Origin: Zanthoxylum bungeanum
Taxonomy: Eukaryota > Streptophyta > Magnoliopsida > Sapindales > Rutaceae
Assembly: GCA_019454045.1 (NCBI GenBank)
Contig: SKCR01006555.1
Coordinates: forward strand, 23,524 to 87,523
Direction of reading: 5' to 3'
DNA: 64,000 bases
Shown here: positions 1 to 64,000 of the stretch, piece by piece
Layout of the letters: each line of letters starts with the position of its first letter
Numbering within the stretch: position 1 is the first letter of the stretch
Notes under the pieces: model-generated
The model's input: only the letters and a program-made list of their open reading frames with translations
Told to the model about the DNA's origin: nothing
The model's database searches: none
Translations under genes and position numbers: made by a program

Positions 1-2067
1 GGAAAATAAATTGGATTAATTTTTCCAACCCAAATGAGGCTTGGCCGAATACATGCAAGCATGTGGACTAGATGATTTTTTAATTTTAAGACATTAGATG
101 ACTTGAAATAATATGGAATGATGATTTGTAACTCGATTGGATTGAAAACGAAATCGGAACCATATTTAATCACCTTGGCCGAATGCTTGATGGAAGATTA
201 GGGACTTGATTTTTTGATTAAATAATGTTGGACATATATTTAAGATAAAAATATGATTAATGGATTAATTTGATATTTTGGGAATATTGATTTAAAGGAT
301 TAATCATGATAATACACTTTAATTAATTAAGTTATAAAATTTGGAATTTTAAAATTTGGTTAATTGGGCTTAATTTTGAATTGGGCCTAAAACTATTATA
401 TTTGGACATAAATGGGCTTGGTTGGGCCAAGTAGATTTGGACCATTTGGATTGGATCCAAAATGGGCCTAAATCACACCATTTAAGTCCAAATGTAATAA
501 ATGGGCTTTTATGTTTAATTGGGCCTTATGGGCTTGATATTGATTTTATGGCAAATGAGGGTGATTCCTTATTGGGCTTGGAAATTGGGTTTGACCCACA
601 TTGACCAAGGCCCAAGCCTAATGAAATCAATAGAAAGCCCATCGGACTTTAATTAAACGGACATTAGATGTTAGTTGGGCTTTGAGACCCAATAGTACTA
701 GATTTGGAATCTAAGTTATAAAAGCACAATAAAAGTGTAAATATTTAATTTAGAATTAAATAAAAGGATTAGTATTGAATACGACTTAAATTGGATTTAA
801 CGAGTAGTTCGATATAATTCGTGAATTCATACTATAAGTATTTATTCTCAAAACGAGTTGGTTGGACTCGCGCAAATGCAAACAATTGTTTGAACATTGT
901 ATTGTCACCTAATTAAAGACTAATTAATTGGATTTGATTGGTTGTATAACATGCCTTGAATGAATGAATGTGGATGTGTTGTATGAATAGTGTATATCGG
1001 ATGGATATTAGAAGGGAAGGGTAATTTTAGAAATTATTGTAAATTTGGAATTTATAAATTGGACCTGCGTGTCCAGCCTTATCTCTTTATCTCTTTGTAT
1101 TCTCTTCTCACCTAATTCCCCTCAATGTAAATGAGGTTTCTCTTATTGTATTATGTAATTGGGTAGAAGTAGAATAGTGCTAGCGGGGAGAGGAAAGGGA
1201 GTGATTTGTTCTAGGAACAAGTTGTTTATATATCCATCCGCATATCACTATTACTTTACTTTACGCGCTTTATGATGTTTTAGAAGCATGCTTAAGGGTG
1301 TATGATGATGAGACCTAACAAAGATAAATTAATTGGTTGCCAATTACGCGAAAAATCCCTCAAACAATATTAAGCGATTTTCCTTCCGTTGAATGATTCT
1401 TTCTCAAGATCCGAAATTGGCATTGGTTTGTTGGCCAAAGTCAAGACCTTTGTCAATTGAGGATGTGTTTGAATCATGAGAGTTTGTTCCACATCGGTGT
1501 CCTGTCCAAGTTGTGATTTGTTGGCCAAAGTCAAGATCACTTCTTGTCCATCGACATTGATTACGAAACTTTCCTCGTCAATGGGTCCCGCTTAACTGGA
1601 ATCATTAGGTTTGTTGTGCCAAAGCCAAGGCTTAGTTGATTCAGAGGAAATGGTTAGGAAAATGTATTGGATACATTGACATATGTATTAGATATATATG
1701 TTTCGGACTTGGATGTCCACCTACCGGATCTAGGAATTGGATGGGATCCAATTGATCTTCGAGATCTACCTAGTTAAATATCATACAACTTGTTGGCCAA
1801 AGTCAAGGTTGTGTGTTATTTAACGGGATCCTAGCCCACTAGGAAATTGGATTTCCCGAGTACTCAACAGAGGGTTAGAGACTTGTAGAAAATAGTGGGA
1901 GGCTAGTATTGAATTTGCAATTTCATTCAGATACTTAGCTTTACGCGCTTACAAAATTTATTTCGTCAATTTTTAACATTAGTTGGACTAATAAAATGTT
2001 ATTTTTTTGTAACAGTTTGACTGTACCCATTTATCGTTAACTAGATAGTTGGACTATCGTAGTTAAG
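1..2067 (+). other. Untranslated leader of Copia-1
   Basis: This long AT-rich stretch between the (unseen) primer-binding site and gag has no credible gene. It aligns with the leaders of Copia-2 (32411-34680) and Copia-3 (17454-19734, reverse). Two conserved features stand out. One is a dense run of TGGGCC/TGGGCT words between 364 and 681. The other is a 15-base word, TTGGCCAAAGTCAAG, at 1431, 1521 and 1793, with a degenerate copy near 1617. A leader of over 2 kb is long for Copia. Confidence 0.8.
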
Positions 2068-2950
2068 ATGGCAAGCAAGGGAAATGTCCGTGACATAATC
2101 ATGGGTGACAATGTGTTTAAGGGCACAACTTCGCTGATTGGGAAATGAACCTAAGGATAGTCCTTGGGGCGGAGAGGATACTGTATACGATACAAAGACC
2201 TCTCGGGCCTAAGCCCACTGAGCCACTTGAGCTGGAGTTATGGAAAACTCACAGTGATGATTGTGACACGGCTCAGTCGATCATGCTTGCTTCAATGACT
2301 CAACACTTTCGCCGCCAGAAATAGGGACTTGGATCCTTATAATATGATGGCAAGATTGCAAGATCTTCACCGCACTAATAAGCGGATGGCGAGGTACGAG
2401 TTAGTGAAGAAAATCTTTCGCTCCCGTATGACTGATGGTAGTTCTGTTGAGGTCCATGGGACTCAAATGATAGCCGATATTGATGAATTGGCTAATATGG
2501 GTATAGTCTTGGAGGCTGAGCTGGCTATAGATGTACTTCTACAGTCACTACCCGATACTTGGAAACAGATTGTCATCAACTACAAATTGATGAATTCGGA
2601 TGATACTCTTGGAGAGTTATTGTCGATTCTCAAGGAGTCAGAGAAAGAGCTTCTGAAAGGCAACAAGCGCGAGGCGCACTTTGCATCAACATCTCAAACG
2701 CCGAAAGCTGGGCTCAAGGCAACTGGGGGTGTTAAGAAGAAAAGCATAGAAAACAAAGGCAAGGCCAAGTCAACAAAGGCTTCTGGGAAGCCAAGGGACA
2801 AGTCTCAAGATGTTTGCCTGAAATGCGGCAAGAGAGGTCACTGGAAGCGTGACTGCCGCATGAACAAGGGACATAAGGAGGACATACAGGCGGGCAAGGC
2901 ACCGGCCTCAGGTATGTTTGTTATTGAGATAAATATGACTACTTCTAGTC
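2068..2950 (+). pseudogene. Copia-1 gag (nucleocapsid), frameshifted
   Basis: Gag would form the virus-like particle and bind element RNA. The start ATG at 2068 matches the Copia-2 start at 34681. A 1-base loss near 2130 shifts the frame, and a TAG near 2321 precedes the long open part beginning at 2329. The open part contains the UBN2/gag-like helical region and a basic Lys-rich linker. It ends in a CCHC zinc knuckle, CLKCGKRGHWKRDC, at 2815-2856. The knuckle is intact, so the damage lies upstream. Confidence 0.85.
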
Positions 2951-3345
2951 TTAATAAAATTGGATTTTTGATTCTGGCTGTGGTTCTCATATTTGTACTG
3001 ATGTGCAGGATCTGCATGATAGCAGGAGACTGGCTTCGGGGGAGGTAGATCTACGAGTTGGAAATGGAACTTCTGTTGCTGTTTTGGCCGTAGGCACTTT
3101 TGTTTTGGAACTGCCCTCGGGCATGTACTTAAACTAAATGACTGTTATTTTGTTCCTAGTTTAACTAGGAATATTATTTCTGTATCTTTGTTAACCCAGT
3201 ATGGGTACACTTTTGTATTTAAAAACACCAGGTGTTATTTATATAAAAATGATGCAGAAATTTGCAGTGCCGATGCAAATAATGGTCTTTATATTTTGAA
3301 TATAAATAATCTCCAAAACGTAAAATAACAAACAAAAGGCTCAAA
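2951..3345 (+). pseudogene. Copia-1 protease and pre-integrase remnant
   Basis: Translating the neighbouring frame near 2953-3010 gives the Copia aspartic-protease signature FDSGCG followed by the ICTDVQDL segment. The gag frame itself runs out at 3048 in a hydrophobic out-of-frame tail. The stretch 3090-3340 encodes, in broken frames, the block before the integrase zinc finger. It is homologous to 35706-35960 of Copia-2. At least two indels separate it from gag and from the pol frame at 3346. Confidence 0.75.
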
Positions 3346-5742
3346 ATGAGTAATCCAAAGGAAGAAACTTATTTGTGGCATTGTCGTCTGGGACACATCA
3401 ACAAGACTCGCATATCCACACTTTCGAAGAGTGGGTACTTGGACGGATTTGATCCAAATTCATATGACGTCTGCGAATCTTGTTTATTAGGCAAAATGCC
3501 TAAATCACCTTTTAGTGGTAAAGGTGAACGCGCCACTGAACTGTTAGCCCTCGTTCATAGTGACGTTTGTGGGCCCATGTCTAGCCAGGCTAGAGGTGGA
3601 TATCGATACTTCGTAACCTTTACGGATGATGCATCACGTTATGGTTATGTGTATCTAATGATGCACAAGTCGGAAACTTTTGAGAAATTCAAAGAGTTTC
3701 GACACGAAGTTGAAAAACAAACAGGCAAGAGTATTAAAACATTACGGTCGGACCGTGGTGGCGAATACTTAAGTAATGAGTTTCAAGATTACTTGAAAGA
3801 ATATGGTATTCTTTCACAATGGACTCCTCCTGGAACACCACAATTAAATGGTGTGTCTGAACGGAGAAACCGTACCTTGCTTGACATGGTAAGGTCGATG
3901 ATGAGTCGCACTGAGCTACCTATATCCTTCTGGGGACATGCATTAGAAAGTGCAATTCTTATTTTGAATAGGGTTCCGTCAAAGTCTGTTGAACAGACTC
4001 CGTATGAGATATGGACAGGAAAGAAACCAGGTTTCTCATTCCTGAAGATTTGGGGTTGCTGGGCATACGTCAAACGTTTGGAAGGTACCAAACTTGAACC
4101 CAAATCAGATAAATGCCTATTTGTTGGATATCCTAGGGAAACCAAAGGATATTACTTCTATTACCCACAAGAGAACAAAGTATTTGTTGCTCTACATGCG
4201 GTTTTCCTTGAGAAGGAATTCCTAAATGCAGTGTTTAGTGGGAGGAAAGTAGAACTCGATGAAAGTCGTAGTGATACTGTTCCTGGCAATGAATCGAGAA
4301 CGGAACATGAACAGTCCATCCAGGATGAGACTGAACCACAATCTTCAATTACACAAGGACTACGTAGGTCGGAGAGAGTCAGGGTAATACCTGAGAGGTA
4401 TGGATTCCTGATCTCACCTCATGTAGATATTAATCTTATTGAGGATACTGAACCGGCTACGTATGAGGAAGCGATACAAGGTATCGAATCCACTTTATGG
4501 CAAGAGGCCATGAAGGCCGAAATGGATTCCATGTATACCAACCAAGTTTGGACACTGGTTGATGCACCAGAAGGCGTAAAGCCTATTGGATGCAAATGGG
4601 TCTTCAAGAAGAAGACAGACATGGATGGCAACGTACAAACGTACAAAGCTAGGCTCGTAGCGAAGGGGTATCGTCAACAACTTGGAGTTGATTATGACGA
4701 AACTTTCTCACCCGTTGCCATGATTAAATCCATTCGGATAATGCTTGCGATAGCTGCATATTACGATTACGAAATATGGCAGATGGACGTTAAAACCGCT
4801 TTCCTTAACGGAAACCTGTTGGAGGATGTTTATATGCAACAACCTGACGGTTTTATCGCACCAAGACTTGCAAACAAGGTTTGTAAGTTAAATCGGTCCA
4901 TTTATGGACTGAAGCAAGCATCGAGGTCATGGAACCAACGTTTTGATGAGGTCATAAAAGAATATGATTTCATTCAAAACGTAGATGATCCTTGTGTATA
5001 TAAGAAGGTTAGTGGGAGTGCACTGACTTTTATTGTCCTTTATGTCGACGATGTATTGCTTATAGGCAATGACATTCCCATGTTAACGTCGGTGAAAGCT
5101 TGGCTTTCATTGAAATTCTCCATGAAAGATCTGGGAGAAGCAGCTTTTATTCTAGGAATAAAGATCTACCGGGATAGATCTAGAAGGCTACTTGGACTCT
5201 CCCAGAGTACATATATTGATAAAGTGTTGAAGAGATTCAACATGGATCAGTCCAAGAGGGGACTGTTGCCAACATCACATGGCGTCTATCTATCTAGGGA
5301 CATGTGTCCTAAAACACAAGATGAGAGAGACAACATGAGTCGGACTCCGTTCGCCTCGGCAGTCGGATCGATCATGTATGCCATGATATGTACACGACCT
5401 GATGTGTCCTATGCTTTGAGCATGTGCAGTCGATATCAGGCCGATCCAGGACAGGATCACTGGATGGCGGTTAAGAATATCCTTAGGTATCTTAAAAGAA
5501 CTAAGGATGTTTTCTTAATCTATGGAGATGGAGAACTTGAGGTATCTGGGTATACCGATGCAAGTTTCCAAACCGACAGAGACGACTTCAAGTCGCAAAC
5601 CGGGTACATATTTTGCTTGAATAACGGAGCAGTGAGCTGGAAATCTTCCAAGCAAGATACTGTTGCCGATTCAACAACTGAAGCGGAGTACATTGCAGCA
5701 GCTGAAGCAGCAAAAGAGGCAGTTTGGATCCGAAAATTCTAA
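3346..5742 (+). CDS. Copia-1 pol: integrase, reverse transcriptase, partial RNase H
   Basis: This is the longest open frame in the window (798 residues). Residues 10-48 carry the GAG-pre-integrase zinc finger (H..H..CESC). The integrase core shows D73, D136 and E172 with DDX35E spacing. Reverse transcriptase spans about 400-645, with MDVKTAF at 480-486 and the active-site YVDD at 566-569. RNase H begins near 730 with GYTDASF and includes STTEAEY. The frame stops early at 5742 because one T is missing compared with the Copia-2 sequence at 50806. The rest of RNase H continues in another frame. ATG 3346 is only the first Met after upstream frame damage, not a biological start. Confidence 0.92.
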   Translation: MSNPKEETYLWHCRLGHINKTRISTLSKSGYLDGFDPNSYDVCESCLLGKMPKSPFSGKGERATELLALVHSDVCGPMSSQARGGYRYFVTFTDDASRYGYVYLMMHKSETFEKFKEFRHEVEKQTGKSIKTLRSDRGGEYLSNEFQDYLKEYGILSQWTPPGTPQLNGVSERRNRTLLDMVRSMMSRTELPISFWGHALESAILILNRVPSKSVEQTPYEIWTGKKPGFSFLKIWGCWAYVKRLEGTKLEPKSDKCLFVGYPRETKGYYFYYPQENKVFVALHAVFLEKEFLNAVFSGRKVELDESRSDTVPGNESRTEHEQSIQDETEPQSSITQGLRRSERVRVIPERYGFLISPHVDINLIEDTEPATYEEAIQGIESTLWQEAMKAEMDSMYTNQVWTLVDAPEGVKPIGCKWVFKKKTDMDGNVQTYKARLVAKGYRQQLGVDYDETFSPVAMIKSIRIMLAIAAYYDYEIWQMDVKTAFLNGNLLEDVYMQQPDGFIAPRLANKVCKLNRSIYGLKQASRSWNQRFDEVIKEYDFIQNVDDPCVYKKVSGSALTFIVLYVDDVLLIGNDIPMLTSVKAWLSLKFSMKDLGEAAFILGIKIYRDRSRRLLGLSQSTYIDKVLKRFNMDQSKRGLLPTSHGVYLSRDMCPKTQDERDNMSRTPFASAVGSIMYAMICTRPDVSYALSMCSRYQADPGQDHWMAVKNILRYLKRTKDVFLIYGDGELEVSGYTDASFQTDRDDFKSQTGYIFCLNNGAVSWKSSKQDTVADSTTEAEYIAAAEAAKEAVWIRKF

Positions 5743-6026
5743 TTGGATTAGGAGTAGTTCCGTTAGCAGCTGAGCCCGTTCCATTGTATTGTGACAATAG
5801 CGGGGCTATAGCACAGGCTAAGGAACCAAGGTCTCATCAACGATCCAAACATGTTCTTCGACGATTCCATCTGATTCGAGAGATCATACATCGTGGCGAT
5901 GTGAAGATCGAAAAGATCGCATCAGAGGATAATATTGCAGATCCGCTGACGAAGGCTATTCCTCGGGAAAAGTTTGAGCGACATGTACATAGTTCAGGTA
6001 TTAGATGCTTGAGTGACTGGCTATAG
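5724..6026 (+). pseudogene. Copia-1 RNase H C-terminus after frameshift
   Basis: This frame continues the pol protein directly. It has LYCDN, then SKHVLRRFHLIRE, then DNIADPLTK, the usual C-terminal blocks of Copia RNase H, and it ends on SDWL and a stop at 6026. It overlaps the upstream frame by a few codons because of the 1-base deletion near 5740. The polypurine tract follows at once. Confidence 0.88.
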
Positions 6027-6040
6027 GCCAAGTGGGAGAT
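6027..6040 (+). promoter_or_regulatory. Polypurine tract of Copia-1
   Basis: A purine-rich stretch ending AGTGGGAGAT lies directly before the LTR 5' terminus TGTTAGAC. The same sequence precedes the Copia-2 3' LTR at 51107. It would prime plus-strand DNA synthesis. Confidence 0.85.
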
Positions 6041-8001
6041 TGTTAGACAGTAATGACCCATAGCGTCACTATTTTGTAAATGATATTGTATTATTGTACA
6101 AAATTAACTATGTAGTAATGAAATTGCCTTTTACCGTTTTGTAATTTATTTACTTTGATATATAAATGGTAAAAGTCCCTATGATTAGTTCCGGATTGTG
6201 ATGATATGAGACGGTATCAATCCATAAAGGTTTAATCATTAAATATCCCTAGTCGTAGTATTATCGAGATTGGACATCGATAATGCGGAATAGACTAGTA
6301 CTGCACTTGTGCATGTTGTGAGGGCACAACGGCATAGTTCTCATATATTTAAGTATTGGATACTTATGCAAGTGCGGTAGGAGGTTGTGTTTTACCGATG
6401 GTACGGAAAACAGCTTCGCTCTGGATAGACCCCGCGGAGTCCCATTGGTAGTATGTCTGCGTGTCTATGGGAGTCCGCTTCAGGGTAGGTGCATATGATC
6501 TTAACCTGAGACTTGCATCGCTAGTACTTACGACAATCGGTAAACTTTAGTTTTGGTGGTCCAGGGCTTTAACGGGTTCTGTGTACACCTCTTCTGGGTT
6601 TATCGAGAATCGTAGTGTATTGGGTGTGATGTCAAGATGGAAGTATCACTTCAGACATATGGAGATGATGATCGCGAGGGATACAGAACTAGTACTCTAT
6701 AATGGTTGCAACCATCGGGATAATATGACTAGGTCAGGATTATCCGATTCAAAGAGACTGGTTGCTTGATGTCCGATATGTGTATCGTACGGGGCAGACA
6801 CATCTCCAGCCCCAGGCCTTACATGTGATCATCCGATACTGGTTCGATATACACTATACTACGGTATACTACGCCTGTTATAGATCTTATATTCCAATAA
6901 GAATATTTCTAGAGAATTGGGTAGGCATGGCGTTTTGCTAGAGGCTAACCTTGTCTTGTAAATCGGTAAAAACGTAGTACTTGGTACGTACGTGTTCGGA
7001 TAGTTCGACAACCGGATTTACTGCCAACATATCTAGAGATCTCTTGGGTCGCTTCCCGAAGATTCACCAATGACGTATGATTCAAACTCGATTAATCTTG
7101 GATTAATTACGGAGAGACTTTATCTTGGATAAAGTACTATAAAAGAGAGAGAACGATTAATTTGGAATTAATCGTAAAATTATTATATTCGATATAATAA
7201 TCGAAATTCGATTTCGACGCGAAATTAAAATTAGATTTTAATTCGGGCAAACGAGTTAATTTAGAATTAATTCGTTAGCGACGTAAATAATAATTTCGCT
7301 AGGCGCAATTATTTATTTAAATTCGATTTAATTAACGTCGCGACGTAAGTTCGGTATTTCGGAAATATCGAACCCGAACGCGTGAGTGCACGTGGGCCCA
7401 CTTTCATTTGGAAACGTGTGGGGCCCACATGACACATGTCATTATTGCATTATTTAATTGTTGATGCATTGCATGGAGATAGTGTACAATGCACTCAAGG
7501 GTATTGCATGGAAATTGAGTGTTTGACACTCTAAGCCATTGCATGGTTTGTGTCATAAGTTTATTATTATTTAATAAATATTATGGCATAAATATAAATT
7601 GATTTTTGTAACAAAAAATCACATCTCTCCTCCCTCTCAATTACCGAAACTGTCACAGTTTCACAGCTCTCCTCCATTTTCAGTTTTTGTTGCAAAAGCT
7701 TGAAGAATTTGTGTTTGTTTGGAACATAAAAAACACATCTTTGGCTAGCACCATCAAGGGATCATACAAAGGTGTTATGGGAAACTCATCTTAGAGCTTG
7801 GAAGGATCAAACATTGCTTGGAGCTTCTCTTTTCTGTTTGGCCGAATCCATCACTGCACAAAGGAGAAAGTTTTGTTTCATCAACGCATCCGCAATCCGA
7901 TCTTTGTGAGTATGATTCCGCCATACTTCAATATTGTTCATTCTTTTATATATTTTGCTTGAATCTTTTGATCTTGGGACATGGATTAGATTTTCCAAAC
8001 A
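6041..8001 (+). repeat. 3' LTR of Copia-1
   Basis: The LTR starts TGTTAGAC after the polypurine tract and ends CCAAACA. That end aligns with the 5' LTR end of Copia-2 (AAACCAACA, 32410), which is followed there by the primer-binding site. Its length of about 1.96 kb matches the two Copia-2 LTRs. TATA-like words occur near 6160 and 7139, but neither is clearly conserved in the other LTRs. The 5-base target duplication cannot be checked because the 5' end is outside the window; the candidate is CTGGG at 8002. Confidence 0.85.
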
Positions 8002-10084
8002 CTGGGGATAAGAGAATTGGCCCCGAAATAATGTCTTGTGATGTGGGTTGTGATTTGTGCTTTAGTTAACCGGTGTCTATAGTGGTTTAAATGGGGTTTT
8101 TAACCAAGCATTGTTTAACTAGGTGATGGTTTAGTGTCTTCCTTCATCACTACTTTCTGGAAAAGCTGTGAAGGGGGGGGCACCTAGATATCATTACCCG
8201 TAGCTCTCGTGATGGACTAATCTGGAAGACTCGTTGTTTATTACTGACACCAAGCGATAAGAGCCGAAGGCTGGGGTACTTAAGAGAGCCTCGCTCCACC
8301 CTCCCCTTGGGAATCTACAACGGAAATCCATTTGACAGTCAGTCACACACCATACTCGTTGGCACGTACCTTTGGGTAAATAAAAAAGGTGTGCTCACTT
8401 GGTCCGCTCGGACCCTTGAGTGGGGAGACCTAGTTGGGCAATCTCGTCGACGGGAGCTTTTTGTCTATACCCCTGTAAACTCGCGTATGACTATAGTTGT
8501 AGGATCATAGAGATTATTCCTATGTTTTTGGACCATTGTCATTTGGATTCAGTTGGACTTGTTGTCATGAAGTATGGGCTTGTTGGGCCATTTAAACTGG
8601 GACGAGTCTGTGCTTTATGGCAATCGGGCCAAAAGTTTCTAAAATGATTATGGGCCAACTAGTGTAAAATTCTTATGACTTATATATTCCATACATCGCC
8701 GCATCTCATGTATCTCATGCATTCACGCATCATGTTAACTCATGTGTCTTAAAAGCCATCATAGATATATGTTGGGTTAGGAGAAAGAATACTTGTCAAT
8801 TAAGAGTTTAGCAAACATGGATATTGTGGAAAAGGAAGCTGAGAAATAGAAAATTTTACGGCAATGATAGAAAGACCATGGTGGGCCCAAAAATAAACAA
8901 AAACAAAAAAAATAAAAAAAAATAAAAAATTGTTTGTTTTTAGTCATTGATAGGTAGACATAAGTCCGATGATGAAATTGATTTCTTTAGGGTGAAACCT
9001 TAGAAACGATAAACCCTTGACGTGCTTTTATCTGATACTTTGAGTGATTGATCTATGTTAGACTCGTAACCACTTCACTACAGGTTCTTAGCAGTGAAAA
9101 CCTGAGTAATTAGCAAAGTGACTGGTCGAAGAAATTGTAGGTCGGTGAATGATCGTTTGCTTAGATGTCTATCTTGATTTGCTTATGTTATGATGTGTGG
9201 TATGGTTGAAAATGAAAGAAAAGTCTCTAAAGAAAAGAATTTAACCACCTATAACCGATAAGCGTGAAGCTACCCATGGGCGAGTATTAGGACCACCATG
9301 AGGAGAAATGCTACCTTAAAGGGTAGGTGTGTTGAAAAAAAAAGAGAGAAAGGAAAAAAAAAGAAAAGAAAATAAAATAAAAAAAGAAGTTCAAAATGAA
9401 AGAAAAAAAAAGAAATAGACAAAAGAGAAATAAAATCATATCACATTGAGCATGGAAAAGCAATTACAGAGCGTAACTGAGACATCTAGGTTGGTTTGAC
9501 CCATCGATCATAATTTTTGAAACGAAATCATTGAGTTGGCTTATCTAGGAATCGAGCTGCAAAGGAACCTTTGCACACACACACTTTGAGTCTAGCTTAG
9601 ATCATTTATTCAAAGACTTGGATTTGAGTTGCATTGAACGTTTTGAAGGTTCTCTGGTTTTAATACTGGGCATTCTTTGAGGACGATAATATGTGTAGCT
9701 ATTGGGACTATTTCATAGCTTGTGATATAGCATGATGATATGGAAGGCCTCACCATGTGGTTCATCTTGACCAAGTACAAACAGCGGAGAGCAGAAAGGT
9801 AAACCAAGACTGGGGGCGACCAGTCTCCTACATTGCGAATCAGAGACATAACAAGATATTGAGTCATGAGACCAGAGAGAAGACTGAGCAATCACCTGGA
9901 GAACTAGCGGAAGACCTAACCAAACAGAATAGGAAATTCATTCATACATGCATGCATACACGTAACATATTTTGCATTCTTTTTGTGTTTGTTTCGTTTT
10001 GTATTCACAGGTTTCAAAGAAGAAAAAGAGAAAGCGGCAAAGACAAGCCAACCATAATTAGCAACATATGAGTAGTAATTTTGG
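8002..10084. other. Gene-free 3' region of a Gypsy-type element (element D)
   Basis: No reading frame resembles a known protein. The stretch holds A-rich and purine-rich tracts at 8895-8936 and 9333-9440 and otherwise unique sequence. Because it leads without a break into minisatellites, a polypurine tract and an LTR, I read it as the tail after pol of a Gypsy element. The coding part would lie to the left of Copia-1, which seems to have inserted at 8002. Short frames here (8307-8510, 9610-9891) have no recognisable domain. Confidence 0.45.
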
Positions 10085-10485
10085 GGATGAGTCACAGGGT
10101 TGAGGCCCATATCAGTATTAGTTTTGGGGCGAGGCCCACATCATTATCAGTTTGGGGGCGAGACCCACATCAGTGTCAGTATGGGGGCGATGCCCACATC
10201 ATTTTCAGTTTGGGGTCGAGGCCCATATCAGTATTCGTTCGGGGATAAGTCCCGGTGTTGAGGCCCACATCAGTATCAGTTTGGGGTGAGGCCCACATCA
10301 GTTTGGGGCAAGGCCCACGTCAGTATCAGTTTTAGGGTCGAGGCTCACATCACCATCCGTTTGGGGGAAAGGCCCACATCAGTATTAGTTCAGGGTTGAG
10401 GCCCACACATCATCAGTGTCAGTTTTAGGGATGCGTCCCAGGGGCAAGCCCCACAACAGTATCAGTTTGAGGATAGAACAAGGGC
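10085..10485. repeat. Minisatellite 1 of element D
   Basis: This is an irregular tandem repeat of roughly 30-40 bases. The core is GAGGCCCACATCAGTATCAG followed by TTTGGGG. About ten degenerate units vary in length. It is the most diverged of the five adjacent arrays, which suggests it is the oldest. Confidence 0.8.
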
Positions 10486-11060
10486 CGAGGCCCAAATCAT
10501 CAGAGTTTTGGAATGAATCCGGGAATGAATCCCAGGGTCGAGGCCCACACCGTCAAAGTTTTGGAAGGAATCCGGGAATGAATCCCAGGGTCGAGGCCCA
10601 TATTGTCAGAGTTATGGAATGAATCCGGGAATGAATCCCAGGGCCGAGGCCCACATCGTCAGAATTTGGAATGAATCCAGGGAATGAATCCCAAGGCCGA
10701 GGCCCACGTCGACAGAATTTGGAATGAATCTAGGGAATGAATCCCAGGGCCGAGGCCCACGTCGTTAGAATTTGGAATAAATCCAGGGAATGAATCCCAG
10801 GGCCGAGGCCCACATCGTCAGAATTTGGAATGAATCCCAAGGCCTAGGCCCACCTCGTTAGAATTTGGAATGAATCCAGGGAATGAATCCCAGGGCCGAG
10901 GCCCACGTCGTCATAATTTGGAATGAATCCAGGGAAGGAATCCCAGGGCCGAGGCCCACGTCGTCAGAATTTGGAATGAATCCCAAGGCCGAGGCCCACG
11001 TCGTCAGAATTTGGAATGAATCCAAGGAATGAATCACAGGGCCGAGGCCCACATCAGATC
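10486..11060. repeat. Minisatellite 2 of element D (53-bp unit, 40-bp variant)
   Basis: The anchor CCGAGGCCCAC recurs at 10644, 10697, 10750, 10803, (10843), 10896, 10949, 10989 and 11042. The spacing is 53 bases, or 40 where the short GAATGAATCC(C) subrepeat is present once instead of twice. The unit keeps the GAGGCCCAC core of array 1, so array 2 probably grew from it. Frame-shifting unit lengths rule out coding. Confidence 0.9.
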
Positions 11061-11400
11061 AATTTTCCAGGTACGACACTCCGGGTATGGAGATATCAGA
11101 TCAATTTTGCCAGGTACGGCACTCTGGGTAGGGAGACATCAGGTCAGTTTTGCCAGGTACGGCACTCCGGGGAAGGAGACATCAGATCAGTTTGCTAGGT
11201 ACGGCACTCCAGGAATGGAGATATCAGATCAACCAGGTACGACACTCCGGGTATGGAGACATCAGATCAGTTTGCCAGGTACGGCGCTCCGGGTATGGAG
11301 ATATCATATCAGTTTTGCCAGGTACGGCACTCCGGGTATGGAGACATTAGATCAGTTCAGCCAGGTACGGCTTCTAGACAACTGCGACACCCTATGTACG
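11061..11400. repeat. Minisatellite 3 of element D (43-bp unit)
   Basis: Eight units are anchored on CCAGGTACG(G) at 11067, 11110, 11153, 11195, 11233, 11275, 11318 and 11361. The period is 42-43 bases with one 38-base unit. The body reads CACTCCGGGTATGGAGACATCAGATCAG. The units are much more alike than those of array 1, so amplification is fairly recent. Confidence 0.9.
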
Positions 11401-11860
11401 GGGTAAGCACGCTAGGTTCGACATTCAGACCACATCAAAGACCTAGGTACAGGGTTAGCATGCCAGGTACGGCATGTGGACTATTCAGACTACTGCGACA
11501 CCCTAGGTACGGGGTTAGTATTCAGACATTTGTGGCACTCTAGGTACGGAGGCGTCACCGCGACACCCTAGGTACAGGGTTAGCATTCAGACAATTGCGG
11601 CACTCTAGGTACGGAGACGCAACTGTGACACCCTAGGTACGGGGTTAGCATTCAGAAAACTACGACACTCTATGTACTGGGTTAGCATTCAGACAATTGC
11701 GGCACTCTAGGTACGGAGACGCAACTGTGACACCCTAGGTACGGGGTTATCATTCAGAAAACTGCGACACCCTAGGTACGGGGTTAGCACGCCAGGTACG
11801 GCATTCATACCACAGCGACACCCTAGGTATGAGGTTAGCACGCCAGGTACGACATGTGAA
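11401..11860. repeat. Minisatellite 4 of element D
   Basis: Two alternating units are seen: one containing GCGACACCCTAGGTACGGGG and then TTAGCATTCAGAC, the other containing GCGGCACTCTAGGTACGGAG. Together they make a higher-order period of about 65-120 bases. The shared AGGTACGG core links it to array 3. Confidence 0.82.
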
Positions 11861-12240
11861 CTATGTGGACTACCGAGGACTACCGATGACTACCATGGAC
11901 TACCGTGGACTACTGTGGACTATGTGGATTATGTTGACTACCGAGGACTACCGTGGACTACCGAGGAGTATGTGGACTACCGTGGACTACCGAGGAGTAT
12001 GTGGACTATGTGGACTACCGTGGACTACCGATGAGTATGTGGACTACCGTGGAATACCGAGGAGTATGTGGACTACTGTGGACTACCGTGGAGTATGTGG
12101 ACTATGTGGACTACCGTTGAGTATGTGGACTATATGGACTATCGTGGAGTATGTGGACTACCGTGGACTACCGAGGAGTTTGTGGACTACCATGGACTAC
12201 CGTGGAGTATGTGGACTACCGTGGACTACCGCGACACACT
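11861..12240. repeat. Minisatellite 5 of element D (9/12-bp unit)
   Basis: A short-period array of TGGACTACCG and AGGAGTATG words repeats every 9-12 bases. Because the periods are multiples of three, one frame stays open and would give a Tyr/Gly/Trp-rich repeat protein. That is a by-product of the repeat rather than a gene. Confidence 0.88.
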
Positions 12241-12304
12241 AGGTACGAGGTTTAGCACTATCAACTCAACACAGCAGGCAGACCAGGTGACAGCTGGCGA
12301 GCCA

Positions 12305-12411
12305 GATATGTAAAAATGCATTGCACGTACTTTGATAGGATTGTCATTGTCACACACTGTACAAGTCCCATCAAAGTGGGGGCGACTGTAGGCAGTGCAT
12401 TTTTGCATATC
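12305..12411. other. Long imperfect inverted repeat enclosing the polypurine tract
   Basis: Bases 12305-12324 pair with 12392-12411 (18 of 20 complementary). Inside, 12329-12339 pairs with 12367-12377 (10 of 11), and TTGT at 12341 can pair with ACAA at 12361. The stem therefore straddles the polypurine tract (about 12374-12386) and the first 25 bases of the LTR. In RNA this would be a strong bulged hairpin. Confidence 0.7.
12374..12386 (+). promoter_or_regulatory. Polypurine tract of element D
   Basis: AAGTGGGGGCGAC lies directly before TGTAGGC, a TG-starting LTR terminus. It is G-rich as in Gypsy elements. Together with the minisatellites on its 5' side it fixes the orientation of element D as +. 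Confidence 0.65.
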
Positions 12412-14276
12412 AGCCCAATGACGAGTCTCGTATGAAGGCACTATCTCTTTAGTTGTGAAAGCCGCGGAAACGGACGTTGGAAGGGTAAAGTTGGAAATTA
12501 GCATTTTGTCAGATTTAACTCGCTTGTTTAACTTCGGGTTCGCTTGTTGGACCTCTATTTTAAAACACACCAAACCCATTAAATCACATCCAAAAATAAT
12601 TAAAACATTTAAAATGCATGTCACAAATTAAATTAAAACCAATTAAATTAAACTTAAATTAAATTAAATTAAATCAGATCCAATAATAATTAAAATATTT
12701 AAAACACATGTCACAAATTAAATTAAATTAAATCCAATTAAATTAAATTAAATTAAATCTCATTCCTAATTAAATTAAATCACATGCCTAAATTAAAAAA
12801 ATCAAATCAAATCCCATAAAATACATTCCTAATTAAATTAAATCTCATTCCTAAACTAAAGAAGATAAAATCAAACTAAATCAAATCACTTCCCTAATTA
12901 AAAGATTTCCTTATCATATTCTAATTAAAAAGATATTCCCTTTAAAACACGAAATCCTATTCATTATCCAACAAGGAAAGCCTTCATCCCTTTGCCTATA
13001 AAAAGAACCTCTCACCAACACATTCACCCTAGAGCTCATTTACACATATTCATAGAAGAAACATCAAAGCTCATTCACGCCCAAGCTCTCCAAAGTTCCT
13101 AGCATTCACGCCCAAGCCTAAAAACTTGCCCTCCATTGCCGCAAATCACCACCACAAAACAGTCCCCAAATCACCACCTAAACCACCACAAAACAGTCCC
13201 CAAATCAGCCCCTAAACCACCTCAAAACAGTCCCCAAATCAGCCCCTAAACCACTTCAAAAACAGCCCCAAAACAACCCCCGTTCACCCCAAAAACAGTC
13301 CCAAACTGCACCCTTAAACCACAAAAAACTGCACTCCAAAAACCTTAAAACACCAAAAAACAAACTGCACTTTAAATCTCCCTTTATTACCAAAAAAACT
13401 GCACTTTAAAACCACCGCAAAATAGCAAAAACAGCAGTAAAAATAGCAAAAACAGCAGCAAAAACAGTGAAAACAGCAGCCCAAAATAGTGAGACAGCGA
13501 AGGATAACTTTGAATCGGTGAACCGGAGAAGTTACGGAGCATTAAACCTTCCGACGACCGTGTAACGCGCTTTCGAGAGACGACAAAAGAGGTTAGACCT
13601 GAGGGCATCTTCCTTATTTATTTTCATTCATCTTTTGATTATTTTATTTATTTTCTTCGCATGAGAGTCATTTGTTGATGTATGTTGTGGCCATTGGATG
13701 AGCGAAATATGTGTTCCCTTTTGTGGTATATCGGATGGAAACCTGGACGTAAATTCCGTAGCCGAATCCGAATGGACGGTAGTGCAGTTTGTACTCGGGA
13801 TACAATGCCACGTACCACTTGAGAGACACATATTTTGTTTCATCCAAACTTGTATTTGAGCATGATGTAGTTCGTAGGATATTTATTGTTTAAAGCATGC
13901 ATTAGCCAAGTTTATTATTATTTTCAAAGCATGATTACTATTTTTATGCATGATATTTTGTTTAGTTTATGTTTATGTTTAAATAGTTATTTATTTATTT
14001 TGGTTTAATAGTTCAATGTGCTCATTGTGTGACTTAATGTGTTTGCCGTTTAAAGACTTATTTTCAAGCATGCAAACTTAGATTAAGAGTTATTTTGATG
14101 AATACAAACTAGACATAGGTTTCCCTTGAGCATGTACGTTGCGTAGATTCGGTTAGTTTATTGCACAAATTATATCATCACAAGTGACATAAGTAAGGGA
14201 CCATTCCGAACCCAACAGTTTGAGGTCTTTCCTTGCGAGGGGTGAGTGCGGCCTTAAATCTTTGTCCCGGTTCACA
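12387..14276 (+). repeat. LTR of element D (Gypsy-type)
   Basis: The left end is defined by the polypurine tract and TGTAGGC. It contains a core promoter at 12997 and, downstream, AATTAAATTAAATC-rich and CCCCAAATCAGCCCCTAAACC-type simple repeats (12600-12900, 13130-13440). The right end is less certain. I place it at TTCACA (14276) because the following CCGGGTGGCGACTCC resembles a Gypsy primer-binding region. No gene is visible inside. Confidence 0.55.
12997..13005 (+). promoter_or_regulatory. TATA box in LTR of element D
   Basis: TATAAAAAG lies in GC-poor DNA and is followed about 30-40 bases on by a purine/pyrimidine stretch suited to a start site (near 13035). Its position about 610 bases into the LTR is compatible with a U3/R border. 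Confidence 0.6.
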
Positions 14277-14387
14277 CCGGGTGGCGACTCCATGTTATAT
14301 CTTCGGTTTAGTTCCCCCGCAGACTATTCCGTACTCCCAACTAGGCCGCGAGCCTAGAACATCGTCGTCAATATATGTGTCCTACAC
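14277..14387 (+). other. Primer-binding-like sequence and short leader stub after LTR D
   Basis: GGTGGCGACTCC at 14279-14291 resembles the primer-binding region of several plant Gypsy lineages, as I recall it. About 100 bases of leader-like sequence follow, then an abrupt change to the broken end of Copia-3 at about 14388. If real, this LTR is also followed by an internal region, as in an LTR-internal-LTR tandem. Confidence 0.4.
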
Positions 14388-16447
14388 TCTCCCAAGTTTT
14401 TCGTGGAGAATTTTAATGAAAGTCAAGCTTTCACCGATTATAACATGGGAATTTATTGCTAAGAAGCAATACATCATCAACGTATAGGACAATCATTTTC
14501 AGTGCGCTCCCACTAACCTTCTTGTATACATAAGAATCATCTTCGTTTTGAATGAAACCATATACCATTATGATCTCTTCAAAACATTGATTCCAAGAAC
14601 GTAATGCTTGCTTCAATCCATAAATGGATCGATTTAAATTGCAAATCTTTTTTGCATGTTTTGGCACGACAAAACCGTCAGGTTGTTGTATGTAAACTTC
14701 CTCAAAAGGTTTTCATTAAGGAAAGCGGTTTTGATGTCCAGCTGCCATATTTCATAATCGAAATATGCAACAATAGCAAGCATTATCCAAATGGATTTAA
14801 TCATGGCAATGGGTAAAAGGTTTCGTCGTAATCAACACCATGTTGATGACGATACCCTTTCGCTACAAGCCTAGCTTTGTATGTTTGTTTGTTGCCATCC
14901 ATGTATGTCTTCACCATGAAGACTCATTTGCTACCAATAGGCACAATGCCTTCTGGTACATCAACCAGTGTCCAAACTTAGTTGTATACATGGAATCCAT
15001 TTCGGACTTCATGGCACCTTGCCATATAGCGGAGTCGATACCTTGTATCGCTACCTCATACGTAGCCGACTCATTATCCTCAATAAGATTAATATCTACA
15101 TGAGGTGAGATCAGAAACTCATACCTCTAAGGTTGTTTTCTGACTCTCTCCGACCTAAACGATTCTTGTGTATTAGAAGATTGTGGAACAGTCTCATCCC
15201 TGATGAACTATTCGTGTTCCGTTAGGGATCGGTGCCAGAAACAGTATTACTCTGATTTTTCATCGAGTTCTACTTTCCTCCCACTTACCACTGTATTTAG
15301 GAATTCCTCTAAGGAAAACCGCATGGAGAGCAATAAATATTTTGTTCTCTTATGGGTTGTGGAAATTGGTTTCCCTAGGATAACCAATTACAAATAGGCA
15401 TTTATCTGATTTGGGTTCTAGTTTGGTACCATCCAAACATATGCCCAACATTCCCAAATCTTCAGGAATGAGAAACCCAGTTTCTTTCTTGTCCATATTT
15501 TATATTGAGTCTGTCCAACAGACTTTGTCGGAACCTTATTCAAAATAAGTATTGCATCTGTCCAACAGACTTTGTCGGAACCTTATTCAAAATAAGTATT
15601 GCACTGTTCAATGTGTATCTCGTGAAGGAAATTAGTAGCTCAGTGCGACTCATCATTAACCTTACCATGTCCAACAAAGTTTGGTTTCTCCGTTCGGATA
15701 CACCATTCAATGAGGTGTTCGGGGAGGAGTCCACTGTGAAAGAATATCATATTCTTTCAAGTAATCGAGAAACTTATTGCTCAAGTATTTTTTACTACGG
15801 TCCAACCGTAATATCTTAATACTTTTGCCCGTCTGTTTTTCTACTTCGTGTCGAAACTCTTTGAATTTATCAAAAGTTTCCTACTTGTGTTTCGTAAGAC
15901 ACACATAACCATAATGATATGCAACATTTGTAAAGGTTACGAAGTAATCATAACCATTTCTAGTCTGGCTAGACATGGCCCATATTCGTCACTATGAACG
16001 AGGGCTAACAGCTCGGTGGCACGTACACCCTTACTGCTAAAAGGCGTTTTAGGCACTTTGCCTAATAAACAAGATTCACAGACGTCATTTTAATTATGAT
16101 CAAATTCATCCAAGTATCCACTCTTCGAAAGTGTGGATATACGAGTCTTGTTAATGTGTCCCAGACAACAATGCCACAAATAAGTCTCATCTGATTTATT
16201 CAGTTTGAGCCTTTTGTTTTTCATATTATATGTTTGAAATTAATTTATATTCAAAATATGAATATTGTTATTCACATCTAATGTGTATATCTTAATATTA
16301 TCTTTATAAACAAAACACCCAGTATTCTGGAACATAAAGGTATACCTGCAACGGGTTAAACTAGATATAGAGATAATGTTTCTTGTCAAACTAGGTACAT
16401 TATAACAATTTCCTAATTTAAGTACATGCCCAAAGGGCAGTTCCAAA
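14388..16447 (-). pseudogene. Copia-3 pol remnant (integrase and N-terminal RT)
   Basis: Minus-strand frames match Copia-1 pol. They show the pre-integrase block (16446-16240), the integrase end with NGVSERRNQTLLDM (15734-15540), then the RT segments NLNRSIYGLKQA and LYVDDVLL (14667-14470). The frame changes often. Integrase is further broken by a 47-base tandem duplication at 15511-15604. RT ends within the palm at the truncation. Confidence 0.86.
15511..15604. repeat. 47-bp tandem duplication inside Copia-3 integrase
   Basis: Two virtually identical copies of the stretch starting CTGTCCAACAGACTTTGTCG begin at 15511 and 15558. Copia-1 and Copia-2 have it once. 47 is not a multiple of three, so it also shifts the frame. 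Confidence 0.9.
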
Positions 16448-17453
16448 ACTTAGGTTCCCGCAGCTAAAACAACGACTCTCATCCCGTTTCTGACTCGCAG
16501 GTAGATCTCATATGAAGCCAGTCTCCTGCTAATCAGTAGATCCTGCACATCAGTACATATGTATGTACCACATTCAGCATCAAAAATCCAATTTTTAAAA
16601 CTAGTAGTGGACATGTTTATAACAAACAAACCTGAAGTCATAGCCTTGCTCGTCTTCACATCCTTCATGTCTTCCTTGTCCATATGGCAGTCACGCTTCC
16701 AGTGACCCTGTTTGCCACAGTTTAGGCAGACGTGTTGGGATATGTCATTTGTCTTCCCAGAAGACTGTGACGATTTTACCTTTGCCCTTTTCTTCACACC
16801 CTTAGAAACCTTCAGCCAAGCCTTGGCCTTCTGGGATGTCGAAGTAAGATGTGACTTGCGCTTCTTGCCCTTTTGGAAGATATAGCTTTGCCTCCTTGAG
16901 CATAGCCATTAACTCTTCAAGATTTTTCTCTTGGTTCATGATGAACCCGCCCCAACATTCGGGCAGAGACTGTAAGATCAAATCAATGGAAGTCTCAGCC
17001 TCGTAGGTAATGCCCAGCTAACCTAGCTGTTCGATGTCAGCCATCATCTGCGACACCTAGTGCTCCAAAAATGTACCCTCTGACATACATGAGCGAAATA
17101 GATTCTTTTGCAATTTGTACTTCTAAGATCGAAGGTTAGATCTATGAAGTTCCTTTAATCTCAACATCATGGTATAATGATCTAATCCTTAGTTCTGACG
17201 GTGAAATTAAGGAGTCATTGCGGCAAGCATAACGAATTGAGCACTAAAGTTATCATCACGATGAGTCTTCCTAAGCTCATGCTCTACTATTTGCTCAATT
17301 ACGGGCTCAAAGCCCAATAAGATTCTTTATTACATAGAGTAACTTCTCAGCTCCCAGGACTATCCTGAGGTTCATTTCCAAATTTGGAAAATTTGAGTTG
17401 TTAAAGACATTTTCACCGAGGATTATGTCATTTGACGCTAATCTTCTAGCCAT
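16448..17453 (-). pseudogene. Copia-3 gag and protease remnant
   Basis: The start codon is at 17453 (MARRLASND...), matching the starts in Copia-1 and Copia-2. The C-terminal part (16797-16450) has the zinc knuckle CLNCGKQGHWKRDC and then the protease block NWIFDAECGTYICTD. There the usual DSG active-site triad reads DAE, so the catalytic Ser-Gly is lost. Several frameshifts lie between 16800 and 17400. Confidence 0.83.
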
Positions 17454-19734
17454 CTCGATTGCAACAGTCCAACTTTCCAATCAATGATTTTGGGTACACT
17501 CAAAATATAATGGTTACTATAGTCTAACTATATTACCAACTACAAGTGGAGTAGTGTCTTGTACAGTCTAACTGTTCAAAGAAAGTAATATTAAATATTA
17601 GTCCAACTAATATATTTATAACAATGATAAATAAAATAAAAGAGCGCATATTGGCAAGTATCTAAACGAAATTGCAAATTTAATACTAGCCTCCCACTAT
17701 TTTTCGGCGAGCCTCTAACCCTCTGTGGAGTACTCGGGAAACCTAGTTTCCTAGTGGGCTAGGATCCCGTTAAATAACACACAACCTTGACTTTAGCCAA
17801 CAAGCTGTATGAAACTTAACTAGGTAGATATCTAAGATCAATTGGATCCCATCCAATTCCTAGATCCGGTAGGTGGACCTCCAAGTCCGAAACACATATC
17901 CAATATATGCAAATATATCCAATATATTTCCTAACCTTTTCCTCTGAATCAACTAATCCTTGGCTTTGGCTCAACAAACTTAATGATTCCAGTTAAGCGG
18001 GACCCATTGACAGTGGGAAAGCTTCGTAATCGACATCGATGAACTACAAGTGACATTGACTTTGGCCAACAAGTCACAACCACCTAAGACATACAATATG
18101 GAACAAAGCTTTCGTGGTTCAAACACATCCACGATGGACAATGGTCTTGACTTTGGCCAACAAACCAATGCCAATCTTGGATCTTGAGAGAGAACCACTC
18201 AATGGAAGGAAAACGCTTAAAATTTGATGAGGGTTTTTCGCGTAATTGGCAACCAATTTATTATCTTTGATTAGGTCTCATCATACACCCTTAAACATGC
18301 ATTCTAAAAGCATAATAAGGCACGAATAAATTAATAATGATATGCGGATGGATATATAAAACAATTTATTCCTAGAACAAATCTCTCAATTTACTCTCTC
18401 CCGCTAACACTATTCATACTTCTACCCAATTACATAATACATTAAAGAAACCTCATTTACATTGAGGGGAATTGGTGAGAAGAGAAATACAAAGAGAATA
18501 GAGATAATAGGCTAGACACGCAGGTCCAATTTAAAAAAATTCTAAATTTATTACAAAAATTTTCAAAATTGCCCTCACCCTTCTAATATCCATCAGATAT
18601 ACATTATTCATACAAATACATCCAAGTATTCACACAAAGCATGTTATTCAATCAATCTAATCCAATTAATTAATCTTTGAATTAATGACCATCCAATGTT
18701 CAAACAACGATTTGAATTGCGCGAGTCCAACTCGTTTAAGAATAAATACTCAAAGTACGTATTCTTGAATTATATCGAACTACAATTTTAATCCAATTTA
18801 ATTTGTATCCAATACTAATTCGAATTTAATTCCAAATTAAATAATTACACTTTTAATAGTGTATTTTAGACTTGGATTCCAAATCTAATCTTAATGGGTC
18901 TTAAAGGCCCAATTAGTATCCAATATTATTCAATTACAGTCTAATGGGCTTTTAATAAATTCTTTAGGCATGGGCTTTGGCCATTATGGATCAAACCCAA
19001 GATGCCAAGGCCTAATTAGGAATCACCATTTGCCATAAAATCAATTTTGGCCCATTAGGCCCAATTAAATATTAAAAGGCCCAAAAATTATATTGGACTT
19101 TATGGAATGGTTTTAGGCCCAATTTGGATCCAATCCAATTGTTCTAAACCAAGTTTGGCCCAACCAAGCCCATTAAGCCCAAATACAACAAAATTAGCCC
19201 AATCCAATTTTAAAGACTAACTTTAATTAATATAACTTTCCAAATATTACATTAATTTTAATTAAAGTGTAATAGCCATAATTAATTAGTTAAACTAATA
19301 TTTTCAAAACACCAATTAAACTAATTAATCATGCTTTAATTAATTAACTAATGTCCAACATAAATTGAAGCAAAACAATTCATTCCATGTTTATCATGGT
19401 CACGGCAATTTGGCATAAAAATATCCAATTTTGATTTCAATCTAATTAAATCAATAATTAATATACATATCTTGCCATAAACTCATCCAATAGTCAAATT
19501 AACAAAGAATCACCATGAACACACCTAGGGTAGTATTCGACCAATGAGGGAAATTGGGAATTTTTGATCTAATCAATTTTTCTCAATTCCTTAGATGTAC
19601 AAATCCAATTCAACATCATCCAACCATAACCAAACAACCTATTTAGGCAAATCATGCTCCAAACACAAATTCCCCAAATTAAAGTCATGAACACTAGATT
19701 TTCAAATCAAACTTAGGATGACTCTAGATACCAT
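17454..19734 (-). other. Leader and primer-binding site of Copia-3
   Basis: This is a non-coding AT-rich leader of about 2.28 kb. On the minus strand it begins with TGGTATCTAGAGTC just inside the LTR (about 19733-19720), matching the initiator tRNA-Met type primer site TGGTATC. It carries the same two leader features as its relatives: a TGGGCY cluster (18900-19200) and inverted copies of TTGGCCAAAGTCAAG near 17786 (one change), 18057 and 18146. Confidence 0.75.
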
Positions 19735-21499
19735 TGTTAGTGTCCTACACATGCCTCAAGATCACTAAGATGATTTGTGTGTGAATAAATCAAAGACAAG
19801 TTGCGGAAATTACTTACTTTGATAATTTGAGATTCAAAACTTTTCATGAATGTGTGAAAGCTCCAAGCTTTCTTTTTTATTCCAAACTCAAGGGTGAGTT
19901 TCCCTATCACCTTAAATTGACTCCTTTAAGTGCTAGCTTTTAACAAATTGAAAGAAAATTTTCTCTTCCAAGAGAAGCCAATTCACCCAAGAGAAGAAGA
20001 GCAATTCAGCCAAGCATAAGCAAAAGCCATTCGGCCAAGGAGAAGGCAAAAGCCATTCGGCTAAGAAGAAGCCAAATGCCATTCGGCCAAGGAGAAGGAG
20101 AGAGTAAATGAAAATTTCCAAAAATTCATTAGTTGTGTTTGACTTCTAAATTGTTTATATGCTTTTCCAAAAGCAAAAGCAAAAGTGTTGGAGGGAAAAT
20201 GACAATTAATGCCTTCAACCACTTCCATCACTCAAGTTGACACTTGAAAGACTAATGATGTAAGTTGGTGGGACCCACTTTAATTCAAAATTCAAGTGGC
20301 TTGCTCAACAAACTTCGGGCTCAGATTCGCTTAATCCGATTAAACGAATTTTCCGTTGCAACGTAATTAAATCCAATTTAATTAAATAATAATGTCTAGC
20401 AAAATTATTACGAAAGTCGCTCATGAATTAATTCTAAATTAATTCGTTCGCCCGAATTAAAATCCAATTTTAATTCCGCTTTGAAATCTAATTTTTTCAA
20501 TTAATATATCCAATATATTATTTAATCGATTAATTCCAAATTAATCGCATTCTCTTTACTAATCGAATTTTATCCCAGATAAATTCTTGACGCAACTAAT
20601 CCCAGATTAATTCTTTCTCTTATAATTAATCCTAAATTAATTCTTACCATAATTAATCCCAGATTAATTTTCTCTCTCATAATTAATCTCATATTAATTC
20701 TGTTCGAGTCAAATGTCACATGCTAGGCCTAGGGCTGGAATTGTGTCTGCCCCATACGAATCACATATCGGATCACTAGCAACTAGTCTCTTTGATCGGA
20801 AAGTCATGACCTAGTCATACTTTCCCTATGGCTGCAGCACTTAAGAGTACCAGTTCTGTATCCTACGTGATCATCATCTTCATATGACTAAAGTGATACT
20901 TCCATCTTGACATCACACCCAATACACTACGATTCTCAGTATACCCAGAAGAGGCGTACACAGAACCTGTTAAAACTTCGGACGACCAAAACCAAAGTAT
21001 ACTGATTGCCGTAAGTATTAGCGATGCAAGTCTCAGGTTAAGACCAAATACACCTACCCAGATTCGGATTCCCATAGACACATAGTCATACTACCAATGG
21101 GATTCTGAGGGGTCTATCCAGAACGAAGCTGTTCCCGTACCATCGGTTAACAGAACCTCCTATCACACTTGCATAAGTATCCAATATTTAAATATATGAG
21201 AACTATGTCGTTAAGCTTCCATAATACACAAAAGTGCAATATTAGCCTATTCCGCATTATCGATGTCCAGTCTCGATAATACTACGACTAGGGATATTTA
21301 ATGATCAAATCTTTCATGGATTAATATTGTCTCATATCTTATTAATCCGGAACTGATCATATGGACTTTTATCATTTATATATAAGTAATCCAATTTCAA
21401 AATGATAAAAGAGCAATTTCCTTTGTCACATAGTTAATTTGTACAAAGAACACCATGTCTTTTACAAATAGTGATGTTATGGGTCATAATTGTCCAACA
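19735..21499 (-). repeat. 5' LTR of Copia-3
   Basis: On the minus strand it starts TGTTGGACAATTATG at 21499 and ends CTAACA at 19735, next to the primer-binding site. It is about 1.77 kb and collinear with the other Copia LTRs (shared block around 20700-21400). A short repeated GCCATTCGGCCAA motif at about 20028-20090 lies near the LTR end and is not a gene, although a 62-residue frame covers it. Confidence 0.85.
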
Positions 21500-21943
21500 G
21501 GGCGGGGTAGCCATAATTGGAACTTAAACTTAATGAATTCAAGTAACTTGATTAACATAAGAATATAGTTAATTGGGTTACTTTGGGTGTTTGCATCTGA
21601 CCATCGGAAGAGGCTTTTGCATATTTTTGTGTTCCAGGTTAATAAACTGATATATTGCATAAACATGAGATAATTTACACTTCATATTTAAAAGATATTG
21701 GAATTTTCACAACCCTAGATAGTTTCATAATATTGAATTTTCCTTAAATTTACTTTCGTACAGTTTTATTTACTTGTTTCAGATAAAAATTATCATCCAA
21801 CCAACAATCAATCAATTAGATACTCGTAAACATTTAACGTCAAAAATTGATAGCATAATTATTAAGTCCTCGTGGGATCGATATATTTTATACTACTTGA
21901 GCGATACGTGCGCTTGCGTTATGTGTGTGTGTATCACCAATCA
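21500..21943 (+). repeat. Athila-A 5' LTR remnant
   Basis: The last roughly 440 bases of the LTR match the end of the 3' LTR (54160-54600), including GGCGGGGTAGCCATAATTGG and the GCGATACGTGCGCTTGCGT block. It ends ATCA at 21943. Copia-3 cuts it at 21500. Confidence 0.85.
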
Positions 21944-21948
21944 GTTTT

Positions 21949-21966
21949 TGGTGCCGTTGCCGGGGA
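21949..21966 (+). promoter_or_regulatory. Primer-binding site of Athila-A (tRNA-Asp)
   Basis: TGGTGCCGTTGCCGGGGA lies 5 bases after the LTR end and differs by one base from the Athila-B site TGGCGCCGTTGCCGGGGA. It is complementary to the 3' end of plant tRNA-Asp, the usual Athila primer. Confidence 0.85.
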
Positions 21967-22073
21967 CTTATTTATCTTTTACTATTAATTTTGGGGTTAG
22001 ATAATTTACTTGTGTCTAATTTACTTTTACTTATTATTTTTATTTTCTTGTGTTTCAGGTTCTCAGAAACTAC

Positions 22074-23277
22074 ATGAGAAGAATCAGAAGCTTTGAAATC
22101 CATCCGCTTGACCCAGAAATTGAAAGAACAATCAGATAGTTGAGAAGGGAAAGGCGAGAATGACAAAAAACACAGATCAACATGAACATTCAAGAACCTG
22201 AACCTTTGGAGGTAGTACCACCAATTCCCATTCGAGACATAACTATTCTGGTGGTTGACAGCTTCATATCATGTATTGTATTTCCTCCATTACCAGCAAA
22301 TATGTGTGACATCAAAACATGCATTCAGATGATACAACAATCAGTTCAGTTTGGGGAGAGTGCAACTGAAGATCTTAATGCCCACATCAGCAATGAGACT
22401 GCATGTGTTTCCATAGTCCTTGAAAGACAGAGCTAAGGCTTGACTACATTCACTACCAGCAGGTTCCATCACAACTTGGAACACTCTTGCCACCAAATTC
22501 CTTGCAAAATACTTTCCCCCAGCCAGGACAGCAAGCATCACATCCTTTGTACAACGTAACTCAAAATCCCTCTGCGAAGCTTGGGAAAGATACAAGGAAT
22601 GCTCAGAAAATGTCCTCACCATGAGATTGCAAAGTGGCTACAAGTCCAAACTTTCTACAATGGACTTTCTAGACTAATGAGAACCACAATAGATGCTGCT
22701 GCTGGAGGAGCTTTAATGGCAAAATGAGAAGATCATGCCTGAGACTTAATTGAAGAAATGGCCAATAATAATTCTTTATGGCCAAAGCATAATTCAACGA
22801 ATAGCAGAGATCTATGAAGTTGGAGCCAACACAACAATGAATGTCAAGCTGGATCAAATATGCAAATTCATGGAAACTCATAGCATGCATGGTAATGCTG
22901 GATCCACAAGTTCACCATGTAGAGGAGCACCAGAGGCAGAATTTTACAACCAATATGATGAGACGGTGAATTATGTCAGAAATTTCAAAAGACAGGGAAA
23001 CAATCCATATTCCAACACCTATAACCCAATGTGGAGGAATCATCCCAATTTCGTATGGAGCAACAATTCAGGGCAAAAGAACAATCCACCATCAGGATTC
23101 CAACAGCAAAATAAAGGCCAGAAGTATGAAAATGAACCAGGGATAACAAAAGTGCTGGCCCAGTTGAAAAAACAAGAAGTAAAATATGATGCTTTAGATG
23201 CTATGTTTCAATCCCAAGCAGCATTAATTCAAAGCCAAACAGCATCTTTGAAAACACTGGAGAATCAAATGGGATAA
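22074..23277 (+). pseudogene. Athila-A gag remnant
   Basis: Homologous to Athila-B gag at 46885-45780. ATG 22074 starts MRRIRSFE, and the frame is soon broken by TAG and TGA codons. A 53-base deletion between two AGCAA repeats at about 22395 removes part of the capsid domain. The last third (22750-23277) is open and includes the Asn/Gln-rich segment before the protease. No zinc knuckle is seen. A pyrimidine-rich TTCTTGTGTTTCAG just upstream looks like a splice acceptor. Confidence 0.82.
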
Positions 23278-24100
23278 CTGGCCAATGCTCAGAGTTACAG
23301 ATCGCAAGGTAACTTTCATAGCAACACAGAACCAAATCCAAGGAATAGAGGGAAGAATCAATGTCAAGCCATCACTTTGAAAACAGTACTGAAATTAACA
23401 AAGATGTTGGAGTAAAGGTATCCACTGAGGAAGTTCCAAAAGAAAGCAGCGAAGCAGATCCACAGATAGAGGAAAAAGAGGCAAAAGAAAATGATCGAGA
23501 AAGATTCACTCCACTTCCACCTTTTCCACAGCGTCTCTAGAAACATAAACTAGCCAAGCAGTTTGCTCGATTCCTGAAGATCTTCAAAAAGCTGCATATC
23601 AACATTCCATTTGCAGAAGCGTTGGAACAAATGCCCAACTATGTCAAGTTCATGAAAGATATTCTGCCACGAAAGCGAAGATTGGGAGATTAAAAGACAA
23701 TAGCATTGACAGAAGAATGTATCGCCATCATTTAGAGGAAGCTTCCCCCAAAGTTGAAAGATCCTGGCAGTTTCACCATCCCGTGCACCATAGGAGAATA
23801 TTACTTCGGTAAGGCTTTGTGTGATTTAGGTGCTAGCATTAACTTGATGTCTTTGTCTATTTACAGGAAACTACAGATTGGTAAGCAAAGCCCACCTCAG
23901 TTACTCTGCAACTGGCTAATAGATCGCTCACATTTCCGAAAGGTGTAGTGGAAGATGTATTGGTTAAAGTTGAAAAATTTATTTTCCCTGCAGATTTCAT
24001 AGTCCATGACATGGAAGAAGATAAAGATGTACCCATCATACTCAGGAGACCATTCTTGGCTATAGGTCGAACCATTATTGATGTACAAAAAGGTGAACTA
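23278..24100 (+). pseudogene. Athila-A gag-protease linker and aspartic protease remnant
   Basis: Frames match Athila-B 45700-44900. The protease active-site block KALCDLGASINLM is encoded near 23814-23850, DLGA being the Athila form of D-S/T-G. Stops interrupt the linker (for example near 23538 and 23691). A frameshift follows the active site, after which the frame at 23948 continues the protein toward RT. Confidence 0.8.
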
Positions 24101-25900
24101 ACCATGAGGGTACAAGACCAAGAAGTAACATTCAATGTTTTCAAAGCCATGAATTTCCTGAATGACGGAAATGAGGAGGAATGTTTCAGAATTGATGTTA
24201 TAGATGGTATCATCCAGAATACTGATGCAATGCAACTTTCCACGGAAAAACTTAAAGCTTGCATCACCAATATGACTGACAGAGAGGTAGATGTTGAAAT
24301 TCTGGAATATATCAACAATCTTGATGGAACAACTCGCTTCAGAACAATACCACAAGTGGAAATTTTGGAATTACCGAAAAAAGTGCGAATCAAGCCCTCG
24401 ATTGAAGAACCACCGAAGCTGGAACTAAAGCCACTTCCGAACCATCTCAGGTATGCATTATTAGAAAAATTTCTGATTTACCTGTGATTATTTCTTTCTC
24501 ACTAATATTGGTGCAGGAAGATAAGTTGTTGAAAGTGCTACGCGAGCACAAAAGAGCCATTGGCTGGACTATAGCAGACATTCGAGGCATTAGTCCATCA
24601 TTTTGCATGCATAAAATTCTGATGAATGACGAGTACAAAGCCACAGTGGAGCATCGACGGAGACTAAATCCAATCATGAAGGAGTTCATAAAGAAAGAAA
24701 TTATCAAATTGTTGGATGCATGCATCATTTACCCCATCTTTGACAGCACTTGGGTGAGTCCTATGCAATACGTACCAAAGAAGGGAGGAATGATTGTAGT
24801 CATAAATGAAAAGAACGAGCTGATTCCAACAAGAACGGTGACTGGATGGAGAGTATGCATAGACTATAGTAAGCCGAACAAAGTAATAAGAAATGATCAT
24901 TTTCCACTGCCATTCATTGACCAGATGCTAAACAGATTGGTGGGACATGAATTCTACTATTTTCTGGATGGATACTTAGGATACAATCAGATTTCTATCG
25001 CCCCAGAAGATCAAGAGAAAACCAATTTTACATGTCTGTATAGTACTTTTGCTCTTCACAGAATGCCATTTGGACTATGTAATGCTCCTGCCACATGATG
25101 GCCATCTTTTCAGACATGCTGGAACAAAGTATTGAGGTTTTCATGGATGATTTTTCTGTGTTTGGAGACTATTTCGATCACTGCTTGCAAAATCTGGAAA
25201 AAGTGTTACAAAAATACGAATATACCAACCTGGTACTCAACTGGGAGAAATGCCACTTCATCATGTATGAAGGCATTGTCCTGTGACATCAGATCTCACA
25301 AATGGGAATCGAGATAGATAAAGCAAAGATCGATACAATAGAAAAACTACCTCCACCATCATCAGTCAAAGGGATTCGCAGTTTTCTCGGATATACAGGA
25401 TTTTACAGGAGATTTATCAAAGACTTCTCCAAGATTCTAAACCTCTATGCAATCTGTTAGAGAAAGACGTGCCTTTCAACTTCACCAAAGAATGCCACCA
25501 TGCCTTTGAAATCTTAAAACAGAAGCTGGTCTCTGCCCCTATCATAGTAGCACCAAACTGGACGCTTCCATTTGAGGTGATGTACGATACTAGTGATTTT
25601 GCTGTAGGTGCAGTTTTGGGACAACCCAAAGCAAAAATTGTCCACACCATTTACTACTCTAGCATAACTCTGAATGAAACACAACTCAACTACACAACAA
25701 CTGAAAAAGAGTTGCTCGTAGTTGTGTTGCTTTAGATAAATTTCGTTCCTATCTGCTAGGTCCCAAGGTGGTGGTCTACACAGATCATTCAGTAATCAAA
25801 TACATGATCGTGAAGAAAGATGCTAAACCCAGATTGATCTGTTGGGTGCTTCTGCTGCAATAATTTGAGGTGGAGATCCGAGACAGGAAAAGGATAAGAA
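24101..25900 (+). pseudogene. Athila-A reverse transcriptase and RNase H remnant
   Basis: Frame 24484-25098 carries the RT N-terminus (WVSPMQYVPKKGG, VCIDYSKPN, PFGLCNAPAT). A 13-base deletion at about 25096 relative to Athila-B shifts the frame. Frame 25095-25286 then has the catalytic box as FMDDFSVFG, the F-x-DD form of YxDD usual in this lineage. RNase H begins near 25560 with YDTSDFAVGAVLGQ, where the catalytic D is retained, and includes TTTEKELL. Several stops follow (25736, 25862). Confidence 0.85.
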
Positions 25901-27297
25901 AATCAAGTGGCATATCATTTATCGAGGCTCGAAAATGGAGAAACAACTCGCAATGAGCTGACAATCAAATAAACTTTTCCAGATGAACAGTTATTTGCCA
26001 TCAAGCAGTAGGAAGTCCTTTGGTATGCTGACTATGTAAAATACATAGTATCAGGGAAATGGCCATTGAAATGGACATATCAGCAACGAAAGAAATTCTT
26101 CAAAGAAGTCAAGCACTATATCTGGGATGAGCCGTACCTATTCAAACATTGTGCTAATCAATTATTGAGACGCTGTGTACCACATGAGGAGGTCAATAGT
26201 GTCATGTAGCATTGTCATTCATCACCATACAGAGGACACTTTAGCGGAGATAAAACTGTAGCCAAAGTCCTACAATCAGGTTTGTTATGGCTCACCTTGT
26301 TTAAAGATGCTTACTTATTTGTTCTTCAATGTGACTGGTGCCAGAGAACTGGAAATATTTCAAGGAGAAATAAAGGATCTCTTCAAAATATTCTGGCAGT
26401 GGAGATATTTGATGTATAGGGGATTGATTCTATGGGACCTTTTGTTCCATCATTTGGAAACTTGTACATTCTGGTTGTAGTAGATTACGTCTCTAAATGG
26501 TTTGAAGCAACAGTACTACCATAAATGATTCAAAAGTGGTGATAAAGTTCCTTAAAAAGAATATTTTCACTTGCTTCGGAACACCTCGGGAAATTATCAG
26601 TGATGGTGGCACACACTTCTGCAATAGATACTTCGATGCACTCCTATCCAAATACAGAGTTACTCATAAAGTTACCATTGCTTACCATCCGCAGTCAAAT
26701 GGACAGGTTGAAGTTTCAAACAGGGAGATCAAAAGAATCTTGGAGAGAACTGTTGGATCAACAAGGATGGACTTGTCTACAAAATTGGATGACGCATTAT
26801 GGGCCTACCAGACAGCTTACAAAAAACCCATTGGTATGTCTCCATATCGAATGGTGTTTGGGAAAGCATGTCATCTGCTAGTGGAGCTTGAACATAAAAC
26901 GTATTGGGCACTAAAGAAGTAAAATCTTGGTCTACAAGCAGCAGGAGAGACACGGCTCCACCAACTCAACGAATTGGAGGAATTTCGCCTATATCTTATA
27001 AAAATGCCAAATTGTACAAAGAAAAGACCAAGAAATGGCATGATAAAAAATAGTGCGCAGACAACTGGAACCAGGGCAGCAGGTGTTGTTATACAATTCA
27101 AGGTTGAAACTTTTCCCTGAAAGCTAAAATTAAGGTGGTCAGGTCCATTTGTAATTACTCGGGTGTTACGCAACGGAGTAGTTGAGATAAACAACTCCAA
27201 ATCCAACAACATATTCAGGGTAAATAGCCAGCGTGTTAAGCACTACTGGGGAGAATCATTTGAACGACAAAAAAAAGTGTCACACTTGCAGATCTAG
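25901..27297 (+). pseudogene. Athila-A integrase remnant
   Basis: The N-terminal HHCC zinc-binding part is recognisable in broken frames (CHSSPYRGHF near 26213, C..C near 26330). The core follows: [13 protein letters not shown] with the second catalytic Asp, and [16 protein letters not shown] with the catalytic Glu, within 26536-26922. The C-terminal part is frameshifted and ends at a stop at 27295. The order after RNase H confirms Gypsy. Confidence 0.85.
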
Positions 27298-27320
27298 CCT
27301 AAGGTTTGGGTAGTCATGTC

Positions 27321-27365
27321 TAGCTGACGACGTTAAACTTAGCGCTAGCAGGGAGGCAACCCATG
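27321..27365 (+). other. Conserved post-pol motif of Athila-A
   Basis: About 25 bases after the pol stop lies GACGTTAAACTTAGCGCT followed by GGGAGGCAACCCATG. The same motif follows pol in Athila-B (41620-41576). From memory, similar wording lies after pol in many plant Athila/Tat elements, where its role is unknown to me. Confidence 0.7.
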
Positions 27366-27434
27366 TAATTTGTGTATATATTGAGATTTGATGTGTTTTA
27401 TTTTTGTGTGTTTAATTTTTGTAGGTAAAGTCAC

Positions 27435-27986
27435 TGACATGATGGAAGACGTTCTCATAAACTTCACAAGCCTTTTGTAAGTAAAGTCACCAACATGATG
27501 AAAGTCTACAAGTCACGCATTGAACGAATGAGACTTCTGATGATCAAAGGTATTCCTAATGAAATTCTTTGGATTATTGAAGCACGAGTCCGATTAGCAG
27601 GTGAGTCCTCTGAATATTTTGTTTCATTTCTGCCTAGTTTAGGAAAAAACACCTATGCTAAGAAAAGAATAGCTAAAAGATTAGGTGTTTGCTATAAATG
27701 TGCACGCATGACATGTAATACTCGTTGTCGTTCTTTAGGAATGGTGTCTGATAACCGTGAAGATAAAATTAAATTCATTAGTGATGACATGAGTAAGGAG
27801 TCTTTAGATGACATATCATTGACTCTTGAGACTTATCTCAGTGGATATGTGTATCATGCAATTCGCATGTTACATACACAGTTTCGAAAAGAAAGACAAC
27901 AATTAAGTCTCGGGAATCTGACTTTAAAAGACCTTGTTTCCCAATTTATAAGAAAATTAGATGGGAAGCTTTTCCCTGACGCATAG
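27435..27986 (+). pseudogene. Athila-A extra ORF 1 (Cys4 protein), N-terminus broken
   Basis: Homologous to the intact 40952-41500 ORF in Athila-B, roughly three-quarters identical by eye. The 5' end (ATG at 27440, then a stop near 27477) is frameshifted; the clean part starts MMKVYKSRIERM at 27495. The Cys cluster CYKCARMTCNTRC (C-x2-C-x4-C-x3-C) is preserved, as is the C-terminal QFIRKLDGKL. The function is not recognised, and no membrane segment or signal peptide is seen, so it does not look like an env-like glycoprotein. A TTTTTGTAG acceptor-like site precedes it. Confidence 0.75.
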
Positions 27987-28247
27987 ATGCCATTCAAGCC
28001 GTTACTTCTTGTACATATTATTATCTCTTTATATTTAACTAATAATTGTGATTTGTTTTGTCATTTTCTTTTATTTTCACCGACAGGATTCAGACTTTTT
28101 GACTTTCACGATTTATTTTACTGTTTAGGTAATAATTTTCATTTGGCAGGTACTAATGCTATTATTACTCATACTTTTTCAGGATCTATAAATTCAGCTC
28201 GCCATTGCACTCTTATAGACATCCAGATTTGAGAAAGAAATAAAAAA
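27987..28247 (+). promoter_or_regulatory. Spacer with splice-acceptor-like sites before Athila-A LOG
   Basis: The spacer is T-rich. Two pyrimidine tracts end in AG: TTTTATTTTCACCGACAG near 28086 and ATACTTTTTCAG ending at 28182. TATAAAT lies at 28187-28193. All three have counterparts in Athila-B (40686-40951), so they are conserved between copies. Confidence 0.5.
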
Positions 28248-28901
28248 ATGGAAGCAATTTCAAGAAGACGAGTTATAAACATCTGTGTATTTTTTGGTAC
28301 TAATGCTGGTTCCAAACCAGAATTCGCTGAGGCAGCACATGAATTGGGTAGAGTCATAGCTAAAAGGAATATGCATCTAGTATATGGCGGTGGAAATCTT
28401 GGACTAATGGGGTACATTTCAAGGGCTGCACAGGAATGAGGAAGTCAAGTTTTGGGAATCATCCCAAAACCTTTGGCAGATGCGAATCTTATAGGACCAT
28501 CAAACAGAGATGAATGCATCGTTCCAGGTATGTCCGAACGACTTGTTGAAATGATTAACCGTGCTGATGCTTTTATTACTTTTTCAGGTGGTTTGGGCAC
28601 GATTGAGGAAATTTTTACAATGCTATCTTGGGCGAACTTGAACATACACCAGAAACCAATTGGAATGTTTAACGTTGATGGATTTTATGACTTTGTTTGT
28701 GTGTTTCTTGATGATGCCTGGAGAAATGGGTTCCTTTCAAAACCTGTAAAAGATATCCTCTTCACTGCCAGAACAGCCCATGATTTAATTGATCAACTTT
28801 TACCCTTTGAACCACAAATTGACCCTATCATTTCCAAGATAAACTGGTCCGATAATGATCATGGTAAGACTCATCGGATAAATCTCGATCTTAACCTTTA
28901 G
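28248..28901 (+). pseudogene. Athila-A LOG-like cytokinin-activating enzyme, one nonsense codon
   Basis: LOG enzymes hydrolyse cytokinin riboside 5'-monophosphate to the free active base and ribose 5-phosphate. The reading frame is collinear with Athila-B LOG over its full length and is interrupted only by a TGA at 28437, where the other copy has GGA (Gly). Residues before the stop include ICVFFGTNAGSKP and YGGGNLGLMG. After it come PGMSERLVEM and SGGLGTIEE, where the normally invariant Pro of PGGxGT has become Ser. There are no introns. Two lesions suggest it is inactive. Confidence 0.88.
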
Positions 28902-30194
28902 TTGTCTTTTTTTTAATTCCACGCTAACCAGGTACTGTTTTCTAAACTCTTATTCTACTTTTTAGACATTGGGGACATTGTCTCAATTAGGTTTGGGGTA
29001 GGGGAATAGTTGACTAGTATCTTATTTTTATTTTTCGTTGTGTTGTTTATTTTTGCTTGACTTTTAGTCAAAAATTCAAAAATTTAAAAAAATTGTGATT
29101 TTTATGTTTTTAATTTGACTAACCAGATGGAATGGTGTTTGAGATAACTGTGTAAGGAATTTCCACTCCTGAGACGTATCTCAACCTATTTCGTAACAAG
29201 TTAATTTTTATTTATTTCCTTTTGAATTATTTAAATTTGTGAATTCTCCATAATACTGACTAAATTGGATCTTCAGATGCTCAGTTGACAGGTATTATCA
29301 ACATGCATGGTAACATACGGCCATGAGTTATAAGTGAAAAGTTTGTAATATTTAGTGCTCTAGTTTAATTGGAGGAAGCATCTAAAAAGGCTATATATAT
29401 ATATATTAATAAAAAGTTTATACTTAGTAACCGGGCATCTTGCCTCAGTAAGCAGAGATTGTTCGCGTCAAACGATAGAACTTTTAACATATGATATCTG
29501 AGTAATTAAGTCTGTATGGGTGTTTTAACACCTAGTGCCCTAAAGCCATCTGGCTTGGGAGTCACGAGCCCAAAGCTCGCTACATGGATTGAAGATGTTA
29601 AAAAAATGGTTAAACATCTGAGATCCGAGTAATTAAGTCTGTAGGGATGTCTTAATACCTAGTGCCCTAAAGCCAACTGGCTTGGGAGTCACTGGCCCAA
29701 AGCTCGCTACATGGATTGAAGATGTTAAAAAAAATAATAATAAAAAAATTCATTGCCAAAAAAAAGGTGTGAATTCTGATATAACTTTAGGACAAAAATA
29801 TTACTCTCTTTTCAACTACACTTATGAATATTATGGGCACAATGATTTGATTAATACATTTTTGGTTGTGTATATGGAGAATGGTAAAAATAATCTGAGA
29901 ATTTACTTATTTGGTAATTTAGAAAGAAAAAAAATATTAACTTGGATAAGAATTTCACTTGTTTAGTCACTAACATATTTTGTGTGTTTGATTTTACATT
30001 TGATTGACGTTTGTGGGCATCGTCACTGTAAGCCCTCACTAGACTACAACTCGTCCACTAGGGACACCTAGGGGTTTAAAGGCTTGTTGCATACACTAAA
30101 TGCAACCGTGATCCCTACGAAAATGGCTTAGTTTAATTTTAATATTTTATTGCCATTTATTTTATTATTTTGCTCGAGGACTAGCAAAATAATA
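28902..30194 (+). other. Untranslated tail of Athila-A
   Basis: No gene is seen. It contains a GGGGACATTG...GGTTTGGGG stretch near 28971-29000, an AT dinucleotide run at 29391-29406, a 127-base tandem duplication at 29488-29740 and a terminal AT-rich part. The same order occurs in Athila-B between LOG and the polypurine tract. Confidence 0.75.
29488..29740 (+). repeat. 127-bp tandem duplication in Athila-A tail
   Basis: Two units share GAGTAATTAAGTCTGTA, CCTAGTGCCCTAAAGCCA and AAAGCTCGCTACATGGATTG, with a period of 127 bases (29501 to 29628). Athila-B has the matching duplication with a period near 125. Confidence 0.88.
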
Positions 30195-30205
30195 GGTTTG
30201 GGGTG
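30195..30205 (+). promoter_or_regulatory. Polypurine tract of Athila-A
   Basis: GGTTTGGGGTG directly precedes the LTR terminus TGATAAGCGG. Athila-B has the equivalent GGTTTGGGGGTG. Confidence 0.85.
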
Positions 30206-30483
30206 TGATAAGCGGTAAATTTATTAATATTTACCGCCATTTTTACTTAATATTTTGTATAGTTACTTGAGTTTTGTGAATATTTTGATGTGTTTTGTGT
30301 ATTTTGTAGATAATGAGATTTCAAGACTCAATGGAAGCAAATTAGGGCTAAAACGGCGAAAAACGGAACAAAATAGCAAAATTGGAATTTCGCGTCGCGA
30401 CGCTCACACCTTATGCGTCGTGACGTGGTTCAATTATTGAGTTGCCGACACTTGTCATTGCCACGTCATTGCCACGTCAGCAC
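30206..30483 (+). repeat. Athila-A 3' LTR, first part
   Basis: It starts TGATAAGCGG with a short hairpin (GCGGTAAAT, 8-base loop, ATTTACCGC at 30212-30237). It includes the GC-rich CGCGTCGCGACGC at 30391, shared with the LTR remnant at 54931. It is cut by Copia-2 at 30483 and continues at 53010. Confidence 0.85.
30479..30483 (+). repeat. Target-site duplication AGCAC of Copia-2 (left)
   Basis: AGCAC at 30479-30483 matches AGCAC at 53005-53009, immediately outside the two Copia-2 LTR ends. This proves that the two LTRs belong to one insertion event. Confidence 0.9.
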
Positions 30484-32410
30484 TATTAGACAATTATGAC
30501 TCATAGCGTCAGTATTTGTAAAAGACATTGTGGTTTTTGTACAAATTAATTATGTAGCAATGAAATTGCATTTTATCATTTAGTAATTTGATTACTTAAT
30601 ATATATAAATGATAAAAGTCCCTATGATTAGTTCCGAATTATAAGATATGAGACAGTATCAATCCATAAAGGTTTAATCATTAATATCCCTGGTCTTAGT
30701 ATTATCGAGACTGGACATCGATAATGCGGAATAGACTAGTATTGCACTTGTGCGTGTTATGGAATCGTATCGACATAGTTCTCATATATTTAAGTATTGG
30801 ATACTTATGCAAGTGTGATAGGAGGTTGTGTTTACCGATGGTACGGAACAGATTCGCTCTGGATAGACCCCGCGGAATCCCATTGGTAGTATGAATATGT
30901 GTCTATGGGAATCCGCATCAGGGTAGGTGTATTTGGTCTTAACCTGAGACTTACATCGCTAGTACTTGCGACAATCAATACGCTTTGGTTTTGGTCGTCC
31001 AGGACTTTAACAGGTTCTGTGTATACCTCTTCTGGGTTTATTGAGAATCGTAGTGTATTGGGTGTGATGTCAAGATGGAAGTATCACTTCAGTCATATGG
31101 AGATGATGATCACGCAGGGATACAGAACTGGTTCTCTATTGTGTTGCAACCATCGGGATAATATGACTTGGTCATGATTATCCGATTAAAGAGACTAGTT
31201 GCTTGTAATCTGATATATGCTTCGTACGGGGCAGACACTATTCCAGCTCAAGGCCTTGCATGTGACATCCGATATTGGATCGCTATACACAATACTACGT
31301 ATACTACGCCTGATATAGATTATATATTCCACTAAGAATATTTCTGGAGAATTGGGTAGGCACGGTGTTTTGCTAGAAGCCAACCATGTCTCGTAAATCG
31401 GTAAAATTGTTGTACGAGGTACGTATGTGTTCGGATAGTCCGACGACCGGATTTACTACCAACATATCCAGGGATCTCCTGGGTCCCTTCCCGAAGATTC
31501 ACCGATGACGTATGATTCGAACATAATTAATCTTGGATTAATTACGGAGATATTTTATCTAGGATAAAATACTAATTGAAGAGAGAGAAACGATTAATTG
31601 GAATTAATCGATAAAATAATATATTTGATATATTAAACGAAATTAGATTTCGATGCGGAATTAAAATTAGATTTTAATTCGGGCTAAAGAATTAATTTAG
31701 AGTTAATTCGCTAGCGATATGAATAGTAATTTTACTTGGCATAATTATTTAATTAAATTTGATTTAATTACGTCGCAACGGAAAATTCGTTAATTCGGAA
31801 TTAACGAACCCGAGCCTGGTTTGTGTTTGCGAGGCCACTCCGATTTAGAATCAAGTGCGGCCACAAGTCACATCGCTCGTCACATCGCATGTCAATCTAG
31901 TGATGGATGTCAAGTCACCTTTTTGGTGAGTGACAACTAATCACTATTCATGATGGAGGTGGTTGTGAGCCTTTAATGCATTTTTGGCTCCAAAATTTGG
32001 TTTGACTTTTTGAAAGTCATATACCAAATTTTTGGAAAAAGGTTTTGTATTATGTTTTTAGAAAACAAAAATACACAAAATTAGAAAACTCTCTCTCTCT
32101 CCCAAAAGCTCATTGTCGTGAGCTTCTCCACCAAGGAAAGGAAATTGTTTTCTTTCATCTCTTGCTAGCACATTCAAGAATCAATACAAGGTGATAGGGA
32201 AACCAACCTTGGAGCTTGGAATCACAAAGACAAAGCTTGGAGCTTGGACTTGGACCTTGGCCGAATACCATAAAAGATTCTTGGAGTTCATTTTTCTTCT
32301 CAACACATCTCAAATCCGTTCAATGTAACTGTGTTTCCACCTCACTTCATTTGAGTATTCATTCTTTTCATTGCTTAAATATGATCTTGGGACTATATTA
32401 GAAACCAACA
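30484..32410 (+). repeat. 5' LTR of Copia-2
   Basis: It begins TATTAGACAATTATG, the first dinucleotide TG being mutated to TA compared with the 3' LTR. It ends AAACCAACA before the primer-binding site. It differs from the 3' LTR by scattered substitutions and a small indel in the TCACATCGC repeat near 31868. Confidence 0.92.
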
Positions 32411-32426
32411 ATGGTATCATTGAGCC
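32411..32426 (+). promoter_or_regulatory. Primer-binding site of Copia-2 (initiator tRNA-Met type)
   Basis: ATGGTATCATTGAGCC lies at the LTR end. It is close to the Copia consensus TGGTATCAGAGCC, with two or three changes. Confidence 0.75.
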
Positions 32427-34680
32427 TAATTTGAGCATGAAAAATATTAGGGTTCATATGCTAAAAATTTGGGTAAAAATGATTTGAGCATGATTTGATG
32501 AAATTGTTTGATTAAGTATGCTTGAATGATGATAACATAGTGTTATGCATGATTAATTTCATGAAATATAAATTGGATTAATTTTTCCCCAAACCATAGG
32601 CTTGGCCGAATGCATGATGAAACCCTAAAGAATTGGATTAATTTTTCCCCAAACCATAGGCTTGGCCGAATGCATGATGAAACCCTAAAGTCATGGTATT
32701 TTGTTCTTTTGATCATTGGATGAGATGAAAGACTTGGGATAATGTTGATTTGTAATTCAATCGGATTGAAAAAGAAATCGAATTAAAATACCCACCAATG
32801 TCGTGAGCTATATAGCATAAAATGAGATGATTTTTTGAATCAATTATGTTGAACATGTGTTGATGATGAAAAGCATGATTAATGGATTAAATTAGTATTT
32901 TGGAAATGTTAATTTAAAAGATTAATCATGGCTAAACACTTTGATTTATTAAATTATGAATTTTGGAAAATTGGAATTTAATAAATTGGGCTTGATTTTG
33001 AATTGGGCTTATAATTATTGTATTTGGGCATAATGGGCTTGGTTGGGCCAAGTTGATATAAGTCAAATTAGATTGGATCCAAATTGGGCCTAAATCATTC
33101 CATTAAGTCCAAATATAACAAATGGGCTTTAAATATTTAATTGGGCCTAATGGGCCGAAATTGGTTTCTTGGCAAATAAAGGTGATTCCTTAATTGAGCT
33201 TTGGTATTTGGGTTTGACCCATATTGACCAAAATCCATGCCTTATGAAATCAATTGAAAGCCCATTGGACTTTAATTAACAACATTGGATGTTAATTGGG
33301 CTTTGAGATCCGTTTAGATTATATTTGGAATCTAAGTCGTTAAAGCGCATTAAAAAGTGTAGATATTTAATTTAGAATTAATAAATGAATTAGTATTGAA
33401 TACGAATTAAATTAGATTTAAAGAGTAGTTCGATATAATTCAAGAATTCGTACTTCGAGTACTTATTCACAAACGAGTTGGACTCGCGCAAAATCAATCA
33501 TTGTTTGAACATTGGATGATCACTTAATTCAAAGATTAATTAATTGGATGAGATTGATTGAATAACATGCTATGAATGAATACATGGATGTGTTGAATGA
33601 ATAACGTATATCGGATGGATATTAGAAGGGGATGGCAATTTTGGAAATTGTTGTAAATTTAGAATTTATTAAATTGGACCTGCTTGTCTAGCCTTATCTC
33701 TCTTGATTCTTTGTATTTCTCTTCTCACCTATTCCCCCCAATGTTAATGAGGTTTCTCTTATTGTATTATGTAATTGGGTAGCAGTAGAATAGTGCTAGC
33801 CAGGAAAGGAAACGAAGTGATTTGTTCTAGGAACAATCTGTGAAATATACATCCGCATATCGTTATTAATTTACTTCCGCGCCTTATTATGCTTTAGAAT
33901 GCATGCTTAAGGGTGTATGATGAGACCTAACAAAGATAATAATTGGTTGCCAATTTACGCGAAAAAACCCTCAAAACATATTAAGCGTTTTTCCTTCCAT
34001 TGAGTGATTCTTACTCAAGATCCAAGATTGGCACTGGCTTATTGGCCAAAGTCAAGGCCTTTGTCCATCGCGGATGTGTTTGAATCATGAAGGCTTTATT
34101 CCATATCGGTGTCTTGTCCAAGTTGTGATTTGTTGGCCAAAGTCAAGATCACTTCTTGTCCGTCGACATCGATTACGAAGGTTTCCAAAGTCAATGGGTC
34201 CCGCTTAACTGGAATAATTAAGCTTGTTGTGCCAAAGCCAAGGCTTAGTTGATTCAGAGGAAAAAAGGTTAGGAAAATAAATTGTATATATTGGCATATA
34301 TATTGTATATATGTTTCGGACTTGGAGGTCCACCTACCGGATCTAGGAATTGGATGAGATCCAATTGATATTAGAGATCTACCTAGTTAAATATCATACA
34401 GCTTGTTGGCCAAAGTCAAGGTTGTGTGTTATTTAACGGGATCCTAGCCCACTAGGAAACTAGGTTTCCCGAGTACTCAACAGAGGGTTAGAGGCTCGCC
34501 GAAAAATAGTGGGAGGCTAGTATTGAATTTGCAATTTCATTCAAATACTTAACTTTACGCGCTTTCAAATTATTTCGTCAAATTATTTTATTAGTTGGAC
34601 TAATATATCATTATTTTTCTTGTAAAAGTTAGACTGTACCCAAACATCGTTAATCGAATAGTTGGACTATTGTGGTTAAA
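32427..34680 (+). other. Untranslated leader of Copia-2
   Basis: No gene is seen. It is homologous to the Copia-1 and Copia-3 leaders, with TGGGCY-rich DNA at 32985-33305 and TTGGCCAAAGTCAAG at 34042, 34133 and 34406. It has a private perfect 60-base tandem duplication at 32571-32690. Confidence 0.8.
32571..32690. repeat. Perfect 60-bp tandem duplication in Copia-2 leader
   Basis: The unit starting AATTGGATTAATTTTTCCCC occupies 32571-32630 and again 32631-32690 with no mismatch. The Copia-1 leader (start of the window) has a single copy. Confidence 0.93.
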
Positions 34681-35555
34681 ATGACTGGAAAGTTAAGCAT
34701 TAGGGACATTGTCATGGGCGACAACGTCTTTAATGGCAGAAACTTTCAAAACTGGGATATGAATCTCAGAATTATTCTGGGATCCGAGAAGTTACTCTAC
34801 ACTATAGAGAGACCTCTTGGGCCTAAGCCCCGACCTGATCAGTTGCTTGAGCTAGAGCTTTGGAAGACTCATAGGGATGATAATGCGACTGCTCAATTGG
34901 TAATGCTTTCCGCTATGACTCCGTAATTCCGTCGTCAAAATAAGGGGTTGGATCCCTATGAGATGATGGCGAAGTTGCACGATCTCCACCGATCTAACTT
35001 TAGATCGCAAAGATACGAGTTGCAGAAGAAGCTCTTCCGGGCTCGCATGTCAGAGGGTACGTCTGTTGAGCACCATGTCTCAGAGATGATTGCTGACATT
35101 GAGCAACTCAGACAGCTGGGCAAAGTCTTCGAGGCTGAGACTTCAGTGGATTTGATCCTACAGTCTCTCACTGACACTTGGAGTGGGTTCATCATGAACT
35201 ACAACATGTTGAACCAAGACCAAACTCTTGGAGAGTTGATGTCCACTCTGCGTGAGGCAGAAAATGAGCTCATTAAGGGCAAGAAGCGCGAGGCGCGCTA
35301 TGCTTCAACATCTCAGACTCCGAGGGCTTGGCCCAAGGCGACTGGAGGTGTTAAGAAGAAGAAGCATAAGAAGAAGGGCAAGGCCAAATCGTCAAAGGGT
35401 TCTGGGAAACCCAAGGACAAATCCCAAGATGTATGCTTGCAGTGTGGAAAGTGGGGTCACTGGAAGCGTTACTGCCGCGAGTACAAGGTACACATAAAGG
35501 AAATCAAAGCGGGCAAGGCACCGGCTTCAGGTATGTTTGTTATAGAAATAAACAT
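34681..35555 (+). pseudogene. Copia-2 gag, one in-frame stop
   Basis: The frame starts at ATG 34681 (MTGKLSIRDIVMGDN). One TAA at 34924 interrupts it, and the same frame resumes and runs through the basic linker and the zinc knuckle CLQCGKWGHWKRYC. With a single nonsense codon it is the best-preserved Copia gag here. It would build the particle and package RNA. Confidence 0.88.
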
Positions 35556-36634
35556 GTCTACTTTTAGTTTTAAAAATTGGATTTTTGATTCTGGTTGTGG
35601 TACTCACATATGTACGGATGTGCAGGATCTGAGGATTAGCAGGAGACGGCCTCAGGAGAGATTGACTTTCGTGTTAGAAATAGGACTCGAGTTGCCGTTT
35701 TAGCCATGGGCACTTATGTTTTGGAACTGCCCTCGAGGCATGTACTTGAACTTATAAACTGTTATTTTGTACCTAGTTTGACTAGGAATATAATTTATGT
35801 ATCTATGTTAACCCAATGTGGGTATACTTTTGTATTTAGAAACACCAGGTGTTTTATGTATAAAAATGATATGGAAATTTGCACAGCTGATGTAAATAAT
35901 GGTATTTATATTTTGAATATAAATCAATCTCAAACATATAATGTAACAAACAAAAGGCTTAAAGTAAGTAACAAAGATGAAACTTATATATGGCATTATT
36001 GTCTAGGACACATAAACAAGACACGTATATCCATACTTTCGAAGAGTGGATACTTGGAGGGATTTGATCCAAATTCATATGACGTCTGCGAATCTTATTT
36101 ATTAGGCAAGATGCCTAAGTCACCTTTTAGTGGTAAAGGTGTATGTGCCACCGAACTATTAGCCCTCGTTCATAGTGACGTTTATGGGCCCATGTCTAGC
36201 CAGGCTAGAGGTGGATATAAATACTTCGTAACCTTTACGGATGATGCATCGCGCTATGATTATGTGTATCTTATGAGACAAAAGTCGGAAACTTTTGAGA
36301 AATTCAAAGAGTTTCGACACGAAGTAGAAAAACAGACCTGCAAAAGTATTAAGACATTACGATCAGACCGTGGTGGCGAATACTTGAGCAATGAGTTTCT
36401 TGATTACTTGAAAGAATATGGTATTATTTCACATTGGACTCCTCCCGGAACACCGCAATTAAACGGTGTGTCCGAACGGAGAAACCGAACTTTGTTAGAC
36501 ATGGTAAGGTCTATGATGAGTCGCACAGAGCTACCTATTTCCTTATGGGGATATGCATTGAACAATGCAATACTTATTTTGAATAAGGTTCCGTCAAAGT
36601 CTGTTCAACAGACTCCGTATGAAATATAGACAGG
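35556..36634 (+). pseudogene. Copia-2 protease and integrase, 5' part of split pol
   Basis: The protease active site FDSGCGTH is encoded in the gag frame near 35584. A frameshift near 35680 follows. The frame from 35706 carries the pre-integrase zinc finger (H..H..C..C, with one Cys changed to Tyr in CESYLLGK). Then comes the integrase core with HSDVYGP, RSDRGGEY and NGVSERRNRTLLD, i.e. the D, D and E. It ends at a TAG at 36627 (Trp codon in Copia-1), and Athila-B enters 5 bases later. Confidence 0.9.
36630..36634 (+). repeat. Target-site duplication ACAGG of Athila-B (left)
   Basis: ACAGG at 36630-36634 is repeated at 49081-49085. Copia-1 has a single ACAGG at the same codon position (ending 4020), so the empty site is visible within this window. 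Confidence 0.95.
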
Positions 36635-38695
36635 TGACCGGCGTAAACACACACGTATAACGCAAGCGCACGTATCGTTAAAGTAGTATAAAAATATCGA
36701 TCCCACGAGGACTTAATATCTAATCTATTAATTTTATGAAGTCAAATGATTACTAGTATCTAACAGGTTGTTTGATTGATTTGAAATGGTGACGATTCTA
36801 AATTTAAAAACAAGTAAATAAAATTGTTCGAAAGTAGGTTTTAAGAAAATTCAATATTAAAAACTATCTAGGGTTGTGATTTCTTCCAATATCATTTTAA
36901 AGATGAAGTGGTTATTTTATGTTTGTGTAATAAATCGGTTTACTAACTTGGAACACTAAATTATGCAAAAGCCTCAGTCGATGGTCAGACGCAAATACCC
37001 AGTTTAACCCAATTGAACCATATGTCTATGTCAACCAAATTATCTGGATTCATTAAGTTTAAGTTCCAATTATGGCTACCCCCGCCCGACAGGTATATTC
37101 CTATCCTGTAAGGAAATCTATTAAATGGTTATCTATCCTCAGGGAAGATCGTGGGCTATTAAGTCTAAGGCTGAAACCTAAAATTCCTTTGTCAAGTTTA
37201 TTTTAGATTTACCACATCAATCTTATTAGTGGCCAATTAACAAGACGCATTAAGCTTAAGACTTAATAAGTAAACCTTTAAATTACCCAAACTATAATTT
37301 AACCCCTTATAAACCGATGATATTGGATTTCATCACAACCCCAGATAACTGGCTTAGTTACGACACATATTTACGGGTAGTAAAAAAAACTTAAATAAAA
37401 TAAAAGACATAAAGTAAAATACTGAAAATTAAATACTGAAAATTAAATGCTGAAAAGTAAATGCTGAAAGTAAATGCTGAAATTAAATACTGAAAATTAA
37501 ATGCTGAAAAGTAATGCTGAAAGTAAATTGCTAAAAAGTAAATTGCTGAAAAGTAAATTGCTGAAAAGTAAATAAAGTAAAATTACAATAAAAGAAAATG
37601 TTGAGGTAAAAGGATCCACTTTTATTACTTCTATTTTAGATATCTCCCTTAATATAATATATTAACTTTGCATATATTACCAACCAGCCATATAGGCGGT
37701 ATCCAGATTAAGTCAAATTAATAATAATTACCAACCGACCAATATGGCGGTATCCTCGTTAAGTCAGGTTTTAACTAGTTTATATATTATAATTAAGGAG
37801 ATTAATCTAAATATTAGTAATAAAAGTTTTACCTTTTACCCCAGCAAGGGGAGTTACCTCCTCATTACTGAAAGAAAAGAAAAACTGAATTAAAGAAAGA
37901 AAAGTACTGTGCGTAAAAGTAAATTGCGGAAAGTAAAAACTGAAAAGTAAAGAAAAGAAAGTGCGAAAGCGGAATTAATTGCTGAAAGCTGTAAATAAAT
38001 AAACAAGATACAATCTTCTTAGTATTCTTAAGGAATTCCTTAGAAGAAAGTATGAATTTACAAATGAAATGGCTTGGTATTTATAGGCAAAATTTTACCT
38101 CCATCAAATCATCCACCAAATCAATTATTAATTGCTCCACTAATTGCTCCACCAATCCATTATTAATTGTTCCACTAATTGGTTATCATGTTTGGTGGTG
38201 ATTTGATAATTTTTATTATTTATTAATTTATTTATTTTTTGCTTTGAAAATGATTGAAAATGACTTTAATAATTACACACAACACACTTCTGGATAGTTC
38301 ATCAATTTCGGGCATGAAATCTTCAGAATTCGAAATTATTTCGTCTTCAAAGTTGTAGACCTTTGAGTCTTCTTTAATCTGGAACTTGCATCAGCTCAAT
38401 CCAATATCGGAGTAAACAGTTATGCCCAAAATACGACAGATGCGAAAACTGGAATTTCCAAAACTGCACTTCGTTAAAACGCCCTTTCAAGTTTCCAATC
38501 TCCAAAATTAATATGTCAAGTCCAATTTTTGCCCTTATTTGACCCACATTTCGTCCTAAAGGATTTCATTATGTCCCAATATTATTTTATCTACAAAATA
38601 AACTAAAACACATCAAAACGTTCATCAAACCCGAGAAACTAAACAAAATATTAAGTAAAAGGGGCGGTAAATATTGATATATTTTCCGCTCATCA
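36635..38695 (-). repeat. 3' LTR of Athila-B
   Basis: On the minus strand it starts TGATGAGCGG at 38695, after the polypurine tract, and ends CCGGTCA at 36635. It contains a run of degenerate CTGAAAAGTAAATG-type units (about 37420-37580) and two GGCGGTATCC blocks (37690-37760). It differs from the 5' LTR mainly by single-base indels in homopolymers. Confidence 0.93.
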
Positions 38696-38707
38696 CACCC
38701 CCAAACC
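38696..38707 (-). promoter_or_regulatory. Polypurine tract of Athila-B
   Basis: On the minus strand GGTTTGGGGGTG directly precedes TGATGAGCGG. Confidence 0.88.
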
Positions 38708-40031
38708 TAACATTTTGCTAGTCCTCGAGCAAAACAACAAAATAAAATACAAGAAACAATTAAAATTAAACTAAGCCACTTTCGTAGGGATCACGGTTGC
38801 ATTTAGCATATGCAACAAGCCTTTAAACCCCTAGGTGTCCCTAGTGGACGAGTTATAGTCTCGTGAGGGCTTACAGCAACGATACCCACAAACGTTTTAC
38901 AAAAGTAAAAAGATAATAAAACTAATGCACACAAAAGCAAAAAGACAAGAGAAAATAGAATAAAGAAGTTAGTGACTAATCAGGTTAAACTTCTACTCCA
39001 AGTCAATAGTTGTTTTGTTTCATTCTAAATTACAGAATAAGTAAATTCTCCGATTATTTTTACCATTCTTCATATACACAGCCAACAAAATATTAAACAA
39101 CTCATTTTTGCCCACAACAATCATAAGTGCAGTTGATAAGAGAGTAATATTTTTGTCCTAAAGTTCTATCAGATTTAACACCTTTTGGTAGCAATAGAAT
39201 AAATTTTCTCATTTTTCTGATTTTTTCTTTGATTTTTTCTTTTTTCTATTTTTTATTTATATACAATATCTTCCATCTATGTAGCGAGTGTTGGGTCGAT
39301 GGCTCCCAAACCAGTTGGTTTTAGGGCACCAGGTGTTAAGACACCCCTACGGACATAATTACTCAGACTTCAGATATATATATTTTTGCAGCATCTTTGA
39401 TCCATGTAGCGAGCTTTGGGCCAATGACTCCCAAACCAGTTGGTTTTAGGGCACTAGGTGTCAAAACACCCTTACAGACTTAATAACTCGGATCTCGGAC
39501 GTTTTTTTTTTTTTACTCCATTACTTTTTGAGATGCTTCCTCCAATTAAACTAGAGCACTGGATATTACAAACTTTTCAATTTTAGCTCATGTCCGTATG
39601 TTACCATGTATGTTGATAATATCTGTCAACTGAGCATATGAAGATTCATTTTAGTCAATTTTATGGAGAATTTACAAATTAAATAATTCAAAAGGAAATA
39701 AACAAAAATTAACTTGTTTCGAATTAGGTTTGAGATACGTCTCAGGAGTGGAAACTCCTTACTCAGCTATCTTTTACCAATTTCACCTTTTTAGTCAAAA
39801 ATAAAAACACAAAAATGTAAAATATTTTTGTAATTTTTGAAAATTTTTCAATTTTTTTTTGTATTTTTCGAAGAATTTTGGACTAAAAATAAAACAACAC
39901 ACAACTAAAAACAAGGTATTGATCAATTAATTTCCTCCCCCAAACCTAAATGAGACATTGTCCCCAATGTCTTAAACAGTAGAAGAAGAGTTTAGAAGAT
40001 AGTACCTGGTTAGCTGAAATTCTACAGGAAT
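38708..40031 (-). other. Untranslated tail of Athila-B
   Basis: No gene is seen. It mirrors the Athila-A tail: T/A-rich tracts (39230-39260, 39505-39515), the tandem duplication anchored on GTAGCGAG at 39281 and 39406 (period 125), and the GGGACAATGTC...GGTTTGGGG stretch near 39940-39965. Confidence 0.78.
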
Positions 40032-40685
40032 TTAAAGGTTAAGATCCAGATTAACCCGACGCCTCTTACCACGATCGTCCCCAGACCAATTTATCTTTGA
40101 AATGATAGGGTCAACTTGTGGTTCATAAGCTAAGAGTTGGTCAATTAGATCCGGAGCAGTTCTGGCAGTAAAGAGGAGTTCTTTTAAAGGTTTTGATATG
40201 AACCCATTTCTCCGGGCATCATCAAGAAACACACAAAGAAAATCATAAAATCCATCAACGTTGTACAGCCCAATTGGTTTCTGGTGTATGTTCAGGTTCG
40301 CCCAAGATAGTACAATAAATATTTCCTCCAATGTACCCAAGCCACCTGGCAAAGCAATAAAAGCATCAGCACGGTTAATCATTTCTACCAATCGTTCAGA
40401 CATACCTGGCACGATTAATTCCTCTCCGTTTGATGGTTCAATAAGATTTGCCTCTGCCAAGGGTTTTGGGATGATTCCCAAAATGTGACTGCCTCCTTCC
40501 TGTGCAGCCTTTGAAACGATCCCCATAAGTCCAAGATTTCCTCCGCCATATATTAAGTGCATATTCTTTGTAGTTAAGACTCGACCCAATTCCTGTGCTG
40601 CTTCTATGTATTGTGGTTTAGTACCAACACTACTACCGCAAAACACACAAATATTTTCAACTCGTCTTCTTGAAGTGGCTTCCAT
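40032..40685 (-). CDS. LOG-type cytokinin riboside 5'-monophosphate phosphoribohydrolase carried by Athila-B
   Basis: The protein is 217 residues, full length for LOG, and intronless. In order: VFCGSS at 14-19, YGGGNLGLMG at 46-55, SERLVEM at 96-102 (R98) and PGGLGTLEE at 113-121 (E121). The last is the PGGxGTxxE signature whose Glu, with the upstream Arg, is catalytic in LOG enzymes. The wording MSERL...ADAFIALPGGLGTLEEIF and the basic C-terminus ending NLDLNL resemble the rice LOGL9/10-like subgroup, as I recall it. Family knowledge: it releases free cytokinin in the cytosol or nucleus. It lies downstream of pol in the sense direction, so a spliced or readthrough element RNA would express it. 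Activity is inferred, not shown. Confidence 0.93.
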   Translation of the reverse strand: MEATSRRRVENICVFCGSSVGTKPQYIEAAQELGRVLTTKNMHLIYGGGNLGLMGIVSKAAQEGGSHILGIIPKPLAEANLIEPSNGEELIVPGMSERLVEMINRADAFIALPGGLGTLEEIFIVLSWANLNIHQKPIGLYNVDGFYDFLCVFLDDARRNGFISKPLKELLFTARTAPDLIDQLLAYEPQVDPIISKINWSGDDRGKRRRVNLDLNL

Positions 40686-40951
40686 GTTTTTATGTATTTC
40701 TTTCTCAAATCAGGATGCCTTCAAAAGTGCATTGACGAGCTGAATTTATAGTACCTGAAAAGGGTGAGTAAAAATAGCACAAGTATCTTCCAAAGGACGA
40801 TTAGTAATAAAATAGTAAAATAGATCGTGATATGGTCAAAAAGGTCTGGATCCTGTCGGAGAAAATAAAAGAAAACAACAAAACAAATCAAAATTATTAG
40901 GAAAAGACAAAGAGATATAATATGTACAAGAATTTACAGCTTGATTAACGT
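40686..40951 (-). promoter_or_regulatory. Spacer with splice-acceptor-like sites before Athila-B LOG
   Basis: On the minus strand there are pyrimidine tracts ending in AG: TTTTATTTTCTCCGACAG near 40868-40851 and ACCCTTTTCAG ending at 40755. TATAAAT lies at 40750-40744, 59 bases before the LOG ATG. A tiny upstream frame (ATG CAC TTT TGA) lies between the TATA-like word and the LOG start. Athila-A conserves the tracts and the TATAAAT but not the small upstream ATG. Confidence 0.5.
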
Positions 40952-41500
40952 CTATGCGTCAGGGACAAGTTTCCCATCCAATTTTCTTATAAATTGGCAA
41001 ACAGGGTCTTTTTGAGTCAGATTCCCAAGACTTAAATGTTGTCTTTCTTTTTGAAATTGTGTATGTAATCTGCGAAAGGCTATGTGAACATATCCACTGG
41101 GATGCGTCTCAAGAGTCGAAGATATATCATCTAAAGACTCCTTACTCAAGCCATCCCTAATGAATTTAATTTTGTCTTCACGATTATCAGACACCATTCC
41201 TAAAGAACGACAACGAGTATTGCAATTCCAACGTGCACATTTGTAACAAACACCCATTTGCTTAGCTCTTCGTTTCTTTGCATAGGTGCTTCTTCCAAAA
41301 CCAGGCAGATGTGAAATAAAAGAGTCTGAAGACTCACCTGCCAATCGGACTCGTGCTTCAATTACCCAACGAATGTCATTGGGAACACCATGGATCGTCA
41401 GTAACCTCATCCGTTCCAAGCGAGCTTTGTAAACTTTCATTAGAGATTTTTTAGGGAGATAAGGAAATTGCTTGTGAAGATTTGCGAGAGCTTCTTCCAT
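40952..41500 (-). CDS. Athila-B extra ORF 1: Cys4 cluster protein of unknown function
   Basis: The protein is 182 residues from the ATG at 41500 (MEEALANLHK). An upstream in-frame ATG at 41533 would lie 5' of a splice-acceptor-like TTTTTGCAG ending at 41517, so I prefer the later start. The N-terminal half is basic and probably helical. STYAKKRRAKQ is a candidate nuclear localisation signal (about residues 71-81). C85, C88, C93 and C97 form a C-x2-C-x4-C-x3-C cluster that may bind a metal. The C-terminus ends QFIRKLDGKL. No signal peptide, membrane span or retroviral domain is seen. I do not recognise the family. Confidence 0.8.
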   Translation of the reverse strand: MEEALANLHKQFPYLPKKSLMKVYKARLERMRLLTIHGVPNDIRWVIEARVRLAGESSDSFISHLPGFGRSTYAKKRRAKQMGVCYKCARWNCNTRCRSLGMVSDNREDKIKFIRDGLSKESLDDISSTLETHPSGYVHIAFRRLHTQFQKERQHLSLGNLTQKDPVCQFIRKLDGKLVPDA

Positions 41501-41575
41501 CTTGAAATGACTTAATCTGCAAAAACTAAACACACAAAATTAAATCACACCAAATCACAATATATACAATATTGC

Positions 41576-41620
41576 ATGGGTTGCCTCCCTGCGAGCGCTA
41601 AGTTTAATCGTCGTCAGCTA
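41576..41620 (-). other. Conserved post-pol motif of Athila-B
   Basis: On the minus strand GACGATTAAACTTAGCGCT and then GGGAGGCAACCCATG lie just after the integrase stop, as in Athila-A at 27321. Confidence 0.7.
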
Positions 41621-41639
41621 CACGTGGCTGCTCGAACGT

Positions 41640-42990
41640 TTATGCTGGATCTGAAAATGTGACACTTTCTTTTTGTCGCTCAAATGATTCTCCCCAGTAG
41701 TGCTTGACACGCTGACTGTTAACTTTGAATGTGTTGTTGGTATTGGGATCCAGTAACTCAACAGCTCCATATGGTAAAACCTGAGTGATCACAAATGGTC
41801 CAGACCACCTAGATTTCAACTTTCCAAGGAAAAAGTTTCAACCTCGAGTTGTACAACAACACCTGCTGCCTTGGTTCCAACTGTCTGTGCACTATTTTTC
41901 GGTCATGCCATTTTTTGTCTTTTCCTTGTATAATCTGGCATTCTCATAAGCCTGTAGGCGAAATTCCTCCAATTCATTGAGTTGGTGAAGTCTTTTCTCT
42001 CCTGCAGCTTGTGAATCAAGATTCAGCTTCTTCAGTGCCCAGTACGCCTTGTGTTCAAGCTCAACTGGCAGATGGCATGCTTTCCCAAACACCAATCGAT
42101 ATGGGGACATACCAATAGGTGTCTTGTAAGCTGTACGGTAGGCCCATAATGCGTCATCCAGTTTTGTAGACCAGTCCCTCCTTGTTGATCCAACGGTCCT
42201 TTCTAGGATTCTCTTGATCTCCCTGTTTGAAACCTCAACCTGTCCATTTGACTGTGGATGGTAAGCAGTGGCAACCTTTTGAGTAACTCCGTATTTGGAT
42301 AGGAGTGAATCGAAGTATCTGTTGCAGAAATGTGAGCCACCATCGCTAATGATTACTCGAGGTGTTCCGAACCGAGTGAAAATGTTCTTTTTCAGGAATT
42401 TGATCACCACTTTTGAATCATTGGATGGTAGTATAATTGCTTCAACCCATTTGGAGACGTAGTCTACAGCAACCAGGATGTACAGGTTTCCAATGATGGA
42501 ACAAAGGGTCCCATGAAATCAATACCCCACACATCGAATATCTCTACTTCCAGAATGTTTTGCAATGGTCCTTCATTTCTCCTGGAAATATTCCCCGTTC
42601 TCTGGCACCTGTCACATTGAAAAGCAAAAAGATAAGCATCTTTAAAAAGAGTCGGCCAGAACAAACCTGATTGAAGGACTTTGGCTGCTGTTTTGTTCCC
42701 ACTGAAGTGTCCGCCATATGGTGATGAATGACAGTGCTGCAAAACACTGTTGACCTCCTCATGTGGAACACATCGTCTCAATAATTGATCAGCACAGCAT
42801 TTAAACAGGTACGGTTCATCCCAGACATAGTGCTTGACTTCTTTGAAGAACTTCTTCCATTGCTGAGTTGTCCATTCCAACGGCCATTTTCCTGACACAA
42901 TGTAGTTGACATAGTCAGTATACCAAGGGACTTCCTGTTGTTTCATGGAAAACAGCTGTTCATCTGGAAAAGTTTCTTTGATTGATAATT
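41640..42990 (-). pseudogene. Athila-B integrase, frameshifted
   Basis: Frame 43075-42464 includes the HHCC zinc-binding domain ([12 protein letters not shown]... [16 protein letters not shown]) and the first part of the core (WGIDFMGPF, with the first catalytic Asp). A 1-base shift near 42480 follows. Frame 42410-41892 continues with [13 protein letters not shown] and [16 protein letters not shown], giving the second Asp and the Glu. A second shift near 41890 precedes the C-terminal tail ending at 41640. Confidence 0.88.
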
Positions 42991-44203
42991 CTTTGCCAGC
43001 TGTTTCTCCATTCTCGAGCCTTGATAAGTGATCTGCCACCTGGTTTTCTGTCCCTTTACCATCTCGAATCTCCACGTCAAATTCTTGCAGAAGAAGTATC
43101 CAACGGATTAATCTGGGTTTGGCATCTTTCTTGTGTCAGATATTTGATTGCTGAATGATCTGTGTAGACCACTACTTTGGGACCCAGCAGATAGGAGCGG
43201 AATTTGTCAAAAGCATACACAACTGCGAGCAACTCCTTTTCAGTGGTTGTGTAGTTGAGTTGAGCTTCATTTAAAGTTCTGCTGGAGTAGTAAATGGTGT
43301 GAAAAATCTTTGCTTTGCGTTGTCCCAAAACTGCACCTACAGCAAAATCACTAGCATCGCACATCACTTCAAATGGAAGGGTCCAGTCTGGTGCTACAAT
43401 GATGGGGGCAGAGACCAGCTTCTGTTTTAAGATCTCGAAAGCTTCCTGGCATTCTTTGGTGAAGTTGAAAGGCACATCCTTTTCCAGAAGATTGCAAAGA
43501 GGTTTAGCAATCTTGGAAAAGTCTTTGATAAATCTCCTATAAAAACCTGCATGTCCGAAAACTCTCTGAATCCCTTTGACAGATGTTGGTGGAGGTAGTT
43601 TTTTAATTGTTTCAATCTTTGCTTTGTCTACCTCGATTCCCTTTTGTGAGATCCGGTGTCCAAGAACAATGCCTTCATGTACCATGAAATGGCATTTCTC
43701 CCAATTGGGTACCAGGTTTGTATCTTCGCACCTTTGTAATACATGTTCCAAATTTTGCAAGCAATGGTCAAAAGAATCTCCAAACACAGAAAAGTCATCC
43801 ATGAATACCTTCATACTTTGCTCCAGCATGTCTGAGAAAATAGCCATCATGCAACGCTGAAAAGTGGCGGGGGCATTAGATAATCCAAATGGCATCATGC
43901 GGAAAGAAAAAGTACCATAGGGACATGTAAATATGGTTTTCTCCTGATCTTCTGGGGCAATAGCAATCTGATTGTACCCTGAATATCCGTCAGAAAGCAA
44001 TAGAACTCATGTCCCGCCAGTCTGTCTAACATCTGATCAATGAATGGTAGCGGAAAATGGTCATTTCTCGTGACTTTATTCAGCTTTCTGTAGTCCATAC
44101 ATACTCTCCATCCAGTCACTGTTCTTGTTGGAATCAGCTCGTTCTTTTCATTGGTGACCACAGTAATTCCTCCTTTCTTTGGCACACACTGCATAGGACT
44201 CAC
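42991..44203 (-). pseudogene. Athila-B reverse transcriptase and RNase H, frameshifted
   Basis: RT starts in frame 44203-43895 (MQCVPKKGG, VCMDYRKLNKVTRNDHFPLP). A 1-base shift near 43990 leads to frame 44000-43077. That frame holds PFGLSNAPATFQ, the catalytic FMDDFSVFG near 43800, the RT thumb and then RNase H ([40 protein letters not shown]). The frame breaks again near 43110 just before the RNase H end. Apart from the shifts the residues look functional. Confidence 0.9.
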
Positions 44204-45165
44204 CCAAGTGAGATGGGGTAACTATCTGAGATGGGGTAAATGATGCCAGCATCCAACCATTTGATGATTTCTTTCTTCACAACTTCCTTCATGATTGGAT
44301 TGAGTCTTCGTTGATGCTCCACTGTGGGTTTGTACTCATCATTCATCAGAATCTTATGCATGCAAAATGATGGGCTAATGCCTCGAATGTCTGCTATAGT
44401 CCAGCCAATGGCTCTTTTGTGCTCTCGTAACACTCTCAGTAGCTTTTCTTCCTGCTCCAATGTTAGTGAAGAAGAAATAATAACAGGTAATTTAGAAGAG
44501 TTTCCAAGAAATGCATACCTGAGATGGTTCAGAAGTAACTTTAGTTCCAGCTGCGGTGGTTCTTCAATCGAAGGCTTTATTCGATTTTTCTTTGGAAGTT
44601 CCAAGCTTTCAACTGGTGGTATTGCTTTGAATCGGAATGGTTTGTCAATGTAGTTGATACATTCCAGGATTTCAGCATCTAGCTCAATGTTAGTCATGTT
44701 GGTGATGCAAGCTTCAAGTGTATCCGTGGGATTTGACTCAGTATTCTGAACAATACTATCAACAACATCAATTCTGATGCATTCTTCTTCTTCCTTTTCA
44801 TCGCTCAGGAATTTCATGGCATTGAAAACATTAAATGTCACTTCTTGGTCCTGCACTTTCATGGTTAGTTCTCCTTTTTGCACATCAATCACAGTTTTAC
44901 CTGTAGCCAAAAATGGTCTCCAAGAATGATAGGTACTTCTTTGTCTTCTTCTTCCATGTCAAGGATGATGAAGTCTGCTGGAAGGATGAGTTTGTCAACT
45001 TTGACAAGCACATTTTCAACGACTCCTCTTGGAAATGCGAGCGATCGATCAGCAAGTTGCAAAGATACCGAGGTAGGCATTGCTTCTCCAATTTGCAGTT
45101 TCCTGTAAATAGAAAAAAGGCATTAAATTAACACTGGCACCTAAATCACATAAAGCCTTACCGAT
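44200..45165 (-). pseudogene. Athila-B protease and protease-RT linker, frameshifted
   Basis: The protease box KALCDLGASVNLM is encoded around 45160-45120. One extra base in a T-run near 45110 shifts the frame to 45080-44889 (VDKLILPADFIILDM). Another near 44910 shifts it to 44910-44200, which carries the long linker and the RT N-terminal region (HKRAIGWTIADIRGISPSFC). Each break is a single-base change. Confidence 0.85.
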
Positions 45166-46885
45166 GTAATGTTCTCCAATGGTGCATGGTACAGTGAAAC
45201 TGCCAGGATCTTTCAACTTTGGGGGAAGTTTCCTCTGAATGATGGCATTGCATTCTTCTGTCAAAGCTACTGTCTCGTAATCTCTCAATCTTCGTTTTCG
45301 TGAAAGAATGTCTTTCATGAATTTTACATAGCTGGGCATTTGTTCCAAGGCTTCTGCAAATGGTATGTTAATGTGCAGTTTTTTGAAAATCTCCAAGAAA
45401 CGAGCAAACTGTTTGTCCAGTTTGTTTTTCTGAAGACGCTGAGGAAAAGGTGGTGGAGTGATCTGTTCTTTTTCTTTTTCATTTGCTTCTTTTTCCTCCA
45501 TCTGTGGAACTGCTTCTTTTGGAACTTCTTCAAGTGTTGCATTGATTCCAAAATCTTTGTTGATCTCAGTACCACTCTTTAATGTAATAGCTTGACATTG
45601 CTCATTCCCTCGGTTCCTTGGATTTGGTTCTGTGTTGCTGGGAAGATTACCTGGCAGTCTGTAACTCTGAGCATTGGCTAGTTGTCCGATTTGATTCTCC
45701 AATGCTTTGATGGAAGCTGATTGGCTCTGAATCATAGCTTCATATCTTTTTAATTGAGCTAACATCTCTGCCATCACTGGTTCATTTGTCTACTCCTGGC
45801 TTTTGTTCTGTTGCTGGAATCCAGGTGGTGGATAGTTCTTTTGCCCTGAATTGTTGCTTCATGAAAAATTAGGATGATTCCTCCACCCTGGGTTGTAGGT
45901 GTTGGAATATGGATTGTTCCCCTGTCTGTTGAAATTGTTGACATAATTCACCATCTATTCAAGTTGGTTTGGTTCTGGTGCTCCTCCATATGGTGAACTT
46001 GTGGATCCAGTGGTAAGAGTCTCCATGAATTTGCATATCTGATCCAGCTTGGTGTTGACTGCTGTATTGGTTCCAACTTCATAAATTCCTGCAATTCTTT
46101 GAATCATGCTCCTTTCTGTTGGCCATAAGGAATTGTTGTTGGCCATTTCTTCGATTAGGTCCCAGGCTTGATCTTCTCCTTTTGCCATCAATGCTCCTCC
46201 AGCAGCAGCATCGATTGTGGTTCTCATTAGTCCAGAAAGTCCATTATAGAAATTTTGGACTTGAAGCCATTTTGGAATCTCATGGTGAGGACATTTCCAG
46301 AGCAAATCTTTGTACCTTTCCCAAGCTTCGTAAAGGGATTCTGAATCTTGTTGTACAAAAGATGTGATGTCATTCCTCAGTTTTACTGTTCTGGCTGGTG
46401 GAAAGTACTTTGCAAGGAATTTGGTGGCTAGAGTGTTCCAAGTTGTGATGGAACCAGCTGGTAATGAATGTAGCAAAGCTTTAGCTCTGTCCTTCAAGGA
46501 GTATGGAAAAATACGCAGTCTCATTGCTTCTTCTGATGCTCGGTTGTAATTGAAAGTGCCGCAAACTTCCAGGAAGTTGCTGATGTGAGCATTAGGATCT
46601 TCAGTTGCATTTCCTCCAAACTGAACTGTCTTCTGAATCATCTGAATGCAAGTTTTGATGTCACCCGCATTTGCTGGTAAGGGAGGAAGTACAATACATG
46701 AAATGAGTCTATCAACACCGGAATGGTTCTATCTCGAATGGGTATTGGTGGTGCAACCTCCAAAGGTTCAGGTTCCATGTTGACTAAGCTTCTTGGCCTT
46801 CTCGGTTTTCCCTTCTCAACTGTCTGATGGTTCTTTCAATTTCTGGGTCAAGCGGTCGGAGTTCAAAGCTTCTGGTTCGTCTCAT
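45166..46885 (-). pseudogene. Athila-B gag
   Basis: ATG 46885 (MRRTRSFELRPLDPEIERT) is the likely start, preceded by an acceptor-like TTTTTGTGTTACAG. There is an early stop near 46780 and a 1-base loss near 46715. Frame 46641-45955 then holds the capsid domain (ILPYSL-like RIFPYSLKDRAKALLHSLP, WNTLATKFLAKYFPPART). In-frame stops occur at 45957, 45861 and 45792, after which the same frame runs into protease. Athila gag would form the particle; the C-terminus is Asn/Gln-rich and lacks a clear zinc knuckle. Confidence 0.87.
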
Positions 46886-46996
46886 GTAGTTTCTGAAAAC
46901 CTGTAACACAAAAACAAAAATAATAAGTAAAAAGAAATTAGATACAAGTAAAGGTATCTAACCTCTAAACTAATAGTAAAAGATAAATAAGTCCCC

Positions 46997-47015
46997 GGCA
47001 ACGGCGCCAAAAACT
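46997..47015 (-). promoter_or_regulatory. Primer-binding site of Athila-B (tRNA-Asp)
   Basis: On the minus strand TGGCGCCGTTGCCGGGGA starts a few bases inside the LTR end (GGTCA, then AGTTTT). It is an exact complement of the plant tRNA-Asp 3' end as I know it. Confidence 0.9.
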
Positions 47016-49080
47016 TGACCGGCGTAAACACACACGTATAACGCAAGCGCACGTATCGTTAAAGTAGTATAAAAAATATCGATCCCACGAGGACTTAATA
47101 TCTAATCTATTAATTTTATGAGTCAAATGATTACTAGTATCTAACAGGTTGTTTTTGATTGATTTGAAATGGTGACGATTCTAAATTTAAAAACAAGTAA
47201 ATAAAATTGTTCGAAAGTAGGTTTTAAGAAAATTCAATATTAAAAACTATCTAGGGTTGTGATTTCTTCCAATATCATTTTAAAGATGAAGTGGTTATTT
47301 TATGTTTGTGTAATAAATCGGTTTACTAACCTGGAACACTAAATTATGCAAAAGCCTATGTCGATGGTCAGACGCAAATACCCAGTTTAACCCAATTGAA
47401 CCATATGTCTATGTCAACCAAATTATCTGGATTCATTAAGTTTAAGTTCCAATTATGGCTACCCCCGCCCGACAGGTATATTCATATCATGTAAGGAAAT
47501 CTATTAAAGGGTTATCTATCCTCAAGGAAGATCGTGGCTATTAAGTCTAAGGATGAAACCTAAAATTCCTTTGTCAAGTTTATTTTAGATTTACCACATC
47601 AATCTTATTAGTGGCCAATTAACAAGACGCATTAAGCTTAAGACTTAATAAGTAAACCTTAAATTACCCAAACTATAATTAAACCCTTATAAACCGGTGA
47701 TATTGGATTTCATCACAACCCCAGATAACTGGCTTAGTTACGACACATATTTACGGGTAGTAAAAAAACTTAAATAAAATAAAAGACATAAAGTAAAATA
47801 CTGAAAATTAAATACTGAAAATTAAATGCTGAAAAGTAAATGCTGAAAGTAAATGCTGAAATTAAATACTGAAAATTAAATGCTGAAAAGTAAATGCTGA
47901 AAGTAAATTGCTAAAAAGTAAATTGCTGAAAAGTAAATTGCTGAAAAGTAAATAAAGTAAAATTACAATAAAAAAAATGTTGAGGTAAAAGGATCCACTT
48001 TTATTACTTCTATTTTAGATATCTCCCTTAATATAATATATTAAATTTGCATTATAATTACCAACCAGCCATATAGGCGGTATCCAGATTAAGTCAAATT
48101 AATAAATAATTACCACCGACCAATATGGCGGTATCCTCGTTAAGTCAGGTTTTAACTAGTTTATATATTATAATTAAGGGAGATTAATCTAAATATTAGT
48201 AATAAAAGTTTTACCTTTTACCCCAGCAAAGGGGAGTTACCTCCTCATTACTAAAAGTAAAAACTGAAAATTAAAGAAAGAAAAGTACTTTGCGTAAAAG
48301 TAAATTGCGGAAAGTAAAAACTGAAAAGTAAAGAAAAGAAAGTGCGAAAGCGGAAATTAATTACTGAAAGCTGTAAATAAACAAACAAGATACAATCTTC
48401 TTAGTATTCTTAAGGAATTCCTTAGAAGAAAGTATGAATTTACAAATGAAATGGCTTGGTATTTATAGGCAAAATTTTGCCTCCATCAAATCATCCACCA
48501 AATCAATTATTAATTGCTCCACTAATTGCTCCACCAAATCCATTATTAATTGTTCCACTAATTGGTTATCATGTTTGGTGGTGATTTGATAATTTTTATT
48601 ATTTATTAATTTATTTATTTTTTGCTTTGAAAATGATTGAAAATGACTTTAATAATTACACACAACACACTTCTGGATAGTTCATCAATTTCGGGCATGA
48701 AATCTTCAGAATTCGAAATTATTTCGTCTTTCAAAGTTGTAGACCTTTGAGTCTTCTTTAATCTGGAACTTGCATCAGCTCAATCCAATATCGGAGTAAA
48801 AAGTTATGCCCAAAATACGACAGATGCGTAAAACTGGAATTTCCAAAACTGCACTTCGTTAAAACGCCCTTTCAAGTTTCCAATCTCCAAAATTAATATG
48901 TCAAGTCCAATTTTTGCCCTTATTTGACCCACATTTCGTCCTAAAGGATTTCATTATGTCCCAATATTATTTTATCTGCAAAATAAACTAAAACACATCA
49001 AAACGTTCATCAAACCCGAGAAACTAAACAAAATATTAAGTAAAAGGGGCGGTAAATATTGATTTATTTTCCGCTCATCA
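47016..49080 (-). repeat. 5' LTR of Athila-B
   Basis: On the minus strand it starts TGATGAGCGG at 49080 and ends CCGGTCA at 47016, next to the primer site. It is collinear with 36635-38695. The differences I see are mostly 1-base gains or losses in A/T runs plus a few substitutions. Confidence 0.93.
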
Positions 49081-51090
49081 ACAGGAAAGAAACCGGGTTT
49101 CTCATTCCTGAAGATTTGGGGTTGCTGGGCATACGTCAAACATTTGGAAGGTACCAAACTAGAAGCCAATCGGATAAATGCCTATTTGTAGGATATCCTA
49201 GGGAAACCAAAGGATATTACTTCTATCACCCACAAGAGAACAAAGTATTTGTTTCTTTACATGCGGTTTTCCTTAATAAGGAACTCCTAAATGCAGTGAT
49301 AAGTGGGAGGAAAGTAGAACTCGATGAAAATCGAAGTGATACTGTCGATGGCACAGAATCCTTAACGGAACATGAATATTCTATCAGGGATGAGACTGTA
49401 CCACAATCTTTGAATACACAATGACCGCATAGGTCAGAGAGAGTCATAAAACAACCTGAGAGGTATGGGTTTCTGATCTCACCTCATGTGGATATTAATC
49501 TTATTGAGGTAGATGAGCCGGCTACGTATGAGGAAGCGATACAAGGTATCAACTCCGGTTTATGGCAAGATGCCATGAATTCCGAAATGGATTTCATGTA
49601 CACCAACCAAGTTTGGACACTAGTTGATGCACCAGAAGGCGTAAAGCCTATTGGATGGAAATGGGTCTTCAAGAGGAAGACTGACATGGATGGCAACATA
49701 TAAACGTACAAAGCTAGGCTTGTAGCGAAAGGGTATCGTCAACGACATGGTGTCGATTACGACGAAACTTTTTCACCCGTTACCATGATCAAATCCATTC
49801 GGATAATGCTTTCTATTGCTGCATATTTCGATTACGAAATATGGCAGATAGACGTCAAAATCGCTTTCCTTAACAGAAACCTTTTGGAGGATGTTTATAT
49901 GCAACGGCCTGACGGTTTTGCCATAAATAGACTTGCAAACAAGGTTTGTAAGTTAAATCGACCCATTTATGGATTGAAGCAAGCATCGCGTTCTTGGAAC
50001 CAACGTTTTGATGAGATCATAAAAGAATATGATTTTGTTCAAAACGAGTATGATCCTTGTGTATATAAGAAGGTTAGTGGGAGCGCACTGACATTCATTG
50101 TCCTTTACGTTGACGATGTATTGCTTATTGGCAATGACATTCCCATGTTAACGTCGGTGAAAGTTTGGCTTTCATTAAAATTCTCCATGAAGGATCTGGG
50201 AGAAGCAGCCTTTATTCTAGGAATAAATATCTACCGGGATAGATATAGAAAACTGCTTGGACTCTCCCAGAGCACGTACATTGACAAAGTGTTGAAGAGA
50301 TTCAACATGGATGAGTCCGAGAGGGGACTGTTTCCAGTGTCACATGGCATCACTCTATCTAAGGGCATGTGTCCTAAAACTCAAGATGAGAGAGACAACA
50401 TGAGTCGGATACCGTTCACCTCGGCAGTCGGATCAATCATGTATGCCATGATATGTACGCGACCTGATGTCTCATATGCTTTGAGCATGTGTAGTCGCTA
50501 TCAGGCCGATCCAGGTGATGGTCACTGGATGGCGGTTAAGAATATCCTTAAGTATCTTAGACGAACTAAGGATGCTTTCTTAATCTATGGAAATTGAGAA
50601 CTTGAGGTAACTAGGTATACCGATGCAAGTTTCCAAATCGATAAAGACGATTGTAAGTCGCAATCCGGGTACATATTTTGTTTGAATAACGGAGTAATAA
50701 GCTGGAAATCTTCCAAGCAAGAGACTGTTGCCGATTCAACAACAGAAGCAGAGTATATTGCTGCAGCTGAAGTAACAAAAGAGGCAGTTTGGATCCGTAA
50801 ATTCTTAATTGGATTAGGAGTAGTTCCGTTAGCAGCTGAGCTTGTTCCATTGTATTGTGACAATAATGGGGCTATAGCGTAGGCTAAGGAACCGCAGTCT
50901 CATCAACGATCCAAGCATGTTGTTCGACGTTTCCATCTGATTCGTGAGATCATATATCGTGGCGATGTGAAGATCGAGAAGGTCACATCAGAGGACAACA
51001 TTGCAGATCCGCTGACGAAAGCTATTCCTCAGCAAAAGTTTGAACGGCAAGTATATAGTTCAAGTATTATATGCTTGAGTGACTGGCTAT
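49081..51090 (+). pseudogene. Copia-2 pol, 3' part: integrase end, RT, RNase H
   Basis: After the ACAGG duplication the frame resumes where it broke off (GKKPGFSFLKIWGCW). A 1-base loss near 49165 shifts it. RT starts near 49590 (VKPIGWKWVF) and has a TAA at 49700 where Copia-1 has CAA. It then has IDVKIAFLN, the catalytic YVDDVLL near 50110, and RNase H with YTDASF and STTEAEY. Further stops are at 50595 (TGA) and 50879 (TAG). The protein ends SDWL at 51090. Confidence 0.9.
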
Positions 51091-51106
51091 AGGCCAAGTG
51101 GGAGAT
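51091..51106 (+). promoter_or_regulatory. Polypurine tract of Copia-2
   Basis: GGCCAAGTGGGAGAT immediately before TGTTAGAC is the same as in Copia-1. Confidence 0.85.
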
Positions 51107-53004
51107 TGTTAGACAATTATGACTCATAGCGTCACTATTTATAAAAAATATTGTGGTTTTTGTACAAATTAATTATGTAGCAATGAAATTGCATTTTATC
51201 ATTTTGTAATTTGATTACTTAATATATATATATATATGATAAAAGTCCATATGATTAGTTCCAGATTATAAGATATGAGACAATATCAATCCATAAAGGT
51301 TTAATCATTAAATATCCCCAGTCGTAGTATTATCGAGACTGGACATCGATAATGTGAAATAGACTAGTATTGCACTTGTGCGTGTTATGGAAGCGTAACG
51401 ACATAGTTCTCATATATTTAAGTATTGGATACTTATGCAAGTGTGATAGGAGGTTATGTTTACCGATGGTATGGAAACAGCTTCGCTCTGGATAGACCCC
51501 GCGGAATCCCATTGGTAGTATGAATATTTGTCTATGGGAATACGCATCAGGGTAGGTGTATTTGGTCTTAACCTGAGACTTACATCGCTAGTACTTGCGA
51601 CAATCAATATGTTTTGGTTTTGGTCGTCCAGGACTTTAACAGGTTATGTGTACGCCTCTTCTGGATTTATTGAGAATCGTAGTGTATTGGGTGTGATGTC
51701 AAGATGGAAGTATCACTTCAGTCATATGGAGATGATGATCACGCATGGATACAAAACTGGTTCTCTATTATGTTGCAACCATCGGGATAATATGACTTGG
51801 TCATGATTATCCGATTAAAGAGACTAATTGCTTGTAATTTGATATATGCTTCGTACGGGGCAGACACTATTCCAGCCTCAGGCCTTGCATGTGACATCTG
51901 ATAATGGATCGCTATACACAATACTACGTATACTACGCCTGATATAGATTATATATTCCATTAAGAATATTTCTGGAGAATTGGGTAGGCACGGTGCTTT
52001 GCTAGAAGCCAACCATGTCTCGTAAATCGGCAAAAATGTAGTACGAGGTACCTACGTGTTCGGATAGTCCGACGACCGAATTTACTGCCAACATATCCAG
52101 GGATCGTTTGGGTCACTTCCCGAAGATTCATCGATGACGTATGATTCGAACATAATTAATCTTGGATTAATTACGGAGATATTTTATTTGAGATAAAATA
52201 ATAATTGAAGAGAGAGAAACGATTAATTTGGAATTAATCGATAAAATTATATATTCGATATATTAAACGAAATTAGATTTCGATGCGGAATTAAAATTAG
52301 ATTTTAATTCGGGCTAACGAATTAATTTAGAGTTAATTCGCTAGCGATGTGAATAGTAATTTTGCTTGACATAATTATTTAATTAAATTTGATTTAATTA
52401 CATCGCAATGGAAAATTCGTTAATTCGGAATTAACGAACCCGAGCCCGGGATGTGTTTGCGAGGCCATTCCGATTTAGAATCAAGTGCGGCCACAAGTCA
52501 CATCGCATGTCAATCTAGTGATGGATGTCAAGTCACCTTTTTGGTGAGTGACAACTAGTCACTATTCATGATGGAGGTGGTTGTGAGCCTTTAATGCATT
52601 TTTGGCTCCAAAATTTGGTTCGACTTTTTGAAAGGCATATACCAAATTTTTGGAAAAAAGTTTTGTATTATGTTTTTAGAAAACTCTCTATCTCTCCCAA
52701 AAGCTCATTGTCGTGAGCTTCTCCACCAAGGAAAGGAAATTGTTTTCTTTCATCTCTTGCTAGCACATTCAAGAATCAATACAAGGTGATAGGGAAACCA
52801 ACCTTGGAGCTTGGAATCAAAAAGACAAAGCTTGGAGCTTGGACTTGGACCTTGGCCGAATACCATAAAGGATTCTTGGAGTTCATTTTTCTCTCAACAC
52901 ATCTCAAATCCGTTCAATGTAAGTGTGTTTCCGCCTCACTTCATTTGAGTATTCATTCTTTTCATTGCTTAAATATGATCTTGGGACTATATTAGAAACC
53001 AACA
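51107..53004 (+). repeat. 3' LTR of Copia-2
   Basis: It starts TGTTAGACAATTATG and ends AACCAACA, followed by the AGCAC duplication. It is collinear with 30484-32410. Confidence 0.93.
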
Positions 53005-54600
53005 AGCACGTGCGTCATCATCACGTTATCATGACGTCAGCCAATAATTCAGTCTAACGACACGTTATCACTTACATCATCATGACGTCAGCACAATCAT
53101 TCACTCTGCCGACACACGTCATTTCTTACGTCAGCATGACATCAGCGTCACTACACGCAAGCCTTCACGCGTCGCAACACCGAGCCAATAATTTCTACCG
53201 ACAGCCATGTGTCATCATCTCGTCAAACCACGTACACGCGTCAAATATCAACGGCGCGTTACGACTCACAAAGTTCCACGCGGCACGATGCGAAGGGCAA
53301 AATTTTACCTATAAATTGAGGCCGAATCAGAAGGAAAATTCATACATTCTTTTGGGGATTTCCTTAATAATACTAAAAAGATTGTATCTTTTTTGTTTAT
53401 TTACAACGTTCTTGCATTTAATTTTTATTTTAAGCATAAGATCTTTCTTTATTTTACTTTTTAGTATGAGGAGGTAACTCCCCTCTGCTGGGGTGAAAGG
53501 TTAAGCCTTTATTACTATAATTTAGATTAATCTCCCTTAGTTATAATATATAAACTATCTTAAAACCTGACTTAATGGGATACCGCCTTTATGGTCGGTT
53601 GGACTTAATTAAATTGATTTTAACCTGACTTAATTGGATACCGTCTTTATGGTCGGTTGGAATTAATAAAAAATCTGACTTAATAAAGATACCGCCTATA
53701 TGGTCGGTTGGTAATGTTATGCAAGTTTATATATTATAATAAGAGAGATATCTAAATTAGAAGTAATAAAAGTGGATCCTCTAACCCCCAGTATTTTATT
53801 TTATTGCTTTATTTTACCTTTTTAATTTCAAGTTTATTTTATGTCATTTTCTTTATTTAAGTTTTTAATAGTCATAGATATGTGTTGTAACTAAATACCA
53901 TATCTGGGATTGTGATGAATTCCAATATCACCGGTTTATAAGTTGGTTATTTTATGTCTTGGGTAATATATTGGTTTATTTATTGAACCTTAGTCTTAAT
54001 GCTTCTTGTTAACTGACCATTAATAAGATTGATTTGGTAAACTTAAAATGAACTTGGAAAAAGACTTTAGGTTTAGCCTTAGACTCAATAGCTCACGATC
54101 TCACCTTGGGTAAATGTCTCTTAGGTAGATTTCCTTACAGGATAGGAATATATCTGTCGGGCGGGGGTAACCATAATTGGAAATTAAACTTAATGAATTC
54201 AGGTAACTTGGTTAACATAGGAACATAGTTAATTGGGTTACTTTGGGTGTTTGCATCTGACCATCGGAAGAAGCTTTTGCATATTTTCATGTTCCAGGTT
54301 AATAAACTGATATATTGCACGAACATGAGATAATCACATCGTCTTTAAAATATATTGGAAGGATTCACAACCTAGATAGTTTCATAATATTGAATTTTCC
54401 TTAAATTTACTTCCGCACTATTTTATTTACTTGTTTCAGATAAAAATCATCATCTAACCAACAATCAATCAATTAGATACTCGTAAATATTTAACGTCAA
54501 AAATTGATAGCATAGATATTAAGTCCTCGTAGGATCAATACATTTTATACTACTTGAGCGATACGTGCGCTTGCGTCACGTGTGTGTGTACCACCGATCA
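53005..54600 (+). repeat. Athila-A 3' LTR, second part
   Basis: It begins with the AGCAC duplication and continues the LTR cut at 30483. The first 130 bases are packed with ACGT cores (see findings). From 53467 it matches the reverse of Athila-B LTR: GAGGTAACTCCCC, CCGCCT...GGTCGGTTGG units (53584, 53643, 53694) and GGCGGGGGTAACCATAATTGG (54160). It ends ATCA at 54600. Confidence 0.85.
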
Positions 54601-55195
54601 ACAGGCGGTAGCAAGATATGTCAATAACTGATCCAGATTTAAATCAAGTTTTAATCATTAGATTTCGATTTATTTATTATAATATAAGCGAGATTGATCT
54701 AAGTTTTCATTATAAAAGCTTCACCATTTACCCCAGTAAAAAGAAATTAGCTACTCATTTTGTAATTGAAAACACTTGTAATTTTATTACTGAAAGAAAA
54801 AGACATTACAGAAGCTTAAATAAATAAACACACAATACACTCTCTTCCCAAAAATCTATAGAGAATTCGGAAAGAAAGTATGAAAATTTCTTATTCCGGA
54901 AGCTTCAATTTATTGGCAAAAATTTGTCCACGCGTCGCGACGCTGCTGCCAGTTGTATACACGTGTCGAAATATTATGGTGTCGCGACGCGATGGGCGGT
55001 GCCCACGGTGTCTCTGTCTTCATGGGCGCATCGCGATACTAAGTCCTTTGCGCGTCGCAACACGCATGTTGATTTGCCGTTTTTGCCCTTTTCCAAGTCT
55101 AGTTTTTCCTGTCGAGCTTCCTAGCAGTATTTTACCTATCAAATAACAAAAATACACAATAAAACTATACAAAACATAATGTAAAATATTATTTC
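54601..55195 (-). repeat. Athila-C: old LTR remnant, - strand
   Basis: It resembles Athila-B LTR in the same orientation: AGGCGGTA at 54603, ACCATTTACCCCAGTAAAAAG near 54722, a run of TTACTGAAAG-type sequence and CTATAGAGAATTCGGAAAG. It shares CGCGTCGCGACGC (54931) with Athila-A rather than Athila-B. Athila-A seems to have inserted in its GGCGGTA block. The right end fades before the MULE at about 55200. Confidence 0.65.
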
Positions 55196-55228
55196 ACAGA
55201 TGTGCCAAATTAAGGGAATTAGTGTTAA

Positions 55229-57270
55229 ATGATTGATTTTTCGTATAATAAATATGCACTTTATAGTGTTCATCAATACTCTTATGTTCTAAATAAGAAC
55301 ATTTCAACTAGAATTAGAATTAGTGCTGTTTGTAAAGAAAGGTGCGGGTTTATGATTCATGCTTCTAAACTTAGGGACAACGTGACATTCCAAATTAAAA
55401 CATTCAACCGAGTCCATACTTGCCCAAGAAAGTTTCATAATAATTTTGTAAGTGCAAGGTATATTACAAATAGATATTTAGAGGGACAATCCTGATTGGG
55501 ATGTTAAAGCTATGCAGAAAAGAGTACAAAGGGAGGTTGATGCTGAAATATCTTTGGCCAAATGTTATAGAGCCAAAAGAAAAAGCTAGGGAAATAATCC
55601 AAGGAGAAGTACATTTGCAATATAAAAGACTTTATGATTTTATGGAGATTATGCGGGTTACCAATCCAAGGAGTTTGGTGAAAATTCAAACAGTGGTTTC
55701 AATTGAAGAAAAAAGGACTGAAGGGTCAAGTGATGATGGTAGGGGGTACCAAAAGAACTTATAGTTTTCCAGTACATGTACTTGAGGTTTGCAGCTTAAA
55801 AACAAGATTATTTTGCATGATTAAGGCCCATAGTAAGGTTAGATGATTGCGAGGGATGACAATGAGAATATATTCCCAATTGCAATTGGATGTGTTGATA
55901 CAGAAGGCAAAGCATTATGGTCGGTTCTTACAATTACATTTTGATGATTTTGATAGACCTGAAGAGACTGGTTGAGTTTTCATGTCTGATCAACAAAAGG
56001 TAATCAATTTCTTTCATTTGTTCTCATTTTATGTTTAGTTCATACACATAATTCGTTAACACATGTCTTTTAAATCTTTTGTTAGGGGTTGGTTGAAGCT
56101 TTTCGATATTTAATGCCAAATGTTGAACACAGATTTTGTGTCAAGCACATGTATGAGAATATGAAGTTGTCATACAAGGGATTTGAGTACAAGAAGCATT
56201 TATGGAGGGCTGCTGGAGCTGGTACAGTGAAGATGTGAGAGTTTCATATGAAAAAAATTAAAGGACTTTGATGAGAATTGTTATAAGAGGGTGTTGAAAC
56301 ATGATCCACAACATATGTGAATCATTTAATTTATATATCAAGTATACAAGAGAAATGAGGATTTTAAGTATGTTTGAGTGGATCCGGAAGAGATTAATGA
56401 AGATGTTTCATATTAAGCTTGATGGAATGATTAAATACAAATGGGGCATATGCCTAGATGTTTCATATTATGAGGTTGATTGTTATGACAATACAAGTGC
56501 GGATAATCTATATCAACAGACTTGTAGTTGCAAAATATGACATATTATAGGTTTTCTTCCATGAAAGCATGCCATTTCAGCCATATACATTAATAGGAAG
56601 GAGCCTAAGAAATATGTGCATCCATACTTTTCCAAGGCAACATACTTGGCAGTATAAATTAGCAATATCATACACCCTGTTCCTAGCCAAGATGAGTGAA
56701 AGAAGACCAATTAATTATCCTGATATTCATCCTTGGGTTGTCAAAAAACTCACAGGCAGACTAAAGAAAATGAGAATCAGAAAAGCTAGATGAAGCAGTA
56801 AATCCTTACAAGGTTTCTAGAACTGGAGGTATTATTGTGTGTGGGAATTGCAAGCAACTTGGTCACAATTCCAAAGGATGCAAGACTGCCATATCAAGTG
56901 AAACATCTTGGCAACGGAGAGTTAGAAAAGAAAAGAACAGGCAAAGATAACAAAATGATAGAGTCCATGTATATTGTGATTACAAGCTTATCATTCTTAT
57001 ATTAAGATTGTTCAAATTTAATGATATTTTTATTAATTTATTGTATGAGACCCTACCAGGAAAAGAGGGACACCAAAGAAAGATGTTACTAGTTCCTTAC
57101 AACCAATACCTGCCACTGGGGATAATATTCCTATATTTGATGAGGGTATGAGATCATACACACAACCAGAGCAAAGTTTTGTTGGAGAAAAACGAAGGAC
57201 AAAAGCTTCCAAGGTCAATTCATTCAAGCCATCAAGATTCAAAGCCACAAATACCAAAAGATGATGACAA
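55229..57270 (+). pseudogene. MULE (Mutator-like) transposase remnant
   Basis: The N-terminal MuDR DNA-binding-like domain is at 55229-55495 (RIRISAVCKERCGFMIHAS, FNRVHTC). The frame shifts there. 55501-55764 has CYRAKRKAREIIQGE-type wording and YKRLYDFMEIMRVTNP. The catalytic region follows near 55849-55930 (RDDNENIFPIAIGCVDTEG) and FMSDQQKG near 55980. A GT-AG intron at 55998-56084 splits that motif, and the next exon has MPNVEHRFCVKHMYENMK. 56301-56540 holds the CESFN block and SWIM-like residues. A zinc knuckle CGNCKQLGHNSKGC lies at about 56846-56885. Several stops and shifts make it inactive. No terminal inverted repeats were identified. Confidence 0.87.
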
Positions 57271-57753
57271 GCAAAGTTCAATAGCATATTAGTATTTTGC
57301 ATGTCTATGTATTTTGGAAACTTTTTGTATAATGCAAAGTGTAATTTCAATGAATGACATTATAGGAACTTTTGTTTTGAACTCCTGTATCTTTATTTGT
57401 CTTTGATTTTTGATTATGGGACAATGATATGTGTTTCCTATCAATATGTTATGTAATCAACTTTTATTGAACTCATTATGGAACCATTTAGCTGCAATGC
57501 CAAGTGACTACTACATTTTTGCATAGATATATCAGAACTAAACAAATCTTCTGCCAACAAATATTTTTACATTTGATTACAAATCCGGATGACATTTTCA
57601 TACACTACACATCCAAAATCAACATCAACTTTCATTCAGCCATTTTTTCAAACAGGTTACACACAATTAATACATACTCAATTTATTGACAAACAAATTA
57701 CATTTATGCCAAATAAAGTTACCCACTTACATTATTATTTGCTTTAGCACTTG
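57271..57753. other. AT-rich DNA without gene, MULE 3' flank
   Basis: No reading frame of interest and no repeat is visible. It probably includes the 3' untranslated part and edge of the MULE. Confidence 0.5.
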
Positions 57754-59328
57754 TTAACGGGTGATTTTCGTTCCAGGAGCAGTTTCGGGATAATTCTCCC
57801 GGGATAATCCTCCTCAAACAGTGGATTTGTTTGGTTATAGGAGATCAAAAGCAAACTTGGCAAAAGACAAAACAACCACAAAATAGACAAAGGGCATTTT
57901 ACGTGGTTCGGCGGAGCGAATCCAACCTACATCCACGGGCACAAAGTGGGGTGTGACTTTTTATTATCAAACCGAGCTCGGCCGACCTGTTTTTCAAGAG
58001 GGTCTAAAGAAAACCGAGCTGTTTGTGTTTCACTCTTTTACAAGTAGTTTTCTCTTTTTACAATTTATTGCTATCCCCCTTACAAATAAAACTAACTTCC
58101 CCTTATAAACTAAGAGAAGAACAACACTATTCACATATCTCCATGATGTCACCCACGTGAATCTCCGGCTGATTGATGGGCTCTCTGCCCCAAGACTGCC
58201 ATGCCGAAAGCAAACCTACCTTCTGCCTGCCTGTCACATCACTCTGTTTTATACACTGCCACACTCAATAATAATGATGTCATCCTGTAAATAGCTCTCA
58301 AACGGTGATGCATATCAGAGGGAAAAAGTCCAAACTACCCCGATCACATGTCGGGCTTCGTGAGGTCGGCCAAATGATCTGCCGAACTTCCTTAACCACT
58401 CCCGGCCTGACCCAAAATATCGGAGCTCATCATCCCGATCCAGGAGGAAAGATAGAACTGAACCGAGCCACCGGGCTAAAGTGGTCGGTCTAGGCTCTGA
58501 TGTTGTCGGTCTTTGAGGATTGCATCATACTATGTCCTCTGGTCGGCCAGCTCCGGGAAACCAGGTCCGAACACCATGTCTGGCCGAGGAATAACCAATA
58601 CCTTTTGAACATCCGTCCTTTCAAAAAGGGAAAATCTCAACTCTGCCCTTGTCGTATTGTTCAAAATATTTGTTACAAAAAAACACCATCAATATATGAC
58701 CCCTAGTTCTCTCGGTTTCAACGAGTGTACAAGTTGGTACCGGGAAATACAAAATCGGAAGTCTGCTGTCAGCCAGTTGGTGGTCGGCTACAGAGACCAC
58801 TGAGAAAACTACTTTGGCTACCAATCAGGTCGTCCCTGGTATCTTCATGTACTCAGTCACCGAGGATGCTGACACATATCCGATGATTCTGACTTGAATC
58901 AAATCCCCCTTTTAACCTTCTGGTAGCCGCCCCTCAAAAATCGTAAACCATAACATCCTCTTAAATGTCCATCAAATCATCTTTAGGGTTTAATCTGGAT
59001 GCGACACTTGCCGAGCATCCGTGATCCTCCCGCCAAAAACCAAAACAATCAACCATTCAAGGGTAGCTGAAAAGTTTCCAATCTCAACCGTTCATCGCAA
59101 TATGAGCAGATGAAGCCTGAAAGTGACACACGGTGCACATCCGAAGCCTCTCTCTGATCCAACGGCCAAAAATGCTCCGAGTTGTCTACAAAAACGGGAA
59201 GCAATGCACTTTTCTCTCTTTTACGAAAACCAGAACTTCCAAAGTGCCAGAGATTCTTTCTTCATTGCCTGAGACCAGCAAACTTCAAGAACGACTAGAC
59301 CAACCGCCGATACATCTTCACGAACCAA
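57754..59328 (+). repeat. Probable LTR / 5' region of a non-autonomous element (element E)
   Basis: Base composition changes from AT-rich to balanced at TGTTAACGGGTGATTTTCG. ATTTTACGTGGTTCGGC at 57896 and the following ATCCACGGG wording recall a motif common in plant LTRs. The stretch has no gene. I cannot define its right border or a primer-binding site, so the LTR call is tentative. A GTAAGC donor at 59329 would start a 5'-untranslated intron ending TTGCTAG at 59740. Confidence 0.4.
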
Positions 59329-60340
59329 GTAAGCTTTACGCTCAACCTCATTTTTTTTAATCATTGAAACTCTCGGTGATCATCTGCTGCTTGCGAATGA
59401 TTGTGTATTTGTTGTTGTCTATTCTTCATTTTCCTAGCATGTCTATCCCCTTGCTCTGTGTTGCAAATGTGTGTTTTGGGCTGTGTAGGTGATGTAGGAT
59501 GCATGTATTCCTGGGTCGAGTGATGGGTTGTGGGTTAAGGTGTTTGGGTTTCAGGTTTTTTGTGCATGTTGTTTGCCGTGTGTTTGGTTTGATGTTTTAG
59601 GAAAAGACTTACTGTTTGCGGCCATTGTTAGGACGTTTAGTGACTTTAGGCCTTAGTCCTCGGAAGTTTGAGTATCTCTTGAGTCTGTGGTGCCCCAAAA
59701 CTGATCACTAACTGCCCTTCTCGAACCCTTCTATTGCTAGGAATGTCTGACGTCGAAACATCCTCGGCCAAGCCCCCAAAATCTCAACCTCCTCGTGCTG
59801 AAGAAGCTTCCTCCAGCTCGGGGATAGCCAGCCTAGAGGAGTTAGACACCACTCCAACCCCTTCCCAAGAAGAAAATGATACCTACCACCACCGAATTCC
59901 TCGGAAAAACCCTGAACCGGGCGAATTAGACTGGTCCTCCTTAGACATGGACCGTCCTTCAACCATCACAGAAGACGCCTTAAGCGTTCTCCGCCACCAG
60001 TATGAGATTCCCATTGACATAGCTCTTGAGGTCCCGAACATAGCTCCTCACGAAATACGACTGAATGGGCAGCCGCAGACCTCACTCGAAGAAAGAATGG
60101 AGAAGGGCCACAGAGCCAGATTCGGGTCGACTTGCATAATTTTCATGAAAAAAATACTAACTCCCCAAACCTTTTTCAGCCTGCTGGAGGGACCCTCCCA
60201 AGTCACCCACGAGATCCAGACCAGGATTAAGAGAGCCCGTAACTTTGCTAGCCCTTGGAGGAAAATTGTCAACGACGCAACCTTCATTGAATCAGGCCTT
60301 CTCTGGAACACACCCCCACAAGCTCAAAGTCGATTAGGTA

Positions 60341-60443
60341 GTTATCATCTAACCTTCTGACAGATCCTTTGTGCTCAGCTCAAACATGAATGAAGTTACC
60401 CATATTCAGAAACTGACCACGCTCTTTGCCTTGTATTCTGCAG
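60341..60443 (+). other. Spliceosomal intron 1 of element E protein
   Basis: It starts GTAGTTATC and ends TTGTATTCTGCAG. Removing it joins the two halves in frame (phase 1), whereas reading through meets a stop at 60358. Confidence 0.65.
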
Positions 60444-60978
60444 GAATGACGAAACCAGCCAAATACCTAGGGCGGCTCGAAGGTCTGACCAAGAGGCCAG
60501 GTCATGGTGAATCCTGAAGTTCTCGGCGGCGACTGACCACTCCGGTTCCTCCGGAGGCTAAGGGAAAAACCAAACTGCTGGCTCATCCGGTGGCACAACC
60601 CCCACCTTCTCCCACAAAGGCGGCACCGAGTCCAACGATCCGACCATTGCCTGCCTCATCCAGGCTCGTGAGCAAACACCACCGCCTGCTCGGAGAGGGA
60701 ATAGTCGAGCTCCCTGAGGAGGAAGAAGAATAGCAGCCTCTTGTCAAGAAGTCTGCTGCTCGGAGGGAGAGGCAAATTGTTGAGGCTCCTCCCAAGACCG
60801 GGAAGGGAGAGGTAGTGCTGGGGGTGGATGACCTTAGTGAGAAAGTATGGGATGCGCGTCCCATCTAGTGCTTGCGTTCAATTTGCTGGCCGACACAGTG
60901 CCCCCCGAGCGGATCCCAAAATTCGAGGACATCTCCCCCGAGGAAGTGATTTCCAAATTCTCTGCCCGAATTACCGAG

Positions 60979-61050
60979 GTAATCATCTTTCCTTGTTTCC
61001 ATTCTATGTTTCTACTTGATGTTTTCTAACCTTTTATTTCTTTCTTGCAG
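60979..61050 (+). other. Spliceosomal intron 2 of element E protein
   Basis: It starts GTAATCATC and ends in a long T/C tract, TTATTTCTTTCTTGCAG. At 72 bases it is a typical short plant intron. Splicing joins SKFSARITE to ASYVMARNKDLL. Confidence 0.75.
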
Positions 61051-61826
61051 GCGAGCTATGTGATGGCTCGGAATAAGGACTTGCTGATGAGCCTTCTGTC
61101 CGAGGGGGGCCAAATGCAGAGGCTTCAAACTCAGATTACGGAGCGGGAAGCTGAGCTGGCGAGGAAGGATGATGACCTGAGGCAGGCCGTGGCCGAGTTG
61201 GCCAGAAAAGAGAGAGAAATTCAAACATTCAAATAGGCTGCGGCCGAGGCTACTGCGTTGAGCGATTCCCTCCGCAACGCCTCCGCCCTTGCCAAGAAGA
61301 ATATGGAGACCGCCGAGGAGGAAGCCAAAATTCTGAGGTGGGAGGAGGCGAACTCGGATTCCAAGCTCAAAGTGGCGATCAGAGAGAGAGATCAGGCTCG
61401 GGAGGAGCTGAAAAATCGAGAGGCCTAGATAGAGGATGAGCTGGAGAACTTCAAGCTTGAAAGGGTCAGTGACTGCGCTAAAATTATTCCAATGGTGATG
61501 CCCGGGGTGGACATGGGACCCGTCCACTTTGCCATCCAATTCTGCAGAGGGGAGCTTTCGGAGGACGAAGCTCGCGAACTACTCGCCCTTCATTCGGAGC
61601 AGATCCAGAACCCCGAACCCAAATATGCCGTACCCATGTCCCTGGTTCCCGAGGAGTTGCAGCCTGAAGCTCGTACCCCCGCCCCCCGGTGCCTAAAATA
61701 GAAGAAATCGAAGCCCGTCCTACCTCCCAAACTGAAGCTGAGATTCCTCTTGCCGAGCCTGTACCAGAGATCTTGCCACCCGGACCGGATCAAGAAGAAC
61801 CGGTTGCCCCTGTGCGGCCCGACGAA

Positions 61827-62029
61827 TGAGGGTGACCCTAAGGGGGCCATGTGTAACAAACAATACACTTATACTTTGTAATAACATTCACATGTTCCTT
61901 TCTCGTACTCATCTCTGAAAGTTTCATTTCCTTTCTCCCATACTTAGCATGATTTCAACTTTCAACTTACTAACTTGCTCTTCCGAATATGAATGTGAGA
62001 AGAAATTCTTATCCTGACCAATTCAAATT
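61827..62029 (+). other. Non-coding DNA after element E protein
   Basis: AT-richer DNA with no gene; probably the 3' untranslated start of element E. Confidence 0.4.
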
Positions 62030-62360
62030 CGGCCATGAGGGGAATGCTTTGTCCCCATGCCGGTGATAATCCACTCGGTGGGACGTAACCCGACCTCGAG
62101 TCATTAAAACACTTGGCTCTGAGGGAATGCTACCTCCCCGGACCAATTGAGAGTCGGTCATGGGGGAGATGCTCTGACCCCATGCCTATGATGAGCCTCT
62201 CGATGGGACGTAACCCGACCCCGAGATAGCGAAACACTTGGCTCCGAGGGAACATTACCTCCCCGGACTAATGGAGAGCCGGCCATGGGGGAGATGCTCT
62301 GACCCCATGCCGATGATGAACCTCTCGGTGGGACGTAACCTGACCCCAAGGTAGTTGGAC
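62030..62360. repeat. 125-bp tandem repeat in element E
   Basis: GGGACGTAACC recurs at 62080, 62205 and 62330, exactly 125 apart. The units share CATGGGGGAGATGCTCTGAC, CTCCCCGGAC and CGAGGGAA wording. About 2.6 copies are seen. Confidence 0.9.
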
Positions 62361-62712
62361 AAATAGCACCGGCGGAACGAATCCAGCCCCGAGCTGGTGG
62401 AACAGATAGCCTTGGCGGAACGAATCCAGCCCCGAGCTGATGGAGCAGATAGCCTCGATGGAACGAATCTAGCCCCGAGCTGATGGAACAGATAGCATCG
62501 GCGGAACGAATCCAGCCTCGAGCTGATGGAGTAGATAGCCTCAGCGGAACGAATCCAGCCCAGAGCTGATGGAGCAGATAGCCTCGGCGTAACGAATCCA
62601 GCCCCGAGCTGATGGAGCATATAGCCTCGGCGAAACGAATCCGGCCCTGAGCTGATGGAACAGATAGCCTCGGTGGAATGAATCCAGCCCCGAGCTGGTG
62701 GAACATATGAGA
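62361..62712. repeat. 43-bp minisatellite in element E (8 units)
   Basis: Units of GGCGGAACGAATCCAGCCCC then GAGCTGATGGAGCAGATAGCCTC begin at 62371, 62414, 62457, 62500, 62543, 62586, 62629 and 62672, always exactly 43 bases apart. Variation is limited to substitutions. Because 43 is not a multiple of three, the open frames on the minus strand here are repeat artefacts. Confidence 0.95.
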
Positions 62713-64000
62713 CTTAATCACGAGGGAAGAACTTCAATCTCTGAGGCTCCACTGATACCGGCGCAGGCGTCCCTTTGCTGGGCACTAGCAAAAATAAAAA
62801 AGTGGAAATCAGGACAAGGTTAGCACATTGGAGGCGACTTAGCACATACTCCACACAGACCCAAAAAGATAATAACTCGGGTGCCTCGAGGCAGCGTTCT
62901 GCCTAGTGCTTCCCAAAACACAATTCTGAACCTTACAATTCAGCATCCTGGCTAGCCGGGCTACGGATCGGTGAGCGGACAAAGCCATGAAGGCAGAAAC
63001 CTCCCCATGCTGGGCGGCTCTAGAGTCTGCAAACGCTATGAGGGCAGAAACCTCCACATGCTATGCTTCTCCTGATCCGAGGCGGTTAGTTAGATAACTC
63101 ACTGGGGAAGAAACCTCCCCGTGTTCGCCATCCCGAGGTGGTACATGAGCTCGATTAGGCAGATAACTCACGGGGGAAGAAACCTCCTCATGTTCGCCAT
63201 CCCGAGGTAGTTCCTCAAAAATGTGAGTCATGGTGTATTAACGCTCTGGCATCGGGGGTTTGATAATGACACCCGAGATTGGCGTGCCACGAGGGGTTCT
63301 CACTTTTCCCACATGTACTCCATCCCTTGATGCGTTATGGATCCTCAAAGTTGAAAGGAGCTAGGTCGGAACACTTCCACCCAAGGATTTGATAATGACA
63401 CCCGGGATTGGTGTGCCACAGGCTTGGTGCCCTTCCCAACTACCGAACACCCCTTCGCATCGAGCATATCCCAGGAATATTGAACATGGCTTTCGCATTC
63501 AATTAATAAACAAGTAAAATAGACAAGTTTTTAATTCAAAATAGAAAGTTTTATTCATATTCAAGGGACCTACTGTCATTCTTAAACCTCTTTGCGAGTC
63601 ATTTTAAGAGAAGCTTTTACAAATGATTTTGTGGTTTTTGTCTTGCAGTCCGACACATCTTCTAGTCTAGACTTGACTTCTGAAATTCCTGACCTACTGT
63701 CATTCCCCGAATGCGAGCGCTCCATAAGCATCTCTAGATAATTCCGGAGCTCGATCAAGAACCATTCCCATGGTCTTTGGTGGCCTCCGTGAGATTTTTC
63801 TCATTTCCTCGCATTCGGGGTGACCACTACATTGTATGCATGAGGCACTCATCGAAACTGATAGAGTACCCCCGGCATGTATGTTCGCCTGCCGATCCTT
63901 GAGCACTACCTTGGCCGTGAATCCGAGGACTTGGCATGCCGAACAAACGCTGCGCCTTCCCTTGGAGGAATTTGTTTATCTATGACCGGCGGCGTGCAAA
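62713..64000. other. Rest of element E: short repeats, no clear gene
   Basis: A duplicated block with GGGGAAGAAACCTCC at 63104 and 63173 (about 69 apart) and a second duplicated phrase TTTGATAATGACACCCG at 63258 and 63391 are present. Minus-strand frames (63057-62839, 63906-63700) show no known domain. The composition switches to AT-rich at 63480-63560. The end of the element is not reached in the window. Confidence 0.5.

Follow-up and report, generated by a model that had tools for sequence, protein, structure and literature searches.

The stretch of Zanthoxylum bungeanum DNA analysed here (64,000 nucleotides, referred to below as the window) carries a 12,446-bp LTR retrotransposon of the Ty3/gypsy type on the minus strand at 36635-49080, the limits of which were set by LTR comparison and inspection of the ends. 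Its 5' LTR (2,065 bp, 47016-49080, minus strand) and 3' LTR (2,061 bp, 36635-38695, minus strand) have TG...CA termini and are 98.4% alike, differing by 33 substitutions over 2,053 aligned bases and by 17 gap runs (K2P 0.016). A perfect target-site duplication, ACAGG, flanks the element on the left (36630-36634) and on the right (49081-49085), in agreement with the preliminary description of an element of about 12.4 kb with near-identical LTRs and a perfect duplication. At substitution rates of 7e-9 to 1.3e-8, which we assume for LTR dating, the insertion would be about 1.2 to 0.6 million years old. Both LTRs hold a 14-bp tandem array (AAAGTAAATGCTGA, 11.6 copies) at 37411-37573 and 47790-47953.

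The internal region, also read on the minus strand, begins with the primer-binding site TGGCGCCGTTGCCGGGGA (46992-47009), which we take to be of the tRNA-Asp, Athila-like type, and ends with the polypurine tract TAGGTTTGGGGGTG (38696-38709). Open reading frames and Pfam matches place gag (Retrotrans_gag) at 45955-46641, a reverse transcriptase and RNase H piece at 43077-44000 and the zinc-binding piece of integrase at 42464-43075, followed by an integrase core piece at 41892-42410 with 31.9 bits, just under the Pfam cut-off of 32.6. This order is that of Ty3/gypsy elements, and the pol of the window copy is broken into several frames. Among the eight ORFs scanned with Pfam, no protease family was matched; ATHILA and Transposase_32 likewise gave no match in the window copy, whose broken frames could hide such an ORF. 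The Athila label may apply, judging from the primer site and the size of the element. The whole element is inserted inside another repeat, which looks like Copia, as judged from its ORFs alone, and of which two copies were observed: one at 207-7377 and the other, the nest of the element, at 32828-36634 and 49081-52443. Elsewhere in the window, tandem-repeat arrays with units of 10-151 bp (e.g., AGGGCCGAGGCCCACATCGTCAGAATTTGGAATGAATCC...) occupy 10083-12231 and 62016-62705, each within a GC-rich stretch.

Downstream of integrase, and in sense, the element encodes a LOG protein of 217 aa (40032-40685, minus strand), identified by its ORF, by Pfam and by a structure model. The position between integrase and the 3' polypurine tract, as well as the 217-codon frame with R98, PGGLGTLEE (113-121) and E121, had been given in the preliminary description and are borne out by the ORF order, all on the minus strand, by the open frame and by the Pfam match to Lysine_decarbox (E 3e-36, 125 bits, cut-off 27); the strand had been left unstated in that description. 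The structure model (pLDDT 86, residues 204-217 uncertain) found its best structural match in 2a33, the Arabidopsis protein At2g37210 (TM 0.94 by target, 1.2 A, about 49% identity), and also matches the AMP complex of Pseudomonas LOG. The sequence family, the fold and the R98/PGGxGTxxE/E121 residues are those of a type I phosphoribohydrolase, R98 and E121 being catalytic positions of LOG enzymes. Within the family, R98 is kept in 53 of the 56 full-length copies (two gapped codons and one stop account for the others) and E121 in 56/56. Among LOGs of the element type (120 homologues plus the window), R98 is present in 110/121 and E121 in 119/121, and the PGG-GT-E loop is nearly invariant. Classical activity may not persist everywhere, since R98 is replaced by Q, C or K in 11/121 of these proteins and position 99 is K in only 12/121, being mostly L, I or M.

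The C-terminus of the window LOG, GKRRRVNLDLNL, ends in NLDLNL and so contains the LxLxL motif, for which we take the name EAR to apply. The form K-R-R-R-[VI]-N-L-D-L-N-L is kept in 54-56 of the 56 copies, the V/I position excepted, and LDLNL in 55-56 of the 56 full-length copies. LxLxL was found within the last 22 residues of 87/120 element-type homologues vs 0/120 host LOG1/3-type proteins, and a basic tail in 109/120 vs 1/120. The 33/121 element-type LOGs that have no LxLxL are in part fragments and in part 212-aa forms (e.g., from Xanthoceras) that end before the motif. The tail probably directs the enzyme into the nucleus or brings it to a partner.

A second accessory gene, which went unmentioned in the preliminary description, lies upstream of LOG and downstream of integrase. 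Its 182-aa product (40952-41500, minus strand) has a basic KKRRAK stretch followed by C-X2-C-X4-C-X3-C and scores above the Pfam cut-offs of both Viral_NABP (28.9 bits vs 23) and Carla_C4 (27.8 vs 20.9). Of the members aligned, including the window, 29/32 match Viral_NABP and 28/32 match Carla_C4 at E 0.001 or better; the profile E value is about 1e-6 for the window copy and 1e-8 for the best member. Alignments A1 and A2 comprised 31 and 44 sequences from 120 listed homologues each, plus the window, and the NABP tree 41 of 120 listed. The cysteines (C85-X2-C88-X4-C93-X3-C97) do not have the C-X2-C-X12-C-X4-C spacing of the flexivirus CRP finger, and the protein was therefore named NABP-like (NABP below) and not CRP. 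No relative was found in IMG/VR viral contigs or phage records, and the AlphaFold2 model is poor (pLDDT 58). An older related element, about 83% identical and in opposite orientation, was observed at 20700-29980 on the plus strand, with both genes decayed: its NABP (27495-27986, plus strand) scores just under both profile cut-offs, and its LOG (28452-28901, plus strand) is open over the C-terminal 149 aa.

Exact pattern searches revealed that the window copy belongs to a very abundant family. A LOG 30-mer occurs 17,426 times in the genome, an NABP 30-mer 6,154 times and the 21-base block before LOG (junction 21-mer) 2,776 times, with 0 occurrences of the reversed control in each case; each pattern occurs once in the window, and the counts are of pieces, not of intact elements. 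Of the 30 NABP 30-mer sites listed as far as contig C154, 21 have a same-orientation LOG 30-mer at a distance of 827-867 bases. Genome searches by LOG, NABP and integrase gave at least 150 scored matches each. The 150 best LOG matches, a score-ranked set and as such biased to intact copies, all span 216-217 residues, and 143 are without a stop, so chance is excluded as the source of the LOG frame. A further set of 60 copies was taken solely by rank in the integrase search (ranks 2-120, every second one); all 60 contain NABP, full length in 56, and 59 contain LOG, likewise full length in 56. The prospect, raised with the preliminary description, that LOG might be absent from the other copies of the family thus clearly fails. 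Upstream NABP was also found in seven of eight LOG-picked loci, one of which is the window itself.

Relative to the window, 14 LOG, 21 NABP and 12 integrase sequences among the 60 copies are free of frameshifts and stops. Premature stops affect 4/56 full-length LOG and 11/56 full-length NABP copies, and frameshifts were scored in 41/56 full-length LOGs in one alignment. Frameshifts were read mostly as assembly errors, because 77 of the 96 one-base indels in LOG (copies L013-L072) are deletions vs 19 insertions, and owing to this bias their counts were not used as a measure of decay. Real decay may accompany the errors, since only 37/96 indels lie in homopolymers of at least three bases. The deletion excess in LOG points to indel errors in the assembly, which would make the count of intact frames too low.

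For the analysis of selection, variants present in three or more copies (shared, presumably copied) were distinguished from private ones, which presumably arose mostly after insertion. Of the 60 copies, 56 LOG, 55 NABP and 60 integrase sequences, each with the window added, entered the counts, and copies missing more than about 12 end bases or under 0.88 identity were left out. Synonymous/nonsynonymous counts in LOG were 73/23 for shared and 32/73 for private variants (Fisher p 1e-10), in NABP 35/25 and 29/76 (p 1e-4), and in integrase, the positive control, 54/9 and 30/38 (p 6e-7). The corresponding dN/dS values, shared vs private, were 0.10 vs 0.69 for LOG, 0.20 vs 0.74 for NABP and 0.05 vs 0.36 for integrase, the last being biased because copies were chosen by integrase. 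A second alignment method gave similar contrasts (LOG 77/26 shared and 54/97 private, dN/dS 0.10 vs 0.55; NABP dN/dS 0.21 vs 0.59), and under either method the private value of LOG falls short of 1. Wrong-frame readings yielded shared dN/dS of 0.72-6.2 (for LOG 0.73 and 6.2 vs 0.10 in the true frame), and flanking non-coding sequence, treated as if it were codons, 0.54-0.96. These non-coding controls, too, mostly had lower shared than private values, namely in five of six readings (0.54-0.79 vs 0.81-1.48; the sixth 0.96 vs 0.63). Part of the contrast therefore has a cause other than protein-level selection, whereas the low level reached by the coding values is due to such selection. Replicating elements keep the LOG and NABP proteins under selection, and as both are kept in spreading copies, the family seems to use them.

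The preliminary description had explained the gene as a captured, processed host LOG transcript whose donor a tree might reveal. Absence of introns fits this proposal: the element LOG is intronless, and host LOG exons, found at eight loci, are separated by introns and share 83-94% identity with a 44-residue piece of Arabidopsis LOG3. A recent event is not supported. In a 62-row tree with two bacterial LOGs as the root, 43 element-type LOGs (42 of 120 listed homologues plus the window) form one clade (97/93) and 17 plant LOGs (16 of 120 listed and one from PDB, LOG1/3-type plus one LOG8) another (98/97), apart from each other among the LOGs sampled. Since the first set was collected with the window LOG as query and the second, in a search of its own, with Arabidopsis LOG3, LOGs intermediate between the clades may be missing. 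The element-type clade holds proteins from Xanthoceras, Populus, Reevesia and Paulownia, that is, from rosids and an asterid. The element LOG copies examined share 45-49% identity with Arabidopsis LOG3, and a divergent subfamily in the same genome (L081, on C27047) has a LOG 65% identical to that of the window. Taken together, the separate clade, a dS of about 1.2 between the subfamilies and the distance to Arabidopsis LOG3 indicate that any capture of a plant LOG, which is possible, was long ago, and the gene appears to be part of an old accessory cassette rather than a recent acquisition. L081 resembles the proteins P0009-P0017, among which several carry Q in place of R98, and itself has R; no NABP was found beside its LOG in 1.4 kb upstream. 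LOG P0115 and NABP P0143 both lie on JGI contigs of 4,511 bases, each sister to rows around Populus in its own tree, and probably represent one contig carrying both genes. The position inside elements is established here only for the LOGs of the window genome, and for Populus it agrees with the section of PMC9289625 that deals with such elements.

Candidate expression signals precede both accessory genes. The AG of a 3'-splice-like site, TTTTTGCAG, stands just before the NABP start (41517-41518, minus strand) and is present in 98% of the sampled copies, in a stretch whose conservation does not exceed that of the remaining spacer. Another such AG, about 70 bases before the LOG start (40755-40756, minus strand), is found in 100% (rounded) of the sampled copies covering it. 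The NABP-LOG spacer (40686-40951, minus strand) varies more than any other of the six stretches compared (pi 0.101) and holds the block CTCACCCTTTTCAG/GTACTATAAATTCAGCTC, common to subfamily L081; in the form CTCACCC(C)TTTTCAG/GTNCTATAAATTCAGCTC, this block before LOG is thus retained by L081 despite the variability around it. It could be a splice acceptor or, via TATAAAT, a promoter. Two weak candidates for splice donors occur in the leader. The candidate acceptors are supported by their position and by the block common to L081; unusual conservation of the splice-like sites within the family was not found (ranks 45/252, 28/252 and 228/376), and we therefore infer the expression step.

These results may be explained, with a probability that we put at about one half, by an old Ty3/gypsy cassette, consisting of gag-pol, an NABP related by profile to flexivirus CRPs, and LOG, that acts through short mRNAs and cytokinin activation. 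Short mRNAs would serve for the production of NABP and LOG, arising either by splicing at the acceptor-like site in front of each gene or from an internal promoter, and LOG would convert cytokinin nucleotides to the active bases wherever the element is transcribed. Active cytokinin would favour dividing, meristem-like cells, in which the element is copied and through which it is transmitted, and NABP may help as a nucleic-acid binder, perhaps in countering RNA silencing. Cytokinin manipulation appears the most natural, if unproven, reading of LOG retention, and dividing or germline cells may be those through which the element benefits.

Other explanations differ widely in how well they agree with the data. 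A host LOG gene, misassembled or inserted locally, could be suspected behind the LOG frame, given an assembly that is fragmented (51,709 contigs) and seems indel-rich, but there are thousands of copies, the sampled ones carry LOG at the same place of the same element, and the host exons stand apart at their eight loci, are separated by introns and agree with the Arabidopsis LOG3 piece at 83-94%; the copy and host-exon results have already refuted this reading. It is very improbable, too, that LOG was captured once and is carried as a neutral passenger by an otherwise successful family. Most sampled copies do show some lesion relative to the window, as a passenger would, but the shared-variant dN/dS of 0.10, the LOG diversity of 0.114 at third vs 0.025 at second positions, and dN of 0.25 vs dS of 1.22 between the two subfamilies (190 codons) all speak for constraint on the protein.

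Another proposal is that LOG is kept for a role other than cytokinin activation. It could be a binding scaffold that, by way of its basic and LxLxL (EAR-like) tail, recruits co-repressors of the TOPLESS type or gets into the nucleus, or it could act enzymatically on other nucleotides. The near restriction of both tail features to element-type proteins, the near invariance of LDLNL in 56 copies and the loss of R98 in 11/121 lend it some weight; E121 in 119/121 and the near-invariant PGG-GT-E loop would be needless for a pure scaffold, and 33/121 proteins do without LxLxL, so that we regard it as rather unlikely. Somewhat doubtful is the view that NABP has no viral descent, being an element-born zinc protein that resembles flexivirus CRPs, or that the viruses acquired theirs from such elements. 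The weak profile scores, the differing cysteine spacing, the lack of relatives among IMG/VR contigs and the poor structure model speak for this view, whereas the matches of 29 and 28 of 32 members to Viral_NABP and Carla_C4, and the same order of basic stretch and then cysteines as in the viral CRPs, count against it. A bolder extension of the cytokinin reading, which we consider improbable, is that a lineage spanning rosids and asterids has long run a two-protein module of host control: a virus-type nuclear zinc protein that would blunt silencing or reprogramme transcription, and a LOG with a nuclear, repressor-recruiting tail, together pushing cells into division and making them permissive for copying.

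The extra genes of plant retrotransposons are mostly without known function. In the present family both genes are recognisable and under measurable selection, and one lends itself to a simple enzyme assay, so the retention of a hormone gene by a retrotransposon becomes testable. We know of no report on selection, tail or copy number of LOG-bearing elements, and the literature searched, represented in part by excerpts, contained no report of a carlavirus-like protein in retrotransposons or of an NABP-LOG pair. The Populus LOGL10 proteins P0040 and P0092 (by the tree) and P0056 (by similarity only) look like retrotransposon LOGs and not host genes. The place of P0040 and P0092 in the element-type clade is a warning that part of the plant gene models named LOGL10 may represent proteins of retrotransposons.

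Contrary to the preliminary description, which knew of no LOG-bearing LTR retrotransposon, such elements have been reported in Citrus and Populus: the relevant section of PMC9289625 lists a YgdH/LOG domain in consensus sequences of LTR retrotransposons from Citrus sinensis, C. clementina and Populus trichocarpa and cites an agreeing report of 2011 by Steinbauerova et al. LOG-domain Gypsy elements are thus already known, and the phenomenon seen here is larger and older than first claimed. It shares with these YgdH (LONELY GUY) elements the LOG-family domain in an LTR retrotransposon, and the Populus LOGs fall in the clade of the window LOG; that section of PMC9289625 records the domain only, and selection, copy number, tail, partner and origin are absent from it. 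Compared with the plant LOG1/LOG3 phosphoribohydrolases, the element LOG has the same fold, R98, PGG-GT-E loop and E121, and about 49% identity to 2a33, whereas element LOGs form their own clade, have mostly L, I or M at position 99 and a basic, often LxLxL-bearing tail, and in this genome are intronless. An AlkB-type demethylase in a Phalaenopsis Gypsy family (PMC9289625) is likewise an enzyme domain gained and kept by a plant Gypsy family, but enzyme and host are different, and the section describing it mentions no virus-like partner gene. RNA helicase domains of insect retrotransposons are, in the part of PMC6338049 concerned with them, virus-derived domains for which weak silencing suppression is reported; the hosts there are insects and the domains helicases. 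Carlavirus CRPs, as outlined in the available parts of PMC8839810, PMC9650830 and PMC12172455, have a nuclear signal and C-X2-C-X12-C-X4-C and are silencing suppressors, and that of chrysanthemum virus B is described there as a plant transcription factor affecting cell size and proliferation. The element NABP resembles the carlavirus and flexivirus proteins in matching their Pfam profiles above cut-off and in the basic stretch directly before four cysteines, but is a retrotransposon-encoded protein of 182 aa with shorter cysteine spacing and a putative activity.
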